Part shown: positions 1-64,000 of the stretch, piece by piece
Layout of the letters: each line of letters opens with the position of its first letter
Numbering within the stretch: the stretch's first letter is position 1
Source of the DNA: Nepenthes gracilis
Taxonomy: Eukaryota > Streptophyta > Magnoliopsida > Caryophyllales > Nepenthaceae
DNA length: 64,000 nt
Assembly: GCA_033239525.1 (NCBI GenBank)
Contig: BSYO01000010.1
Coordinates: 11,497,379 to 11,561,378 of the forward strand
Direction: 5' to 3'
Notes under the pieces: model-generated
The model's database searches: none
What the model was told of the DNA's origin: nothing
What the model saw: the letters and a program-made list of their open reading frames with translations, nothing else
Made by a program: the position numbers and the translations under genes

Positions 1-434
1 TCCAGCCTTGCTTAACATAGTAGTGGGCAATGTAGCCCCGACAGTGAGAGTAGAACGAAGCAGTAGAACATCCTTGGGCTTGCTGGAGGGAAACACTTCA
101 AGGTCACTACTAGTGGTTCATACATTTTCCTCATTATAGATACAAGTGAGAAATTGCAGATCATTGATCCCGTTGGGTACCAGAACACAGCTGTTAGAGG
201 GTCCGTATCCTCCTGACAGGCCATAAATTGACTGAATGAGAATTATAACAAATTCGGTGAGGAACACAAGGTATATCATTGAGTTCACAAGCTCGGGAGG
301 ACCAGTTGCCACAGAGGGCTCGTTTCTAATTGGGAACATAGTGGTCTGGCAATTTGAATCGGGACAGTTTTTGTTAGGAGGACCCTATAGCTCTTCAAGT
401 GACCCTCTTCCCATATTGACCCCATGTTCATTGG
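1..434 (-). other. Left-edge part of element A, unidentified
   Basis: Interior of element A beyond the PP2C fragment. The minus strand has an open stretch at 339-118 with a hydrophobic run (MIYLVFLTEFVIILIQSIYG) that could be a further captured membrane-protein piece, but I do not recognise it. The 3' LTR and polypurine tract expected further left are not in the window. Confidence 0.3.
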
Positions 435-509
435 CTACCACCTTGCTGGATCACCTTCGTTGCAAGAAGAGGGCTGAGATGGAGAAGTTCTGCCCTGTCT
501 GAACTTGAA

Positions 510-881
510 AAGGGCAGTTGTCCCACTATAGAATGAATCAATTTTTTGATGCTGCTTGAGCTCTTGATCGACAGCAGCACAAATCTTTAAATAGGAATGC
601 TTCCATATAGCAAACCACTGCAACTTCTTATCATCATCAAGGGCAAAATCTAAGTCGAGTGAAGATTGAGCAAGAGTCCTTTGCCAATTGCACATCAATG
701 AAGATGGCATCCACTTCCTAGCCGTTTTTACCACAAAATGTCCACAGAGGCCATGCCTGTCAAAAATCCCACAAAATATCATGTCTGGTTGACATCCAAA
801 TGCCTTCCAAACAATGCAACAATCTTGGTTTACACCTTTATTGCCCCTCTTCAAGAAGACAATGGCAAAGTTGTTCAACCC
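510..881 (-). pseudogene. Captured fragment of a clade-E protein phosphatase 2C (EGR-like)
   Basis: The translation follows the N-terminal catalytic part of plant clade-E PP2Cs: NNFAIVFLKRGNKGVNQD, then CCIVWKAFGCQ, MIFCGIF, SLMCNWQRTLAQ, IWKHSYLKICAAVDQEL and KIDSFYSGTTAL. It stops there, before the GDSRAVL block and the rest of the catalytic core. The metal-binding DGHG motif reads DRHG (codons at 756-761), a single-base change of G to R expected to abolish metal binding. It follows the FKBP piece with about ten linker residues and no frame break; the open frame ends at 435. As a third of a phosphatase with a ruined metal site it cannot be active. Confidence 0.88.
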
Positions 882-914
882 AGCTGCAAGAACAGTGCCT
901 GAAGACTTCAATCT

Positions 915-1260
915 ATCCTTCACATTATCCCATGACAGCAATTCCACATCAAATTGGGGGGCCACATTTGGGGGGATAGTTGCAGGAGAACCGAATTCAC
1001 CATAAGCCAGCTTTGGAGGAATGGTGAAGATGGTATGCTCACCTTTCTTTTTTGCCTTGATTCTCGGATCCCATCCCTTAATAACTTGACCTTGTCCAAG
1101 AGAAAATTTGAAAGGTGTTCCCCTTTCACAGCCTGAATTGAACTTTGTTCCATCAAGTAGAATACCAATATAGTGTACTTCAACCTTTTTGCCATGTTCA
1201 AGAGTGGCCTAGCCTACACCATCCTTTACAAGCTTCTTTGTAAGGCCTTCCTGACCAACC
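915..1260 (-). pseudogene. Captured fragment of a plant FKBP-type peptidyl-prolyl isomerase (FKBP62/ROF1-like)
   Basis: Reading on the minus strand gives most of one FKBP domain: GLTKKLVKDG, then VEVHYIGILLDGTKF, GTPFKFSLGQGQVIKGWD, IFTIPPKLAYGEFGSP, and QFDVELLSW at the end. This is the order and spacing of the first FKBP domain of plant multi-domain FKBPs such as ROF1, which are HSP90-associated prolyl isomerases. One in-frame TAG interrupts it at 1209-1211, where the family usually has a tryptophan. The remaining FKBP domains, the TPR region and the calmodulin-binding tail are absent. Apart from that stop it is uninterrupted, with no intron-like gap; plant FKBP62 genes have several introns, so capture from a spliced transcript is likely but not proven. 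It runs in frame into the PP2C fragment. Confidence 0.85.
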
Positions 1261-1268
1261 TCCTTCAG

Positions 1269-2059
1269 CTTTTCAAGGGTCATAACCTCAATGGATCGGT
1301 GACCTAGGAAATTTGCAACCTCTCTCACCGTGTATTTAAGGGAGGTATCCAATTCTAAAGGTAGATCACCTTGACATATGTTAAGTAGGGAAATAAGGAA
1401 CACATTGGGAGGTTGGGGTATCCAGAATAATCCATTCGGGCCCCTGTTATAGGCTAGGAACCAAACATCATCACCTACCCTTCGGAATGAAAATGGTAAG
1501 GATCTAGGGAAGCAAAAATCACTGCATTACTGCACGCTTGATGTGAGGGAAGAGCAACTTCCACTCTTCCTAGGTGAAGAAAACTGCAACCCATGGTGGG
1601 TATACATGAGTGAAGCCACACCAGCAAAACGAAATCTACCAAACTTGTATTCTCCTAAACACCATCGAGCATTTAGGTTGAGAAACCGTAGCACTTCTTT
1701 ATTTTCATAATTGAAAAGTCGAGAATCCCACATTTCCAAAACAACATTATAGACAAGTCCTTGAATGCAAGGAAACATACCATATCTAAAGTAGGAGTAG
1801 GTGTTAACAACATGCTTCGTAACACTCATGCCAACAGGGCTACATTAAAACCATCGAGGGCGCATGAAGAAATAGAAGCCTCTACATCTACTTTATCATC
1901 TTCAACTTTAGATGAGGGACGAAGGGCTTCTTGCTGGACATAACTCTCGGGTTGAGGGTCGACTTCATGCGTCGCTTGAGCATCAATTAGAATCACCTCA
2001 GATATTTCTGATTGATCAAGAGAGGATGAAGAGCCATCACTCTTGAACCCTGGATCCAA
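1269..2059 (-). pseudogene. Unidentified coding-like stretch of element A
   Basis: Two open stretches (1829-1527 and 1526-1212) lie in the same frame, separated by one stop, and that frame continues through the FKBP and PP2C fragments below. A further acidic, serine-rich piece (2059-1826) is in another frame. Segments such as [22 protein letters not shown] and GDDVWFLAYNRGPNGLFW look like real protein rather than random translation, but I do not recognise the family. It could be more captured host sequence or part of the element's own protein. Confidence 0.35.
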
Positions 2060-2190
2060 TGCTGTTGCAGAAGTAGCTATTGTTGCAGATCAAAAGGCCA
2101 ACTCAGAAGAGGACTTCTAAGCAAAGATCAGCCTTGAAGTTTGACTAACGAGGGCTTGGACTCAGCCCTGGAAGCAACAGCCGTAAAAGT

Positions 2191-2994
2191 CTAGCAAAAC
2201 CGGGACAAAGGAGCTTCGTGATTCAAGGCGAAAGGGTTGTCAGGTTGGGGTACATGAAGATGGAGGACAATTTGGTTGTCAGGATGTGAGGATAAAACTA
2301 TGGGTGAGATTTGTGTTGGTGGTGAAAGCTCCAGTGGTGGTATCGTGGTCAAAGGCGCCATGAACGTAGCAGGGATTGGTAGCAATGGTGAGGAGGGAAC
2401 ACCAACAAATGGAGAAACCATGACTGATGAAGGGGTCGGTAACCATGAAATAGATTCTCACTCGATTCGAGCTAGAGAGAGGGGGCTTTCATCATGGGTT
2501 TTCTAGAGTTGTGCCTTGGTGGGAGCCATGGGGGTGAGTCGAGGGGATTGTGGTTGGATGGTCACAGTAGAGGACGGAATTTCAGGTGGAGGAAGGTGAA
2601 GAGGAAGAGCGGTTGTGGCGCCTGGTGGTGACAGTGGCTTGCAGGGTGAGGTGTGGGTTGGAGTTTGCGGTTGTGGTTGTGAAAGCAGTGGTGGAGGGTA
2701 AACAGTCGTAAATGGAGAAGCCACTACTGGTGAAGGAGTTGGGGGCCATGAAATAGTTTGTCTGCTCTGTTTTTGTTTGATCCGGTGGAGTAATTGAAGA
2801 ATTTCAGCAACGGAGTTCTGAATTTGTGCTTTGGTGGAAGCTTGGGCAACAATGGCGGCTGCATGTTGTTGGACGGTCACCTGGAGCTCCTTCACCTCCA
2901 TCGACAGCGATGCGATGGAAGCATCGAGTGCATCAAATGCTTGTGCTTCAGTTGCGAGGGCCGTGTCCTCTGTCAGGTCTCAATGAGAGCACCT
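2191..2994 (-). pseudogene. gag-like leader of element A
   Basis: Decayed coding-like sequence just inside the LTR. The first part is helix- and glutamine-rich, with a possible short coiled coil (heptad-like L/I/V spacing after MEVKELQVTVQQ, about 2901-2760). A long proline/serine/threonine-rich stretch follows in the same frame (2901-2503 and 2421-2191). Element B has the same plan at the same place: coiled-coil-like start, then a Pro/Ser/Thr-rich region. I see no zinc knuckle and no recognisable capsid domain, so 'gag-like' rests on position and composition. In-frame stops break it. Confidence 0.45.
2978..2988 (-). other. Palindrome TCTCAATGAGA beside the LTR of element A
   Basis: An inverted repeat, TCTCA-A-TGAGA, ten bases inside the 5' LTR where the primer-binding site should be. 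The same eleven bases occur at the matching place in element B (17242-17252). It overlaps the expected primer-binding region and could form a small hairpin. No clear tRNA match can be stated from sequence alone. Confidence 0.5.
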
Positions 2995-2997
2995 CTA

Positions 2998-3358
2998 TGA
3001 TGCATGCACCGTTGATGACGGTCACAATAGATAAACAAAGGAGACGAAAAACCAGTGGAGTGGATGGGAAGGGGGAGTCCAGCAGAGGAGAAATTAGGGG
3101 AAGAGGGGAACAGTCGTGGGAGAGAGGTAGAGAAAGGGAAAAGGACAGACGTAGAAGGACAAAACAGAGAGGGAGAACAGAGAGTAGAAGATGTTAGAAG
3201 GAGTAAGGAAATATTACTTTCTCCCATTCCTCAACTTGAATAGTACAAATATATAAAAAGCTAACAGCATTGGTTGGCATCCAAACAAATTAAAAAAAAA
3301 GCTAACCGAAAAGGGGAATAAAATATCAGAAAAAGTAACTGAAATTAGGCACGTAACA
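2998..3358 (-). repeat. 5' LTR of element A
   Basis: 361 bp running from TGATGCATGCACC to GGCACGTAACA, that is TG...CA. It is recognised by comparison with the two B LTRs, which start TGATGCATGC or TAATGCATGC and end GAGTACGTAACA. The middle is purine-rich on the plus strand and diverged from B. The five bases after it, GATTG at 3359-3363, would be one half of the target duplication; the other half is outside the window. Confidence 0.65.
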
Positions 3359-3384
3359 GATTGGCTGTGGGCGTTGGGCTGCCA

Positions 3385-3466
3385 CAAAAGCTGTTTTGAG
3401 TTCTGGGCCACTACTACCTAGATTGGGCCTCGCAGTTCTTGGCCCTCACTGATACTAGACCCAGCA
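3385..3466 (-). repeat. Terminal fragment of a Tat-type LTR
   Basis: The stretch AAAGCTGTTTTGAGTTCTGG ... CACTGATACTAGACCCAGCA matches the outer end of the E2 LTRs (20240-20323 and 32215-32307), which read AGCTGTTTCGAGTTTTGAG ... GATAATGAACCCAACA. In transcription direction it is the start of an E2-type LTR. Only about 80-100 bases remain, ending next to the element A insertion. Confidence 0.6.
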
Positions 3467-4467
3467 GCTAGGAAGAGCAGCCATCCAACTTAATGACCTC
3501 TCAAACTTCGAAATTACATCTAATTACTTCCACTGCAAACTATTATTGTTGTTTTGTTACAATTGTTACATTTGTTACTCTATTTTATGAGTTGGTTTAT
3601 ATTCCATTAGTATTGTTAGAGTCATGAGCTTCATCCCATCTATAGGCACTGTTACTATAGCACGAGAAGAAGGAAATAACAATACATTTCATTAATTCTC
3701 ATCTCTCCTTTCCTGTCACTCTCCCTCTTCGCCTATTACTCGCTGCCCGAATTCCCCTCCCTTCTTGCTCTTCTTGTTCTTCTTGCTCAACTTCCCCAAA
3801 TCACGATTGCGGATGCACATTGTTTGCATCAGGGAGCATAAAGTATCACGTTCCAACCACGTAATCAAACAGTCTCAGTTATTGGACTATTGACTTTACA
3901 CAAAATCATTAGCAAAGCAAACACATTTGCATATAGGTTGGAAAGATATAATGCCAGCAAAATTACCAAGTTGATCCATTATCTGATAAATTGTATTAAC
4001 AAATACAAATCTTGAAGGGGAGATATCTGATATATAACTAATTACTTGTCCTAACTCAAATTAGATCATAAATAAATGTAAGATAATATCAAAATCAGAA
4101 TCCAAAACTTTTCAAATTAGTCATTTGACTAGTGACTTTGGCAAAGCCGCCCCATCGTCCGCTGCTATTTGACGTCAATCCCACTAACCTAAAAGGTGCT
4201 AAGTTTAAAGATGTGAGCCAAAATGCTCAACAAATAATAAAGATATGTAAACAAATAATTCTTCACAAGTAAAAGGACGACAAATAGTATTACTAAAAAA
4301 ATCACATAATTTTTAACCAATGTCTAATAGCATCCTATTGTTAAAGTCAAAATGAAAGGTTAACATGTTTTTATATTATACTCTGTTGATAAAAACAAAC
4401 GTCACTATTTTTATTATTGGAAGATGGTCTTTCTCAAACCTTTTCCTGTAAATAATATAGTGAGTAT
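3467..4467. other. Spacer between element A and E1
   Basis: About 1 kb, AT-rich on the right. No gene seen. The part at 3680-3830 is pyrimidine-rich (CTCTCC, CTTCTTGCTCTTC) and resembles the 5' untranslated end of a small LTR, possibly another remnant. That is only an impression. Confidence 0.4.
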
Positions 4468-4672
4468 TGTAATATCTCAAATTTTTATTTGAATTAATTT
4501 AATATTAATTATAACTTTGGGTAAATTGGACGTGATAAAATTAATTAAATATTAAAAAATTTTAGAAAAATATTTGAGTCGGTTGGGTTGGTGCCTGGGG
4601 TGCGTCTGTTGTCGCCCGAGTATTAATTTGGAATTCGGATTAAAAGAAACGAAAAATTAAAATAGAAAATAA

Positions 4673-4711
<39 letters not shown>

Positions 4712-6957
4712 AAACGAAAAAAAAAAAATGAAAAAAAAAAGAGAGATAAGGATGGATTCGGGGAGAGAGAGTGCAGAGGAGGGTTTGGGTGAGGAGATGA
4801 GGGAGGCGGCAGCCGCGTGTGGAGGAAGGTGAGGGATCGCCGCGACGTGCGTTGAGGATGACATGGTGCCGGTGGTTGTCGGCGGTTGAAGATTTGGCAG
4901 GTGGTAGTGGAGTGGCACAGAGGTGAGACTGTTGAGGAAAATGACAATGGTTGTCGGGCAAGATCGTCGGCAGTGACACCGGGAGGCTCGACGAAGTGAC
5001 ACCGTGGTGGCGGGTTGGCATGGCATCGTAGAGTGAGGAAACCGCATAGTGAGAGAGAGAGAGAGAACGACGCTCCAAGAGGAGGACGATTGAGAAGCGG
5101 CGACGGCGGCGTGAGGTGCTATCATGACGGTGGTCGGCAGCGGCCAATGGTGGTCCACCAGTGACCAGTGATGCCATGGGTGAGTAGCACAGAAGCTGTG
5201 CAAAGGAGAGAGAGCGGCTGGGCGAGGGTCATGCACGGCAGGAAAGAGAGAGTGCTGATTGAGGCACTTCGGGACATCATTTCTTCTGATCTGTAAAGTA
5301 TGAGGTCTAGGCAAGTATCTGTAAACCCCCTCTTTGGTCTAATTTAATTTATGATATATTTTGGATACTGTTTGGAATTTTTACTAACATGCATGTATTT
5401 TTATATACCTAAATTATTTATTCTGGACATGCATGTGTAGTCACTGGATGCTTTGGAGATTGTTGGACTGGGTTTTATCATTTTAGAGAGTTTAATTTTT
5501 TTTTAAAAGTTTGAATAATTTATTGGATACTGTATATTTTTATATTAATAAATTTGTATGAAAATGAGTATGAAACTTTGCATAGGCCGTGCAGTCATAT
5601 TCACGTGTCAGGTTGTAGTCACTACATTTGAATTTGAATTATTAGATTCTAGTCAGCTCCCGACGGGGAGATTATTTTGTTATTTGGAAATCCCTTTCCG
5701 CCGGCAGGAAAGGTTTGGAGGAGTGGCCCTTCCCGTTTAGATAATTGACTTGACCATAGAATATATTCGGACGTCCTAATATATCTGACAAGTTTTAGGA
5801 ATGCACCCAAAGCCGCGGGTGGTAAAACATAGTGAGCAACCTTATCTATGAGTACACAGTACATGGATTTTGGCCTAAGGTTACCAGGATTGTGTATAAC
5901 CCTTCCTCAAGCTGGTTTTAAATAATTAGAATTTAAATTTGGTACATAATTTGTATTTTTGCATTAATTGGTATTAAACATTGATTTGGATATGGATTTT
6001 TGACTTTGGATTTGAGATTCGCCGATTTTTGCCTATAATTAGGCTTGGTATGTCTCGTACAAATAATTTTGATTATATGTTTTGATCCGGACCTTTGGAA
6101 TATCTATCGCGGTGATGCTTCGGTTTCTGTGCATGCTATTGGATCATCCGGTTATTGGATTCTGTCCCATATCACAAGTTGATCGGGCATTAGACTCGGA
6201 CTTGGACTCGGGCTCGGATTTGGACTCGACATATGCTTTGGAATTAGTCCAGATCACCTCTGTTTTGGTTATATATATATACGTCCTCACGATGACTATT
6301 TTTAAAATTTAAACATTTGTTTGGATTTGATATTTAATTTGAGTACAAGACTACCATTAGATTTTAAAATTTGGATCTTGAATTTCGATTGAATTTATCT
6401 TATCGCCGATTTGGATTTATTATGAAATCTGATTAGATTTTCATCCATTTGATATTCCCTCTAATTTATTGGACTTCTTTTAACTAAATATGATACTTGT
6501 TGAGAATTAGGCTCATTTTTCTATTTTGTCCATTCAGAGTGGAAGGTTCGGATGCATTGCAGGAGTTAGAATGTGATCTGTTAGCCATTCGTCTAATTCG
6601 GTGAGTTTTGATTCTATTATGGTTTAATTTGATAATTGATGCAATTGTATTATGAAAATTGGCCGGGTATAGGCCCATGGTAATATTTTAAAATCTATTG
6701 AATATTTTATTATATGTGATTTGTGATTTTGGTTAGAATTATTATTTTTCTTACGATGATTGTAGAGCAGATCACATTTATATTGTTCGGATGGTTATTT
6801 GATGAGGTCCTGTAAAGATTTTAATTTTGTTGAGTTGTATATTTTGGTTTGTCACACCCGGATTTTGGGACTTAGTATTATTTGTTTAAAATTATTTAAA
6901 ATTTTAGATTTTAAAAATTATAATTAATTATTTAAATTGACCTACTTGGTCCGGGTT
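4468..6957 (+). repeat. 5' LTR of E1
   Basis: Starts TGTAATATCTCAAATTT and matches the 3' LTR along its whole length, ending near TTGGTCCGGGTT. It contains an AAT microsatellite about 203 bases from its start and purine-rich tracts. Long open stretches on its minus strand (4623-5314) are low-complexity artefacts; they recur at 10834-11456 only because the LTR is duplicated. Confidence 0.85.
4671..4703 (+). repeat. AAT microsatellite in the E1 5' LTR
   Basis: About eleven consecutive AAT units. The 3' LTR has a shorter run of about five units at 10871-10886, and the related solo LTR at 44073-46285 has an ATT/GTT run at 46049-46082. All three start about 203-206 bases from the LTR start. Confidence 0.9.
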
Positions 6958-8050
6958 CTTAATAGAAGTGATATTAGAGAAAAGTCATAAGGAAATGTAA
7001 TTTGGATTATTTTGGATAAATAATTGGTTTAATATTTGGGTATAATAAGTATTACCTTTAGTTGATAATAAAAAATTGAGTTGTAGAGATTTAGGTTTGA
7101 ATCAAAAGGTCAAGTCGTAGGGGTTTGAGTATGGATTGGAAGGATGATCATCTAATAATGATGAGTCACACAAGCCACATAATGTATGGTTTGATATAGC
7201 AGTTGAATTAGAATTTTGTTTGGTTTCTGCAAATATGTGGAGATTTTGTTGGAATTTGTAACTTTGGAAGAGTGGTGGTCTGAAATTGGAGTTGGTCCGA
7301 AATCTTGTAGAGTAGAAGGAAATTTTGGTCGGCAGAGGGGTAGGTAATAAAGTTAGTCGACTCGAAATCTCGCTGGGTTAGAAGGAGATTTTTGGCCGGT
7401 AGAAAGGTTAGCGGTGAAAGTGGAGATGAATGAAGATCCTTTAAAATTGGATGTCGCAGATAAAGATGAAGAAGTTCAAGTCAAATCAACTTGTTTCTCC
7501 TCGCTAGAAGATAGGACAATGAAGTGTAAGTCTAATTTTGTTGGCAGCGATGATGCTGATTGTATAGAAGTCTGAAATTATAGTTGGAGCAAGAGAAAGA
7601 CTAAAGATTGTCCATTCTCACTCGTTGCTATAATCAGGTGGATAGTCATCCCTGCAAATCTTTCATTGCTGAAGAATCGAAGGACAAAGAGTTCGTGGTT
7701 TGTTCTCCTAAAGCAATGCTCAAGAAGAGGTTAAAGAATTTAAAAGATTTGTTAAAGCATGATAGTAGTTGAGGACTTCAAGATTCAATCTGAAAATAGT
7801 TGGTGTCATTCGGGTGCTAAACTTATGATGAGGAGCTAGATCATACTTTGTTGATCGAGTAGGGGTAGTCTTGAGAAGTAATTCCAGAAAAAATCAGAGC
7901 ATTGGAGTCAAAACTCAAAAGATGGATTTGTTTATCATTTAGAGGACAAGTTAAAAGAAACTCAGGTGAAACAAAATCTTCTTCTTGAAGTTGGAGTTTG
8001 CAAGATCAGCCTGCAAGTTTAGTAGGAAGAAGTACATGAGATGAGTTTGC
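6958..8050 (+). other. E1 interior, former gag/protease region
   Basis: Position suggests leader, gag and protease, but stop codons occur in all frames and I cannot identify any domain. No primer-binding site could be placed with confidence next to the LTR end. Confidence 0.4.
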
Positions 8051-8129
8051 TTTGTCCAAAATGGAGTCTACTTCAAATTGCTTCCTGAAATGCTATTTGT
8101 CAAGGGATCGATTAAATTTCAGGCATTTG

Positions 8130-9170
8130 GATTCCAAACATCCAGATAGAAGTCAGATTATTTTAGCAGGGCATTTTGCATATATAGCCGATGAAGTTAG
8201 AGCTAGATCCTCAGTCTTGGAAGACTATTTTGGTAAGCCCATCCCATTCTGCATTCAGGATATGAGTTTTCTGAGCTCCAAGGAGGAATCAATAAGAAGG
8301 TTTCAAGGTTAATCTTGGTGTAGTGAGTCATATGTTGTGAGATGAGTGTCGAGCTTATTTGGCACATATAGTTACATCTAGGAGTTATTCCTTGACCTTT
8401 GAAAACATTTTGGTCATTGCGAGTTTGAAGATGCTTTTAAGAGGATTTAACTATTTGCTCATGGATCGAGAGATCAAATTTATTTTTGATGTTGTGCTTA
8501 GATTGGCGCCTATTTCGAAGGCTCCGTATGGGGTAGTCTTGTCTAAGTTGAAGAAATTGAGACAGCAATTGTAAAATCGGTTGAGAAGGGTTTTGTTCGA
8601 CCAAGTGCCTTGATATGGAGTGTTTTAATATTCTCTGGCAAATTAAGTTGGATCGATGGGTTTATATTTTGATTATTTAAAAATAGATATGTATCAGTTG
8701 TCAAAGATCAAGGATTTGTTGGATCCATTTGAAGAGATTTGGGTTTTCTCTTTGATTGAATTGTGCGCGAGGTATCCTTTATTGTGAATTAAGTGTGAGG
8801 ATGTGTTATGACAATTTTCAAGTCAATGTGTGGCTGTTGCAAAGTTTTGATAGTGCTTTTGGATTGTCAAATATTTTGGCGTCTTTTATGGATGTTATCG
8901 ATTGGAATTTTTGACAATTTTTGGGTTAGTTATAATGGCCTTATCAATAATGCTCTAATTTAATTGAAGAATTTTGAGGAATGAAAATTATGGTTAGAGA
9001 AGGCATTATTCTAAGTCATATGTTTGTTAAGGTGATATTTGACAATTCGAAGAAGATGGGAGCTGTGGCGAATTTGAAAAGACTAACTAGGGTCGTGGGA
9101 GTACAGAGTTTTTGAATTTGGTTGGTTATGATGGAAATTTGTTGGAAGTTTCTCAAGGATTAGAATGTTG
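8130..9170 (+). pseudogene. E1 reverse transcriptase remnant
   Basis: The linker before RT is visible as AGHFAYIADEVRARSSVLED (about 8169-8228). The RT start follows as MDREIKFIFDVVLRLAPISK, continuing with APYG to about 8532. Beyond a stop and a frame change come sequences matching the DYRQLN to VFSKIDLRSGY block in badly decayed form (VFSLIELCARY near 8750) and the thumb region FLNLVGYDGNLLE near 9110-9150. The catalytic YxDD box is not recoverable; the sequence around 8905-8950 is too damaged. The type is Ty3/gypsy, from the APISKAPYR-like motif. Confidence 0.75.
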
Positions 9171-9209
9171 TTGGCATCATTTGGAATAGAAGTGATTAGT
9201 ATTCAAATA

Positions 9210-9429
9210 AAGTGATGCTAGTGAGGAAGGTTTTCAAAAATTGAAGAATAGATTACCGTCGGTGCCGATTTTGTCAATCCCTGATGAATCAGAAAGTTTA
9301 GCCGCATTCAGTAATGCTCCTAAGAAAGATTTTGACATTTATGGATTTAGTATGGTTAGGCGCATTATTCAAAGAAAAGTCCAGGATGCGGCACAGTTTG
9401 AAGAATTTTTATGTGAAGTGCTATGGTAA
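9210..9429 (+). pseudogene. E1 RNase H remnant
   Basis: FQKLKNRLPSVPILSIPDES matches the block that opens Ty3/gypsy RNase H (FQELKxRLxxAPVLxxPD), followed by a decayed copy of the first catalytic segment (AAFSNAPKKDFD, where families read YSDASKKGLG). The catalytic aspartate of that segment is lost (N). The rest of RNase H is not readable. Confidence 0.72.
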
Positions 9430-9829
9430 AGATGCCAGTGGGAAAACTAGGTCAAAAGAATTTTCCCTTTGTTGCTAGGATTAGATTCTGAACAAAATTC
9501 CTATCTGCGGGAGAAGTTTTGAGAAGATTAGAAATGAAGCCCTTTTGGATGAGCTACATTAAAGTTGAAAGCGATTGAGCAAGCAATCTCGGACATTCTG
9601 TACCAGGGCTTTCCCTTTGCACGTTTGAGAGGAGGCATGTTCGCAAGAATTCTCTTGTTTGAATATCGATTGGATGGAAGTTCGGAAGCAAATGAGGTTG
9701 TTAGCAACTATATTGAATTGGAGTTCTCCAAGTTCGATGGGAACGTCGAAGATTCTCCACCTTACGGAGTGGAGAGAGAATTTGATGGCAGGTTGATCAT
9801 TTGTCGAGGTTTGCAGGCAAAATATAAAG

Positions 9830-10460
9830 CGTGAGGTTGTGGCCTGTGTGGCAAGATATATCCATGCCTAAAGATGAAGTCAAGCAGAAGAAGAAGCCTC
9901 GAGATTTGTGTTTCAGGTCTGCCTCGGATGACTAGAAGATTGGTAGCAATTTGGAGGATGATGGATGAGTTGATGGAGTCATCTCTTTTCTTGACGATCA
10001 GGATGTCATTCCCGAGATTCGCTGTCGGCATGTTGTCGATATGAGAAGATTATAAAATATTTTGACTCTGAGGTTTCTGATTTTGATTGGAGGCAGATGA
10101 TCAATTAGAGTAGCGCAACGGAAGTGTATAGACTTTTGGCTATTTGTCACAAGATATGATTTGATGCTTCAAGTAGGAGATTGGATTTGCAATCTTATTT
10201 GAAGTTCAATGTGGATGGGCAGATGTTTATGGAAGCACCTTGAAGAGAAGAATTCTGAGTTGGAGGTTGTCGGGTAATTTGAAGATAAGGTTTGTCAAAT
10301 CTTTCAAAGTGTTCGGTAGGTCAGAGAGGCAATCTGCAAATTAGCCTTATCTCTGAATTTAATGTATGGACATGATATGTCTTATGTGATTTGTATAATA
10401 AATATGTGAATGATCATTCGAATGTGCTTGGATCGAAATCATCATCTATGGATGAGAATT
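9830..10460 (+). pseudogene. E1 integrase remnant
   Basis: The catalytic core is seen as TRRLVAIWRMMDELMESSLF followed by LTIRMSFP (about 9930-10010), matching the Ty3/gypsy block YDAIWVIVDRLTKSAHFLP with substitutions. The C-terminal part is recognisable as ICKLALSLNLMYGHDMSYV (about 10325-10390), the decayed form of the AYRLALPP...VHDVFHVS block. Most of the core between them is missing or unreadable. Confidence 0.72.
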
Positions 10461-10469
10461 TGTGTTGTG

Positions 10470-10620
10470 TTAAAGCTTCAATTTGGATTTTGGAATAGAA
10501 AGGATCTACTATTAATGATTAGATTTTGGATGAATCACTCAATCGAGGAAGTGGTCTGAGAAGTGCGAAGATGAAGTTGAAAGAATATGCTCGTTATATG
10601 ATATTTGAGGTTAAGATTGA
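10470..10620 (+). pseudogene. E1 chromodomain-like C-terminal end of pol
   Basis: The stretch LQFGFWNRKDLLLMIRFWMN followed by HSIEE corresponds to the end of Tekay-type polyproteins (ILDRKxxxLRxKxIPLVKVLWxNHxVEEATWE), a variant chromodomain that helps direct integration. Stops follow, and the element's usual tail leads into the polypurine tract. Confidence 0.65.
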
Positions 10621-10650
10621 GATGCGTAAATTTCGTGGCCGAAATTTCTA

Positions 10651-10664
10651 TAAGGAGGGGAGAA
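10651..10664 (+). other. Polypurine tract of E1
   Basis: TAAGGAGGGGAGAA immediately before the 3' LTR start TGTAATATCC. This primes plus-strand DNA synthesis and fixes the element's orientation and the LTR start. Confidence 0.9.
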
Positions 10665-13190
10665 TGTAATATCCCAGATTTTTATCCAGATTAATTTAAT
10701 ATTAATTATAACTTTCGACAAATTGGACGTGACAAAATTAATTAAATATTGAGAAATTTTGGGATGATGTTTGGGTCTGTTAGGCTGGCGCCCGGGGTGC
10801 GCCCGTGTTATCGCTCGGGTATTAATTCAAAATTTAGATTAAAGTAAATAAAAAATTAAAATAGAAAATAAAATAATAATAATAATAAATAAATAAAGAA
10901 AACGAAAAAAAAGAAAATGAAAAAAAAAGAGAGATAAGGATGGATTCGGGGAGAGAGAATGCGGAGGAGGGTTTGGGTGAGGAGATGAGGGAGGCGGTTG
11001 CCGTGCGAGGAGGAAGGTGAGGGATCGCCGGTGACGTGTGGTGAGGATGACACGGTGCCGGTGGTTGTCGGCGGTTGAAAATTTGGCCTATGGTAGTGGA
11101 GTCGCATGGAGGTGAGACTGTCGAGGAAACCGACAATGGTTGTTGGCAACATCAGTAGCATTGGCGCAGGCGAAGTGACACCGAGGAGGCCGGCGACGAC
11201 AGTTCGCAGTGGTGGCTGGTTGGCATGTCATCGTCGTCGAGCAGCGGCAACAATGGTAGAGGAAGCCGCGTAGTGAGAGAGAGAGAATGGAGCTCGGAGA
11301 GGAGGACGACTGAGCAGCTGTGACGGCGGCGTGCAGTGCTGTCACGACGGTAGTTGGCGGCAGCCAATAGTGATTCGCTGGTGATCGGTGATGCCATGGG
11401 TGAGCAGCATGAAAGCCGTGCAGAGGAGAGAGAGCAGTTGGGCGAGGGTCACGCACAGCAGGAAAGAGAGAGTGCCGATTGAGTCACTTTGGGACATCCT
11501 TTCTTCAAATCTGTAAAGTATGAGATCAAGGCAAGTATTTGTGAACCCCTGTTTGGTCTAATTTAATTTCTGATATATTTTGGATGCTGTTTGAAATTTT
11601 TACTAACATGCATTTATTTTTATACACCTGAATTATTTATTCTGGACATGCATGTGTAGTTTATTGGATGTTTTGGGGATTGTTGGACTGGATTTTGTGA
11701 TTTTGAAGAGTTTAATATTTTTCTAAAAGTTTGAATAATTTATTAGTAGTATATTTTTATATTAATATATTTGTATAAAAATGAGCATGAAACTTTGCAT
11801 AGGCCGTGCAGTCACATGCACGTGCCGGGTCGTGGTCACTACATTTGGTTTTGAATTATTTGATTCTGGCCAGCTCCCGATGGGGAGATTATTTTGTTAT
11901 TTGGAAATCCTTTTCCGCAGGCAGAAAAGGTTTGGAGTAGTGACCCTTCCCGTTTGGGTAATTCGACTTGACCTTAGAATATATTCGGACGTCTTAATAT
12001 ATTTGACAAGTTTGAGGAATGCACCCAAAGCCCCGGGTGGTAAAACATAGTTAGCAACCTTATCTATGGGTACACAGTACATGGAGTTTAGCCTAAAGTT
12101 ACCAAAATTATGTGTAACCTTTTCTCAAACTGGTCTTTAAATAATTAGAACCCATATTTGGTGTATAATTTGTATTTTTGCATTAATTGGTATTGGACAT
12201 TGATTTGGATATGAATTTTTGGACTTAGATTTGAGATTCGCCGATTTTTGCCTATAATTGGGTTTGGTATGTCTCGTACAAATAATTTTGATTACATGTT
12301 TTGATTCGGACCTTTGAAATATCTGTCGCAGTGTTGCTTCGATCTTTGCGTACGCTATTAGATCATCCGGTTATCGGATTCTACCCCAGAACACAAGCTG
12401 ATCGGGTATTGGATTTGGACTCGGACTCGGATTTGAACTTGGATCGATATCTGCTTTGGAATTGGTCCGAATCACTTCTATTTTGGTTATACATATATTT
12501 ATTTATATATATATATATATACGTCCCGATGAGAATTATTTTTAAAATTTGGACATTTGTTTGGATTTGGATATTTGATTTGAGTACGATACTACCATTG
12601 GATTTTAAAATTTAGATCTTGAATTTTGATTAAATTTGTCTTATCGACAATTTGGATTTATTTTGAAATTTGATTGGATTTTCATCTATTTGATATTCCC
12701 TCTGATTTATTGGACTCCTTTTAACTAAATATGATATTTGTTGGGCATTAGGCTCATTTTTCTATTTTGTCCATTCATAGTAGAATGTTTGGATGCATTG
12801 CAGGAGTTAGGACATAATCTGTCAGTCATTCATCTGATTCGGTGAGTTTTGGTTCTATTATGGTTTAATTTGACAATTAATGCAATTGTATTATAGAAAT
12901 TGGCCGGGTATAGGCTCATGGGAATATTTTGGAATCTGTGAAATATTTTATTATATCTGATTCGTGATTTTGGTTGAAATTATTATTTCCCTGACGATGA
13001 TTGTAGAACAGGTCACATTTATATTATTTGGACCATTGTTCGATGAGGTCCTGTGAGAATTTTTATTTTGTTGAGTTGTATATTTTGGTTTGTCATATCC
13101 GAATTTTGGGATTTAGTATTATTTGTTTAAAATTATTTGAGATTTTAGATTTTAAAAATTATAATTAATTATTTAAATTGACAGGCTTAG
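10665..13190 (+). repeat. 3' LTR of E1 (interrupted by element B)
   Basis: Matches the 5' LTR from TGTAATATCCCAG to AAATTGACAGGCTTAG. Element B then intervenes, and about ten more LTR bases (TCCGAATTGG) resume at 17686. Removing B and one CTTAG copy restores alignment with 6931-6957 of the other LTR. A purine-rich AAT/GA region lies about 200-290 bases in. Confidence 0.85.
13186..13190. repeat. Target-site duplication of element B, left copy (CTTAG)
   Basis: CTTAG immediately before the LTR start TGATGCATGC. The other copy is at 17681-17685. The uninterrupted sister LTR reads CTTGG at the matching place (6945-6949). Confidence 0.93.
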
Positions 13191-13616
13191 TGATGCATGC
13201 ATATTGATCGTGGCTGGCGAAGTCATCGTTGGTGTCGACTGGAGTGACCGGAGAGGGGAGTTTTGGCGGAGGAATCGGTAGACGGAGGCGGATTAGGGTG
13301 AGGGAAGGGAAGAGGAAAACAGAACGAGAGAGAGAGAGAGAGAAGAACAGACGAGAGGGAGAATCGAGAGAGAGAGATAGAGAGAGAGAGTTGAGAGACG
13401 AAACTAATTTCCTTTCTTCTCATTACGGCGTAACATTACATATATAAGGGAACGGGTATGAAAGAAACGAGGAATGGGAAAATGCAAAACGGGCAAGGGG
13501 CATGGGAAACAACCAAAGGAAATAAACATAGAAAATGGGATCCGTCACTTCCGGTTCGATTACTGTGCCGACGATGGTCCTCCAAATTTGGAGGGTGTAC
13601 AGACGAGTACGTAACA
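13191..13616 (-). repeat. 3' LTR of element B
   Basis: 426 bp, nearly identical to 17261-17680. Plus-strand start TGATGCATGC, end GTACGTAACA. It contains a GA-rich run (about 13326-13390), and read on the minus strand a TATATA-type promoter box near 13437-13446. The high identity of the pair implies a fairly recent insertion. Confidence 0.93.
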
Positions 13617-14248
13617 TTGCCGTTCCCTTCAAATTAACCTTGTCCTCAAGGTTAAGTGACTTGAGTCCAGAAGTCCCGATCCCGGTGCAACAACGTTGTT
13701 CTTGCGTGAAGGATAGAGCGGCCGAGTCAAGATCAGCTGCTGTGTCAACAACGTTCACATCCTCATACACAACTTTGCCCCCTAGCTCTGAATGCATCAA
13801 CTTAAGATGGGTGTTTTTAACTACCGACACACGAGGCTCCCAAGATTCCCCACTGTCAGCTTCTTGTTGTCCAAAAGCCTTGGACTTAACTCTCGAATAA
13901 GGCGGCCCAATGTCTTGGTGATTGGAATATAGCCCACACTGTGAGAATGCATCTAATCCTTGACGGCATGGCAGGCTTAACACTGCTAAAACCGGTGGCT
14001 TCATTTGACCCAGCAGCGAAAGAAGGAAAACTGGGCCCAGAACCTCAATTGATTGCATGATCTTTCTGACTGATGTTACCGCAGGGCCTCTGGGCACATG
14101 TGTGCCTGCCGTCCAACCTCTTATACTTGCAAACAGTGCCCTGGTGAGCCATGGTAGAACAGCGACTAAACCGGATTCCATGAGATGGAATTTCAACACC
14201 GGATTGTAATATGTAGGCCTCCCTGTCAGAAGCATAAATGCTTCCCAA
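13617..14248 (-). pseudogene. 3' tail of element B before the 3' LTR
   Basis: Open stretch on the minus strand ending in SLNLEDKVNLKGT just before the LTR. That ending resembles the terminal sequence of many plant Ty3/gypsy polyproteins, which overlaps the polypurine tract (GAAGGGAACGGCAA before TGTTACG). The rest (GRPTYYNPVLKFHLMESGLV and on) I do not recognise; it may be the element's own tail or another captured piece. Confidence 0.4.
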
Positions 14249-14279
14249 TTATGGCAGAAGTGGGCGAATTCCAGTGCCT

Positions 14280-15000
14280 AGACTGGTGCTCTTGATAGAA
14301 TGACAGGTGCCCTTGAGATGCTGCCTTCCAGGATAAAAATTTTTTTATGGCCACTAAGTCCTGAATCTTCATTTGGGAAACTATATGCTTTACTTAGCCA
14401 CAAGGCAAACCAGGCACCTCCAAGAGACTCAAAGGAACCGAAAATGATGCCATCCAAACTGGTGGAGTAAAAATGGTAAGAAAACCAATCCCGTGATGTA
14501 ACCTGGCACATGCTACTTTGTATATCGAGGCAAGGGCTCTGCTTCTTGCGATACAGAATCGATTAGAAATGATGTTGTTCATAGCAGGCATAGCAACACC
14601 TCTCCCATCCCCATAACGACACGCATTATAAGCAAACAGGCAGATTAACTTTGCATCAATAGGTGCTAAAACTGAGCCACGTAACCCGGCCTGCATCAAA
14701 GGTGATGCTTCGCCCGCACGTTGCCATCCTCGGGCCTCACGTCCATTGACCACCCAATCACCCCAAAACCCAATGCAAGCTTTCCACCAATTTTGTCTGC
14801 CCAAAAGCTGCCAACTATTTGAGTAAGAAGGTAGCTCCAGAAGGACAAAATTTGAATCAGACCCACAATTGCACTCTTCCAATTGAACTCTTGTGACTTT
14901 GGAAGTATTGCAGTGCTCCTGTTCACCCGATCCATGTGGCACAATAGAAATGATGTAAAGAAAAGCAGTACAATGACCCATCGTGTTCGTAGCTGCTCCC
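14280..15000 (-). pseudogene. Captured fragment of a plastid anion transporter (ANTR/PHT4, major facilitator superfamily)
   Basis: First part (to about 14747): RWVIVLLFFTSFLLCHMDRV then STAILPKSQEFNWKSAIVGL, SYLLTQIVGSFWADKIGGKL and ALGFGV, matching the first two to three membrane segments of ANTR/PHT4 proteins (CNMDRVNMSIAILPM ... LLTQIxGGxWADxxGGK). After a gap and a frame change, GVAMPAMNNI (near 14600), then WFALWLSKAYSFPNEDSGLS (near 14400) and ILEGSISRAPV. The segment between the two parts is deleted or replaced, and at least two frameshifts are present. These genes have many exons in plants, yet no intron remains here, which favours capture from spliced RNA. Confidence 0.85.
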
Positions 15001-15022
15001 ACCATTTTGGAGGGCCATGTTC

Positions 15023-15313
15023 CTCTCTGCATATAGACTTCCAGCAATGTGTATATCGTTCAATTGATAGCAAATACCATGCTGCCCCCAGGACATGACC
15101 CGCTAACATGTACAACAGCAGATTGTATGTAGCCCCAGCCCATGCAGTCTTTGTGACTACCCCCGTAGCTTGTACAATTTGAGAATTCAATGGGAAAATC
15201 TGATACAATCTGGGAACATTTTGAAGCAAAACTATCAATGCAAGAGTATTATTATTCTGATCAGTGTGTGGATTTCTTGTCGCTGGAATGATGAACCAAA
15301 TGACAATCTGATA
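15023..15313 (-). pseudogene. Captured fragment of a cyclic nucleotide-gated channel (CNGC)
   Basis: Residues about 157-253 of the 361-residue frame: YQIVIWFIIPATRN, then LALIVLLQNVPRLYQIFPLN, TGVVTKTAWAGATYNLLLYM and LAGHVLGAAWYLLSIER. These match plant CNGCs from the S3-S4 region through S5 (families read LPQIVIWxVIPxxR ... PRLxRIFPLxxEI ... AWAGAAYNLLLYMLASHVLG). The pore, S6, C-linker, cyclic-nucleotide-binding and calmodulin-binding regions are absent, so no channel could form. The sequence is open with no intron-like break and runs in frame into the transporter fragment after a short linker (CREEHGPPKWWEQLRTR). Confidence 0.88.
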
Positions 15314-15406
15314 CTCAGCACAGGCTTCATGGGAACTCCTCACGTCAGCCTCCACAACATAGAATGCAGCAGCAAAGGTCGACCTATAGGTTTTCTCCCT
15401 GCAGCT

Positions 15407-15781
15407 CCCATCCTGATCTCCCTTTTCATCGTATTGAATTTTCATCCGCTTCCACAGTAGTTTTAAGACAGTACCCCTAAACCAGCATCTTTGAAAATCA
15501 TTGTCGTTGGGCATCATCTCACTCTCCTCATCAACCTCCAAAACCTGGCCATCCCAGCATTTGCTGAACAACACATATTTAAAGGTAAACAATCTCCTGT
15601 TAAACATATAGTAGTTGAAATAGTTTCTAGTTCTCCCAATTCCTCGTACAGCATTTTCATCAGCATCAAAAGTATTACAATAAAAATTGGTAGCTGAAAC
15701 TAATTGGACAGCATTCGGCCCATTCTCAATCTTTGATTTCATAGCATCAACCCTTCTTGGAATAGGACAAGCATCCAGCAT
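15407..15781 (-). pseudogene. Unidentified segment plus Agenet/Tudor-like piece in element B
   Basis: Residues 1-125 of a 361-residue open frame that starts at 15781. Residues 1-89 are not recognised. Residues about 90-125 (DFQRCWFRGTVLKLLWKRMK then IQYDE) resemble the Agenet/Tudor-like module of plant chromatin-associated proteins, where a CWFRGTVL-type strand is followed by a VQYDD-type strand. The resemblance is from memory of the motif and the parent gene is unknown. It is in frame with the CNGC piece below. Confidence 0.5.
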
Positions 15782-15895
15782 TTTTGCTACTGGATGTCCA
15801 TGACCAGAAATACCTTGGAAGTCAGACTAGTGGGCATGAGGAAGACTGATGTGGATCTGCCCTGAGTTTTCTCTGCCATACTGGCATCCTCTGGG

Positions 15896-17296
15896 CTAGG
15901 TATAATGCTTCACGGTACTTGATGTCATACGCTGGACATGCCCATGCAGATCGAATAGGTGCCTTGCAAGCCTCGAAGCCGATAGATTAACAGATTTCAG
16001 CAACAATTTGTGGTTAGGAGGAAGCAAACCTTGGAAATCATCCATTTCCACTGATTCTTGAAGGTTCTCCTCAGTGGAAATTCCACTGATATCAGCCCCT
16101 GGTCCACCAGTAAATGAACCCCCAGTGGGGGGCTGATGATCCTCAATGCCACTCCTGCTTCTTCCATTCTTGAAGTGAAAAGGGGTGATAAGTTGCATCA
16201 GAGTTAGATGTCTGCCAGGAGAGTTCGGCGTGATCATGAGTTGGCCATGAAGGACCCCCTGGTTGGACTGACAACCCATGGAATTTGTAATCTCTCTCAA
16301 ATGTCTCGTGTTAGAAATACCCACTGTTGAGGGTAGTAGGTGTTCATCGTCCAACACAGGTTGATGAACTGTTTCTGGAAACGATTCTGTTGGAAATTTG
16401 TCCTCATTGGAGCCCGCTTCTATAAATGGAATGAGACTCTGACCACCTTCATCCTCCCAATCTAGGTCTATCGGTTTTAAATTCTTGAGTGGTGTAAAGT
16501 AAATTTGGCGATTTGTGACAGTTTGTGGCCTAGCGATTTGGAAATCAGAGGGTGCAGTCGAAGTTGAAAATGAAGCTGAAGTTGCCAACAGCGAGGGAAG
16601 CCTGTCGGTTGAGGAGTGGTATGGAGTCTGCGGTCGCGATTTCAGAAGCAGTGGTGGAGGAAGCTTTTGCCGAGATGTGGTGATAGTTTGCTCTTCGAAT
16701 TGGAAATCAGGTGACACATATGGATCTGGTTTCGCGATTCGAGTCAGAGTCGGCAAAGGCTCAGTGATGGAGGTTCGAAGCACTTCAGTTGTGGGAACCA
16801 CAACTGATGGTAAGTTTGAAATTGCGAGAGGAATTAACGAAGGTGCGGCAGCGAATAAGGTGAGGAAGTTGAAGACGACGGGGAAGCGTGGACGATTATT
16901 TGAGAACTCGGTGGTGGCACGTAACACACAAAGGCAAAATTTTCACAGAGAGTGGACGATACGAAACAATTGGTGTGACTAGTAGAACGTTTGAGGAGAA
17001 GTAGAAGAAATCACAGAAGGTGAAGAGGTCACTGACCGTTCAGTGTTATGCTCGAGTCGGTGGAGTGACTGGTTGATTTTGGTGCGTGACGAGCAGATTT
17101 GTGTTGCTGCTGAAGCCAAGGTGGACAGTTGGGTGGCCAATCGGTCGGTAGCTCGTTGGAGATCCTTCAGCGCACTGGCCCATTCTGCCATAACCTCTTC
17201 GCATGCAGCGAAAGCTCGTCCGTCGTTCGCCTCCGCTTTTGTCTCAATGAGAGTACCAAATAATGCATGCATCTTGATCGTGGCTGGCGAAGTCAT
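15896..17296 (-). pseudogene. gag-like open frame of element B
   Basis: Begins with an ATG inside the 5' LTR (MTSPATIKMHALFGTLIE...) and crosses the primer-binding region. Residues about 25-95 form a probable coiled coil (CEEVMAEWASALKDLQRATD and on). A long Pro/Ser/Thr-rich part follows, then an acidic stretch. Two stops (16979-16981 and 16943-16945) break an otherwise single frame of about 466 codons. Function is inferred only from position and similarity in plan to element A's leader; no zinc knuckle or capsid domain is recognised. The C-terminal third (about 16260-15896) could itself be captured sequence. Confidence 0.5.
17242..17252 (-). other. Palindrome TCTCAATGAGA beside the LTR of element B
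   Basis: Same eleven bases and same distance from the LTR as in element A (2978-2988). It lies in the expected primer-binding region; on the minus strand the leader begins TTTGGTACTCTCATTGAGAC. Confidence 0.6.
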
Positions 17297-17680
17297 CGTC
17301 AGTGTCGATTGGAGTGACCGGAGAGGGGAGTTCTGGCGGAGGAATCGGTAGACGGAGGCGGATTAGGGTGAGGGAAGGGAAGAGGAAAACAGAACGAGAG
17401 AGAGAGAGAGAAGAACAGATGAGAGAGAGAATCGAGAGAGAGAGATAGAGAGAGAGAGTTGAAGAAACTAATTTCCTTTCTTCTCATTACGGCGTAACAT
17501 TACATATATAAGGAAACGGGTACGAAAGAAACGGGGAATGGGAAAATGCAAAACGGGCAAGGGGCATGGGAAACAACCAAAGGAAATAAACATAGAAAAT
17601 GGGATCCGTCACTTCCGGTTCGATTACTGTGCCGACGATGGTCCTCAAGATTTGGAGAATGTACAGACGAGTACGTAACA
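17261..17680 (-). repeat. 5' LTR of element B
   Basis: About 420 bp, differing from 13191-13616 by a few substitutions and small indels in the GA-rich run. Its inner end is TAATGCATGC, where the other LTR has TGATGCATGC. The gag-like frame appears to start inside this LTR, at 17296. Confidence 0.92.
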
Positions 17681-17685
17681 CTTAG
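17681..17685. repeat. Target-site duplication of element B, right copy (CTTAG)
   Basis: CTTAG directly after the LTR end GTACGTAACA, identical to 13186-13190. E1 LTR sequence TCCGAATTGG resumes after it. Confidence 0.93.
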
Positions 17686-17695
17686 TCCGAATTGG

Positions 17696-19421
17696 TGACC
17701 AGCATAGTACAAGATATATTTATTATATATCGCTTATAGTGAGCATAGCATATAATTCTCTTATATCAAAAAAATCTCAAAAAAATAAATATTTTTTTAT
17801 AAATTAAAAAACAAATGACCTTAACACTTGCCTTTCCTATAGCAATTATTAAAACCTAATTGGGCAAAACTTTCATACATATAAAAAAATACAATTTCAA
17901 AACCCGGGCAAAAGGCTCCAAAAAATTAGGAAATGAAGGAATACTTGCCAAGCATGCAATCAAAATCGAGGAGGGGTACAAATTATACATGAGTGGAGGT
18001 TATGGACACATAAATTTCTAATTTTGTCATAGTGGAAGGAGACAAATTTGAAACCTAAGTGGAAAAAAAAACAAAAAAAGAGGAATAAGGAATGTAATGG
18101 CATTGTATGATAATTTAGGAAATCTCGTGATTTTTCCTCCAATTTTTTCGTTCTTCTTTCATCTTTTTCTTTTTCTTTTCTTCTCTTCTTTTCTTTATAT
18201 TTCTTTCTCTCATAAATCTCGGACAAATGAGTATTAACAAAAGTATCCGAAATCTTATAATATAACTAACGCAAATGCGCCGATCAAATACTAGTCATAA
18301 TTTGACTAGCATAAGTACATTCTTTCATGTACGCATCAAGCACTAAACTTCTACTCAATAAACAATTTTTAAATCTTGTACACTACAAACAAATAAGTAA
18401 AGTAGTATAAATTATATTCTTTAAAAAACTTTTCCAATATCTAAATTAGTATGAGTCTAACTAAGAAAAGAAAATAAAAAAACCAAATCTTTCGGCCCAA
18501 ACTAAAAGGCTGCTGATGAGGTCGATTTTAAACAGTCCAAGCATATCGAGTAGCATGGTCCGGAGATAGAAACCATTAGAATGCTGGTTTATATGGGCAA
18601 ATAACCAAATGGGCTAGGTGTTAAGTGAACTAAAGAGAAAGAGATTTTTGAAAATGAGAAAAGGGCTTAAGTACATTACTGTATCAATGTAAAATATAAG
18701 CATGACTTCTGAGATCAACTACTTGGTTTCGAGGATGGATTTCTCCGGGTGTAAAGTGACAAATGATTTATCAAGAGTAAGGGCACCTTTTGCATAGATT
18801 CCTCAAACGCGGAAGGATGGCTTGTATTTATAGGAAAAAAAATATAGTCGTCAAGCCAAATAGATGAAATTGATAGGTTAGATATCCTGAATTTAATATG
18901 CATGCAAGGGGATAATTGGCCCCGTGGAGACACCGAATCCACTGCTACCCATTGACTTGCTTTTTACTATGACATTTGTCGCTTTTTCACATAATAGGTA
19001 TACCTGTTGTCAATCAAATAAATGTCCAATGGTTATTGTTATTGGTTAATATTGAGATGTTATTTCAACTCGTATGAAACCTACGCCATTGGATAACAAC
19101 TTTACCATATGCCCATGTTAATATTTTTGAGAGATTTAGGTTGACCAGCCACTGGCTCAGTTGCTAAAATGAAGGTGCCATCTAAGCCATGAAGCTTTTC
19201 AATACTTAAGGGTTGATCCTATTTATGTGGTGTCCAACTATCCATTTACTCAACACAAATGCATGCGTATATAATATATGGCTACAAACATAAATGAGTG
19301 AAAAATAATGGTTGGGTGATGTTCTCTTGGACATACACGTTTGGGCGAATCCATGTTTTATTTCAGTTGGTTAATTTTCAAAGCGACTTTATAAAATTAA
19401 TTTTACTATTAAAATACCTTT
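17696..19421. other. Spacer between E1 and E2
   Basis: AT-rich, 1.7 kb. The open stretch on the minus strand at 18226-17960 is a lysine/glutamate-rich low-complexity translation of a pyrimidine-rich tract. I see no gene, RNA or element end. The first bases may still belong to E1. Confidence 0.5.
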
Positions 19422-20323
19422 TGTTGTGTTCCGATTCCCCGATTGTTGTACGGATTAATGAGTCTTTAGATTCCTTGTCGTCCGGATAGGATCATGAGTG
19501 AGTTTGATCTCCGTCGCTGTTAATCTGAAATTTACACAACACAAACTACAAATAAGGGGTCAGAGATTAGTAAAATTTCTCTCACCAATAACACTTCCAC
19601 GCCCAAGTGAGTGACTTCTCGTAATGGACGCAAATGGGCGCACTCCTAGAGGTGTGTAAAAATATGTTGAGTGTACGGTAGGAGTGTGTGGATGCAAGAG
19701 TATGAGACTCAATGAGCATTTTATGAGATGCCTGGCTCCCTGGATGCACCGCAAAGGGTAGCTCACTTTTGTAGTCTGAGAAGGGCTGTGGAAGATTGGT
19801 TAGGATGTGAGTATGAGAGCAAGAGCATAAGGGGTGCACGTCTCAATGTCCAAAATCCAATTAGTGATCAGGAATCAGATCCCACTCCCAATAGAAGGAG
19901 AGGGAATTTATAGGCTCCATGGCGTAGAGTTTTGGGGGCAAGAATCCTTCGTGCAGGGATTTGCCGGCCATTGATTGCTAGTGGTAGCCGGTGATGTCAG
20001 TTGTCACATTGTGATGGTAGGGAGACCGTCGTGCATTACTAGCCACGCTTGGTCTGCTTCTCGCATGAGGATTGGTTGGCCAATTGCAGGGAGTGGTGCA
20101 AGTCGTGACTGACAGAGTTGACCTATCATTCGTTATTTTGCCTCTTCTGCCCAACAACTATCGCCTACAGCCGCATTAATGAGTTGTAGGATGCACTGAT
20201 TGGATACGAGTATTGAGTTACCACGTAGGCTATTTCAAGTTTGGGGCTATGCTAGTTGTCTAGGCCGCTACTACTTGAGTTGGGCATTGTGATTCTTGGG
20301 CTTTACTGATACTAGACCCAATA
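19422..20323 (-). repeat. 3' LTR of E2
   Basis: About 902 bp, matching 31407-32307 by eye over its full length. In transcription direction it starts TATTGGGTCTAG (the other LTR keeps TGTTGGGTTC). A TATA box (AATTTATA on the plus strand) is at 19905-19912 next to CCATGG. The left boundary is uncertain by about three bases. Confidence 0.88.
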
Positions 20324-20336
20324 CTAGCCCCCCATG
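20324..20336 (-). other. Polypurine tract of E2
   Basis: Minus strand CATGGGGGGCTAG ends exactly at the 3' LTR start. The same 13 bases precede the 3' LTR of E3 at 49926-49938. Confidence 0.9.
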
Positions 20337-21834
20337 TCTGGGCCGACTTATAGTTAGGACCTGGCATGTCCATTATGGGTCTTGTTGGCTACTGCGCATT
20401 CTTCCGCAAGTTGCGGCAGATCTTGTCTTCATCTAGCGTCACGCTTTCCTCAGACGATCACGCGGGCTTTTCGGATGCCGCAGAGATTCGGTGCTTTGGA
20501 TGGAAGGATTCGCATGCCAGAATTTGTGTCGACATTGAAGGTTTTCCTGTTTGGTGAATGATGGTCATCAGGCAGCATGCTCTGCTGGGCGCGAATAGTG
20601 TGCTAGCTCGCCCATAAATAGGGGAGCCCCTGACGAGAGAGATCCATGCCTTAGCCAATTTTCGGAGGAATGATGCGAAGCCCTTGGCTTGTCCCACTCC
20701 CAGTAGGAGTCTGCAAAGAAATTGAATGGACTTGTTGGAGATCCAAAGCTTTAGCCGAAGACTATCTTTATGCCCTGATTGCAGGTGCTTCCTCGTACTA
20801 ATGAGGGTGGCTTGGCCACTTTACCGCCGTTTTATGCCTTCCTCATGGCCGACATGACCTCTAGTGTATGGGAGGGTGCTTACAGAGCTATCATGGGGCA
20901 CTTTGTCCTTGGGATAGCGCATCGCTGACGACCTCAACCGCATCCGGTGGATCATGTGTGTCGTCCATAAGGGAGGTGAAAAATGGAGTCCCTATAGGGC
21001 AAGCGTGGGCTAGCCGTGTCCGTACCGAGACTACTGCTATGAGTGCTGGTTCTGTCGCCGCTGCGGTTAACATTTGGTGAACTTTCAGCGTCTGGCCAAC
21101 ACCGGTGGCTCTAATGCTCGGGTGGATCAAGGTTCTAGTGATGGAGCCAGAGAGATCTGATGTAGACCTCATTTCGTGATAAGGATTCAAGCATCCGGAG
21201 CCACTATTTCGGGCTTTATGCTCCGTATTGTATCTTTTCTTTTTTTGTACTTTTGCTGTTGTAAGTTTTTTACTTGTAAAGGAACCTCGATTAATAAAAG
21301 TAGCAGCAGTTGCCTTTATCCTTCTTTCTTGTTACATGAACCTTCTTCTTTTTATCGCTTAGCGCATTATATCTCAAGGGCTATTGGACCCCTTCGATGT
21401 CATACGCACCAACCCTTGTGTTTGAACGTTCCCAGTTGCCCGTCGTCTATTCCGCCGGTGCCATCCTTTGAGCCTTGTGCGGGCCGTCGACGGGAGGACG
21501 TGGTGTGAAGAGATTGCTAACGCTTGTCACCCCAGGAGATCAAACGCTGCAGGTAGACGTCACCTCTACAGAATATTCTGACGTATTGATTGCGTGGGAG
21601 GTCTTGGGGCATCACATCATAATGACTTTCTTTGGAAAGGCGCAATGCTTTGGCGATTCGCCACGTAGGAGGAGCTGTCGGCTCTCTCCCACCAAGTTTC
21701 TGCCTCAGAGCAATGCCATTCCCAGGGGATTTTGGTTATTTTAATACCTGAGTTCCCTCCAAGACTTTGTGTCTTTTGGTTTCTTTGAGTGTGTGAGACT
21801 CGTGCTACCTTTGCCTTTTCTCATCTCGACATCA
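20337..21834. other. E2 region between antisense gene and 3' LTR
   Basis: No clear coding. The part near 21560-21680 is related to 48590-48780 of E3 (translated: GHHIIMTFFGKAQCF versus GHCVIIALLGKVRCF). It may hold the promoter and first exon or 5' leader of the antisense gene. Confidence 0.4.
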
Positions 21835-22447
21835 ATGGAAAGGTCATCTTCTTCATCAGAATTTGAGCCATCCTCTGGGGAGTCCATGAGGGACACACAC
21901 ACCTCAGGAATCCATGACGAGGCTGCCCCTGGTGCTACGACAGCAGAAGGCTACCGCTCAGAGGCCTCCATTGTCGGGACCGATAAGATTCCTGAGAGCC
22001 CCGCTGGGTTTTGAGATGGAGGCATCGTCCACTTCCTCACGGCACCACAGGCCTAGGAGGGTGGATCCCGCACTCCACCAAGTCGCCAGGGCTGTGGAGG
22101 ACATGGAAGCCCGCGTGTAGGCCATTGCTGGTGTGGTCTAGTAGGCTCAGGCTCACGTGGTGCACTTTGAGCGGGCATGGACAGAGTTTGAGACAAGGGT
22201 GTCGAGGCTTGCTGGTGCCAACATGTAGGCTCAAGATCGCATACTGTCTCTTCAGGAGAAGCTTGAGCAACTTTGGGTACGGTCCAGAGAGGAGTGTGTG
22301 TGACTTGAGGCTGAGTTGAGGTCGAGGTTCATGCCGAAGGAGATGGCTCCTGTACTGGAAAGGGGGTTCCAAGACGATGTTCGTCTCAGTCAAAGGATAG
22401 TTACGCTGGAGGAGCCAAACTTTCACATCAACATCCTGGACTCTTGA
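21835..22447 (+). pseudogene. E2 antisense gene, first part (aORF1)
   Basis: Antisense to gag-pol. Starts MERSSSSSEFEPSSGESMRD, a serine/acid-rich N-terminus, then after a frameshift near 22010 MEASSTSSRHHRPRRVDPAL, and a coiled-coil-like stretch (ERAWTEFETRVSRLAGANM, ILSLQEKLEQLWVRSREECV). E3 has the same gene on its minus strand (46510-46286 and 44072-43591), including the SSSSE start and the QEELKRN-type coiled coil. It carries several stops. Function unknown; the antisense position downstream of pol is characteristic of Tat elements. Confidence 0.6.
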
Positions 22448-22968
22448 AACTAAGTGCCTTGACGCGCGCGGATCTGACGGAGTACTCGGCTCTGGATCCT
22501 TCTGGGCGCGGTGAGGGTAGCTAGTTGTACTTTGTGGCTGCGAGCTGCCTTCTATTGTAAAAAAAGTTTATTATATAATAAAATCTTTTACTTAGCCGTG
22601 CGATTTATTTACTGTTATTTGTTATACTCAAATGGTTCATTTTTCCTTTTTGGTGGGTGCCCTAGAAGTCTCGTTGCCACAGGTCCTGTTGATCAGAATT
22701 TTCACATTAAATGCAGGTGTGACAGTTGGAATTTCGATAGGCGGATAAAATGACAGTAGGAATCAACCTGACAGGGGTCATGATTGGCTACTGCTTAGAA
22801 CTCGCAACACCTCTGCCGAACGGGCACGTGGCCTGGCCATTAGGCAAAATATCGATGGAGTTTCCCGAATGATGGCACCGGGTTGCTTATTTAAGCGACT
22901 CCTTAATGAATTCCATTCTTCGTGCTTCCATGTACTGAGAGCCTCCGACATTTCCTTTAGAGAAAGAG

Positions 22969-24760
22969 ATGGCAAAGAAGAAGAGTTCTCCCTCCTCTTC
23001 CCTAGTTTCTCATACAGTTCGCCATGTGGGAGGCAATATTGGGTCTGTCTTGATGGCGAGTGCCATTGCCGCATTGAAAGTGGACTACAAAATCTCCATT
23101 GGTATAGCCTACCATGCTCCTGGCTTAACTGGTAGGGCCAATGCCCTTCCAGAGAGCTTTATCTCCATTTATGAGCACCACCTGAAGGAAGGGCCTCACT
23201 GCCCATGCCGCGGGATCTGTATGTACTTATCGAGGCATTAGGTGTCTCTATCACGAGGCTCCACCCTAATGTCGTTCATTATTTGGTTACTTTGTGCATT
23301 CTTGCTCGTCTTCTAGTCTTGCATGTTTGATGCGAACACAGCGAAGATAATCTTCCACTTCATGAATTCTGAGGATTGGATCTTGATGTTTCCTTGAACC
23401 GACTTTCACTTTTAGGGAGGAATCCAGACTAGGTAAAGAACTAAAAGAACCATTTTTTCTTCTTGTAGGAACTCTCAAACTCAGAGCTCTTCCAAGTGGG
23501 GTCCAATCCTAAGGCTCTTTCATGGGGACATGGTCACCAAGGAGGTGAGTGAGGCGACGAAGCTAGTCACTTTCATCCACTAGGAGACAAAGACATTTTC
23601 TATCCAAGGCTATTACTTGACCTCCCATGCCTTTGCCGCCACAAAGTGGGGTCCGAAATCTGGATGGGCGATCGTTGGCCCAGAGAAAGAAGGCTGGGGC
23701 CATCGTGCTCTAGGAGCCGTTGGGGGAAGGCGCTAGAGAGAGTTGCTCACTGCTGGAGACTTCTTCAAACAAAGAGGTGGAGGCTCCACTGAAGAGGCTG
23801 AGAGAAGCTGGAGGCACTTCCACCTAGACGTCGCAGAGGCTCACTGCGAGGCCAACCACACATGCCGTGAGCTCTACTCCGGATCGGGCATCAGATTCGG
23901 AGCCACGGGAGGGAGTGGCTAAGCACTCACCAATTCCTACCAAGGTGTTGGCTAAGTATAGTGTTCCCATCATGGAGCTTCATTCCAAAGGAGAGTCCCC
24001 CGTGGGTCCCTTCATTGATCTGGAGCCGCAGGAGGCGGCTACTAGGGGCATGTCGATCATGGAGATTGACGCACCAGATCTTGAGGAGGCTTAGGATGTC
24101 GGTGCTTTAGAACTTTCGCTAGAGTCAGTAGAGACTCCAGAGCTTACTAGATTGCCCACTAGGGTGCCCCTAGAGGCGTGCGCCTAGGAGAGTGCTGCCA
24201 CCTAGGAAGAAGTTGAAGCCAGACGGGTTTTTAGTCCATTTGGTGCTGACTTGGCCCTAGGGACTGTCCTGGAAGGGATGGTTCAGGAGTCATAGCCCTT
24301 AGGCATTCACCCATCACCCATGGCTCCAGATGTTCCCAGCTCCATAGAGGTCATTGCCGAGCACATAGAGCCCCAGAGCTTGTTAGCATCAGGAAGTGGC
24401 CCTTGTCACACGGATGCGTCCCTCACTCAAGTAAGATCGCCCTAGATCGTGCGTTCCCCTGCTAACTGGAACTCTGAGAATTTTTTATCTTTTATTTTCC
24501 CTTGTAGATCCCTAGGGGACCTAACTCCCTCAACGCAGTGTTCGCTCAATTGTGCAGATACTTTCACTGGGCTAGGAAAGAGTCCAAATAGGAGATAGCC
24601 TAACGTGCGGGAGTTGAAATTGCTGTGCTCAGGGAGGAAAATGAGCGGCTGAGGGACGCGAACGGGTGGCTGGTGCAGGAGAGCAATCAGCTAAGGCAGG
24701 AAGTCGAATAGCTAAGGGGACCAACCTCCACTTTGGAGGATGACATCTCTCGGCTTTCCG
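22969..24760 (+). pseudogene. E2 antisense gene, second part (aORF2): PF04195-like domain and coiled coil
   Basis: Starts MAKKKSSPSSS at 22969, the same first eleven residues as in E3. Then ALPESFISIYEHHLKEGPHC, and after a frameshift near 23205 PRDLYVLIEALGVSITRLHP then NVVHYLVTLCILARL. This pattern is that of the plant 'putative gypsy type transposon' domain (PF04195), from memory of the motif. A basic WKNRFFFL-type block follows in decayed form (near 23400-23470). The C-terminal part is a leucine/glutamate-rich coiled coil (VLREENERLRDANGWLVQES). An intron is inferred at 24431-24507. Its role in the element is unknown. Confidence 0.65.
24431..24507 (+). other. Probable intron in the E2 antisense gene
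   Basis: GTAAGATCGCC ... TTTTCCCTTGTAG, 77 bases, with a branch-point-like CTAAC at about 24472 and a T-rich tract. It follows exon end CCTCACTCAA. E3 has an intron in the same place (41711-41620) after CTTCACTCAG. The shared position and splice signals support it. Confidence 0.65.
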
Positions 24761-25045
24761 AAGACCTCAGGCTACGGTTCACTCCGGAAGAGGTGCGCCT
24801 CGCACACGATGCCAGGTTCTAGGATGGCATCCATCTGCGTTGCCGGGTCCCCTCCGTCGCACTCCCGGGTGTCGTCGTGGGTGTCTTTCATCTGGAGAAC
24901 ACAAGGATCTCTAACGGCTCCCGCTCGAGAGACTTCCTTGAAGAGGTTGGCCCATCCGACCCATAGGGCCAGCGTAGCTCTTGTATGGCTTTTCTCCCTT
25001 TTTTGTTGCCCAATGCCGCCGTGTAACCTCATACGTACATTATAA

Positions 25046-25859
25046 GTGAAAGGCAGCTACTATTCTTGCATTTGATATCTCCGAGCTCATGATATTACTT
25101 TTGGAATCGTAACTCACATTTTAACAACTAAGCTGTGAAGCTATTGTCGCCAAGGCCCCAATCCGGTGCCTTCTTGCGCTGTACTTGTCCTTCATCAGAG
25201 AATGTTGTTGCATCTTGCACATTTAATGAGAAGCTTAGTCTAGTAAAGTGGACGTCGTCGCAAGCCCAGTGGAGTCACGCTAAGGGCCAGTTGGGTTTTC
25301 ACACCACCGTAATTAGACTCTAGGTCTTAGGCCTTTTCGCACACGAGACCTATCTTAGGTGCTCAGCCTCGCTCAAGAAGTCGTTGCCCTCGTGTGCATG
25401 GTCCTAACCCACGACCATCAAAGACTAAGGGTGCTTTCATCTCCAAGAGATGGTTGCCACATGCCTGCTATTCTTGCCCCCTAAGGTTTTGGTGGACGTG
25501 TGTTGGGGACTTCAAAAGACCCCATGCCTAATATTTCGACCGCATGGGTCGCCTAGTACAAAACCATGGTTTTAACAACCGCCTAGGGCCTTTTGATGCG
25601 TAGTCGAGATTTGGAGATGACTGCTTTCAGCCCGCTTGGCACGGAGCCAAGGTTTTGTTTTATGAACGGATGAAGATCCTCCCAACTTAGGGGCAATCAA
25701 GGTCATTTTGCTTTTTAAATGTCATGCATGCAAACACTCGTATGAATAAATACACAAGATTGTAAAATAATCAATTTTATTAAATGAAAACACAATACAT
25801 GTACAAGCATTCCATATCGTGCGTGTGTATGTCTTACTTGGGCTTGGCGTTGCCTATTG
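25046..25859. other. E2 spacer between integrase and antisense gene
   Basis: Non-coding. The part at about 25500-25690 is related to the region of E3 that holds the 82-bp tandem repeats (shared words such as GGCGGCC-like and CCAAGGTTTTG, and the CTTAGGGGCAATCAAGGTCA end), but here no repeat array is present. Confidence 0.5.
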
Positions 25860-27060
25860 ATAATATTTTTTGAGGTTGGCGGTGTTCTAGGTTCGCATGA
25901 CAAACTTGCCGTCCTGGGTGCGTAACTTGTACACTCCATTCCGGAGGATTGCTAAAACGATGAATGAGGTCTCCCAGCTTGGGGAGAGTTTGTTCCTACT
26001 TACGGCCTTTCCCGCTATCTCTACACTCCGGAGGACTAGGTCTCCAACCTCGAGCGAGTGTGCCTTCACCCGCTTGCTGTAGTATCATGGGATGCATTAT
26101 TGGTAGGCTGCTATCCTCAAGTGGGCCACGTGACAGACTTCTCGGAGCAAGTTTAGGCACTCCTTGAGTCTCTAGGAGTCGGTGGTTGGATCAAAATATT
26201 TGACTAGTAGGCAGGGAAGTCCCTCTTCGACAGGGACGACCTCTTCAACTCCATAGCAGAGATTGAATGGCGTCTCCCTCGTCAACTCTCGCGGGGTCCT
26301 AAGGTATGACCAGAGCACATAGAAGGCAATTTGTCGACCAAGGAGCCCCCTTGCGTTTTCCAGTTTGGTCTTCACCGTGCAGTAGTGTGTGGTTGGTGAC
26401 TTCGACTTGCCCGTTCACTGAGGGTATGCCACAGATGTATGGATTAGCCTAATGCATAAACTTGCACAGTACTTGGTGAACTATTTGCCAATGAATTGGG
26501 TTCCGTTGTCAGTTATTATGACCTCAAGAATCCTAAAATGACAAATAATGTTCTGGAGGAACTCTGTTGCGTTCTTCTCAGTGATTTTCACCAGAGGAAT
26601 TGCTTCTACCCACTTGGTGAAGTAGTCAATACCAACGATAAGGAACTTCCTCTATTTGGTGGCCAAGGGCATAGGTTTAAGGATATCTAGCCACCATTGT
26701 GTGAAAGGTCATGGGGAGTAAAGGCTGTGTAGCTCTGTGTGAGGTAGATGAGCCATGGACCCATCAACCTAGCAGCTCTCACACTTCTTCACAAATTCTA
26801 GGGCGTCCCGCTTTATCATGGGCTAGAAAAGACCTTGTCATATGATCTTGAATGCGAGGTTTTTTCCTTTGATCTACGAGCCGAATATGCCGAGGTGAAC
26901 TTCACTCAGAGCGAACATGGCTTTCTCAGGAGTTACGCACTTTAGGTAGGGAGTGGAATACCCCCTCCAGTATAGCCTACCATCAATGATTGAGTATCAA
27001 CTTGTTGTCTTCTTGATTCGCTTGGCCTTATCAGTTTCCGTAGGCAAAATTCCGTCTATC
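25860..27060 (-). pseudogene. E2 integrase
   Basis: The zinc-binding end keeps EFVKKCESC (CxxC); the two histidines are blurred by frameshifts. The core shows QWWLDILKPMPLATK, RKFLIVGIDYFTKWVEAIPL, then VIITDNGTQF and IHTSVAYPQ. The C-terminal region (26375-25887) reads LCYGVEEVVPVEEGLP and VGDLVLRSVEIAGKA then LRNGVYKLRTQDGK. It is broken by stops. No chromodomain follows, as expected for Tat. Confidence 0.88.
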
Positions 27061-27229
27061 AGATATCTGTGGTATGAGGTCATCCAATTGTCACCCTCGT
27101 TGACCTATAGTACTTGCTGGTCCGGACCGTCTACACGTGGTTTAGCTAGGCTTTTTCGCATGCTCCTGGCATACTAATCTGGAGATCCTGTAGCTGCATC
27201 CCTCGCTAACTGATCAGTTTTCTAGTTTT

Positions 27230-27600
27230 CGACTTTGGGGACGTATTCGATCTCAAAACTTTTGAATGCCTAGATCTGAGCTTTTGCTTTCGTCAGGTGC
27301 TTTGCGAGTTAAGGGTTTAATGCCTCGAAGGCTCCTTGGATTTGATTGACCACTACCTCCAAGTCGCTGTGCACGACCAGCGACTTTGCGGTGCACTCCT
27401 TTGCTAGACAAAGTTTCGCAAGAAGGGCTCCATACTCTGCCATGTTATTGGTTGTAGAGAAAGTCAGCGTGACGGAGTACTTGATCTCTTTCTTGTCCAG
27501 AGTTCTGAGCACAACTCTGGCTCTGCTGCCTATTTGGGTAGATGATCCATCAACATTTAGGATCCACACGGGAACGTCCAGTGCATCCAAGCTCTTTGGG
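27230..27600 (-). pseudogene. E2 second RNase H (aRNase H) domain
   Basis: VPVWILNVDGSSTQIGSRAR, then TTNNMAEYGALLAKLCLAKE and VVHSDLEVVVNQIQG. This is the archaeal/plant-type RNase H that Tat elements carry between the first RNase H and integrase. The first three catalytic acids (D in NVDG, E in MAEY, D in HSDL) are all kept in E2; in E3 and E4 one or two are lost. Confidence 0.85.
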
Positions 27601-27689
27601 CTGCTCCGGGCCTCCAGAGCTAGGTATGAAGTCCGCCAACACCTGGCCTTTGAGGGCTGGCCATGGTCGGAACTCCATGTCAAACTCGC

Positions 27690-28165
27690 CCGACTCTATG
27701 GCCCACTTGACTAGCCGCTGAGAGGTCTCCAGTTTCTAGAGGATTTACTTCAGAGGTTGATCCATCAAAATGATGATCTGATGTGCTTGAAAGTAGAGCC
27801 TCAACTCTAGAACAGATGAGGGTTAGCACAATCCTCTCCGCATACAGGTATTGAGTCTCTATGTCTGTCAATACCCTACTCATGTAGTCACTGGTTGTTG
27901 TGTGCCATCGTGCTCTCTGATGAGCATTGAGATGAGCACCGTGTCCAACGTTGCAAGGTAGAGGTACAGGTCCTCACTCGCGAATGGTGAGCTCAGAAGA
28001 TGAGGATTAGCAAGGTCTGCCTTCAGCTCTTGGAATGCTTCCTCACATTCATTGGTACCAGAATCCAAATGCTTTTGTTCCTCCGAGAGCCTTGAAGAAG
28101 GGTAGGTACTTCTCCACAAACTTGGCTAGGAACCGTGATAGGGCTGCCAATCATCCCGTGAGTTT
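27690..28165 (-). pseudogene. E2 RNase H (first)
   Basis: Follows RT. Seen: ECEEAFQELKADLANPHLLS, LYLYLATLDTVLISMLIREH, then DGTQQPV and MSRVLTDIETQYLYAERIVL. In this first RNase H the usual catalytic aspartate (YLAVSD-type) has degenerated to YLATLD. This domain degrades the RNA strand of the hybrid during replication. Confidence 0.8.
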
Positions 28166-28169
28166 CTAA

Positions 28170-29110
28170 ACTTCCTTCATAGTCCGCGGAAGGCTCATAT
28201 CCAGGATGGCTTTGATTTTCTCTGAGTTTTCTTCTATGCCACGTTGGGATACTATAAAGCCTAAGAACTTTTCAGAAGTTACCCCGAACGCACACTTGGT
28301 CAGGTTGAGCTTCATACCGTGAGCTCGGCACCTAGAAGATCTCCTCCAGATCATGAACATGGTCATCTGCTATTCTACTATTGATGAGCATATCGTCAAT
28401 GTACACCTATACGTTCCTTCCGATCTGGACCTCAAATATCTTGTTCATAAGATGCTGGTAGGTTGCCTCGGTATTTTAGAGGCCGAAGCGCAAGACCTTC
28501 TAGTAATATGTTTCCTAGCCGGTCGTGAATGAGATATGTTCCTCTTTGTCCGAATCCATCCTAATTTGCTTATGGCCTGAGTAGGCATCCATGAAGCTTA
28601 GGAGCTCCTACCCGGATGTGGAATCTACCAATTGATCGATCCAAGGGAGTGGAAAGCTGTCTTTAGGATAGGCTTTATTCACGCCAGTGAAGTCCACGCA
28701 CATTCACTACTTGCCATTGCTTTTCTTTACAAGCACGACGTTGGATAGCCAATCCGGATTCTAGACTTTCCTTATGATTCCGGCGTCTAGTAGTCTCTTC
28801 ACTTCCTCTCTTATAGCTATTAGCTTATCGATGGAGTAGTTCCTGTACTTTTGCCTGACGGGCTTGTGATCAGGATCGAGGCCCTACTTGTGATTGGAAT
28901 CGAGGCCCTACTTGTCGACCATTATTTTCACCGGTATCCCAGGCATGCCAGTAGGGACCCACATGAACACGTTAGAGTTCTTCTGGAGGAAGCTAATGAG
29001 CCGATCGCAGTTGGCTGCAATGAGAGAGTCGCTGATATGCACGCACTTCTCTGGCTCGATAGGGTCTAGAGGGATCACTTCAGTTGCTTCACCTGACTAG
29101 ACTTGCTGCA
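28170..29110 (-). pseudogene. E2 reverse transcriptase
   Basis: Readable motifs, in order: PEKCVHISDSLIAANCDRLI, LDAGIIRKV, DWLSNVVLVKKSNGK, CVDFTGVNKAYPKDSFPLPW, LSFMDAYSGHKQIRMD, and the catalytic box VYIDDMLINS (about 28414-28385), which is intact here. At least six stops (several TGG to TAG or TGA changes) occur. Of the three Tat elements, E2 alone keeps both aspartates of the YxDD box. Confidence 0.88.
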
Positions 29111-29119
29111 GCGTGGCTT

Positions 29120-29600
29120 CATCGCGGAGATCCAAGTCTTTGTCCAACGGTCTGGCATCGTTGGGGCGACTTAGGATAGATAGTACGTCCGCCCCATCAC
29201 CTGATCACCGATCACCTCTCCGACGCCGTACGGGATCAAAAACTTCACATTCAGATGAGGGATCAAAGTAACAGCCCCGAAGGACGTGAGGAATGGTCTA
29301 CCTAGAATGGTGTTGTAGACGGATGACAGATCGACGATAAGGAACATTAGCTCTCACATTGTGGTACACGGGTAAGTTCCCATCATGATCTCTAGCTGGA
29401 TTTCTCCCTGCACAAGTACAGGTTTGTTATCCAGGCTGTACAGAGGGCATCGGCTGATTTCATCTGGTTTTGGCTCAATCCAAGTTTAAAGAAAGTGTTA
29501 AGATATAATAAATTTTTGAAGCTTTCATTATCAATAAAGACTCATTTCAGCTGGTAATCGACCGTACCATCTGAAACAATGGTGGATATAACAAGGGGAT
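29120..29600 (-). pseudogene. E2 aspartic protease
   Basis: Minus strand shows YQLK*VFIDNESFKNLLYLN then TFFKLGL, the protease active-site region of Tat elements with the D-T/S-G triad reading D-N-E. The flap and later part are out of frame. E3 and E4 carry the same FIDN at this place followed by K and G. Role: cleaving the polyprotein in the particle. Confidence 0.7.
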
Positions 29601-29649
29601 CAGAATGGGAGAAGGTTACAAGTGCCATACCATCACTGCTAAAGCTAAT

Positions 29650-31396
29650 GACATCACTCCCATCTCCTACTCTAGCTCTCTTGTTGCTAGAAGCCTACTT
29701 GGGTTGCGCTAGCCTGCTACACTTGGCTGGCCCAGTTGAGATCATGTTGATCACGTCGGCAGCCGTACAGTTCCTCTGAGGCTTGCTCCCCTTGCCCTCT
29801 GAGGCTATGGGGGCTTGCCCCAAACCCTTCATGAATCGTTTGAGGTGTCCACGGTGGATCAGGTTCTCTATTTTCTGCTGCAAGGTTCGACAGTTCTCCG
29901 TAGAATATCCTAGGTAGCGGTGGTGGTACTAGAGTATTTCATCTTGTCTCCACCGCTTGGACCCTTCGGCGGTTTTCGCCACTTGAAAAACTTTTCATCT
30001 TGGATCTGCATCAGGATGTTTGTACAAGTATCGTTTAGGAAAGTTAAGGGCATTGGCCCATACTCCTTCTTGGATCCCAGCGAAGACCGCGACTACTTGC
30101 GATGTTCCTGGAAGCGGTTGTTTTCATCATTCATCTTCTTCCCAACGGTTGGCTTAGGTCCTTCCGAGGGCTGTCCACGCTCGGGATGCTTTGCCTCATT
30201 GGCCTCTTCCACCGAGATATAAGCTCGGGTGATGGCCTCAGTTTATCGGAAGGACTGAGGGCGCTGATGTGATAAGTACTTGAAGAAGTCCCCTGCTGTT
30301 AACATGGCAATAAAGGCGTTGAGCTTCAACTCTTCAAAGAGCTGGGGGAACCAGCACGCTTCTATGATTAATTGATTGAGGAACCACTTTAGGCTTTCGT
30401 CCGGCCTCTTGCGGAGGCGGACTAGGTGCCATGTCTGCTTCTCCTCCCTCCGACTAGAGGTGAACCGGCTTAAGAAACAGTCTACGAGCTTGTTGAAGGA
30501 GTGGATGAAGTTTGGCAGGAGGTCATAGAACCAAAGTAGCGTGTCCCCTCTAAGGGTGATGGGGAAACACTGGCACATCACTCCCTCGCTTGCTCGATAG
30601 AGGGACAGATGAGTGTAGAAGTAATTGAGGTTGTCCATTAGATCCTTACTCCCATCGTATCCGTCTAGCGTTGGCATTTTGAACTTGCGGGGAAGCGGTT
30701 AGGTTTGGATGACCATGGCGAAGGGTGACCTCTGCAAGTTAGCGGAAGACCGTCCGGACTTCTCCTTGAATAGGTGGTTCCAAATCACCTCCACCTTTTC
30801 CTCCATCGGTGGGTTGGATCTGCTCCTCTACGCGTTGATGATGTTGTGGAGCTCCGTGTGACCCTACGGGTTCTGCTAGGCATGTTGGCCGCGATGGCTT
30901 CCCACATAAGGCAGCCATGCGTTGCACGAGCTTGCGGCTGTTTGCCTCCTTTCACTGCGGGAGTTACGGGGGTTGCACCGCTCTAGGCTTTCCTCCCGCT
31001 CATCCCGGCTAGGGTGGCTTCCAGCCACTGTCTGGGCCCTACTGTTGGAGGTCGCCTGAGTCTCGGTGTCGTTAGGATGATCTGATCTACCCCTAGGGGC
31101 TCTGGTACAACGCCTTCCTCGCCTAGAGGATGATGCCGAGGAGAAGCCTCCATCCACTAGGTGCTCGTTCGATTGAAGAGGGCCTGAAGCATTAGCCTCA
31201 TGTTGCCCATTTTGGCAGCCAGTTGGTGGACGTCAGGCTGCCCACTCTTGTCGACACGGCTACCCACCGAGAGGTCATCACCGTGAGTGGCTGCGTCTCT
31301 TGCTAGAATGATGGCTTGCACCCTGATGTTGACCATCTCGGTGTAAAGGAGTGAGTGTTGAGGGGAGACGTTAGACTTTTGTCGTGTTTTCCACAA
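29650..31396 (-). pseudogene. E2 gag
   Basis: The N-terminal part (31396-31157) ends in VHQLAAKMGNMRLMLQAL, the typical start of Tat gag. A basic, low-complexity linker follows. The capsid-like retrotransposon gag domain is clearest at 30677-30243: MPTLDGYDGSKD, CFPITLRGDTLLWFYDLLPN and EKQTWHLVRLRKRPDESLKW. The C-terminal nucleic-acid-binding piece (about 29940-29700) reads YHHRYLGYSTENCRTLQQKI, a decayed form of the CxFHxxxGHxxxxC motif. The main frame runs from 31157 to 30243 with several stops, then frameshifts. Gag would form the cytoplasmic virus-like particle. Confidence 0.85.
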
Positions 31397-31406
31397 ACGG
31401 CGCCAA
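31390..31406 (-). other. Primer-binding site of E2
   Basis: Minus strand reads TTGGCGCCGTTTGTGGA directly after the LTR end. TGGCGCCG is the form common in Tat-lineage elements, usually ascribed to tRNA-Arg. E3 and E4 have different first halves here but keep the following GTCTGTGGGA-like part. Confidence 0.75.
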
Positions 31407-32307
31407 TGTTACATCCAAGTCTCTGGTTGTAGTACATATTATAGAGCCTTCGGATTCATCATTGTTCTGATAGGATCACAAGCGGGTCTAGTGTCCATCG
31501 CTATTAACTTAGAACATATACAACACAAACTACAAACTAGTGGTTAGAGGTTGGCGAAATTTCTCCCACCAAAATACTCTGATGCTCAAGTCAATGACTT
31601 CTCGCTATGAACGGAAAGGGGCACACGCTTAGAGGTACATGAAAATATATTGAGTGTGCGGTGGGAGTGTGTGGATGCAAAAGTATGGGACTCGATGAGC
31701 ATTTTATGGGAGGTTTGGCTCCATAAATGCATCGTAACTGGTGGCTTATTTTTATAACCTGAAAAGGGTTGTGAAAGATTGGTTAGGATGCAAGTATGAG
31801 ATCAAGAGCACAAGGAGCATATGTCTCAATGTCCAGAATTCAATTAGTGATCAGGAATCAGATTCCCCTCCTTGTAGAAGGAGGGGAAATTTATAAGTTC
31901 CATGGTGTAGAGCTTTGGGCATGATAATCCTTCCGGTAGGGATGTGCCGGTCATTGATTGCTAGCGGCAACCAGGTAATATCAATTGTCGCCTTATGGTG
32001 GTGGGGAGACCATCGTGTATCACTTGCCACGCTTGATCTATTTCTCGTGAGAGGAATGGCTGACCAATTGCAGGGAACGGCGAGAGCCGCGACCGACAAA
32101 TTTGACCTTCCTTTCGTTAGCTCGCCTCTTTTGCCTTGCGCCTACCAACTGCAGCCACATTGATGAGCTGCAGGAGGCACTAATTGGTTGTGGATATTGA
32201 GTTACCACGTAAGCTGTTTCGAGTTTTGAGCCACGCTGGTTGTCTGAGCCACTGCTACTTGAGTTGAGCCTCGTGATTTTTGGGCCTTACCGATAATGAA
32301 CCCAACA
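31407..32307 (-). repeat. 5' LTR of E2
   Basis: 901 bp; in transcription direction from TGTTGGGTTCATTATCGG to GATGTAACA. The TATA box is at 31888-31895 (minus strand TATAAATT after CCATGGAACT). It abuts the primer-binding site at 31406. Confidence 0.92.
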
Positions 32308-32312
32308 CCCTT

Positions 32313-33533
32313 TATAGTTTGATTATTTTTATATTAATAGATTTAAATATATAATATTATTATTTTTTATAAAAAAGATTGTTAAAACCAATCTTATTAA
32401 AATAAGTGAGTAATAATTGGCAATAATTAAATTTAATAATGTTAGAAAAATTATTATTTGTGCCCAATAAAAATTTTAGTTTAATAATTAAAATATTTAT
32501 ACCTTTATTTTTTTTAAATTTTATTTTTCAAAAAATATATTAGTGGGACCAACTTACTCTATTAAATGACTTACGGGGTGCACCCTGCCTACAAATTAGA
32601 TTAGTACCCAAAAAGCAAAAAGGATCACCATTTGTCATGACCGGTCATAAGATATGAGAGTCGACGGTGCTTTCGCAGCCAAGTTGAGGATCGAGTCACG
32701 GCCAACTCATTTGTTTGAACGTCCTTTTCTTTTTTCTTTATGTATATATATAATATTGGATTATAATAATAAACAGCTAAATATAATATCATTTTAAATA
32801 TATATCAAAATAAATAATAGTTCTTAATTTATAATGATAACTTAATATTGTATATTATCATCAAAAAATTAATATCATAGATAATCCCACTAACACAATG
32901 TGATGGATGCCATCTACACCCCCATATTAATACGGATCAATGGAAGTTTTAATTTTTTAAAGAAATAGAAAGAATTATTTTATTTATTTTAAATAAATGA
33001 TTATAAATTAATTATTTTTAAAAATATATAAAATTAATTATTAAATTATAATTATTTATTAAAAATAGATAATTTAAATTTAAAAAATAATTTTTTTTTA
33101 AATCTTTAAAAGATAAAAGTGCTCTCATTTTATATTAATGCTGCAGTATGTGACAAGACATATTTTGTCCATAAAAATAAAAATTATTTATTAGTTATAT
33201 TATATATTTCACATATTTATTATTTAATTATAATTTACTATTTATACGTGGAGTTTATTAAAATAAAAGAAATTAAAGAAATTAAAATAAACTCTTTATG
33301 AAAAGACTGTCAGAGAAAGACTGCAAATGATAAGAGTGTTAACATTTCTTATCTTTTATTATGGCCATCTTTTTGGCTTTTCTTTTCAGTCCGTACCTTT
33401 CCAACGGAGACTTTCCGTATTCTAACTCATCAAGAAAAGCAAAAAAATAGTGCTAAGGGATATTTTTTAATAATTTTAAAATATTTTAGATTATTATCAA
33501 ATTATACTGTCAAATTCACCTACCAAGAAATAG
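32313..33533. other. Spacer between E2 and E3
   Basis: Strongly AT-rich with long runs of A and T. No gene, RNA or element end recognised. Confidence 0.55.
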
Positions 33534-33538
33534 ACTTG
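33534..33538. repeat. Target-site duplication of E3, left copy (ACTTG)
   Basis: ACTTG right before the LTR start TGTTGGGTTC, identical to 50819-50823. Confidence 0.95.
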
Positions 33539-34419
33539 TGTTGGGTTCAACTCAAAGGTGGGCCAGGCGAAGCAAGGCCTAGTCAAAGAGATGTTAGGCC
33601 AGTCGAGCCACAGGCTTAGAATTCCTCTGGAGTCTAGTAGGTCCAGATGCAAAACCCACGTGGCATCTTAAAGCAATGACTAATTAGCGCACCACTACAA
33701 CCTACTAAGACAGTTGCAGGTGGTGGAGTTTGTCGAGAGAATGTTGAATAATGAGAAGAAGGTCAGCACTATAAATCGTGGCGCACGCTGTTCTCCCGAG
33801 CCGCTCAACCAATCAGCATGCAGGCATTAGAACAAGTGTAGTTTATACCCAACGGAAGTCTCCACACCACCGCAAGGCGATAACTGATACCGCTGGTCAC
33901 TACTAGCAATTAGTGGCCGGTGAATCCTGATTTGCCACATGTCAGGTGTTCCCATGCTCATGGTTCTCCACCATGGAGCCTATAAATATCCTTTCCTTTA
34001 GCAGGAAAAGGATTCTAAATCACAAATTTAGGCCTCTACGATCTCTCTCCGATCTGGAATCTTAATTCTCCAAACCTCTATCAAGTAACTTTAGTGAGCC
34101 ACTCCCAGTAGTGCATCTAGCGGAGCCTAACATCCCTAAATTGCTTAACAAATCTTGCATTCTCGCACACTCACATACTCCACCACATCTCACATTTACT
34201 CCCGCATCTCTCCATTTATTGCGAAAGATTTCAGACTTGAGTGTCGGAGTATTTTCGGTGGAAGAACATCCCGCCAACCTCTGACCTCTTATTTATAGTT
34301 TTGGTTATGCAGGGCCTAAGTTGAAGAGAGTGGAGACAAGACCCATTCGAGATCCAACCCAAGCGCAAAATCTGAAGGCTCCCTAATCCCTCAGAGAATT
34401 CGAGTCCAAGGATGCAATA
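33539..34419 (+). repeat. 5' LTR of E3
   Basis: 881 bp from TGTTGGGTTCAACTC to GGATGCAATA. TATA box TATAAATATC at 33981-33990 just after CCATGGAGCC. It shares its first eleven bases and the CCATGG-TATA core with the E2 LTR, though the rest differs. Confidence 0.94.
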
Positions 34420-34437
34420 TTGGCACTGTCTGTGGGA
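34420..34437 (+). other. Primer-binding site of E3
   Basis: TTGGCACTGTCTGTGGGA follows the 5' LTR directly. The second half (GTCTGTGGGA) is the usual Tat sequence; the first half differs from E2 (TTGGCGCCG) and E4 (TTGGTATCG). Confidence 0.75.
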
Positions 34438-34559
34438 ATCGTGACAAAAAGTCCGAGTTCCTATCCCAACATCCACTCTTTTACGTAAAATATGATCAAT
34501 ACTTGAGCGCAGGCAAGCGCGCCTCTGAGAGACACCGTCGCCCCACGGCAACGACCCTT

Positions 34560-36180
34560 TAGTGGGTAGCCATGTTGGCAATCACCTAGAGCATGATTTG
34601 CACAAGCTGGTTGCCGACGTCGGTGACATGAGACAAATGCTCCAAGTGTTGTGCGCTAGATGAAAACGTAGTGGATTGGAGCTCCCCATCCGGGTCCCCA
34701 GGTGTCGACCTCCAGGTGGGGAAGACATGGCGCGAGGGCCCCTAGGCGAGGACCGATGGGCCTAATGACACCGAGGTCAAGGCGACCTCAAGCAGTAGAA
34801 CCCAAAAGATAGCCAGGAGCCTTCCTAGCAGGGACAAGTTGGCGAAGAGCCCGAAGAGGCAAAATTCCCTCAATTCCCGCTATGATAGGAGGCCCACCAC
34901 CGGATGATAGGGATTGTGCAGCACACGGCCACCCTGTGTGGGCAGCCATCGTGTCCAGTGTCACCCGCAGAACAACTCAGAGCTCCACAATTTCATCAAC
35001 GCAAAGAGAAGCAAGTCCATTCCTCGGATAGAGGAAAAGGTGGAGAAAATATGCAACCACCTGTTCAAGGGGGATTTCGAACGATCCATGTTTGACCTGC
35101 AAAGGTCACCATTCACTACGGGCATCCTGACTCAGCCTCTTCCCCTCAAGTTCAAGATGCCTACATTGGATGGGTATGACAGAAGTGCTGACCGGATGAA
35201 TCACCTCAACTATTTCTGTACGCACCTGTCCCTCCATGGGGCAAATACGGCCATCATGTGCCAATGTTTCCCACTTATTCTCAAAGGGGACACCCTTCTT
35301 TGATTCCATGGCCTCCAGCCCAATTTCATCCGGTCCTTCGACGAGTTCACCGATTACTTCTTGAGCCAGTTCACCTCCAGTTGGAGGGAGGAGAAACAAC
35401 CATGGCACCTCATTTGCCTCCGCCAGAGACCAGAGGAGAATTTGAAGCGGTTCCTGACCTGCTTCATCACCGAAGCTCGCCATATTCCTCAACTCTCCAA
35501 TGAGATGAAGCTCAGCACCTTCATCGTCACGTTGGCGGCGGGGAAATTCTTCAACCACTTGGCGCACCAATGCCCACAGACCTTCCGAGAGGCTGAGGCC
35601 TTGCTTAGGCCTATATCTCGGCCAAGGAGACCAACGAAGCGAAGGTCACGAACACGTGGACCACCCGATGGTGGGGCCGGTCATTGGGAAGAAGAGAAAT
35701 GGAGATGGCGGTCGCTTCCAGGATCGCCACAAGTAGCCACGGCCTGAGCCAAGTGCCAGGAGGGAATACAAGTCGGGGTTCCAATTCTCCTAAACGACAC
35801 CTACTCAAACATTCTGATATAGATCAGAGATGAAAAGTTCTTGAAGTGACCCAAAACACTAAAGAACCCAGAGACAAGTGACTAGACGAAATATTGTCAC
35901 TTTCACCAGTCTCTAGGGCATAGTATGAAAGACTGTCAGACCCTCTAGAGGGACATAGAAAACTTGGTCCGCCATCGGCACCTCACACAGTTCCTAAAGG
36001 GCTCGAGGTAGGCCCCCAAGGTTTCTAAAGATGAAGCTACCGAGCCACCAAGGAACTGTATCGTTGCCGTGTGATCCGCATGATTTGAAGCGGGCCGGCC
36101 AAGAACAATGGGTAGGGACGACTTGAGCGCTCTTCTAGCAGCAAGAGAGCAAGAGTGGAGGTTAGGAATGATGTCATTAG
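34560..36180 (+). pseudogene. E3 gag
   Basis: N-terminal LHKLVADVGDMRQMLQVL near 34590-34650, then a basic linker, then the capsid-like domain in one frame from 34914: EKVEKICNHLFKGDFERSMF, MPTLDGYDRSADRMNHLNYF, CFPLILKGDTLL. A TGG to TGA change stops the frame at 35301-35303; the same frame continues to 35747. The zinc-binding motif is well kept: KYCHFHQSLGHSMKDC (about 35889-35936), of the CxxH...H...C form typical of Tat gag. Confidence 0.87.
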
Positions 36181-36224
36181 CTTTAGTAGCAACAATATGA
36201 TGCATGTAACCTCCTCTCATTCCG

Positions 36225-36702
36225 ACCCTCTTGTTGAATCAGCCTTGTTTCGAACAATATGGTTGACTACCAATTGAAATGAGTCTTTATTGATAATAAA
36301 AGTTATAAAAATTTGCTATATCTTGATGCATTTTTTAAGCTTGGGTTGAAAAGGAACCAGATGAGAATAGCTGAAGGGCCCCTATACGGCCTAGACAATG
36401 AGCCCGTGCCCGTACAGGGGGAGATCTAGCTAGAGGTCACAATGGAAACTTACCATTGCATTGCCACGTGAGAGTTAACGTTTCTCGTCGTCGACTTGCC
36501 ATCCGTCTATAATGCCATCCTAGGCAGACCATTTCTCACTACTTTTAAGGTTGTAACGTTGATCCCTCATCTCAAGATGAAGCTCCTAACACCATACGGA
36601 GTGGGAGAAGTGCTCAGTGATCAGGTGGTGGGACAAATGTGTTATCTCTCCCAAGTCGCACCAGTGGAGCAAGACCGACTGGCTAGGGACTTGGACTTTT
36701 GA
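36225..36702 (+). pseudogene. E3 aspartic protease
   Basis: The active-site region reads VFIDNKSYKNLLYLDAFFKL (out of frame with the rest), followed by MRIAEGPLYGLDNEPVPVQG, and a clean C-terminal half: LTFLVVDLPSVYNAILGRPF. The triad position is D-N-K instead of D-T/S-G. The ILGR motif is a conserved element of retropepsins. Confidence 0.78.
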
Positions 36703-36711
36703 GACGAAGCT

Positions 36712-37700
36712 ATGTTGCAGCAAGCCCAATCGGGTGAAGTGACCGAGATGGTCTCTTTAAACCCCACTAAACCTGAGAAGTGTGTGCACATCAGCGGATC
36801 CCTATCTGAAACAGACCGTGACGAGCTGGTAAACTTCCTCATGAAGAATTTCGACGTCTTTGCATGGATTTCATCTAACATACCCGGGATACCGACCGGA
36901 GTAATGGTCCACAAGTTGGATCTCGATCCCGGCCACAAACCCGTTAGGTAGAAGAACCAGAACCACTTCATCGAGAAGCTCATAGCCGTGAGAGAGAAAG
37001 TAAATAAGCTGCTAGATGCTGGGTTCACAAGGGAGGTCCAGTATGCGAATTGGCTGTCCAATGTCGTACTCGTGAAGAAGGGCAATGGTAAGTGGTGGAT
37101 GTATGTCGACTTTACCAACGTGAACAAAGCCTACTCGAAGGATAGCTTCCCACTCCCCCGGATCGATTAACTGGTGGACTCACATTCAGACATGAACTCA
37201 TGAGCTTCATGGACGCCTACTTAGGCTATAACCAGATCAAGATGGATCCGAACGATGAGGAGCATATCTCTTTCGTGACCAACTAGGGGACATACTGCTA
37301 TAAAGTTATGCCCTTTGGCCTCAAGAATGCCAAACCGACTTATTAATGACTGGTGAACAAAATGTTCAAAATCTAGATCGGAAGGAAAGTGGAGGTATAT
37401 GTTGACACATACTCATCAAAAGCAAAGTATCCAGCGACCACGTTCATGACCTGGAGGAAACCTTTGAGGTGCTCAATGCTCATAGGATGAAGTTCAACCT
37501 GGTCAAGTGCGCATTTGGGGTAACTTCTAGAAAGTTCCTAGGCTTTATAGTGTCCTAGCGCGGCATCGAAGTGAACTCGAAAAAAATTAGAACCATCCTT
37601 GATATGAGCCCACCACAGACTTTGAAGGAAGTCCAAAAACTTACAAGGCGACTTGCAGCCTTATCACGGTTCCTAGCTAAGTTCACGGAGAAGTATCTAC
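36712..37700 (+). pseudogene. E3 reverse transcriptase
   Basis: Good frame at the start: EKCVHISGSLSETDRDELVN, MKNFDVFAWISSNIPGIPTG, KLLDAGFTREV, WLSNVVLVKKGNGKWWMYVD, FTNVNKAYSKDSFPLPRID, then a stop and frame changes. The catalytic box at about 37396-37425 reads VYVDTYSSK because one base is missing within the second aspartate codon (families: VYVDDMLIKS). The element cannot make active RT. Confidence 0.88.
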
Positions 37701-37716
37701 TGTTCTTCAAAGCACT

Positions 37717-38220
37717 TTGAGGAACAAAGAATCCAGATTCCGGTGGACAGACGAGTGCGTGGCAGCATTCCAAGAATTGAAAACGTATCTCATCAGTCTG
37801 CCCATTCTAAGCTTACCTTTGGAGGGCAAAGATTTGTACCTCTACATGGCAGTATCGAATACTATCCTGAGCTCTGTGCTCATAAGGGAGCACGAAGGCA
37901 CGCAGCAACCCGTTTACTACGTAAGCAAAGTATTGACGGACGTGGCGTCTCATTACCCCTACACTAAGAGGATTGCATTGGCCCTCGTGTACTCTGTGCG
38001 AAAGTTGAGGCCCTACTTCTAGGTGCCTCGGATCATCGTGCTGACCGATCAGCCCTTGAAGGTGATCCTTTAGAAGCCTGAGACATCTGGACGACTCGTC
38101 AAGTGGGCTATAGAGTTGGGCGAATTCGACATGGAGTTTCGACCACGGCTGGCCTTCAAAGGTTAGGCCCTAACGGACTTCGTCATCGAGGAGGCGACCC
38201 CAACTCTAGACGCCCAGAAC
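37717..38220 (+). pseudogene. E3 RNase H (first)
   Basis: FRWTDECVAAFQELKTYLIS, then LYLYMAVSNTILSSVLIREH, GTQQPVYYVSKVLTDVASHY, IALALVYSVRKLRPYF and a stop where tryptophan or glutamine is expected; the tail IIVLTDQPLKVIL and GRLVKWAIELGEFDMEFRPR continues. The first catalytic aspartate is replaced (AVSN for AVSD). Confidence 0.85.
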
Positions 38221-38238
38221 CATCCTGAAAGTTTAGAC

Positions 38239-38529
38239 GTGCCGGACACTCCTACGTGGATCCTAAATGTCAACAGATCATCTATCCAGACAGGCAGTGG
38301 GGCTGGAGTTGTGCTCAGAACTCCGGATGGGACAAAAATCAAATACTCCGTCATGCTCACCTTCCCAGTCACCAACAATGTGGCGAAGTACGAAACCCTT
38401 CTCGCAGGGCTCCGGCTAGCTAAGGAATGCTCTTCGAAAACGCTAATTGTACACAGCGACTTAGATCTGGTGGTCAACCAAATCCAAGGAGCCTTCAAAG
38501 CGTCGAATCACAGCTTGCCAAATACCTGA
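38239..38529 (+). pseudogene. E3 second RNase H (aRNase H) domain
   Basis: TWILNVNRSSIQTGSGAGVV, NNVAKYETLLAGLRLAKECS, LIVHSDLDLVVNQIQG. Compared with E2 the first catalytic D is N (NVNR) and the catalytic E is K (VAKY), so this copy is dead. The fold-forming sequence around them is kept. Confidence 0.85.
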
Positions 38530-38719
38530 CAAAGGCAAAATCCCAGATCTAGGCATTTGAGAGCTTCAAGATCAACCACGTCTCAAGGACCAAAAACTTG
38601 AAAGCCAATCAGTTGGCTAGGGATGTGGCGGCGAGATCCCCAGAGCAGTACGCTAGGAGCATGAGGGTGGTCCTAGCCTCCCCAAGCGTGGACGGCCCAG
38701 ATCAGGAAGTGTTATGAGT

Positions 38720-39950
38720 AAGCGAAGGCGTTAACTAGATGACACCATACCACAGATATATGATGGACAGGACACTTCCGACGGATGCCGAAGAGGCCAA
38801 GCGGATAAGGAAGACGGTAGGCTGGTATGCGATCATTGACAGTAGGTTATGCCGGCAGGGGTATTCAACTCCCTACCTGAAATGCCTGACTCCGAAAGAA
38901 GCCGAGTACACGCTAAGTGAGGTCCACGGGACTCGCACATTGGAGGAAAAAACCTCGCATTCAAGATCATGCAGCAAGGTCTATTCTGGCCCACGATGAA
39001 GCAAGATGCCATAGAATTTGTCAGAAAGTACGAAAGCTTCCAGGTACATGGGAACATAACCCATCGGCTGCATACAGAGCTGCATAGCCTGCAATCCTCA
39101 TGGATATTTGTGCAATGGGGGCTCGACATCCTTGGGCCAATGCCCTTGGCCTCCGGATAGAGGAAGTTCTTTATTGTCGGCATCGACTACTTTACTAAGT
39201 GAGTCAAAGCGACTCCTTGGCGCGGATCACATAGAAGAACACAACGGAGTTTGTCTGCCAGGGCATTGTCTGCTAGCTCAGGATTCTCGAGGTCATAGTA
39301 ACTGACAACGGAATCCAATTCACTAGCAAATGATTCGCCAAGTACTGTGCGAGCATACACATCAGGCTGATTCACACATTAGTGGTGATCCTCAGCTAAC
39401 AACCAAGTTGAAGTCACCAACCAGACACTACTGCATGGACTAAAGACCAAGTTGGAAGACACAGGGGGCTCTTGAGCTAACGAGTTATCCTTTGTGCTCT
39501 AGTTGTATTGCATGACCCCATGGGAATCCACAAGGGAGACACCCTTTAGCCTTTGCTATGGGGTAGAAGCGGTTGTCCCCATCAAAGTGGGACTCCCTAT
39601 GGTACAGGTCAAATGCTTCAACCTCACCACTAACTCCGGAAGGCTCAAGGAATGCCTAGGCCTACTTCCGAAGGTCCGTGATGCAACCTGCTTGAGGATG
39701 ACGGCTTACTAGCAGTGACGTTACTTAGTACTACAACAAGCGGGTGAAGGCTCACTAACTCGAGGTTGGGGATCTAGTCCTTCGGAGCGTCGAGGTAGCG
39801 GGGAAGACTACCAACAAGAACAAGCTCTTCCCAGGCTGGGAGGGTCCATTTCTCGTCTTAGCGATCCTACGTAATCGGGTGTACAAACTATGCACCCAGG
39901 ACGGCAAGTTGGTCCCTTGGACCAAACGCAACCAACCTTAAGAAGTACTA
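38720..39950 (+). pseudogene. E3 integrase
   Basis: N-terminal: MTPYHRYMMDRTLPTDAEEA, YAIIDSRLCRQGYSTPYLKC, then the zinc-binding region with frame changes. Core: QWGLDILGPMPLASG, KFFIVGIDYFTK, VIVTDNGIQFTSK. C-terminal: TRETPFSLCYGVEAVVPIKV, LEVGDLVLRSVEVAGKTTN, ILRNRVYKLCTQDGKL. It ends near 39945 at NLKKYYQ. Broken by several stops. Confidence 0.88.
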
Positions 39951-40149
39951 CCAATGATCCGGCCCCAAGGACAGATAAGGTGTGCATACATGATAAGGAG
40001 TGCTTGTATATGTATCACATTTTCCATTAATAAAATTGTTGCATTTGTATCTTTTTGACTAATCATATGAGTGCGTGCATGCTTGTCATTTTAAAGGAAA
40101 AAATGACCAAGACTGCCCCTAAGTTGGGAGGACCTTCGTCCGCCCATAA

Positions 40150-40560
40150 ACCAAAACCCTAGCTCCATTCTAGGTGGCCCCAAAGCGGTCATACACAAAT
40201 TTCGGCTCCATGCCGAAGGGCCCTAAGTGGCCACAAAACCTTGGCTCCATACCAGGCGGCCCCAAAGCAGTCGTACACAAACTTCGGCTCTGTGCCGAAG
40301 GGCCCTAAGTAGCCATGAAACCCTGGCTCCATGCCAGGCGGCCTCAAGTAGTCGTATGCAAACTTCGGTTCTGCACTGAAGGGCCTTAAGTGGCCACGAA
40401 ACCCTAGCCCCATGCAAGGTGGCCCTCAAGCAGTCATATGTAAACTTTGGCTTTGCACCGAAAGGCACCGAAGTGGCCCAAAAACCACGGCTTCATGCTA
40501 GGCAATCCCAAAGTGATTGAACCCAAACTTTGGCTCTGTGATGAACAGCTCATGTGTGGC
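40150..40560 (+). repeat. 82-bp tandem repeat array in E3
   Basis: About five units, with the shared word CAAAGC(A/G)GTC or a variant at 40181, 40263, 40344, 40426 and 40509, giving a period of 81-83 bases. Each unit also has AACTTCGGCTC...CCGAAGGGCC and CCTGGCTCCATGCCAGG, the last two being short inverted repeats. Units diverge by perhaps 10-20% by eye. It lies between integrase and the antisense gene, a place where Tat elements often hold satellite-like arrays. Confidence 0.9.
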
Positions 40561-41190
40561 TTAACAAACATACCTAGGGGCTCTTGAAGTCCCTAATACA
40601 CGGCCATCAAAACCTTAGGGGGCCTAAATGGCAGGCGTGCGATGACCTTCATAGGAGAAGAGTACACCCACAGTCAACGACAGTTGTGGGCTATGACCAT
40701 GGGCAAGGGAGCGACGACGCCTTGAGCGGGGATGAGCACCAAAATGGTACCATGCACACAATGGCCTAAGACCCGAGTCCAACTGCTGTGGCCTGAAAAC
40801 TCAGCTGGCCTTTGCGTAGCTCAATCGGGCATGTGACAGCATCCAGCCCAATGGATCAAGCACCCCACTCCGCGTGAGATGCAACGATATCCTCAGATGA
40901 AGGACAAGTGCAACGCAAGAAGACTCCGAATTCGAGCCTTAGCGACGATGGCTAAAGAGCTTAGCCATAAAAAGACGGATTGCAAAGCCAAAGAAGAGAA
41001 CATGAGAATCGAAGTGCCAAAAGCTTAAAAGAAAATCACATTTCATTAATCATGTATGTTGAGGACTACAAGATTGTGGTTGAACAACAAAGAAGAAACT
41101 ATACAACAGCTCCTACTACTCTAGGGATCTGAAGGTCCGGCCTCCTCAAAGAAGTCAGTCAGACAGGAGCCTGCTGAAGCCCCGTCATTC
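40561..41190. other. E3 spacer after the tandem array
   Basis: No coding frame recognised on either strand. It ends next to the C-terminal end of the antisense gene. Confidence 0.45.
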
Positions 41191-41191
41191 C

Positions 41192-43160
41192 TTAGATTGA
41201 GGATCCCCACAGGAGCGCCTGGATATGTGGTGGACATGATATGACAACACAAGTGAATGCCATCCCAAAATCTGGCTTCCAACACTCAAGCCATCTACTC
41301 TGGGGAAAGACAGACCCGAGGTTCCTAAAAGCACGGGAACTCAAGCCCACTAACTCAACGATTTGGCCATTTGTGACCAAAAGATCTTCCATCAGCTGCT
41401 CAACCTCTTGCTTCAGTGCACCGGTCTTGCCCTCTAGTCGCTTGGTCTCCTACCTTAGCACTCCGGTCTCACCCTCGAGTCACTCGACTTCCCGCCTTAG
41501 CATTGCGGTCTTAACCTGCACACGCTGAGCCACCTCTCGTTCAGTTTCCTTTCGGATCCGGTTGAGGAGTTCATCCAAGTGGGAGGACACCACATGCAGG
41601 GAGCACATCACCTCCAAAACTTGTAATAGAAAGACAGAGGAGAGTGAGAAGTCAGAAAACCTCAGCATACCCGCCAATAGCAGAAGGATGCAACACCTAG
41701 AGAAATCATACCTGAGTGAAGGACATGCCCACACTGTTGGAAGCAACTCTGCATGTAGGCATGCTCGGGGGCTTAGAGCGCCTGGCTGCCTCCTCCATGC
41801 CCAAGGGCTCCACCCGCCTAGTAGCCCGCTCTACAGGACTAGATGAATCTGGCATCGCCAAGGGTGGCGAGACACTAACATGCTCTAGCTGTGGCGCCGT
41901 CCCCATCAGGTTGGCCTCCTGAAACACCTCAATAGCAGGAACGTCGATGACTTGCTCAGGCGCACCAACCTCCTCGGTGGCGGTAGGACCCTGGGTGAGT
42001 GGCTCAGGCAACACCCTATCCGATGTGCTAGCAACCTCTGGAATGTCTATGGGACCCGGCGTTGGCTCCAGGATGTCCACCTCAACGATCCCTGCAGACT
42101 TCGGAGCATCGGCCGCCACTTCCTCAATGTCCACGAGGCACTCCATGTCGCTCAAGGTCAAAAGAGGGACTCAATGGTGACTCCCCACCAGAGGCTAGCT
42201 CAACTAAGGGAACTCCGTACTCTACCAATGCAATGGCGGAAATCGGAGAACGCTTGGTCGCTCCCTCTGGAAACAGCAACTCCTACACCTACTCAGAGGT
42301 AGCAGTCCTAGCAAGCGCAGCCGGCTCGGCAACCAACCTCAGCGACCTCTGCGTGGAGGTGCCTCCAGTGACAGTGACAAACTGCTCTCCCCAGGGGACT
42401 CCCTCGAAGGTTCCCATAGGATGATGGCTCCGGCTTTCCTCTTCTCGACTATGGCTATGGCCCCGCCGCACGCAAGCCTGCACTTGGCAGAGGCGAAAGC
42501 ATTGAGAGTAAGGTAATACTGCTACTTCGAGAGCGTCACCATATTCACCCGAATACAGTCAAGCACTTTCTTCTCCTTCTCCACCTTGTCCGCCTTCATC
42601 TCTCCTTAGAAGAAATTGCTCACTAGACCCCACTTATTGGAAATCTCTCAATCCGGCGGTTTCCTCAAGAAGAAGAAGCGATTCTTCCAATTTTTCACCG
42701 AGTTGGGGTTTGTTCCCCAAAAGTGAAAACTAGAGTGCGGTAACATCAAGACCTAGTCTTCCGACTCAGTGAAGCGAAAGATCACCTTCACCAAACTCGA
42801 CCCGAGTGGAAGTTTCTCAAGGAGCGTGAAAACACACATGGTGACCAAGTATCGAAACGTGTTGGGATGAAGCCGAACAACGGGTAACCCTAGTGTACCA
42901 ACGATCCCATACAGTTCAACTGGCATGGGAAAGCGGAGCCCACCTCTCAAATGGTGATCATAAATGGTGATGAAACCCTCAAAGGGTGCGTTCACCCTTC
43001 CAGTTTGGCCAGTGGGAAGATAGGCCCACTTGCCAGAAATGCCTTAATCCGCCATCAGGGCAGCGATAGCGCTTGCCATCAAGACGGACTGAATATTGCC
43101 AACTCCTTAGCGAATCACGCAAGAAGAAGAGGGAGAGCTTTTCTTCTTAGCCATGACTTT
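41192..43160 (-). pseudogene. E3 antisense gene, second part (aORF2): PF04195-like domain and coiled coil
   Basis: Starts MAKKKSSPSSS at about 43154. The conserved domain is at 42995-42753: NAPFEGFITIYDHHLRGGLR, PVELYGIVGTLGLPVVRLHP, FRYLVTMCVFTLLEKLP; then FHFWGTNPNSVKNWKNRFFF and an acidic middle part (42161-41712; EVASTSDRVLPEPLTQGP...). An intron is inferred at 41711-41620; after it a long coiled coil (NRIRKETEREVAQRVQVKTA, LEGKTGALKQEVEQLMEDLL). Several stops. Same gene as E2 22969-24760. Confidence 0.68.
41620..41711 (-). other. Probable intron in the E3 antisense gene
   Basis: Minus strand GTATGATTTCTC ... CTATTACAAG, 92 bases, after exon end CTTCACTCAG. It matches in position the 77-base intron of E2 (24431-24507). 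The branch point is less obvious (TCTGACTTCTC). Confidence 0.6.
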
Positions 43161-43590
43161 CTCAAACTCAAGGAAATGCAAAGTGTGGAAGGCAAGGAAA
43201 GGCACCGTTTAAATAGGCAGTGCCTGGTAAACGAAAGGGCGTCACGTGGGAAACACAATGGCCACCTTAAATGATGGCCACGACACGTGCCGTTTTAGTA
43301 GCGCATCACGAGTCCCACACAGCAGCCCATCATGGCGCCAGACAAATTGCCATCCCACCACCACTGCAGCCACCTACCAAAATCCCGACAGTCACACCCG
43401 CATTTAATGCGGCGATTCTGGCCATCTGAAACAATGGCAGCAGTCCTTCTAAAGCATGGAGCTGAAAGGAAGAATGAGTCATTCATGCACAGCAAATGGA
43501 AAAAAAATACATTGCTCAGTTAAGTAACAAAATTTTATTAAGTATTTTCACTAATAAACTTTCTTTACAGAGAAGGGCTGTCGGATACAA

Positions 43591-44072
43591 CTATCCATCC
43601 CCTTCAAGACCCAAAGGATCGGGAGTCTCAAACTCCGTCAGTTCAGAGTGCGTCTTGGCAACCATGTTCTGGGAGTCTAGAAGGCCGACGTGGCAGCACG
43701 GTACCGCCAGCGAAGCTATCCTCTGGCTATGCCGAATACCTTCGTAGAATCTCCCTTCCAGCAAGGGAGCTAGCTCCTTCAGCCTGATTCTCAACCTCAA
43801 CTCCACCTCCTGCCATGCACAGGCATCATGTACCTCCCTGAGCCATGCCTGGTTCCGCTTGAGCTCCTCCTAAAGAGCAACGATCTGGTTTTGAGCTCCC
43901 ATGTTGGTGTCAGCCAGCTATGACACTCTCATCTCAGACTCTGACCATGCTTGCTAGAAGTGTGTCATGCGTGCCTATGCCTGCTTGATCTCTCCAACGA
44001 TAACCTACACCCTTGCTTCAATGACCTTCACCACCCTAAGGACATGACTAAGCGATAGGCGAGCACCGTCAG
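43591..44072 (-). pseudogene. E3 antisense gene, first part (aORF1), downstream piece
   Basis: The coiled-coil part: SESEMRV, QIVALQEELKRNQAWLREVH, ELRLRIRLKELAPLLEGRFY, SQRIASLAVPCCHVGLLDSQ. It matches E2 22150-22447 (ILSLQEKLEQLW, ELRSRFMPKEMAPVLERGF, SQRIVTLEE, INILDS). It is cut off from its N-terminal end by the solo LTR at 44073-46285. Confidence 0.65.
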
Positions 44073-46285
44073 TGTGATGGACCGTATTTTTTTATCGAAA
44101 ATTTGACAAAGTTTTGCCTATAATATAGATATCTACTAATAAAAAAAACCTATACAATCTCATGTACCAATATAATACATTCAATAATCTTGAAATCCGA
44201 CAACATACAACAACCTCACAATGTATCCAATTGCCACAATTTATTCGTGGCCCCAACGATGTATATCTAAATACAATATTAGCCAAAGAGAGATGCCACT
44301 AGGTACTTATTACAAACCTCAATACTTAGTGGAAGTATAGATAAATTTAAATATAGTCAAAATTAAACTATTTGATCATCAGTCTTATAGATAATATACA
44401 TTAATAAGCCTAATTAAAATACAAATATATACAATTATCCGTAATTAAACAAAACTACAAAATATAAGTCTTCGATATAATATTTCAAACTCAAACTCTA
44501 GTTTACTTTTAGTCTCTACTCTGTCCCAAGGGGTATAATAGGCCTGTACTAATATGAATGTAAGGAGAGGTAGTAAGGGTGAGCCAAACACTTAACAAGT
44601 ATAATATAAATAATGACAATAATAATACATGCAAAATAAAGCAGAAAAGAGGTATACGATCATAATGAGGATGTGCAATTATAAACATGATCGATGTGTT
44701 TTTGGAATGTAGTTGGCTCCTCATGTTTTATCTTTCCTTCTTTTTGGGGATGTAAATTTATTCATGCATAATTATTCATCATTGTGGATTAAGGCCAATT
44801 AACCTTACTAACTAAAGGTACGGGAGAATGAGGAAATGAATATGTTAAGCTACACATTCTAAAGTATCGGCTACATTTTAGGCTGTAGCTACTTAACCTT
44901 CATTTATCATATCGGCTGTATTTTAGACCTGTAACTACTCGACCATCATCTATATCCCCACATGTACCCCTGGGATCAAGGGACAATCCTCGTCTTTCTA
45001 TAGTAATATCCTAAGGCTTGCTAAGAGTATCACCTGCTCCAATAAGTGGCTAGGATATATAGCCAAGTGTAATCATTGAGTCTTTACTGTGATACCCATG
45101 TCATGCCAAGGGATATTATCCTTCGTAACATAATCCATGGTCCTAGTTTTATAATTTCTTATTCTTTTGAGGGAAAGTCCACCATACTTCTTTCATCACA
45201 ATTTCTCCATCCGGGAGAGCAATTCATTCATATAACGATTTATATATTTTTCTCTGAATACTTGTACGATTTTTATCTTTATTTTGAATTTAACTCTTCT
45301 AGCAACTTAACCTTTATGCATAAGCATCATATAACATAGGAAAGGTAAAAATTCTTACCACCGTAGGTCTAATTTGACTTTAGAGCTTCCAGATAACAAT
45401 TATCTTAATCTTAACAATAATATTTTTCAGATTTCACAATCTAACACATGCAAATATTTATGAAACTTAATTAACAATTGAACCATGCATAATCATGCAA
45501 CATTTCTTAAAAGCCTCGCGTGAACAGTATCCGGTTATGCATATCGGACGATTCTAAAAAATTTGGGCATTCAATGGATAAATGATCAAATTCAAGGCAT
45601 GGAAAATCATAATTTTAAGTTAATTTATGTATAAAATTTGAAATAAATACTTAAACGAGGTCCAGCGCATCCTAGGATTCCAACGAACGAAAATATACAT
45701 AAAACTACCAAATTAGATACCCAATCGATAAATTAACTTATATAGGATATGGGTAATAATATTCTAGTCCCAATTTGTGCAAAAGTCCCAAAAATTGAAG
45801 GCCAAATTTATCCGAGCACTGGGTTAGGATTTCAGTGAAAAAACGGGTCAATTTCTATAAATTTGAATACAAAATTTATATATATGTCATTCGCGTCTGC
45901 CACCACCTTGCCTGCGGTCGCCGCCGCTATAGCCGGCCACTGGGGTTGCCGCCTTCCACGGCAAACCCTCTTCTCTCTCCTCTCTTCTTCCCTTACTCAA
46001 AACCCTCGCTGCTCTCTGCATCTAATCCCCCTTCTACTTCTTGTAATGTTATTATTATTATTGTTATTATTGTTATTATTATATATATATTTTCGTTTTC
46101 TTTTAATTTTAAAATTCAAATTGATACTTGGGAGAGCGAATAGGCACACATAAGGCTCCGGCCTAACAAATCCAAATATCCTCTAAAATTTTTATAATAT
46201 TTAATTAATTTTTATCACATCCAAATTATCCAAAACAATAATAAATAATATCAATTAAAATGGATAAAAATTTAGGATATTACAG
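44073..46285 (-). mobile_element. Solo LTR X, related to the E1 LTR family
   Basis: 2.2 kb, minus strand. Read on that strand it starts TGTAATATCCTAAATTTTTA, like E1's TGTAATATCCCAGATTTTTA, shares AAATTGGA(C/T)GTG-type and AAAATTAATTAAATATT words, and ends CGGTCCATCACA. Flanks GTCAG (44068-44072) and GTTAG (46286-46290) are a 5-bp duplication with one change. No internal coding region is present, so this is what remains after LTR-LTR recombination. It splits the E3 antisense gene. Confidence 0.78.
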
Positions 46286-46556
46286 TTAGGCCTTCGATGT
46301 CGCGAGGAGGTGGACACCCCGTCCAATTTGAAATCTGGTGGGGCCTTTAGAAATCTCATCGGCCCGATGACGGAGGTCTCAAAATGGCAGCCTCTGCTGC
46401 AGCCGCAAAAGGCGTAGCCTCATCATGATTTCTTGAGGCTTGCATATCCCTTCCAGATTTATCAGAAGATGACTTAGACTCCGAAGACGAAGATGATCTC
46501 TCTATTAAATTCACCGCAACAAGGAAAGTGGGAGAAAAGCAACTGCATAACAACAT
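46286..46556 (-). pseudogene. E3 antisense gene, first part (aORF1), N-terminal piece
   Basis: LIERSSSSSESKSSSDKSGR then DMQASRNHDEATP, matching E2 MERSSSSSEFEPSSGESMRD and HTSGIHDEAAP at 21835-21930. The initiator ATG of E2 is ATT here, so the start is lost or lies upstream at 46556 (CTG/ATG context unclear). It is separated from the rest by the nested solo LTR. Confidence 0.65.
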
Positions 46557-46674
46557 TTTGCACTTTTCGGCAAGCGAGGGGTGCGAATCTTGGAGGGATT
46601 CTCAGCATTTAAATAACCAAAACCCACTAGGAAAATGGCGTCGTCAGAATGATGGAACGCACTCAGATGACTAG

Positions 46675-48586
46675 TGAGGTTGTAAGGATCGGGTTCCTAG
46701 GATTTAGTCTTTTGCGGCCTTAATGGGAAGCTCAATGTAGATAGCTAGATGGCCGGTTAAGGATTTCTGACTTATCGGTCAAGAATGGTTGGCCGGTCGG
46801 AATGAATCATTGACGAGATTGAATGATTGCCCGTATTAAAAAGTAGACGGTTAAGATAGTTGACTAGATTAGAAAGTTGACCGGAACTATGATAGTTGAC
46901 CGGATTTATAGTCATTGACCAGAAGTAGAAAAATAACCGAAATGTCCAAAAAATTACAGACTATAAATGAACAGTAATAACCGATGACTTAGAAAGAGAC
47001 CGAGGACTTATAAAGAGATCGAGGGCTCAGTGAATAAGAATGAAAGACAGTAAATGGAATGGTCAGATGATCGGAGTAGATTGATGGTAGGAATGAATCG
47101 TTGATCGGTTGTGAAAGTTAACCAGACTGGTTTGTTTACCGGTTTTGATTAGAGTCCAACTAGTCAAATCAGAGTAGCTGAGTTGCTTCCACCTACTCCG
47201 TTATCCTTCTAGAAGGAAATTGAAATAAGATAAGAAGTACCAAGTAGGTGACTTACCCCCACTTACTCCCATCTAACTGATTGTCTATAAATACTGAACT
47301 TGAGAGCTAGGAAATAAGTTGGGCAATCTATGAAAGAAGCACGAAGAGGAAGAAGGAGATGAAGGGGGAGGAGACAAGTCTTAGGCCAGATTTGAGTAAG
47401 GAGATTTGGGAATCAGGCAAGTGTACCTTATGATTAGTTTTGGCTGTTGCTAATTCTTGCTCAAACCCTCCAGGTATTATTGTTCTAATGCCCTTCTTCG
47501 TTATGTTTTTACGTAATGCATGGTATAATAATTGCTTTCTTATATTTTATAACAGAATTTCATGTTCAGCACCTATGTCATATTTTATATGTGGAATTAT
47601 GTCTCACGGTTCATGCTTGGAAACTGTTAGAACTCCTTCTGTTTAAGCCATGGTGCACGGACAAGTTATCTGCATGTTTAAGTACGGTCAACCTATATCA
47701 GTTTGCTATCTCTTCTATTTGCATGATTATTTACTGTATATATAAAAGTAAGAATTCCTCATTAAGAACTTCAAACATTTGAAGTCAAGATTTAAGAAAA
47801 TTAGGTTTTGATATTTGACGGCCGAGTAGCTGCAGACTTAAAATATAGCCATTTTCGATCTATGATTGCCGAATAGTTATAGGCCTAAAATATAACTGTT
47901 TTGGATCTATGATGGTCGAGTAATTGTAAGCTTAAAATGTAGCCAGTTTTGAAGCAGGAAAATTGGTTTTGGATTTAAGTTCGATTTGAAAATTCGTTCT
48001 CATGAATTTATCTTTGGCCCATGTTTTATGCTTCTGTATAATGCTCTTATTTTATTTCTTTTGATTTCGTTTGAATGTATATTTATACATGCCTTTCCTT
48101 ATTTGTACCTTACTAAGCAATCTGCTCACTCATTACTATTTTCTCACCTTTAAACGAGTAAGGATTTATGCCGGATGAGAAAGATTAGAGCCAGATAGAC
48201 TAGCCAGATAGGAAGATCGATTTGGATTCTTATAGTAGCTTTTGATCGATTGATATATCTTTGGTCATTTTGGAGATTTTGTATGATGATTCCGCTATAT
48301 ATATTAATTGTATACTTTTACTAAATTTTATGGTTGAAAAATTTTGATTCCTAGTGATATCTCATTCGATAAAGTCTATTTTCCATAGCCGACCGACCTA
48401 GATAAGGTCAATCTAGCATCTTGGCCGACCAAGTTGTGGCTGACTTATGAAGTCTGGCTGCTTAGATCCTATGTGTGCATGATTATTTAAGTTATGTATG
48501 ACTATTCATGATCATCTCATTACTAATTTACATTGTGTGATGAACGGACGAGTGTTGTAACTCGAAAAGAGCCCCAATCCATCACA
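46675..48586 (+). mobile_element. Solo-LTR-like insertion Y
   Basis: About 1.9 kb inserted just upstream of the antisense gene's N-terminal exon. Ends CCAATCCATCACA at 48586, the same CCATCACA end as solo LTR X; starts near TGAGGTTGTAAGGATC (46675) or TGTAAGGATC (46681). Flanks resemble an imperfect duplication (ACTAG at 46670-46674, CTTAG at 48587-48591). Contains a TATA box, TATAAATACT, at 47285-47294, so its likely transcription direction is plus. It has no coding sequence. Boundaries are provisional. Confidence 0.6.
47808..47953 (+). repeat. About 48-bp tandem repeat in insertion Y
   Basis: Three units with the core GCCGA(G/A)TAG(C/T)T...AAAATATAGCC, spaced about 47-50 bases. Two related units, on the opposite strand, occur in solo LTR X at about 44860-44945 (GGCTACATTTTAGGCTGTAG, GGCTGTATTTTAGACCTGTA). 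Confidence 0.8.
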
Positions 48587-48591
48587 CTTAG

Positions 48592-49925
48592 TACGAACAT
48601 TGATAGAGGTCAATAGAGTTTCCCCCATGTGGTGGCACCCTAAAGCATCGCACCTTTCCAAGGAGAGCTATTATGACGCAATGACCCCGGGTTCCCAACG
48701 CAATGAATGGGCCAGCACTTTTGCCTGATACAACAACCGTCAGCAACGTTCTACCTCCCAAGGTAGAACGCGCTAGCAACTAGTCCCCTTTTTGTCCTCT
48801 CATCGATGGTCCCCTTTCGGACCCGAGGGACGAACGCCGGACAAGGTGACCAAAAGTCACCCAGCATTCGGAACGAGCTAGCGTTCGGGTACGTATAGCA
48901 ATGAGAGGGCCCTGCGGCCCTTGAGTCATATCACAAGAAAGAAAAAGAAGTACTCAGCAACACGAAGAATGAAGACAAAGACTACTGCTTTTATTCATTG
49001 GAACTCTTTACAAAGTACAAGATTTGCTATAGTAAAAGTGCAAAAAAGAAAAAGTACAACAAGGAGCAAAAAGCTCAGGATGGCGACACCGCCGAAGGGA
49101 CTCGGCTTGGGGAACATGATCACGCAGCATCACGCCAACCCCGATCCCGCTCTCGTGCCAGCCTCATGCCAATCCACCACCGAAGGCGCATGTAGACTGC
49201 CACGATAGAAGGAAAGGCATCATTCATGGAAGTTTCAATGGGGCTATGACTCACTCGCATGCTTCCCAGGGAGACTCTGGGATCCACCTCCTCTCCCTGG
49301 TAGCATATTTGGACTACCAACCATGGAAAGGGCCAGCGGCGACACGCTATCGAAGGAACAGAGCCCCATGAGAGAGCATGCGCCCCACCTAACAACTAGA
49401 GTCACTACTAGCCGTGAAGAAAGAATATGGCGACAGCAGAGTGGCCGAACCACTCTCACTATGAAGAGGAATCACCCACAAAAAGGGCATGACAATAGGC
49501 TTCCATAGCAACTTTGGATCTCCCACAAGTCCATCTGATCCCTTCGTGGATCCTCACAAGAAGCACAATGAGCCAAGGACTTCGCATCACTTCTCCGAAG
49601 AATGGCTAACCATGGGTCTCCTCAACTGGGGAACTTCTCTATTTATGACTGTGCCAGCACCCGACAAGTTCCCAGAGGGGCGTATAACTCGATGGTTGAC
49701 TATCATGGAAAAGGAAAGTCAACAATGTTGAGCCGGACAGCGAGACACGAATCCTTCCCGATAAAGCTCCGAATCCTTGTGATGTCTGAAAAGGCTACAT
49801 ATTCGCATGAGGAAGGAGCCACGCCATGAAGAAATGAAAGCCAGCGCATCATAAGAAAGGTCACACGGATTGCCAATTGGACCCACGATGAACATGCCAG
49901 GCCCCAGCATTGCGTCGTCCCTAAG
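48592..49925. other. E3 region between the antisense gene and the 3' LTR
   Basis: No convincing gene. The part next to 48590-48780 is related to E2 21560-21680 (minus-strand translation GHCVIIALLGKVRCF) and may be a leader exon of the antisense gene. Confidence 0.4.
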
Positions 49926-49938
49926 CATGGGGGGCTAG
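49926..49938 (+). other. Polypurine tract of E3
   Basis: CATGGGGGGCTAG directly before the 3' LTR start TGTTGGG. It is identical to the E2 tract. Confidence 0.93.
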
Positions 49939-50818
49939 TGTTGGGTCCAACTCAAAGATGGGCTAGGAAAAGCAAGGCCCAATCAAAGAGACACCAGTCC
50001 AATAAAGCAGTAGGCTTAGAATCCCTCTGAAGCCCAGCAGGTTTAGATGCATAGCTCATGCAGCATTTCACGACAATGACCAATCAACGCGTTGCTATAG
50101 CCTGCTAAGGCAGCTGCAGGAAGCAGGAGCTTGCCCAAAGAATGTTGGCCAATGAGGAAAAGGTCAGCGCTGCAAGCTGCGACGCACACTGTCCTCCCAA
50201 GCCGCTTAACCAATCAGCGCACAGGCACCAGACCAAGCGTGGCCAACACCCAATGACGGTCTTCGCACCATTACAATACGACAACTGACACGTCAGCCAC
50301 TATCGGCGGTAAGTGACTGGTGAATCCCAATTTATCACATGTCGGAGGTTCCTACGCTCAAGGTTCTCCACCATGGAGCTTATAAATATCCTTTCCTTTT
50401 AGCAGGAAAAGGATTTTGAATCCCTAATTCAGGCCTCTACAATCTCTCACCGATCTGGAATCCTGATTCCCCAAAGCCTCTATCAAGCAACCTTAGTGAA
50501 CCACTCTAGCAGTGCATCCATCGAAACCTAACCTCCCTAAACCGCTCAACAAATCTTGTATTCTCGCACACTCACATATCCCATCGCATCTCACATTCAC
50601 TCCCGCATCTCTCTGTTTATTGCGAAAGATATCTGACTTAAGTGTCAGAATAATTTTGGTGGAAGAATTTCTCGTCGATTTCTGACCTCTTTTTTATAAT
50701 TTGTGTTATGTAGGACCTAGGTTGCGGAGAGCAAAAACCGGACTGCTCGAGATTGACTTAGGCATGGAATCCGAAGGCTCCCCAATCCGCCGGAGAACCC
50801 GGACCCAGGGATGCAACA
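49939..50818 (+). repeat. 3' LTR of E3
   Basis: 880 bp from TGTTGGGTCCAACTC to GGATGCAACA, with the TATA box at 50381-50390. It matches the 5' LTR end to end with scattered differences, mostly C to T or G to A. Confidence 0.94.
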
Positions 50819-50823
50819 ACTTG
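50819..50823. repeat. Target-site duplication of E3, right copy (ACTTG)
   Basis: ACTTG right after the LTR end GGGATGCAACA, identical to 33534-33538. Confidence 0.95.
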
Positions 50824-52946
50824 TAATGTCACCCACATCGAATTTAGGAGTGTTTTATATCTCATAAAATTTAAGATGCTTGTTCTTTATATTTTAATTG
50901 TTTACTTTTTGACGAATAATTACAATTTAACAATTTTACAAAATTAAAAAAATATGTTAAAATTAGTTATTTTAAAATAATTATATTATAATTATTTATT
51001 TTAAAATAAATAATTAAGATAAAAAAAATAAGCATCTATATTTTTTTTAGAGACATAATCTCACCCACGTTAGGCAAGGAATAAACCATTCATGAAATTC
51101 AACAGACAAAAAGGTAAACCTATTTCAGCAGATTATCCATAATAGGGTTGATTTTATGGAACTGGTATAAGATTGAATATTTCCAACTTCTGAAGATTTT
51201 TCAAATATTTTCTAAAGCGATATACGAAGAGCATGAACGATCAATTACTAGGAAAATATCTTTAAAAGGCTTTAGTACATATTTCACGCGTATGTAATTT
51301 TTCTCCTTTAGTTTGTTTGGAATAAACTTATGCCAGTCTGATTTCTTAAATTTAAAACAATATTTGTAAATGACAAGCCAATTAACTATGTTTTTATAAA
51401 AAGTAGAATTAATATGAAACTTATATCTCAAAACTAAGTTATAAAATATATTTTTCTCAACTTTATCTTTTAGTATTATCTTAAATTTAGTCAATTGAAT
51501 GGAGGCAAGTTAATTTTTTTTTTTCTCTGTTTTTCTAACTTTTATTTTAGCAATGAATTTATACTGATATGAAAGAGTTATAAAATAATATTTCTAATTT
51601 TTTTTAAAAAAAATTATTTTTTTTCTCTGTTTTTCTAACTTTTATTTTAGCAATGAATTTATACCGGATCAACTTTTAAACCAAAGCGATCATAGTATAA
51701 ATTGATTGTAAAATGAAAGTTATAACAAAATCTTATAAAAGGTGTTAATTAAAATATAAGTTGTATGTGGGACAAAAACTCCAAGAAATTAACATGTATT
51801 TAAAGTTAAAGGTGATGAATAGTTAACTAATATCTTACTTAACTAAAAGAAATAATAATGACTCAAGTAGAACATAACCTAACCCATCCAATCGCTGCCT
51901 AGTCTTCCTTTTGGTTCTATCTACTCGGCCGAGCACTCCTTTGGCTGGACCCGATTTAAATCTTCAAAACTCGGGAATCAAATGAGTCAAAGATGACAAT
52001 ATTAGAATAGCATAATTTTCAATTAAGCCAATCCTATTGGTAGTTTAATTGATTGTGTTAAGTCTTTTATCTTTATTCATAGGAATGCAAGAATCATCCT
52101 ATTCATCCTTTCTAAGACATATACTAGATCAATTCATTTGGTATTACATAGATTTTCATAAATAATGTTTAAAGGCCTGAGAAATTCTATAATCCCTGAT
52201 TATTCTTAGCTCACTTTGAAGGGCAATTTAATCACCATTTTTCTTATTTTGTCATCTCTAAAATTATAATTGTTGGTAGAAAATGATGATTAGACATAGA
52301 ATGGATATTGATCTCAAGGCTTATTATAGCCGCATGATACTTTAATTGGTATTCTAAACAGGTAAAATTTTTGAACACCCCAAATTTCAATTAATCCAAC
52401 TATAATAGTCTTTTTTTTTAAATCATGCTTAGCCTTTTTGCCCTTATTTTCAAGAGCACAATAAAATAGCTATTTTTTGTCTTAATTAGAAAAGATGTAT
52501 TAAATTTTACTCATACATTACAAAGCAATTAGGATTCTCGTAAGTCAGAATTTACTTTTGATTTCCCCATTATTCTTTTTTTTTTATTCTTTTATGCTTT
52601 TAGAGTTTTATTGGCTTTTACTTTATGATTTATATTGTTAGCATTTTGAGATAAACAGGACGGGGCAAACTTTGAAGGAGAGAGGAAGAAGGCCTGACAC
52701 CTGTAGTCATTATTGATTTTGATGTTGGCTGTTTAATGTATCATCAGGGGAAAAAAAAAGATGGCAATGATTGCAGAGGGTTGCAACGTGCAGTACCTGT
52801 AATACAGTTCCAACTATTTGATTAATTGTGATCTAATGTTGACATTTAATAAATTAAAATAATATAATATATAAATATTTTTATTTAAATTTTTTAAAAA
52901 ATATTAAAATATCTAAATATTTATATAATAAAAAAAATAAAAATAT
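50824..52946. other. Spacer between E3 and E4
   Basis: Very AT-rich, 2.1 kb. An open stretch on the minus strand at 51494-51201 is a lysine/asparagine/isoleucine-rich translation of AT-rich DNA, not a gene. It contains one short direct duplication (51518-51664). Nothing else recognised. Confidence 0.55.
51518..51664 (+). repeat. Short direct duplication
   Basis: A segment of about 48 bases ending TTTTAGCAATGAATTTATAC occurs twice, at about 51518-51565 and 51617-51664, nearly identical, with a 51-base interval. Confidence 0.88.
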
Positions 52947-52951
52947 ATACT

Positions 52952-53940
52952 TGATGGGACACCAATAACGGGCTGACTCACGAAGGAGGAATGACCCAAA
53001 TCAACAACGGCCCAATTCTACCTGGACTGTCAACGCTTCCATTGACCAGATGAAGAGCAAGTGGGCCGGCGAAGATCCAAGAACAGGATGGCCCATTAAA
53101 GCTTAAAACAGTCAACACTTTCGTTGACCGGAAAGGTGGCCAGTAGACCAGTTGGGGCCAAGGACGCGGATGGCCCAAGCAATAATTGGTCCATGTGTTC
53201 ATCTCAAAAGTATAACGGTTATCTGCCCTAATTTTTTGCCTCCTCAAGAAGGCAAACTCCACTATAACAGTCATCTCCAGAATCAGTGTATATCCCGGGA
53301 GGAATGTGCCAAAATCTGTGTGCTGTCTGTTGAAAATCCTAACAGTTACAAAACACAGAAGGAAGGAGATTAATTTATTGGACTGTTATAACCAGAAAAG
53401 CGCTCACACCTGCTCCAAGGAAGGCAACAATCCTTAGTAGAGTACATGGACATCCAAACCTTCGGTGTAAGGAAGGCAGCCCAATGCCATAACTATAAAA
53501 GGCCATGAAAGCTCCCTTCAAAGGCACGCTCTCAAATATGCACTAAAACGCCCGCAAAAAGCCTCCAAGCAATTTTAAGCTCTTAAAAGTTCTTAATCTC
53601 TCTCGAGTCCTCTAGCGCTTTCTCTCTCAGCTTCCAGTTCCCAATGAACTTTGGACTGAGAAGTTCTACTCCTCACAAGTAACCACATAAATCATTCATC
53701 CCATAAGTGCATTCCCGTCTACACAAAACACTCATTAGTATTCATACTGCATCCACCTTTTCATTTCGAAAGGCCAATTATTGACACGAGCATTGGAGTG
53801 TTTTCAGTGAGATCAAATCCTACTGTCATCTGACTTTTTGTTTGAAGTTTTGGTGTATAGAACCCAAAGCTAAGTGAATGAAGACTGAAATCCGACAGAC
53901 TATTCAATACAAATCTGTTCAAATTTGGATCATGGACACA
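52952..53940 (+). repeat. 5' LTR of E4
   Basis: About 989 bp from TGATGGGACACCAATAAC to ATCATGGACACA. TATA box TATAAAAGG at 53494-53502. The 3' partner is outside the window, so the ends rest on TG/CA, the abutting primer site and the gag that follows. Confidence 0.7.
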
Positions 53941-53960
53941 TCATTGGTATCGTCTATGGG
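53941..53960 (+). other. Primer-binding site of E4
   Basis: TCATTGGTATCGTCTATGGG directly after the LTR end. TTGGTATCGTCTATGGGA has the Tat second half with one change and a first half that resembles an initiator-Met-type TGGTATC. Confidence 0.6.
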
Positions 53961-53961
53961 A

Positions 53962-55500
53962 AGCTAACAAAAAAACTAACGACTTTTATCTCTGCAAACA
54001 CTTTCCTCTACAAAGCCAATACCATAAGGCAGAATGGTGAACACCAGAGTCCAAGTTATACTAGTAACCTAGTCAGAGGGGCACCCATGCCATTCCTCCA
54101 AAACCTAGTGGAGCCCATGAATAATATGAATAAAATACTCCTAATGCTTTGTACCCGCCAGGATAAGAAAAAGTAGAGGGCTTCGCCCTCCACAGCTCCT
54201 ACCCAGGTCTCCAGGAGAGGAGGCCAAAGGAAGAAGAAGCCGGCCAAGAAAGCCGTGAGACTGGCCAATTCTCACACTTCAGATACCTCCAACTCTCAAA
54301 GACATCCCAAGCTTGAGGGGCGCTTGGGCCATAGGACTCTAAATGAGAGTTCAAAAAGAAGGAACCCCCGATATCTCGGGACAAGCCAAGGCCTCAAGCT
54401 CAAGAGAGAGCCTCTCAAAATGAGCGATCCATCAGCGGATAGTAGCCGGCTGGCAACACGCCACAATACTGAAAGAACAGAGTTGAGAGTTTATCTCAAC
54501 TCCAAGAGATCTGAGAACACCTCTTGAGTGGAGGCAAAAGTTCAGGAGATCTAAAACCGTATTGAAGGCTAACAATAAACATGCCATAGATTTGGAAAGG
54601 TCTCCCTTCGCTGTTGAGATCTTGAACCGCCCATTGTCGACTAAATTCAAGATACCGACATTGGATTCTTATAATGGGAGCACTGATCCCATGGACCACC
54701 TGGATCACTTATGCACCCATCTGAGTCTCCAGGGCTTGAAGGATTCGACAATGTGCTGATACTTTTTGCTCACCTTGAAGGGAGATGCTTCAATCTGGTT
54801 CCAATGGCTCCCATCAAACTCGATCCAAAATTTTCGGGAGCTCACTGACTTCTTCCTGGTCCAGTATGGCTTTAACCACCTAGAAAAGAAGTAGCCATAG
54901 CATCTCTCCTAGATCAAGTAAGATAAGGAGAGAATCCAAGGAAGTTCCTGGAGCTCTTTGCAGTAGAGGATAGTAGAATCCTTAGGCTCACAGAGGAGAT
55001 GAAACTTGACAATTTCATCTCAACCTTGATGCATGGGGACTTCTTCAAGCACCTGGCTCATAAGAACACGTAAACCATCCGGAAGCGGAATCTATCACCA
55101 GGGCCTACGCAGTCGCCGAGGAGGTTAATGAGGCAAAGCATCCCAAGAGGACCGACTAGCCTCGCTCTTTCTCGGCCGATGGAAAGAGAAAAATGGTGGC
55201 GGCGATAATCCCCATCAAAAGCAGCACAGGACCGGAGCAGTGGACCGTAAGGAGTACAAGTCGATCGACCTGACTCCCCTCAATGACACACTGGCTAATG
55301 TCCTCAAGTAGATCTGTGGTGAAAAGTTTCTCAGGTGGCCGAAACCACTGAAGAATGCGGAGGGAGGAAATCCAACTAAGTACTATGATTTCCATCGATC
55401 TCCAGTGCATACCATGGGGGATTGAAAAATGCTCCAATGCGAGATTAAGGAGCTCATCTGGAGGGGCTATCTCGCCAAGTTTGTTAGGAACCCTAGGCAA
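53962..55500 (+). pseudogene. E4 gag
   Basis: N-terminal NLVEPMNNMNKILLMLCTRQ near 54100, a basic linker (KKKPAKKAVRLANSH), and the capsid-like domain: LERSPFAVEILNRPLSTKFK, IPTLDSYNGSTDPMDHLDHL, YFLLTLKGDASIWFQWLPSN, FRELTDFFLVQYGFNHLEKK. The first three catalogued blocks are in different frames. The zinc-binding motif is damaged (KYYDFHRSPVHTMGD, cysteines lost, near 55378-55422). Confidence 0.83.
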
Positions 55501-55689
55501 AGTTCTGGAACATTAGGCAGGGAAGAACCAAATCCATCCTAGCTACAGAATTGAGTTGCGGTTGGCGTGGTCAACATAATCATGACCCGACCAGCCAAAA
55601 CCAAAGTGGATCACAAGGAATGATAAGCCGGACGGAAGAAGCAGAAGACGGAACAGAGTGTCATTAGCTTTAACGATAGTGACATGAAT

Positions 55690-56097
55690 CATATAACTTC
55701 CCCACACGCTGATCCCCTTATTGTATCTACTCTTATTTCAAATGGTACCGTAGGTTACCAACTGAAATGAGTTTTCATTGATAATGGAAGCTCCAAGGAT
55801 TTACTCTATCTCAATACTTTCTTTAAACTTGGATTAAAAATGAACCAGCTAAAACCTGCCGAATGGCTATTGTACGGCATTGATAATGAGCCTGTGACCA
55901 TCCAAGGAATGATACAGTTGAAAGTCTCCCTGGGCATGTACCCTAGAACAGTGAGTTATACACTCACATTCTTGGTTGTCGACCTGCCCTCCGTATACCA
56001 TGCTATCCTTGGCAAGCCATGCCTAACATTGTTCGAGGCCATCATTTCGATACCATATTTAAAAATAAAGTTTCCAACAGCATGCGGTATCGATTAA
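55690..56097 (+). pseudogene. E4 aspartic protease
   Basis: VFIDNGSSKDLLYLNTFFKL then LLYGIDNEPVTIQGMIQLKV, SYTLTFLVVDLPSVYHAILG, KPCLTLFEAIISIPYLKIKF. The open frame from 55840 runs to 56097. The active-site triad reads D-N-G. This is the best-preserved protease of the three Tat elements. Confidence 0.82.
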
Positions 56098-56159
56098 GTA
56101 TTAGGTAACCAAATGACTGGGTGGACATGTTACATGTCCTAAATTGTACCAAGTAGCAA

Positions 56160-57050
56160 CGGACGACATACAGGAGAACTGGACCATTGAGACGAGACAA
56201 CCTTGCAACAAGTGCAACCCAGCGAGGCAACTGACCTAGTACCACTAAATTTAGAGGATCTAGAGAGGTGTGTGTAGATCGGGGCTCACTCATTGGACCA
56301 CTACGTGACGAGCTGATAACGTTCATGAGACAGAACGCTAATGTCTTCACATGGACACCAGTTGACATGCCTAGGATTCCAGTTGAGTAATGGTCCACAT
56401 ATTGGGCCTCGATCCCAATCGTAAACCCATCAGGAAAAAGCGAAGAAATCATTCCGTGGAGAAGCTTGTCGCCATTTGCGAAGAAGTGAAGAAGTTTCTG
56501 GACGTCGGCTTAATCAGAGAAGTCCATTACCTGGATTGACTCTCTAACGTCATCCTAGTAAAAAAGAATAACAAAAAATGGTAGATGTGCTTCGACTTCA
56601 CCAACGTCAACAAAGCCTACCCAAAAGATAGTTTCTCTTTACCTAGGATCGACTTATGGGTGGACTCGACTTCTGAACACGAGCGACTAAGCTTTATAGA
56701 CATATACTCGAGCTACAATCAGATTCGGATGAGCCCCAAGGATGAGAAGCACACCTTGTTCATGATCAATCAAGGCATATATTGCTATAAGGTCTTGCCT
56801 TTCGGTCTAAAGAATGCAGGTGTCACCTATTAAAGGCTCGTGAACAAGATATTTGAAAAGCATATTGACTGCAATATGGAGGTGTACATCGACGCCATAC
56901 TCATCAAGAGCAAGATCACCAACGACCATATTCGTGACCTGGCTATCCTTTGAGGTGCTCCGTGCACACCAAATGAAGTTAAATCCTTCAAAGTGCATCT
57001 TTCAAGTATCCTTAGGAAAGTTCTTTGGTTTTATTATTTATCAATGAGGG
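56160..57050 (+). pseudogene. E4 reverse transcriptase
   Basis: EKLVAICEEVKKFLDVGLIR, LSNVILVKKNNKKW, CFDFTNVNKAYPKDSFSLPR, LSFIDIYSSYNQIRMSPKDE, YCYKVLPFGLKNAGVTY, and the catalytic box VYIDAILIKS at about 56883-56912, where the second aspartate has become alanine. Tryptophan codons are turned to stops in several places. Confidence 0.88.
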
Positions 57051-57700
57051 ATCGAAGCAAACCCAGAGAAGATCAAAACCCTCACAAACATGTCTCTACC
57101 GCGGAGTGTCAAGGAAGTCCAGAGGCTAACCTGATGATCGGCAGCCTTGTCCCGCTTCTTTGAAAAATTGGATGACAAGTATCAACCTTTCTTTAAGACT
57201 CTGAGGGGGACAAAAGCAAATGGATTCCAATAAATTGCAGAGTGCCAGGCAGCTTTCGATGAATTAAAACAGTACTTGGCCACTCTACCGTTACTAATGT
57301 CACCTAGGGACGAGAAGAGTTATACCTCTACTCGGCGGTATCAGAGGTGGCACTCAACTTTGTTATCATTCCCCAAAACTCTAGCTTTCATCAATTGGTC
57401 TACTATGTGAGCAAAATGTTGACCGGCGTAGGGATATGCTACCGCGTTGCTGAGAAGTTAGCTTTGGCACTTGTCTTCTCAGCCCGCGAGCTAAGATCGT
57501 ATTTCTAGGCTCATTGCGTGGTTGTCATGACAGACTAGCCACTGAAGGGAATCCTCCAGAAACATGACATTTCTAGATGGCTTGTTAAGTGGACCATCGA
57601 GTTGGGAGAGTTTGATATCGAATTTTAGCCCAGGCTAGCCATCAAGGGGTAGGCCTTGGTGGACTTCATCATCGAGACCACGACCCTAATTGTTGATAAG
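57051..57700 (+). pseudogene. E4 RNase H (first)
   Basis: IEANPEKIKTLTNMSLPRSV and KEVQRLT mark the end of RT; then ECQAAFDELKQYLATLPLLM, VALNFVIIPQNSSFHQLVYY, VSKMLTGVGICYRVAEKLAL and ALVFSARELRSYF. The segment VVVMTDxPLKGILQKHD (57520-57565) and ELGEFDIEF close it. The region of the first catalytic aspartate reads YSAVSEVAL, out of frame with its flanks. Confidence 0.8.
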
Positions 57701-57739
57701 CACCCCACAGAGGACACAAGTCACCACCCAGAAGAGACA

Positions 57740-58060
57740 GAATGGGTTCTCAACATGAACGGTTCGTCTACGAGTTCATGCAACGGTGCTGAAATGGTCC
57801 TAAGGACCTCGATAGGTTTGAGATGAAGTACTCCATTAAACTCAACTTTTCGGCCACAAACAACGTCATTGAGTACAAAGCTATGTTGGCCGAATTATGA
57901 CTACCTAAAGAGTTCTCAACTAGGCGGATAACCATCTATAGTGACTTAGAGTTAGTTATTAATCAAGTCAACGGACCTTGAGCCGTGCAACCTTCTCTTG
58001 GCCAAAAACCTAGCTAAGGCGAAGGATGCTATACAAAGATTAGACAAGTTGAACCTAGTC
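57740..58060 (+). pseudogene. E4 second RNase H (aRNase H) domain
   Basis: EWVLNMNGSSTSSCNGAEMV, NNVIEYKAMLAEL, ITIYSDLELVINQVNG. The first catalytic D is N (NMNG); E (VIEY) and D (YSDL) are kept. Confidence 0.82.
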
Positions 58061-58186
58061 CACGTCCCCAGAACTGAGAATTGGAAGGCTAACCGATTTG
58101 CCAGAGCAGCAGTGACCAATGATCCAAAGTAGCACTTGAGGGACATGAGGGAGATTTTGAGTACTCACAGTATAGAGGAATAGGAA

Positions 58187-58863
58187 GTGATGCAAGTTTT
58201 CGACGTTGAAAACTGGATGACACCTTACTGGAAATATTTGGCGGAAAGAATATTGCCAGAGAACACGGACAAAGCCAAGCGGTTCAGAAAGATGGCCAGT
58301 TGGTACACTATAGTTAATGGACGGCTCTATCGTCGTGGCTACTCAACTCTGTACCTATGGAGTCTTACTCCCAAGGAGGCCGACTATGCTTTGAGTGAAG
58401 TCTACCTTGGGATATGTGAATCACAGATTGGTGGCAAAAACCTAGCATACAAGGTCATGCGTTAGGGATATTACTGGCCAACGATAAAGAAGGACACATT
58501 GGAGTTCACGAAGAAGTGTGAGAATTTCATGGCAATATTCACCACCAGTCACATGCAGAGTTGAGATCCCTCTAAGCTTCTTGGCCTTTTGCACAATGGG
58601 GGCTCGATATTCTCAACCCATTTTTCATCGTGATTGGGCAAAGGAAGTTTATCATCACAGACATTGACTACTTCACCAAATGAGTTGAGACCACCCCACT
58701 AGCCAAGATCACTGAACACAATACCTTAGAATTTGTCCGTTAGAGCATAGTGTGCAGATTTGGCATTCCTGAGGTCATCATGACTAACAATGGAACCTAA
58801 TTTTAGGGAAAATATTTCACCAAGTATTACACCAATCTCAGCATTAAATTGGTCTATACTTTG
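58187..58863 (+). pseudogene. E4 integrase, first part
   Basis: WMTPYWKYLAERILPENTDK, MASWYTIVNGRLYRRGYSTL, LTPKEADYALSEVYLGI, KKDTLEFTKKCENFM; core QWGLDILNPFFIVIG, FIITDIDYFTK, IVCRFGIPEVIMTNNGT (the second catalytic D reads N). The reading is cut after SIKLVYT by E5 and resumes at 63435. Confidence 0.87.
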
Positions 58864-59926
58864 TGAAAAGAACGTTTTTGTTCTTTAATAGCACAATAAA
58901 TGTTTCGACCCTCACAATAAATTAATGGAAGCATTACAAAATCAAATATTCAATACACGTAAAAAATATTTGTGTGTAGATAATATGAGCGATACAAGCA
59001 TAAAAATAAAGCAACAACAATACTAAAAAGACAAGCTTTTTGGTGATAAAAAAAAACTCGATATCCACAGTAATCGAGAAAAACCCTCATAGCTTCAACA
59101 GTCAGGGAAGAAATACACTATGTAAATCAACTTACAGATCTGGTGGTAACAACTTGCTAATCTAGTCGACTTACTCCCGTCTTGTGATCCCTACCAATGA
59201 ACTCCTTGGATTTGCCTACGGCAACAAAACCGAACACCTTCTGGCCTTCACGTCAATCTCCCCTCTCACGAACTGCTTGAAGAACCACATGCCATTGGAA
59301 CCCCGTGTTCACGCCACCGACGTAGTCACGAAGGTTACACAACAAAAAGAGATGTAAATAGGAGACCACGATGAGAAGAGAAAATTTTGTCAACGGAGCA
59401 TAAGAAAGATGGCTTTGCAAGAGAGAAAAGCTCTTCAAAATTTTATTGGAAGAGTTAGGGTTTAAAGAAACATAAGACATATATATATATATGGAGCCAA
59501 AAATCATTTAAAAAATAAGGAGCCATTGGACATATAAAGGGTCGCGCTGCTCGAGCACTCAACGGGCACTAGCTAGGGTTCGGGGTAAATGGTCTGCAAC
59601 CACTCAGCGCCCATCTAGCGCTCGGTGAGTGCTGCGTAGGGTTTGGTAAAGATGTGCCCGGGCGCTCGTGCATTCATCGGGTGCTCATTGAGTGCCTCGT
59701 GCGTGGGGCGCACCAAGATGGCGCCGTGGGGCGCCCTCTCTGGGGCCCGGTGAAACAAAACGACAGGAAGGTGTGTACACTGAGATTTGATGATGACAAC
59801 CTTCAAGCATGAAACTAATGAAATCTTCCAGGTCGATATATGTCACAGATACCGAACGAGCTGACAAGAGACCAAAACCAATCCCGACATGGTCACGAAA
59901 TATGCCAATTAAAAATATACCTAACA
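58864..59926 (-). repeat. 3' LTR of E5
   Basis: 1063 bp; plus-strand start TGAAAAGAACG, end ATACCTAACA. It matches 62318-63434 along its length, with a deletion of several tens of bases around 59680-59690 relative to the other. Confidence 0.92.
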
Positions 59927-59942
59927 ATCTCCCCCTTTGGCA
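59927..59942 (-). other. Polypurine tract of E5
   Basis: Minus strand TGCCAAAGGGGGAGAT just before the 3' LTR start TGTTAG, the form typical of SIRE/Maximus-type copia elements. Confidence 0.9.
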
Positions 59943-60439
59943 ATTCCGTGACAAAATCCATACAAAAAAATATAAAGAAAATACAGGAGAATAATGGGAT
60001 CAGACACTATCGAGATAGAACCCGTGCACATGAAAATCTACTCCTAGTAAAAGAAACACATAAATATAATAAAATACAAGACGCCTTGAGACAATTAACA
60101 CGGTACAATGAATTACAAAAGTCCAAACTTCGAAAGCGGCTACCTGCTGTGCACTAGGGAAGAACAGTTATTCCTGGACAGACACAGTTAGTGCAGAAAT
60201 ATAATAGTAGGAGGTAAATACCCATAAAATGAAACAATATACCATAAATGCGAAAACTCTCCCTTGCAAAAATTGTGCTATCTCCCCCTATCAAGAATAA
60301 TCTCACGTGAAAGCTCCCCATAGTAGAAATAGTACCATCTCCCACTATCAAGAATAATCTCCCCCTCACACCACATAGTGCGACACGTCTCTGTGGTATA
60401 GTCTACTCCCCCTTTTTGTCACGAATAACAAAAGGGTAA
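59943..60439. other. E5 region between gag and 3' LTR
   Basis: No coding recognised; the pol gene expected here is missing. It contains three copies of a CTCCCCCTATCAAGAATAAT-like word (60290-60365), a small local repeat of about 67 bases. Confidence 0.5.
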
Positions 60440-62274
60440 TAGAGCTCACTCTTCTTGATTCACAATTTCTTGCCACATTTTATGGCGTCGCTTAAATTTA
60501 TCACTTGATTATTTAGATGTTGGATGTGGTGAATGAGATGCTTTATCTTAGAGTTTTGCTGAGACTTATTTTAACGTAAGGAGATGAGGCAGTGGAGAAG
60601 AATATGGCCAATAATTCCACATCCATGGCATGTTGGAACAAATTTGGCATAGCCATCAGAAGAGTATGTTTGCTACCTGGTGAAATTAAGACAGAACTTT
60701 TTCATAGTCGTTAAGTTTTGATGGTTTTGTGTATTAGCACTCTTCTTTGGAGAACCATTAGACAATTGGTCACGTCGGACAGACGATGGACTGTTTTGTC
60801 TAGGGAGGGATGTGGGTTGGACAAATATAGTTTTAGAAGTACAAGTAGATTTTAAATTATTTTCAGAATAACTCAACCCGATTTTATTTTCTCTTATTTT
60901 TCCCAAACTAAGCATATGGTCCAATTTTTTAGACTCAGTTGAAAATTATTTTAAATCATTTCGAGCTGCCTCTAGATCAGACTCAAGAGTTGTGATTTTT
61001 TCAGTAAATAAACTTTTTAATTTCTCAACTTCTTGAACTTTCGTGTCTAACTGGGATTTTAAAGCTAATTTTTTTCCATTTTAGTCAGTTTGTACTTGAG
61101 TGGCACATTTGTTTTCTTAACTTGAAGGCATTCTTTAAATAATTTGTCATAAGCATCCTGAAGGTCGTACAGATTAGATTCTGACTCGTTCTTAGAGTCA
61201 TCAGATAGCTTAAGACTTGCCTCTAAATGATCATCATTTTCACACATTGAGGTCATAAAGGCTATATACTTGACAGGGCCATCTTTAGAGCATTTTTTAG
61301 TTTCTTCGTCTTCGTCATCACTCAAGATCACATTAACTTTATAAGCTTAACCTTGTTGGTGTTTAAGGTTTGGGCATTCGGCACAATAATGACTAAAACC
61401 TTTACACTCGTGGCATTGAACACTTTGGATACTTTTGGATTTAGATTCTTTAAATTCACGTCGGCCTTTTGTATTAAATTTTAGAGTTTGTTTTAAATCC
61501 ACATTTGGTAAGTCAGATGAAGATTTGCTTTTCTTCAAAAAATTTTTAAAATTTTTAACAAATGTGGTAAAATCATCATCGCTATTCGACTCCTCATCGG
61601 AGTCACGATCTCTCTCTTCTCTAACGGATTTTAGGGCAATTGATTTTTGCTTCCTTAACTGTGAAAGTACTCATGAGTTTGGAGGGATCCTACAAGTTCT
61701 TTGATCTTCATTTTATCAAGGTCTTTGCTTTCTTCGATAGCGGTGACCTTAGGTTTAAACCGTTCATGGAGTGATATTAGAACTTTTCTAATAATTCTAT
61801 TTTCAGGGATTCATTCTCCTAAATTAAATATAGAATTCACAATATCGTTCAACTAAGCATAGAATTTATCGAAAGTTTCCTCATCTTTCATGCGGATTTC
61901 TTCAAATCTAGTGGTTAGTATTTACAATTTTGAATTTTTGACAAGTTTGGTTCATTCATGAGTTATTTGAAATATTTTCCGTGTGTCTTTTGCAACCTCA
62001 CATATAGATATGTGTTTAAACTCTTTGGGAGATACGGCTATAAAAATAGCATGTAATTCCTTCTATTCCTATTACACGCATCAAGTTCGTCTTTTGACCA
62101 TGAAGACAGAACTTTTGGTTCATTAATACTTTTGGGTGGAGTCCACCCAGTTTTGGTGCTAATCCACACGCACTTGTTCATAGATTTAAGGAAGGCTCTC
62201 ATCTGAACTTTCCAATTGGCATAGTTGCTCCCATCAAAGAATGGAGGTACGGAGAGAGATCCACTCATACACAT
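60440..62274 (-). pseudogene. E5 copia-type gag
   Basis: Start SGSLSVPPFFDGSNYANWKV and QMRAFLKSMNK (62274-62150), the DUF4219-like beginning of plant copia gag. Next the UBN2-type domain: FEEIRMKDEETFDKFYA, LNDIVNSIFNLGE, VTAIEESKDLDKMKIKELVG, SLQTHE (about 61900-61660). A zinc knuckle CHECKGFSHYCAEC (CX2CX4HX4C) lies at about 61421-61380. A long acidic and coiled-coil tail follows (SDDEDEETKKCSKDGPVKYI; DLQDAYDKLFKECLQVKK), ending with LDHMLSLGKIRENKIGL-like sequence near 60910. Several stops and frameshifts. Confidence 0.87.
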
Positions 62275-62302
62275 CTAGATCGGGGGTCGTGGATCGGGGT
62301 AA

Positions 62303-62317
62303 GTCTCTGATACCAAT
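62303..62317 (-). other. Primer-binding site of E5
   Basis: Minus strand ATTGGTATCAGAGAC directly after the LTR end. TGGTATCAGAG is complementary to the 3' end of initiator tRNA-Met, the usual primer of plant copia elements. Confidence 0.92.
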
Positions 62318-63434
62318 TGAAAAGAACGTTTTCGTTCTTTAATCGCACAATAAATGTTTTGACCCCCACAATGAATTAATGGAAGCAGTACAAAATCAAA
62401 TATTCAATACACATAAAGAATATTTATGTCTAGATAATGCAAGTAATACGAGTATAAAAATAAAGTAATAACAATACTAAAAAGATAAGCTTTTTGGTAA
62501 TGAAGGAAAAACTCGATACCCACGGTAATCGAGAAAAATCCCCCGGGCTTCAACGGCCAGGAAAAAAATGCAATATAGAAATCAACTTACAGACCGGGTA
62601 ATAACGACGCGCTAGCCTAGTTGACTTACTCCCGTCTTATCATCCCTACCAAGGAACTCCTTGGATTTGCCCACAGCAACGGAACCGAACATCTTCTAGC
62701 CTTCACGTCAATCTCCCCTCTCACGAACTACTTGAAGAACCAAATGCCACTGGAACCTCATGTTCACGCCACCGACGTAGTCACAAAGGTTACACAACAA
62801 AAAGAGATATAAATAGGAGACCACGATGAGAAGAGAAAACTTTGTCAATAGAGCACGAGCATTTGTATCAAGTTTTCTCAATAATAGAGTATAAGAAAGA
62901 TGGTTTTGTAAGAGAGAAAAGCTCCTCAAAATTCTTCCGAAAGAGTTTGGGGTAAAAATCATTTTAAAAATAAAGAGCCATTAGGCACATAAAGGGCCGC
63001 GCCGCTCGAGCACTACTAGAGAGCTTGGCGGGCACTGGCTAGGGTTTGGGGTAAATGGTTTGCGCCGCTCAAGCGCCCATCCAGCACTCAGTGAGCACTA
63101 CATAGGGTTTGGTGAAGATGTGCCTGGGTGCTTGAGCATTCATCGGGCACTCATTGAGCACCCAGTTCACAAAATTGCGCCCTGCGGGCAGTTATCAAGC
63201 GCTCAGTGCGTGGGGCGCACCTAGATGGTGCCCCGGGCTTCCTCCCGAGGATGCGGTGAAACAAAATAATAGGAAGGCTTGAACACTAAGATTTGATGAT
63301 GACGACCTTCAAACATGAAACTGAAGAAAATCTTCCAGACCGATATATGTCATAGATACCAAACGAGCTGATAAGAGACCAAGAACCAATCCCCACACAG
63401 TCACGAAATATGCCAGCTAAAAATATGCCTAACA
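62318..63434 (-). repeat. 5' LTR of E5
   Basis: 1117 bp; plus-strand start TGAAAAGAACG, end ATGCCTAACA, so in transcription direction TGTTAG...TTCA. Open stretches inside both LTRs (59507-59253 and 62962-62708) are the same LTR sequence twice, not genes. Confidence 0.92.
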
Positions 63435-64000
63435 CTTCGGTAGCATACTCCGAGGAAAACGAATAGGTGGAGGTCACCAACTATACACTACTCCACGGTC
63501 TGAAGACCAAGTTGGAGGACGCAGTGGCTCTTAGGTCGATGAGTTGCCATTCGTCCTATGCTCATACCGGACGACTCTAAAGGAACCAATCCATAAGACA
63601 CCCTTCAGTCTCTATTACGGGAATGAAGAGGTAGTTCTGGTTGAGATCGGGCACCCAAGTCTTAGGATCGAAGCCTTCGACCCATATGGTAACTCCCAGA
63701 TGCTCAAGGAATACCTAGATTACTGAAGGAAGCTTGTGATGCTGCTAGGATGCGGACTGCAGCCTACCAGCAATGAGTCATTGGCTATTAATAACAAGAA
63801 AGTTAAAGCGCAAAAATCAAAATTCGAGACTTGGTCTTGCGAAGCATAGAGGTTACGGGCAAGACCATCAACCGAAACAAACTTTCTCCTAATTGGGAAG
63901 GCCCCTTTCTAGTATCAGCTATCCTGTAGAATGGAGCATTCAAACTCCAAACTCAGAATGGCAAGTTGGTCATATGGACATGAAACGTGATCCACCTAAA
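63435..64000 (+). pseudogene. E4 integrase, second part (continues off window)
   Basis: Continues the frame after SIKLVYT: SVAYSEENE, then VEVTNYTLLHGLKTKLEDAV, TPFSLYYGNEEVVLVEIGHP (open frame 63544-63726), and the C-terminal domain near 63840-63980 (GKTINRNKLSPNWEGPFLV, NGAFKLQTQNGKLV). The third catalytic residue (E) falls at EENE/VEVT. This shows that the pieces were one gene before E5 inserted. Confidence 0.87.

Follow-up and report, generated by a model that had tools for sequence, protein, structure and literature searches.

Host gene pieces between retained Gag and Pol ends in a putative non-autonomous, chromovirus-like LTR element family of Nepenthes gracilis

TR-GAG elements are LTR elements that retain the Gag domain while pol is missing, and in the transducing, replication-defective retroviruses of animals the start of Gag is fused to host sequence, pol is lost, and a helper is needed. 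In plants, gene capture by LTR elements is already known from Bs1, rice, and pepper. The sections cited here describe Bs1 of maize as an LTR element that encloses pieces of three host genes with a chimeric frame (PMC13317346). LTR elements of pepper, potato, and rice carry spliced NLR genes; approximately 72% of these genes lie in elements that lack gag or pol coding potential, and the cited text assumes that the machinery is provided in trans (PMC5664825). For rice and sorghum, 672 and 1,343 host genes, respectively, are given as lying in full-length LTR elements in the part of the study cited (PMC3726574).

The window analyzed in this study is a stretch of 64,000 nucleotides of the N. gracilis genome (contig BSYO01000010.1, positions 11,497,379 to 11,561,378) containing elements A and B. 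These are similar to TR-GAG elements in that gag-derived sequence is kept and pol is lost; however, TR-GAG elements retain the Gag domain, whereas neither A nor B matches capsid and the interior is taken up by host cargo. The Nepenthes elements appear to act as defective animal retroviruses do when they transduce host genes behind the start of gag, although there is no envelope or infection and the loads are ordinary host gene fragments. As in Bs1, joined pieces of host genes are found within an LTR element, whereas Bs1, in the description cited (PMC13317346), is one element with one load, and many loads on common ends, many copies, and swaps are found here. One gene class prevails in the NLR-carrying elements of the cited sections (PMC5664825); here, many unrelated pieces are joined between the Gag start and the Pol end. 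The rice and sorghum captures, as cited (PMC3726574), are a list for the genome, while the Nepenthes case appears to be one family with changing multi-gene loads. What sets the Nepenthes family apart is the fixed bracket of the Gag N terminus and the Pol C terminus, together with the variety of its loads, its mosaics, and its open frames, which reach 1251 codons; it resembles a natural system that shuffles genes again and again.

Both A and B have the structure of LTR retrotransposons: two direct LTRs, termini of the TG..CA type, and a target-site duplication (TSD) of 5 bp. As listed in Table 1, element B is complete (positions 13191 to 17680, with the minus strand as the sense strand); its LTRs are 95% identical, and the TSD, CTTAG on the plus strand and CTAAG in sense, is present on both flanks. 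Element A is incomplete in the window, which includes the 5' LTR, the leader, and part of the cargo, and is whole with approximately 610 more bases on the left; its LTR pair is 91.8% identical, and its TSD is CAATC. The leader of A has an open frame at positions 2503 to 2979, and Pro-rich sequence continues after it. A's own leader frame closes shortly past the primer site, which counts against the family reading preferred below. The order of the parts, the Pol-tail codons, and the 37-nt spacing are the same in A and B. In sense, the LTRs start with TGTTAC and end with GCATGCATCA, which bears out the predicted sharing of LTR termini; the 5' LTR of B, however, ends with TTA.

Table 1. Coordinates of the features of elements A and B (window positions unless a contig is given)
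Feature	Position	Strand	Remark
Element A 5' LTR (361 bp)	2998..3358	-	3' partner outside window
Element A 3' LTR	C10:11496770-11497133		~250-610 bases left of window position 1
Element A putative primer-binding region GGTGCTCTCATTGAGA	2978..2993	-	
Element A Gag N-terminal leader	1845..2977	-	inner limit approximate
FKBP piece in A	936..1202	-	Pfam FKBP_C, E=3.7e-27
PP2C piece in A	494..911	-	homologues; parental-gene intron absent
Element B 5' LTR (420 bp)	17261..17680	-	
Element B 3' LTR (426 bp)	13191..13616	-	
Element B putative primer-binding region GGTACTCTCATTGAGA	17242..17257	-	
Element B Gag N-terminal leader	16245..17241	-	extent from similarity to L043/L046, which have other cargo
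Agenet-like piece in B	15392..15520	-	below Pfam cut-off
CNGC piece in B	15003..15310	-	homologues; parental-gene intron absent
PHT4-type anion/ascorbate transporter piece in B	13711..15002	-	homologues
Element B final Pol codons (NLEDKV) with purine-rich tract	13617..13653	-	
Element B TSD left copy (CTTAG)	13186..13190	.	
Element B TSD right copy (CTTAG)	17681..17685	.	

The combined pattern of LTR end and primer site has 66 matches in the 752.5-Mb genome and the reversed-pattern control has 0; thus, this combination is beyond chance. The 3' ends of the family, counted whatever the load, occur at 267 exact sites in the genome (reversed-pattern control, 0). When both LTR termini were sought within a short distance of each other, 11 useless places were returned, the real spacing being approximately 330 to 450 bp, and L001 to L008 were dropped. 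The predicted palindrome beside the LTR, TCTCAATGAGA, is present in both elements (window positions 2978 and 17242, with no further copy in the window) as part of the region GGTRCTYTCATTGAG that adjoins the 5' LTR. It was rejected as a separate signal, since it is the primer region in its variant with CTCTC: 40 of the 66 pattern matches have the non-palindromic CTTTC and 26 have CTCTC, as counted from the listing. A search for the primer tRNA of the conserved GGTRCTYTCATTGAG found none, and the site is presumably of a type other than initiator-Met. Self-priming of the Tf1/sushi type was rejected in five elements, as the longest complement to the element's own LTR is 7 nt (in B) and no stretch of 7 to 12 nt was found in the other four.

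The full-length elements L056 and L057 agree with the cargo elements at the LTR ends and the primer site and also in the start of Gag and the Pol tail. In L057, Retrotrans_gag, RVT_1, and Integrase_H2C2 are above the Pfam cut-off, and Chromo, at 23.2 bits, falls short of its cut-off of 25.1; L056 (5046 bp, LTRs of 429 and 436 bp) matches these pieces of L057 except for the integrase core. The order of gag, reverse transcriptase, and integrase, followed by a terminal chromodomain just below the cut-off, would place these relatives among the Ty3/gypsy chromoviruses. Bingo, a Reina-clade chromovirus of beet, is given in the cited part of its description as 5.3 to 5.8 kb in length with LTRs of approximately 390 to 500 bp and a 5-bp TSD, and L056 resembles it in size, LTR length, and chromodomain end (PMC3605345). 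The beet chromoviruses are primed by initiator tRNA-Met in the same source (PMC3605345), whereas the primer site of the A/B family appears to be different. Reverse transcriptase and integrase are absent from every cargo element tested, and A and B have no match to either or to capsid. A and B have both ends of the family and lack these two enzymes, and from sequence they are most readily classed as its non-autonomous derivatives, the family being Ty3/gypsy chromovirus-like. Of the missing interior, remnants were observed as protease in L048, L062, L063, and L021 and as capsid in L052 and L055. The original prediction that A and B form one family holds for the LTR ends, the primer site, the Gag N terminus, the Pol tail, and the tail spacing but not for close sisterhood; the LTR of A does not group with that of B, an outcome that the original prediction had itself named as refuting, and the two elements are in separate groups for leaders as well as LTRs, so the close-family version fails.

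The elements seen are 3.2 to 4.5 kb in size. LTR pairs and TSDs were resolved for 17 of the 24 elements attempted, with 13 perfect TSDs and 3 having one mismatch; L049 has three mismatches by script, and its printed flanks suggest that the end was misplaced. The TSD script did not resolve L048, L052, L057, L058, L059, L060, and L063, and the printed flanks of L058, L059, and L060 resemble exact TSDs. L044, in which neither the primer site nor an LTR pair was recognized, and L053, in which no LTR pair was found, were dropped as rows, and the Pol-tail motif search found no tail in L048, L069, and L073. In tail spacing, the exceptions are L063, which bears cargo with spacing of the full-length type, and L041, which has yet another. 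Tails of 45 nt also occur and may be a mark of full-length elements.

The cargo named in advance was recovered as FKBP by Pfam and as CNGC, the PHT4-type anion/ascorbate transporter, and PP2C by homologues. The Agenet, Ion_trans, and MFS_1 matches in B are all under the Pfam cut-offs, and for Agenet the sub-threshold match is the sole basis. As foreseen, A and B have no common cargo by blastn (E 1e-5), which gave just two matches, one of 54 bp in the leader and one of 47 bp at the 3' end. The CNGC parental gene (C13) has a 174-bp GT-AG intron that is absent from B, and the PP2C parental gene (C1) has a 245-bp GT-AG intron that is absent from A. The loss of these introns, which are the two that were compared, points to transduced, spliced host sequence in A and B similar to that of Bs1. 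The CNGC piece begins at an exon start placed by sequence rather than annotation, and its join to the transporter sits at a common ATG.

Eighteen host gene families were counted (17 by Pfam above the cut-off and PP2C by homologues) in 33 elements, i.e., 24 read whole or nearly whole and 9 in two parts; because fetched elements were translated in the sense strand only, antisense cargo would escape the count. L055 and L061 contain four or more gene pieces each, the load of B also occurs as nested subsets, and L074 and L075 yielded no identified cargo. Outside the count, reading tentatively gave a P4-ATPase-like piece in L043/L046, a helicase piece in L044/L048/L049, an eIF2B-like piece in L072, and piece X together with the last part of A. 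Weak matches below the Pfam cut-off were Agenet, NB-ARC (L052), ceramidase (L049), and, in the predicted proteins P0006 and P0008, histone deacetylase.

Cargo was mapped, as had been proposed, on a tree of leaders, for which a sample of 40 was used; 33 of these have named content under 20 labels (19 for cargo and one for "full-length"). The mapping takes 19 changes, as few as 20 labels allow, whereas the mean is 26.5 and the minimum 23 in 1000 label shuffles, which indicates that a load, once captured, is passed on and that clades differ in what they carry. A and B are in different clades with other loads in between. The relatives of A (L050, L051, L053, and L054) bear the cargo of A and those of B (L040 and L041) bear the cargo of B; A and B therefore did not arise by separate deletions from one ancestral load, in agreement with the original prediction. 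L048 and L049 have 1.5 kb of common cargo on different leaders, and cargo has therefore also been swapped between elements; L045 and L049 have a common 3' block and a different middle. The predicted repeated capture is supported on this sample, with the refinement that blocks also move between elements and not each new load is a fresh capture.

We regard it as probable that the elements are one non-autonomous, Ty3/gypsy chromovirus-like family in which pieces of host mRNA replaced the gag-pol interior via template switching by reverse transcriptase. The cis sequences (LTRs, primer site, 5' region, and purine tract) are kept together with the Gag start and the last Pol codons. An element transcript might read through or splice into a neighboring gene, or be co-packaged with host mRNA; the enzyme, supplied in trans by full-length relatives, would then switch templates at short matches and end on the 3' end of the element, after which the new element would multiply and further pieces could be gained or swapped. 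We infer these steps from what was observed, namely the anatomy, TSDs, common ends, two lost introns, diverse loads, tree inheritance, and mosaics; no capture intermediate was seen among the elements read. Capture at the DNA level, by Pack-type DNA transposons or nested insertions, might apply to some pieces that have no parental-gene comparison, but two parental introns are cleanly gone and LTRs with 5-bp TSDs are present, which leaves it highly improbable.

Few founder captures could also have been followed mainly by recombination, with template switching among cargo-bearing elements making most of the diversity. The L048/L049 and L045/L049 pairs agree with this, as do the CNGC and PHT4 modules, which take three changes each on the leader tree; nevertheless, the 33 elements contain 18 host gene families, most of the loads being limited to one clade, and we consider this course unlikely. 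That A and B were derived by different deletions from one all-carrying element would suit the elements with at least four gene pieces (L055 and L061) and the nested subsets of B's load. It is scarcely credible, however, given that A and B share no cargo, that no element read has both loads, and that the 18 families combined are far too long for elements of the size seen. The poor alignment of the LTR bodies and the separate leader clades would be expected if A and B were unrelated and their LTR ends alike by chance or convergence; against this very unlikely reading stand the common LTR ends and primer site (66 matches, control 0), the part order, the Pol-tail codons, and the 37-nt spacing, and the full-length relatives possess all of these common features.

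In the preferred reading of repeated capture from host mRNA, many loads on common ends together with a readable tree would make capture rate, joining chemistry, cargo swapping, and selection on fused frames measurable in one plant. Several frames that join the Gag leader to cargo are open for hundreds of codons, and predicted fusion proteins may therefore be made. It is rather doubtful that these constitute a standing gene-fusion system whose frames would be translated, kept by selection, the seed of annotated chimeric N. gracilis genes, and a main source of new multi-domain frames in this genome. As a warning, the predicted proteins of the N. gracilis genome include such element fusions. The longest frame is that of the Pol tail in 17 of 24 elements and that of the Gag start in 18 of 22, against a control that is biased because the other frames hold conserved stops. 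Twenty codon comparisons, some with few codons, gave values of 0.30 to 1.10, equivocal as to selection on the fused frames, with 0.35 to 0.48 for the CNGC pieces and 0.55 to 1.04 for the leader-containing frames.

The structures that the original prediction gave for A and B, the two cargo-bearing LTR elements in the window, are borne out in their LTRs, primer region, leader, and cargo, and both elements are flanked by target-site duplications (TSDs). The primer region GGTRCTYTCATTGAG adjoins the 5' LTR and is followed by a leader with a Pro-rich stretch, the cargo (pieces of host genes), and then, ahead of the 3' LTR, codons for NLEDKV and a purine-rich stretch. A frame that starts at an ATG within the LTR and continues across the primer region is present in B and most of its relatives. 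The two LTRs of B are separated by a K2P distance of 0.039 and those of A by 0.102; at the rate given for pepper (1.3e-8 per site per year; PMC5664825), which may not be the Nepenthes rate, the insertions would be approximately 1.5 and 3.9 million years old, respectively. B directly adjoins the right-hand copy of a repeat pair that probably represents the LTRs of a larger element. No open frame of at least 220 codons was found in window positions 18000-64000.

Repeats in the window and loads of the element copies (window positions)
Feature	Position	Sense strand	Description
B	17680 to 13191	-	Agenet-like, CNGC, PHT4-type anion/ascorbate transporter; LTRs 420 and 426 bp; TSD CTAAG; total 4490 bp
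A	3358 to ~610 bases left of window	-	FKBP, PP2C; LTRs 361 and 364 bp; TSD CAATC; total 3967 bp
Repeat pair	4468-13182		~2.5 kb, 84.5% identical, 6.2 kb apart
LTR-like repeat pair	19430-20324 with 31414-32308
LTR-like repeat pair	33535-34417 with 49935-50816
Inverted similarity	25546-31592 to 34234-40262
L042			ISE2; TPR piece common to L045; frame 706 codons
L045, sister L047			H+-pyrophosphatase, TPR, kinase
L058			B-like Agenet/CNGC/transporter start, kinase
L059, L060			longer CNGC piece
L061			CNGC, GH3; frame 799 codons
L062			transporter
L063			transporter; 1251 open codons, LTR to LTR
L050, L051, L053, L054			A-type; cargo like A
L052			A-type; weak NB-ARC match
L055			A-type; K+ transporter, ALMT
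Other loads			MATE + histidine-phosphatase piece (frame 762 codons); OST48 + kinase; NLP + RWP-RK; multicopper oxidase; ALG3 + ParA-type NTPase; ALMT

The origin of the shared ends is indicated by two full-length relatives, L056 (~5.0 kb) and L057 (~5.4 kb), which have the LTR ends, primer region, and tail of A and B together with a full but decayed gag-pol. Retrotrans_gag, RVT_1, and Integrase_H2C2 exceed the Pfam cut-off in L057, and Chromo, at 23.2 bits, falls just short of its cut-off (25.1). In both relatives, a comparable leader and Pro-rich region open Gag, ahead of the capsid; thus, the predicted leader stands as a structure and is now identified as the Gag N-terminus, and their tail identifies the common bases that precede the 3' LTR in A and B as the Pol end and purine tract. 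Remnants of the protease (L048, L062, L063, and L021) and capsid (L052 and L055) and the chromodomain end (L052 and L063) are kept in cargo elements, and neither reverse transcriptase nor integrase was matched in any cargo element tested. Immediately ahead of the 3' LTR of L056, L057, and most of the cargo elements read, an inverted repeat (AACCTT..AAGGTT) is formed by the Pol-tail codons AACCTTGAGGACAAGGTT, and it is preserved at the DNA level in most copies.

In the N. gracilis genome (752,504,767 bases, 133 contigs), in which the window occupies C10:11497379-11561378, the LTR end plus primer region occurs at no fewer than 66 places and the Pol tail plus LTR start at no fewer than 267, both being lower bounds from exact matches only; the reversed patterns gave 0 in each case. 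Among the 100 tail matches listed, the tail is 44 nt in 69, 45 nt in 24, and another length in 7. Short spacing was found in 22 of the 24 cargo elements read that have a recognised tail (L041 is shorter and L063 long), and long spacing in both full-length elements. DNA queries with leader plus LTR gave at least 45 matches for B (40 of 897 candidates scored) and 51 for A (40 of 375), and cargo queries at least 84 for B (40 of 185) and 48 for A (40 of 114).

Cargo was looked for on the sense strand only of the fetched elements. B is matched from end to end by L040 (92%) and L041 (91%), and L042-L049 resemble B in LTR and leader, with different cargo except for short patches. Seventeen cargo families reach the Pfam cut-off, namely FKBP, ion channel, MFS, ISE2, H+-pyrophosphatase, TPR, kinase, GH3, K+ transporter, ALMT, MATE, histidine phosphatase, OST48, NLP, copper oxidase, ALG3, and ParA; an 18th, PP2C, is supported by homologues. 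Approximately 19 places that match positions 574-986 of the A-cargo query contain an intron-less FKBP piece that stops near the FKBP-PP2C join of A. The single one read, L066 (C38:7458500-7460000), combines a Gag-like start with two FKBP domains in a single frame, so A's FKBP piece may derive from another element.

The proposed leader tree with cargo mapped onto it was built from 40 leaders aligned from the primer region onward, excluding L044 (no primer region) and L030 (same locus as L054). A falls in a clade with a support of 1.0, the four full-length or gag-bearing relatives L010, L029, L056, and L057 form a clade that likewise has a support of 1.0, and B lies elsewhere, among other loads. 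The same A and B groups were obtained in an LTR tree of 17 elements, in which L061 forms a long odd branch and L056 is closer to the A group. The prediction of a single family holds in the broad sense, with A and B on two distant branches. The 20 labels on 33 leaders require 19 changes, compared with a mean of 26.5 (minimum, 23) in 1000 shuffled controls; because the labels are fine-grained and were assigned by us, this mapping indicates inheritance of loads rather than the exact number of captures.

Repeated loading, as predicted, is upheld, and cargo swapping adds to fresh capture: L048 and L049 have 1.5 kb of cargo in common and different leaders, while L049 and L045 have the leader type and 3' block in common but not the middle. 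B is continuous where the CNGC gene (C13) has a 174-bp GT-AG intron, and A where the PP2C gene (C1) has one of 245 bp. The CNGC piece starts at an inferred exon start, and the ATG at the CNGC-transporter join is found in both sources. The joins and swapped blocks fit template switching between packaged RNAs, which would join and exchange cargo; read-through, splicing at joins, and helper supply are further putative steps. That LTR elements can capture spliced genes, be non-autonomous, and form chimeras is known (PMC13317346, PMC3726574, and PMC5664825). A Nepenthes family of this kind was not encountered in these papers, in PMC7264820, PMC3605345, and PMC12244726, or among the open-licence papers searched; the new part is the combination and scale.

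Among the predicted proteins of N. gracilis, chimeric combinations that match B occur in P0002-P0004, P0006-P0009, and P0011. The second half of P0001 (Nepgr_018206), a predicted MYB protein that terminates in an RRM piece, matches the segment just before the Agenet-like piece of B; either this gene model is wrong or an element is used as 3' exons.
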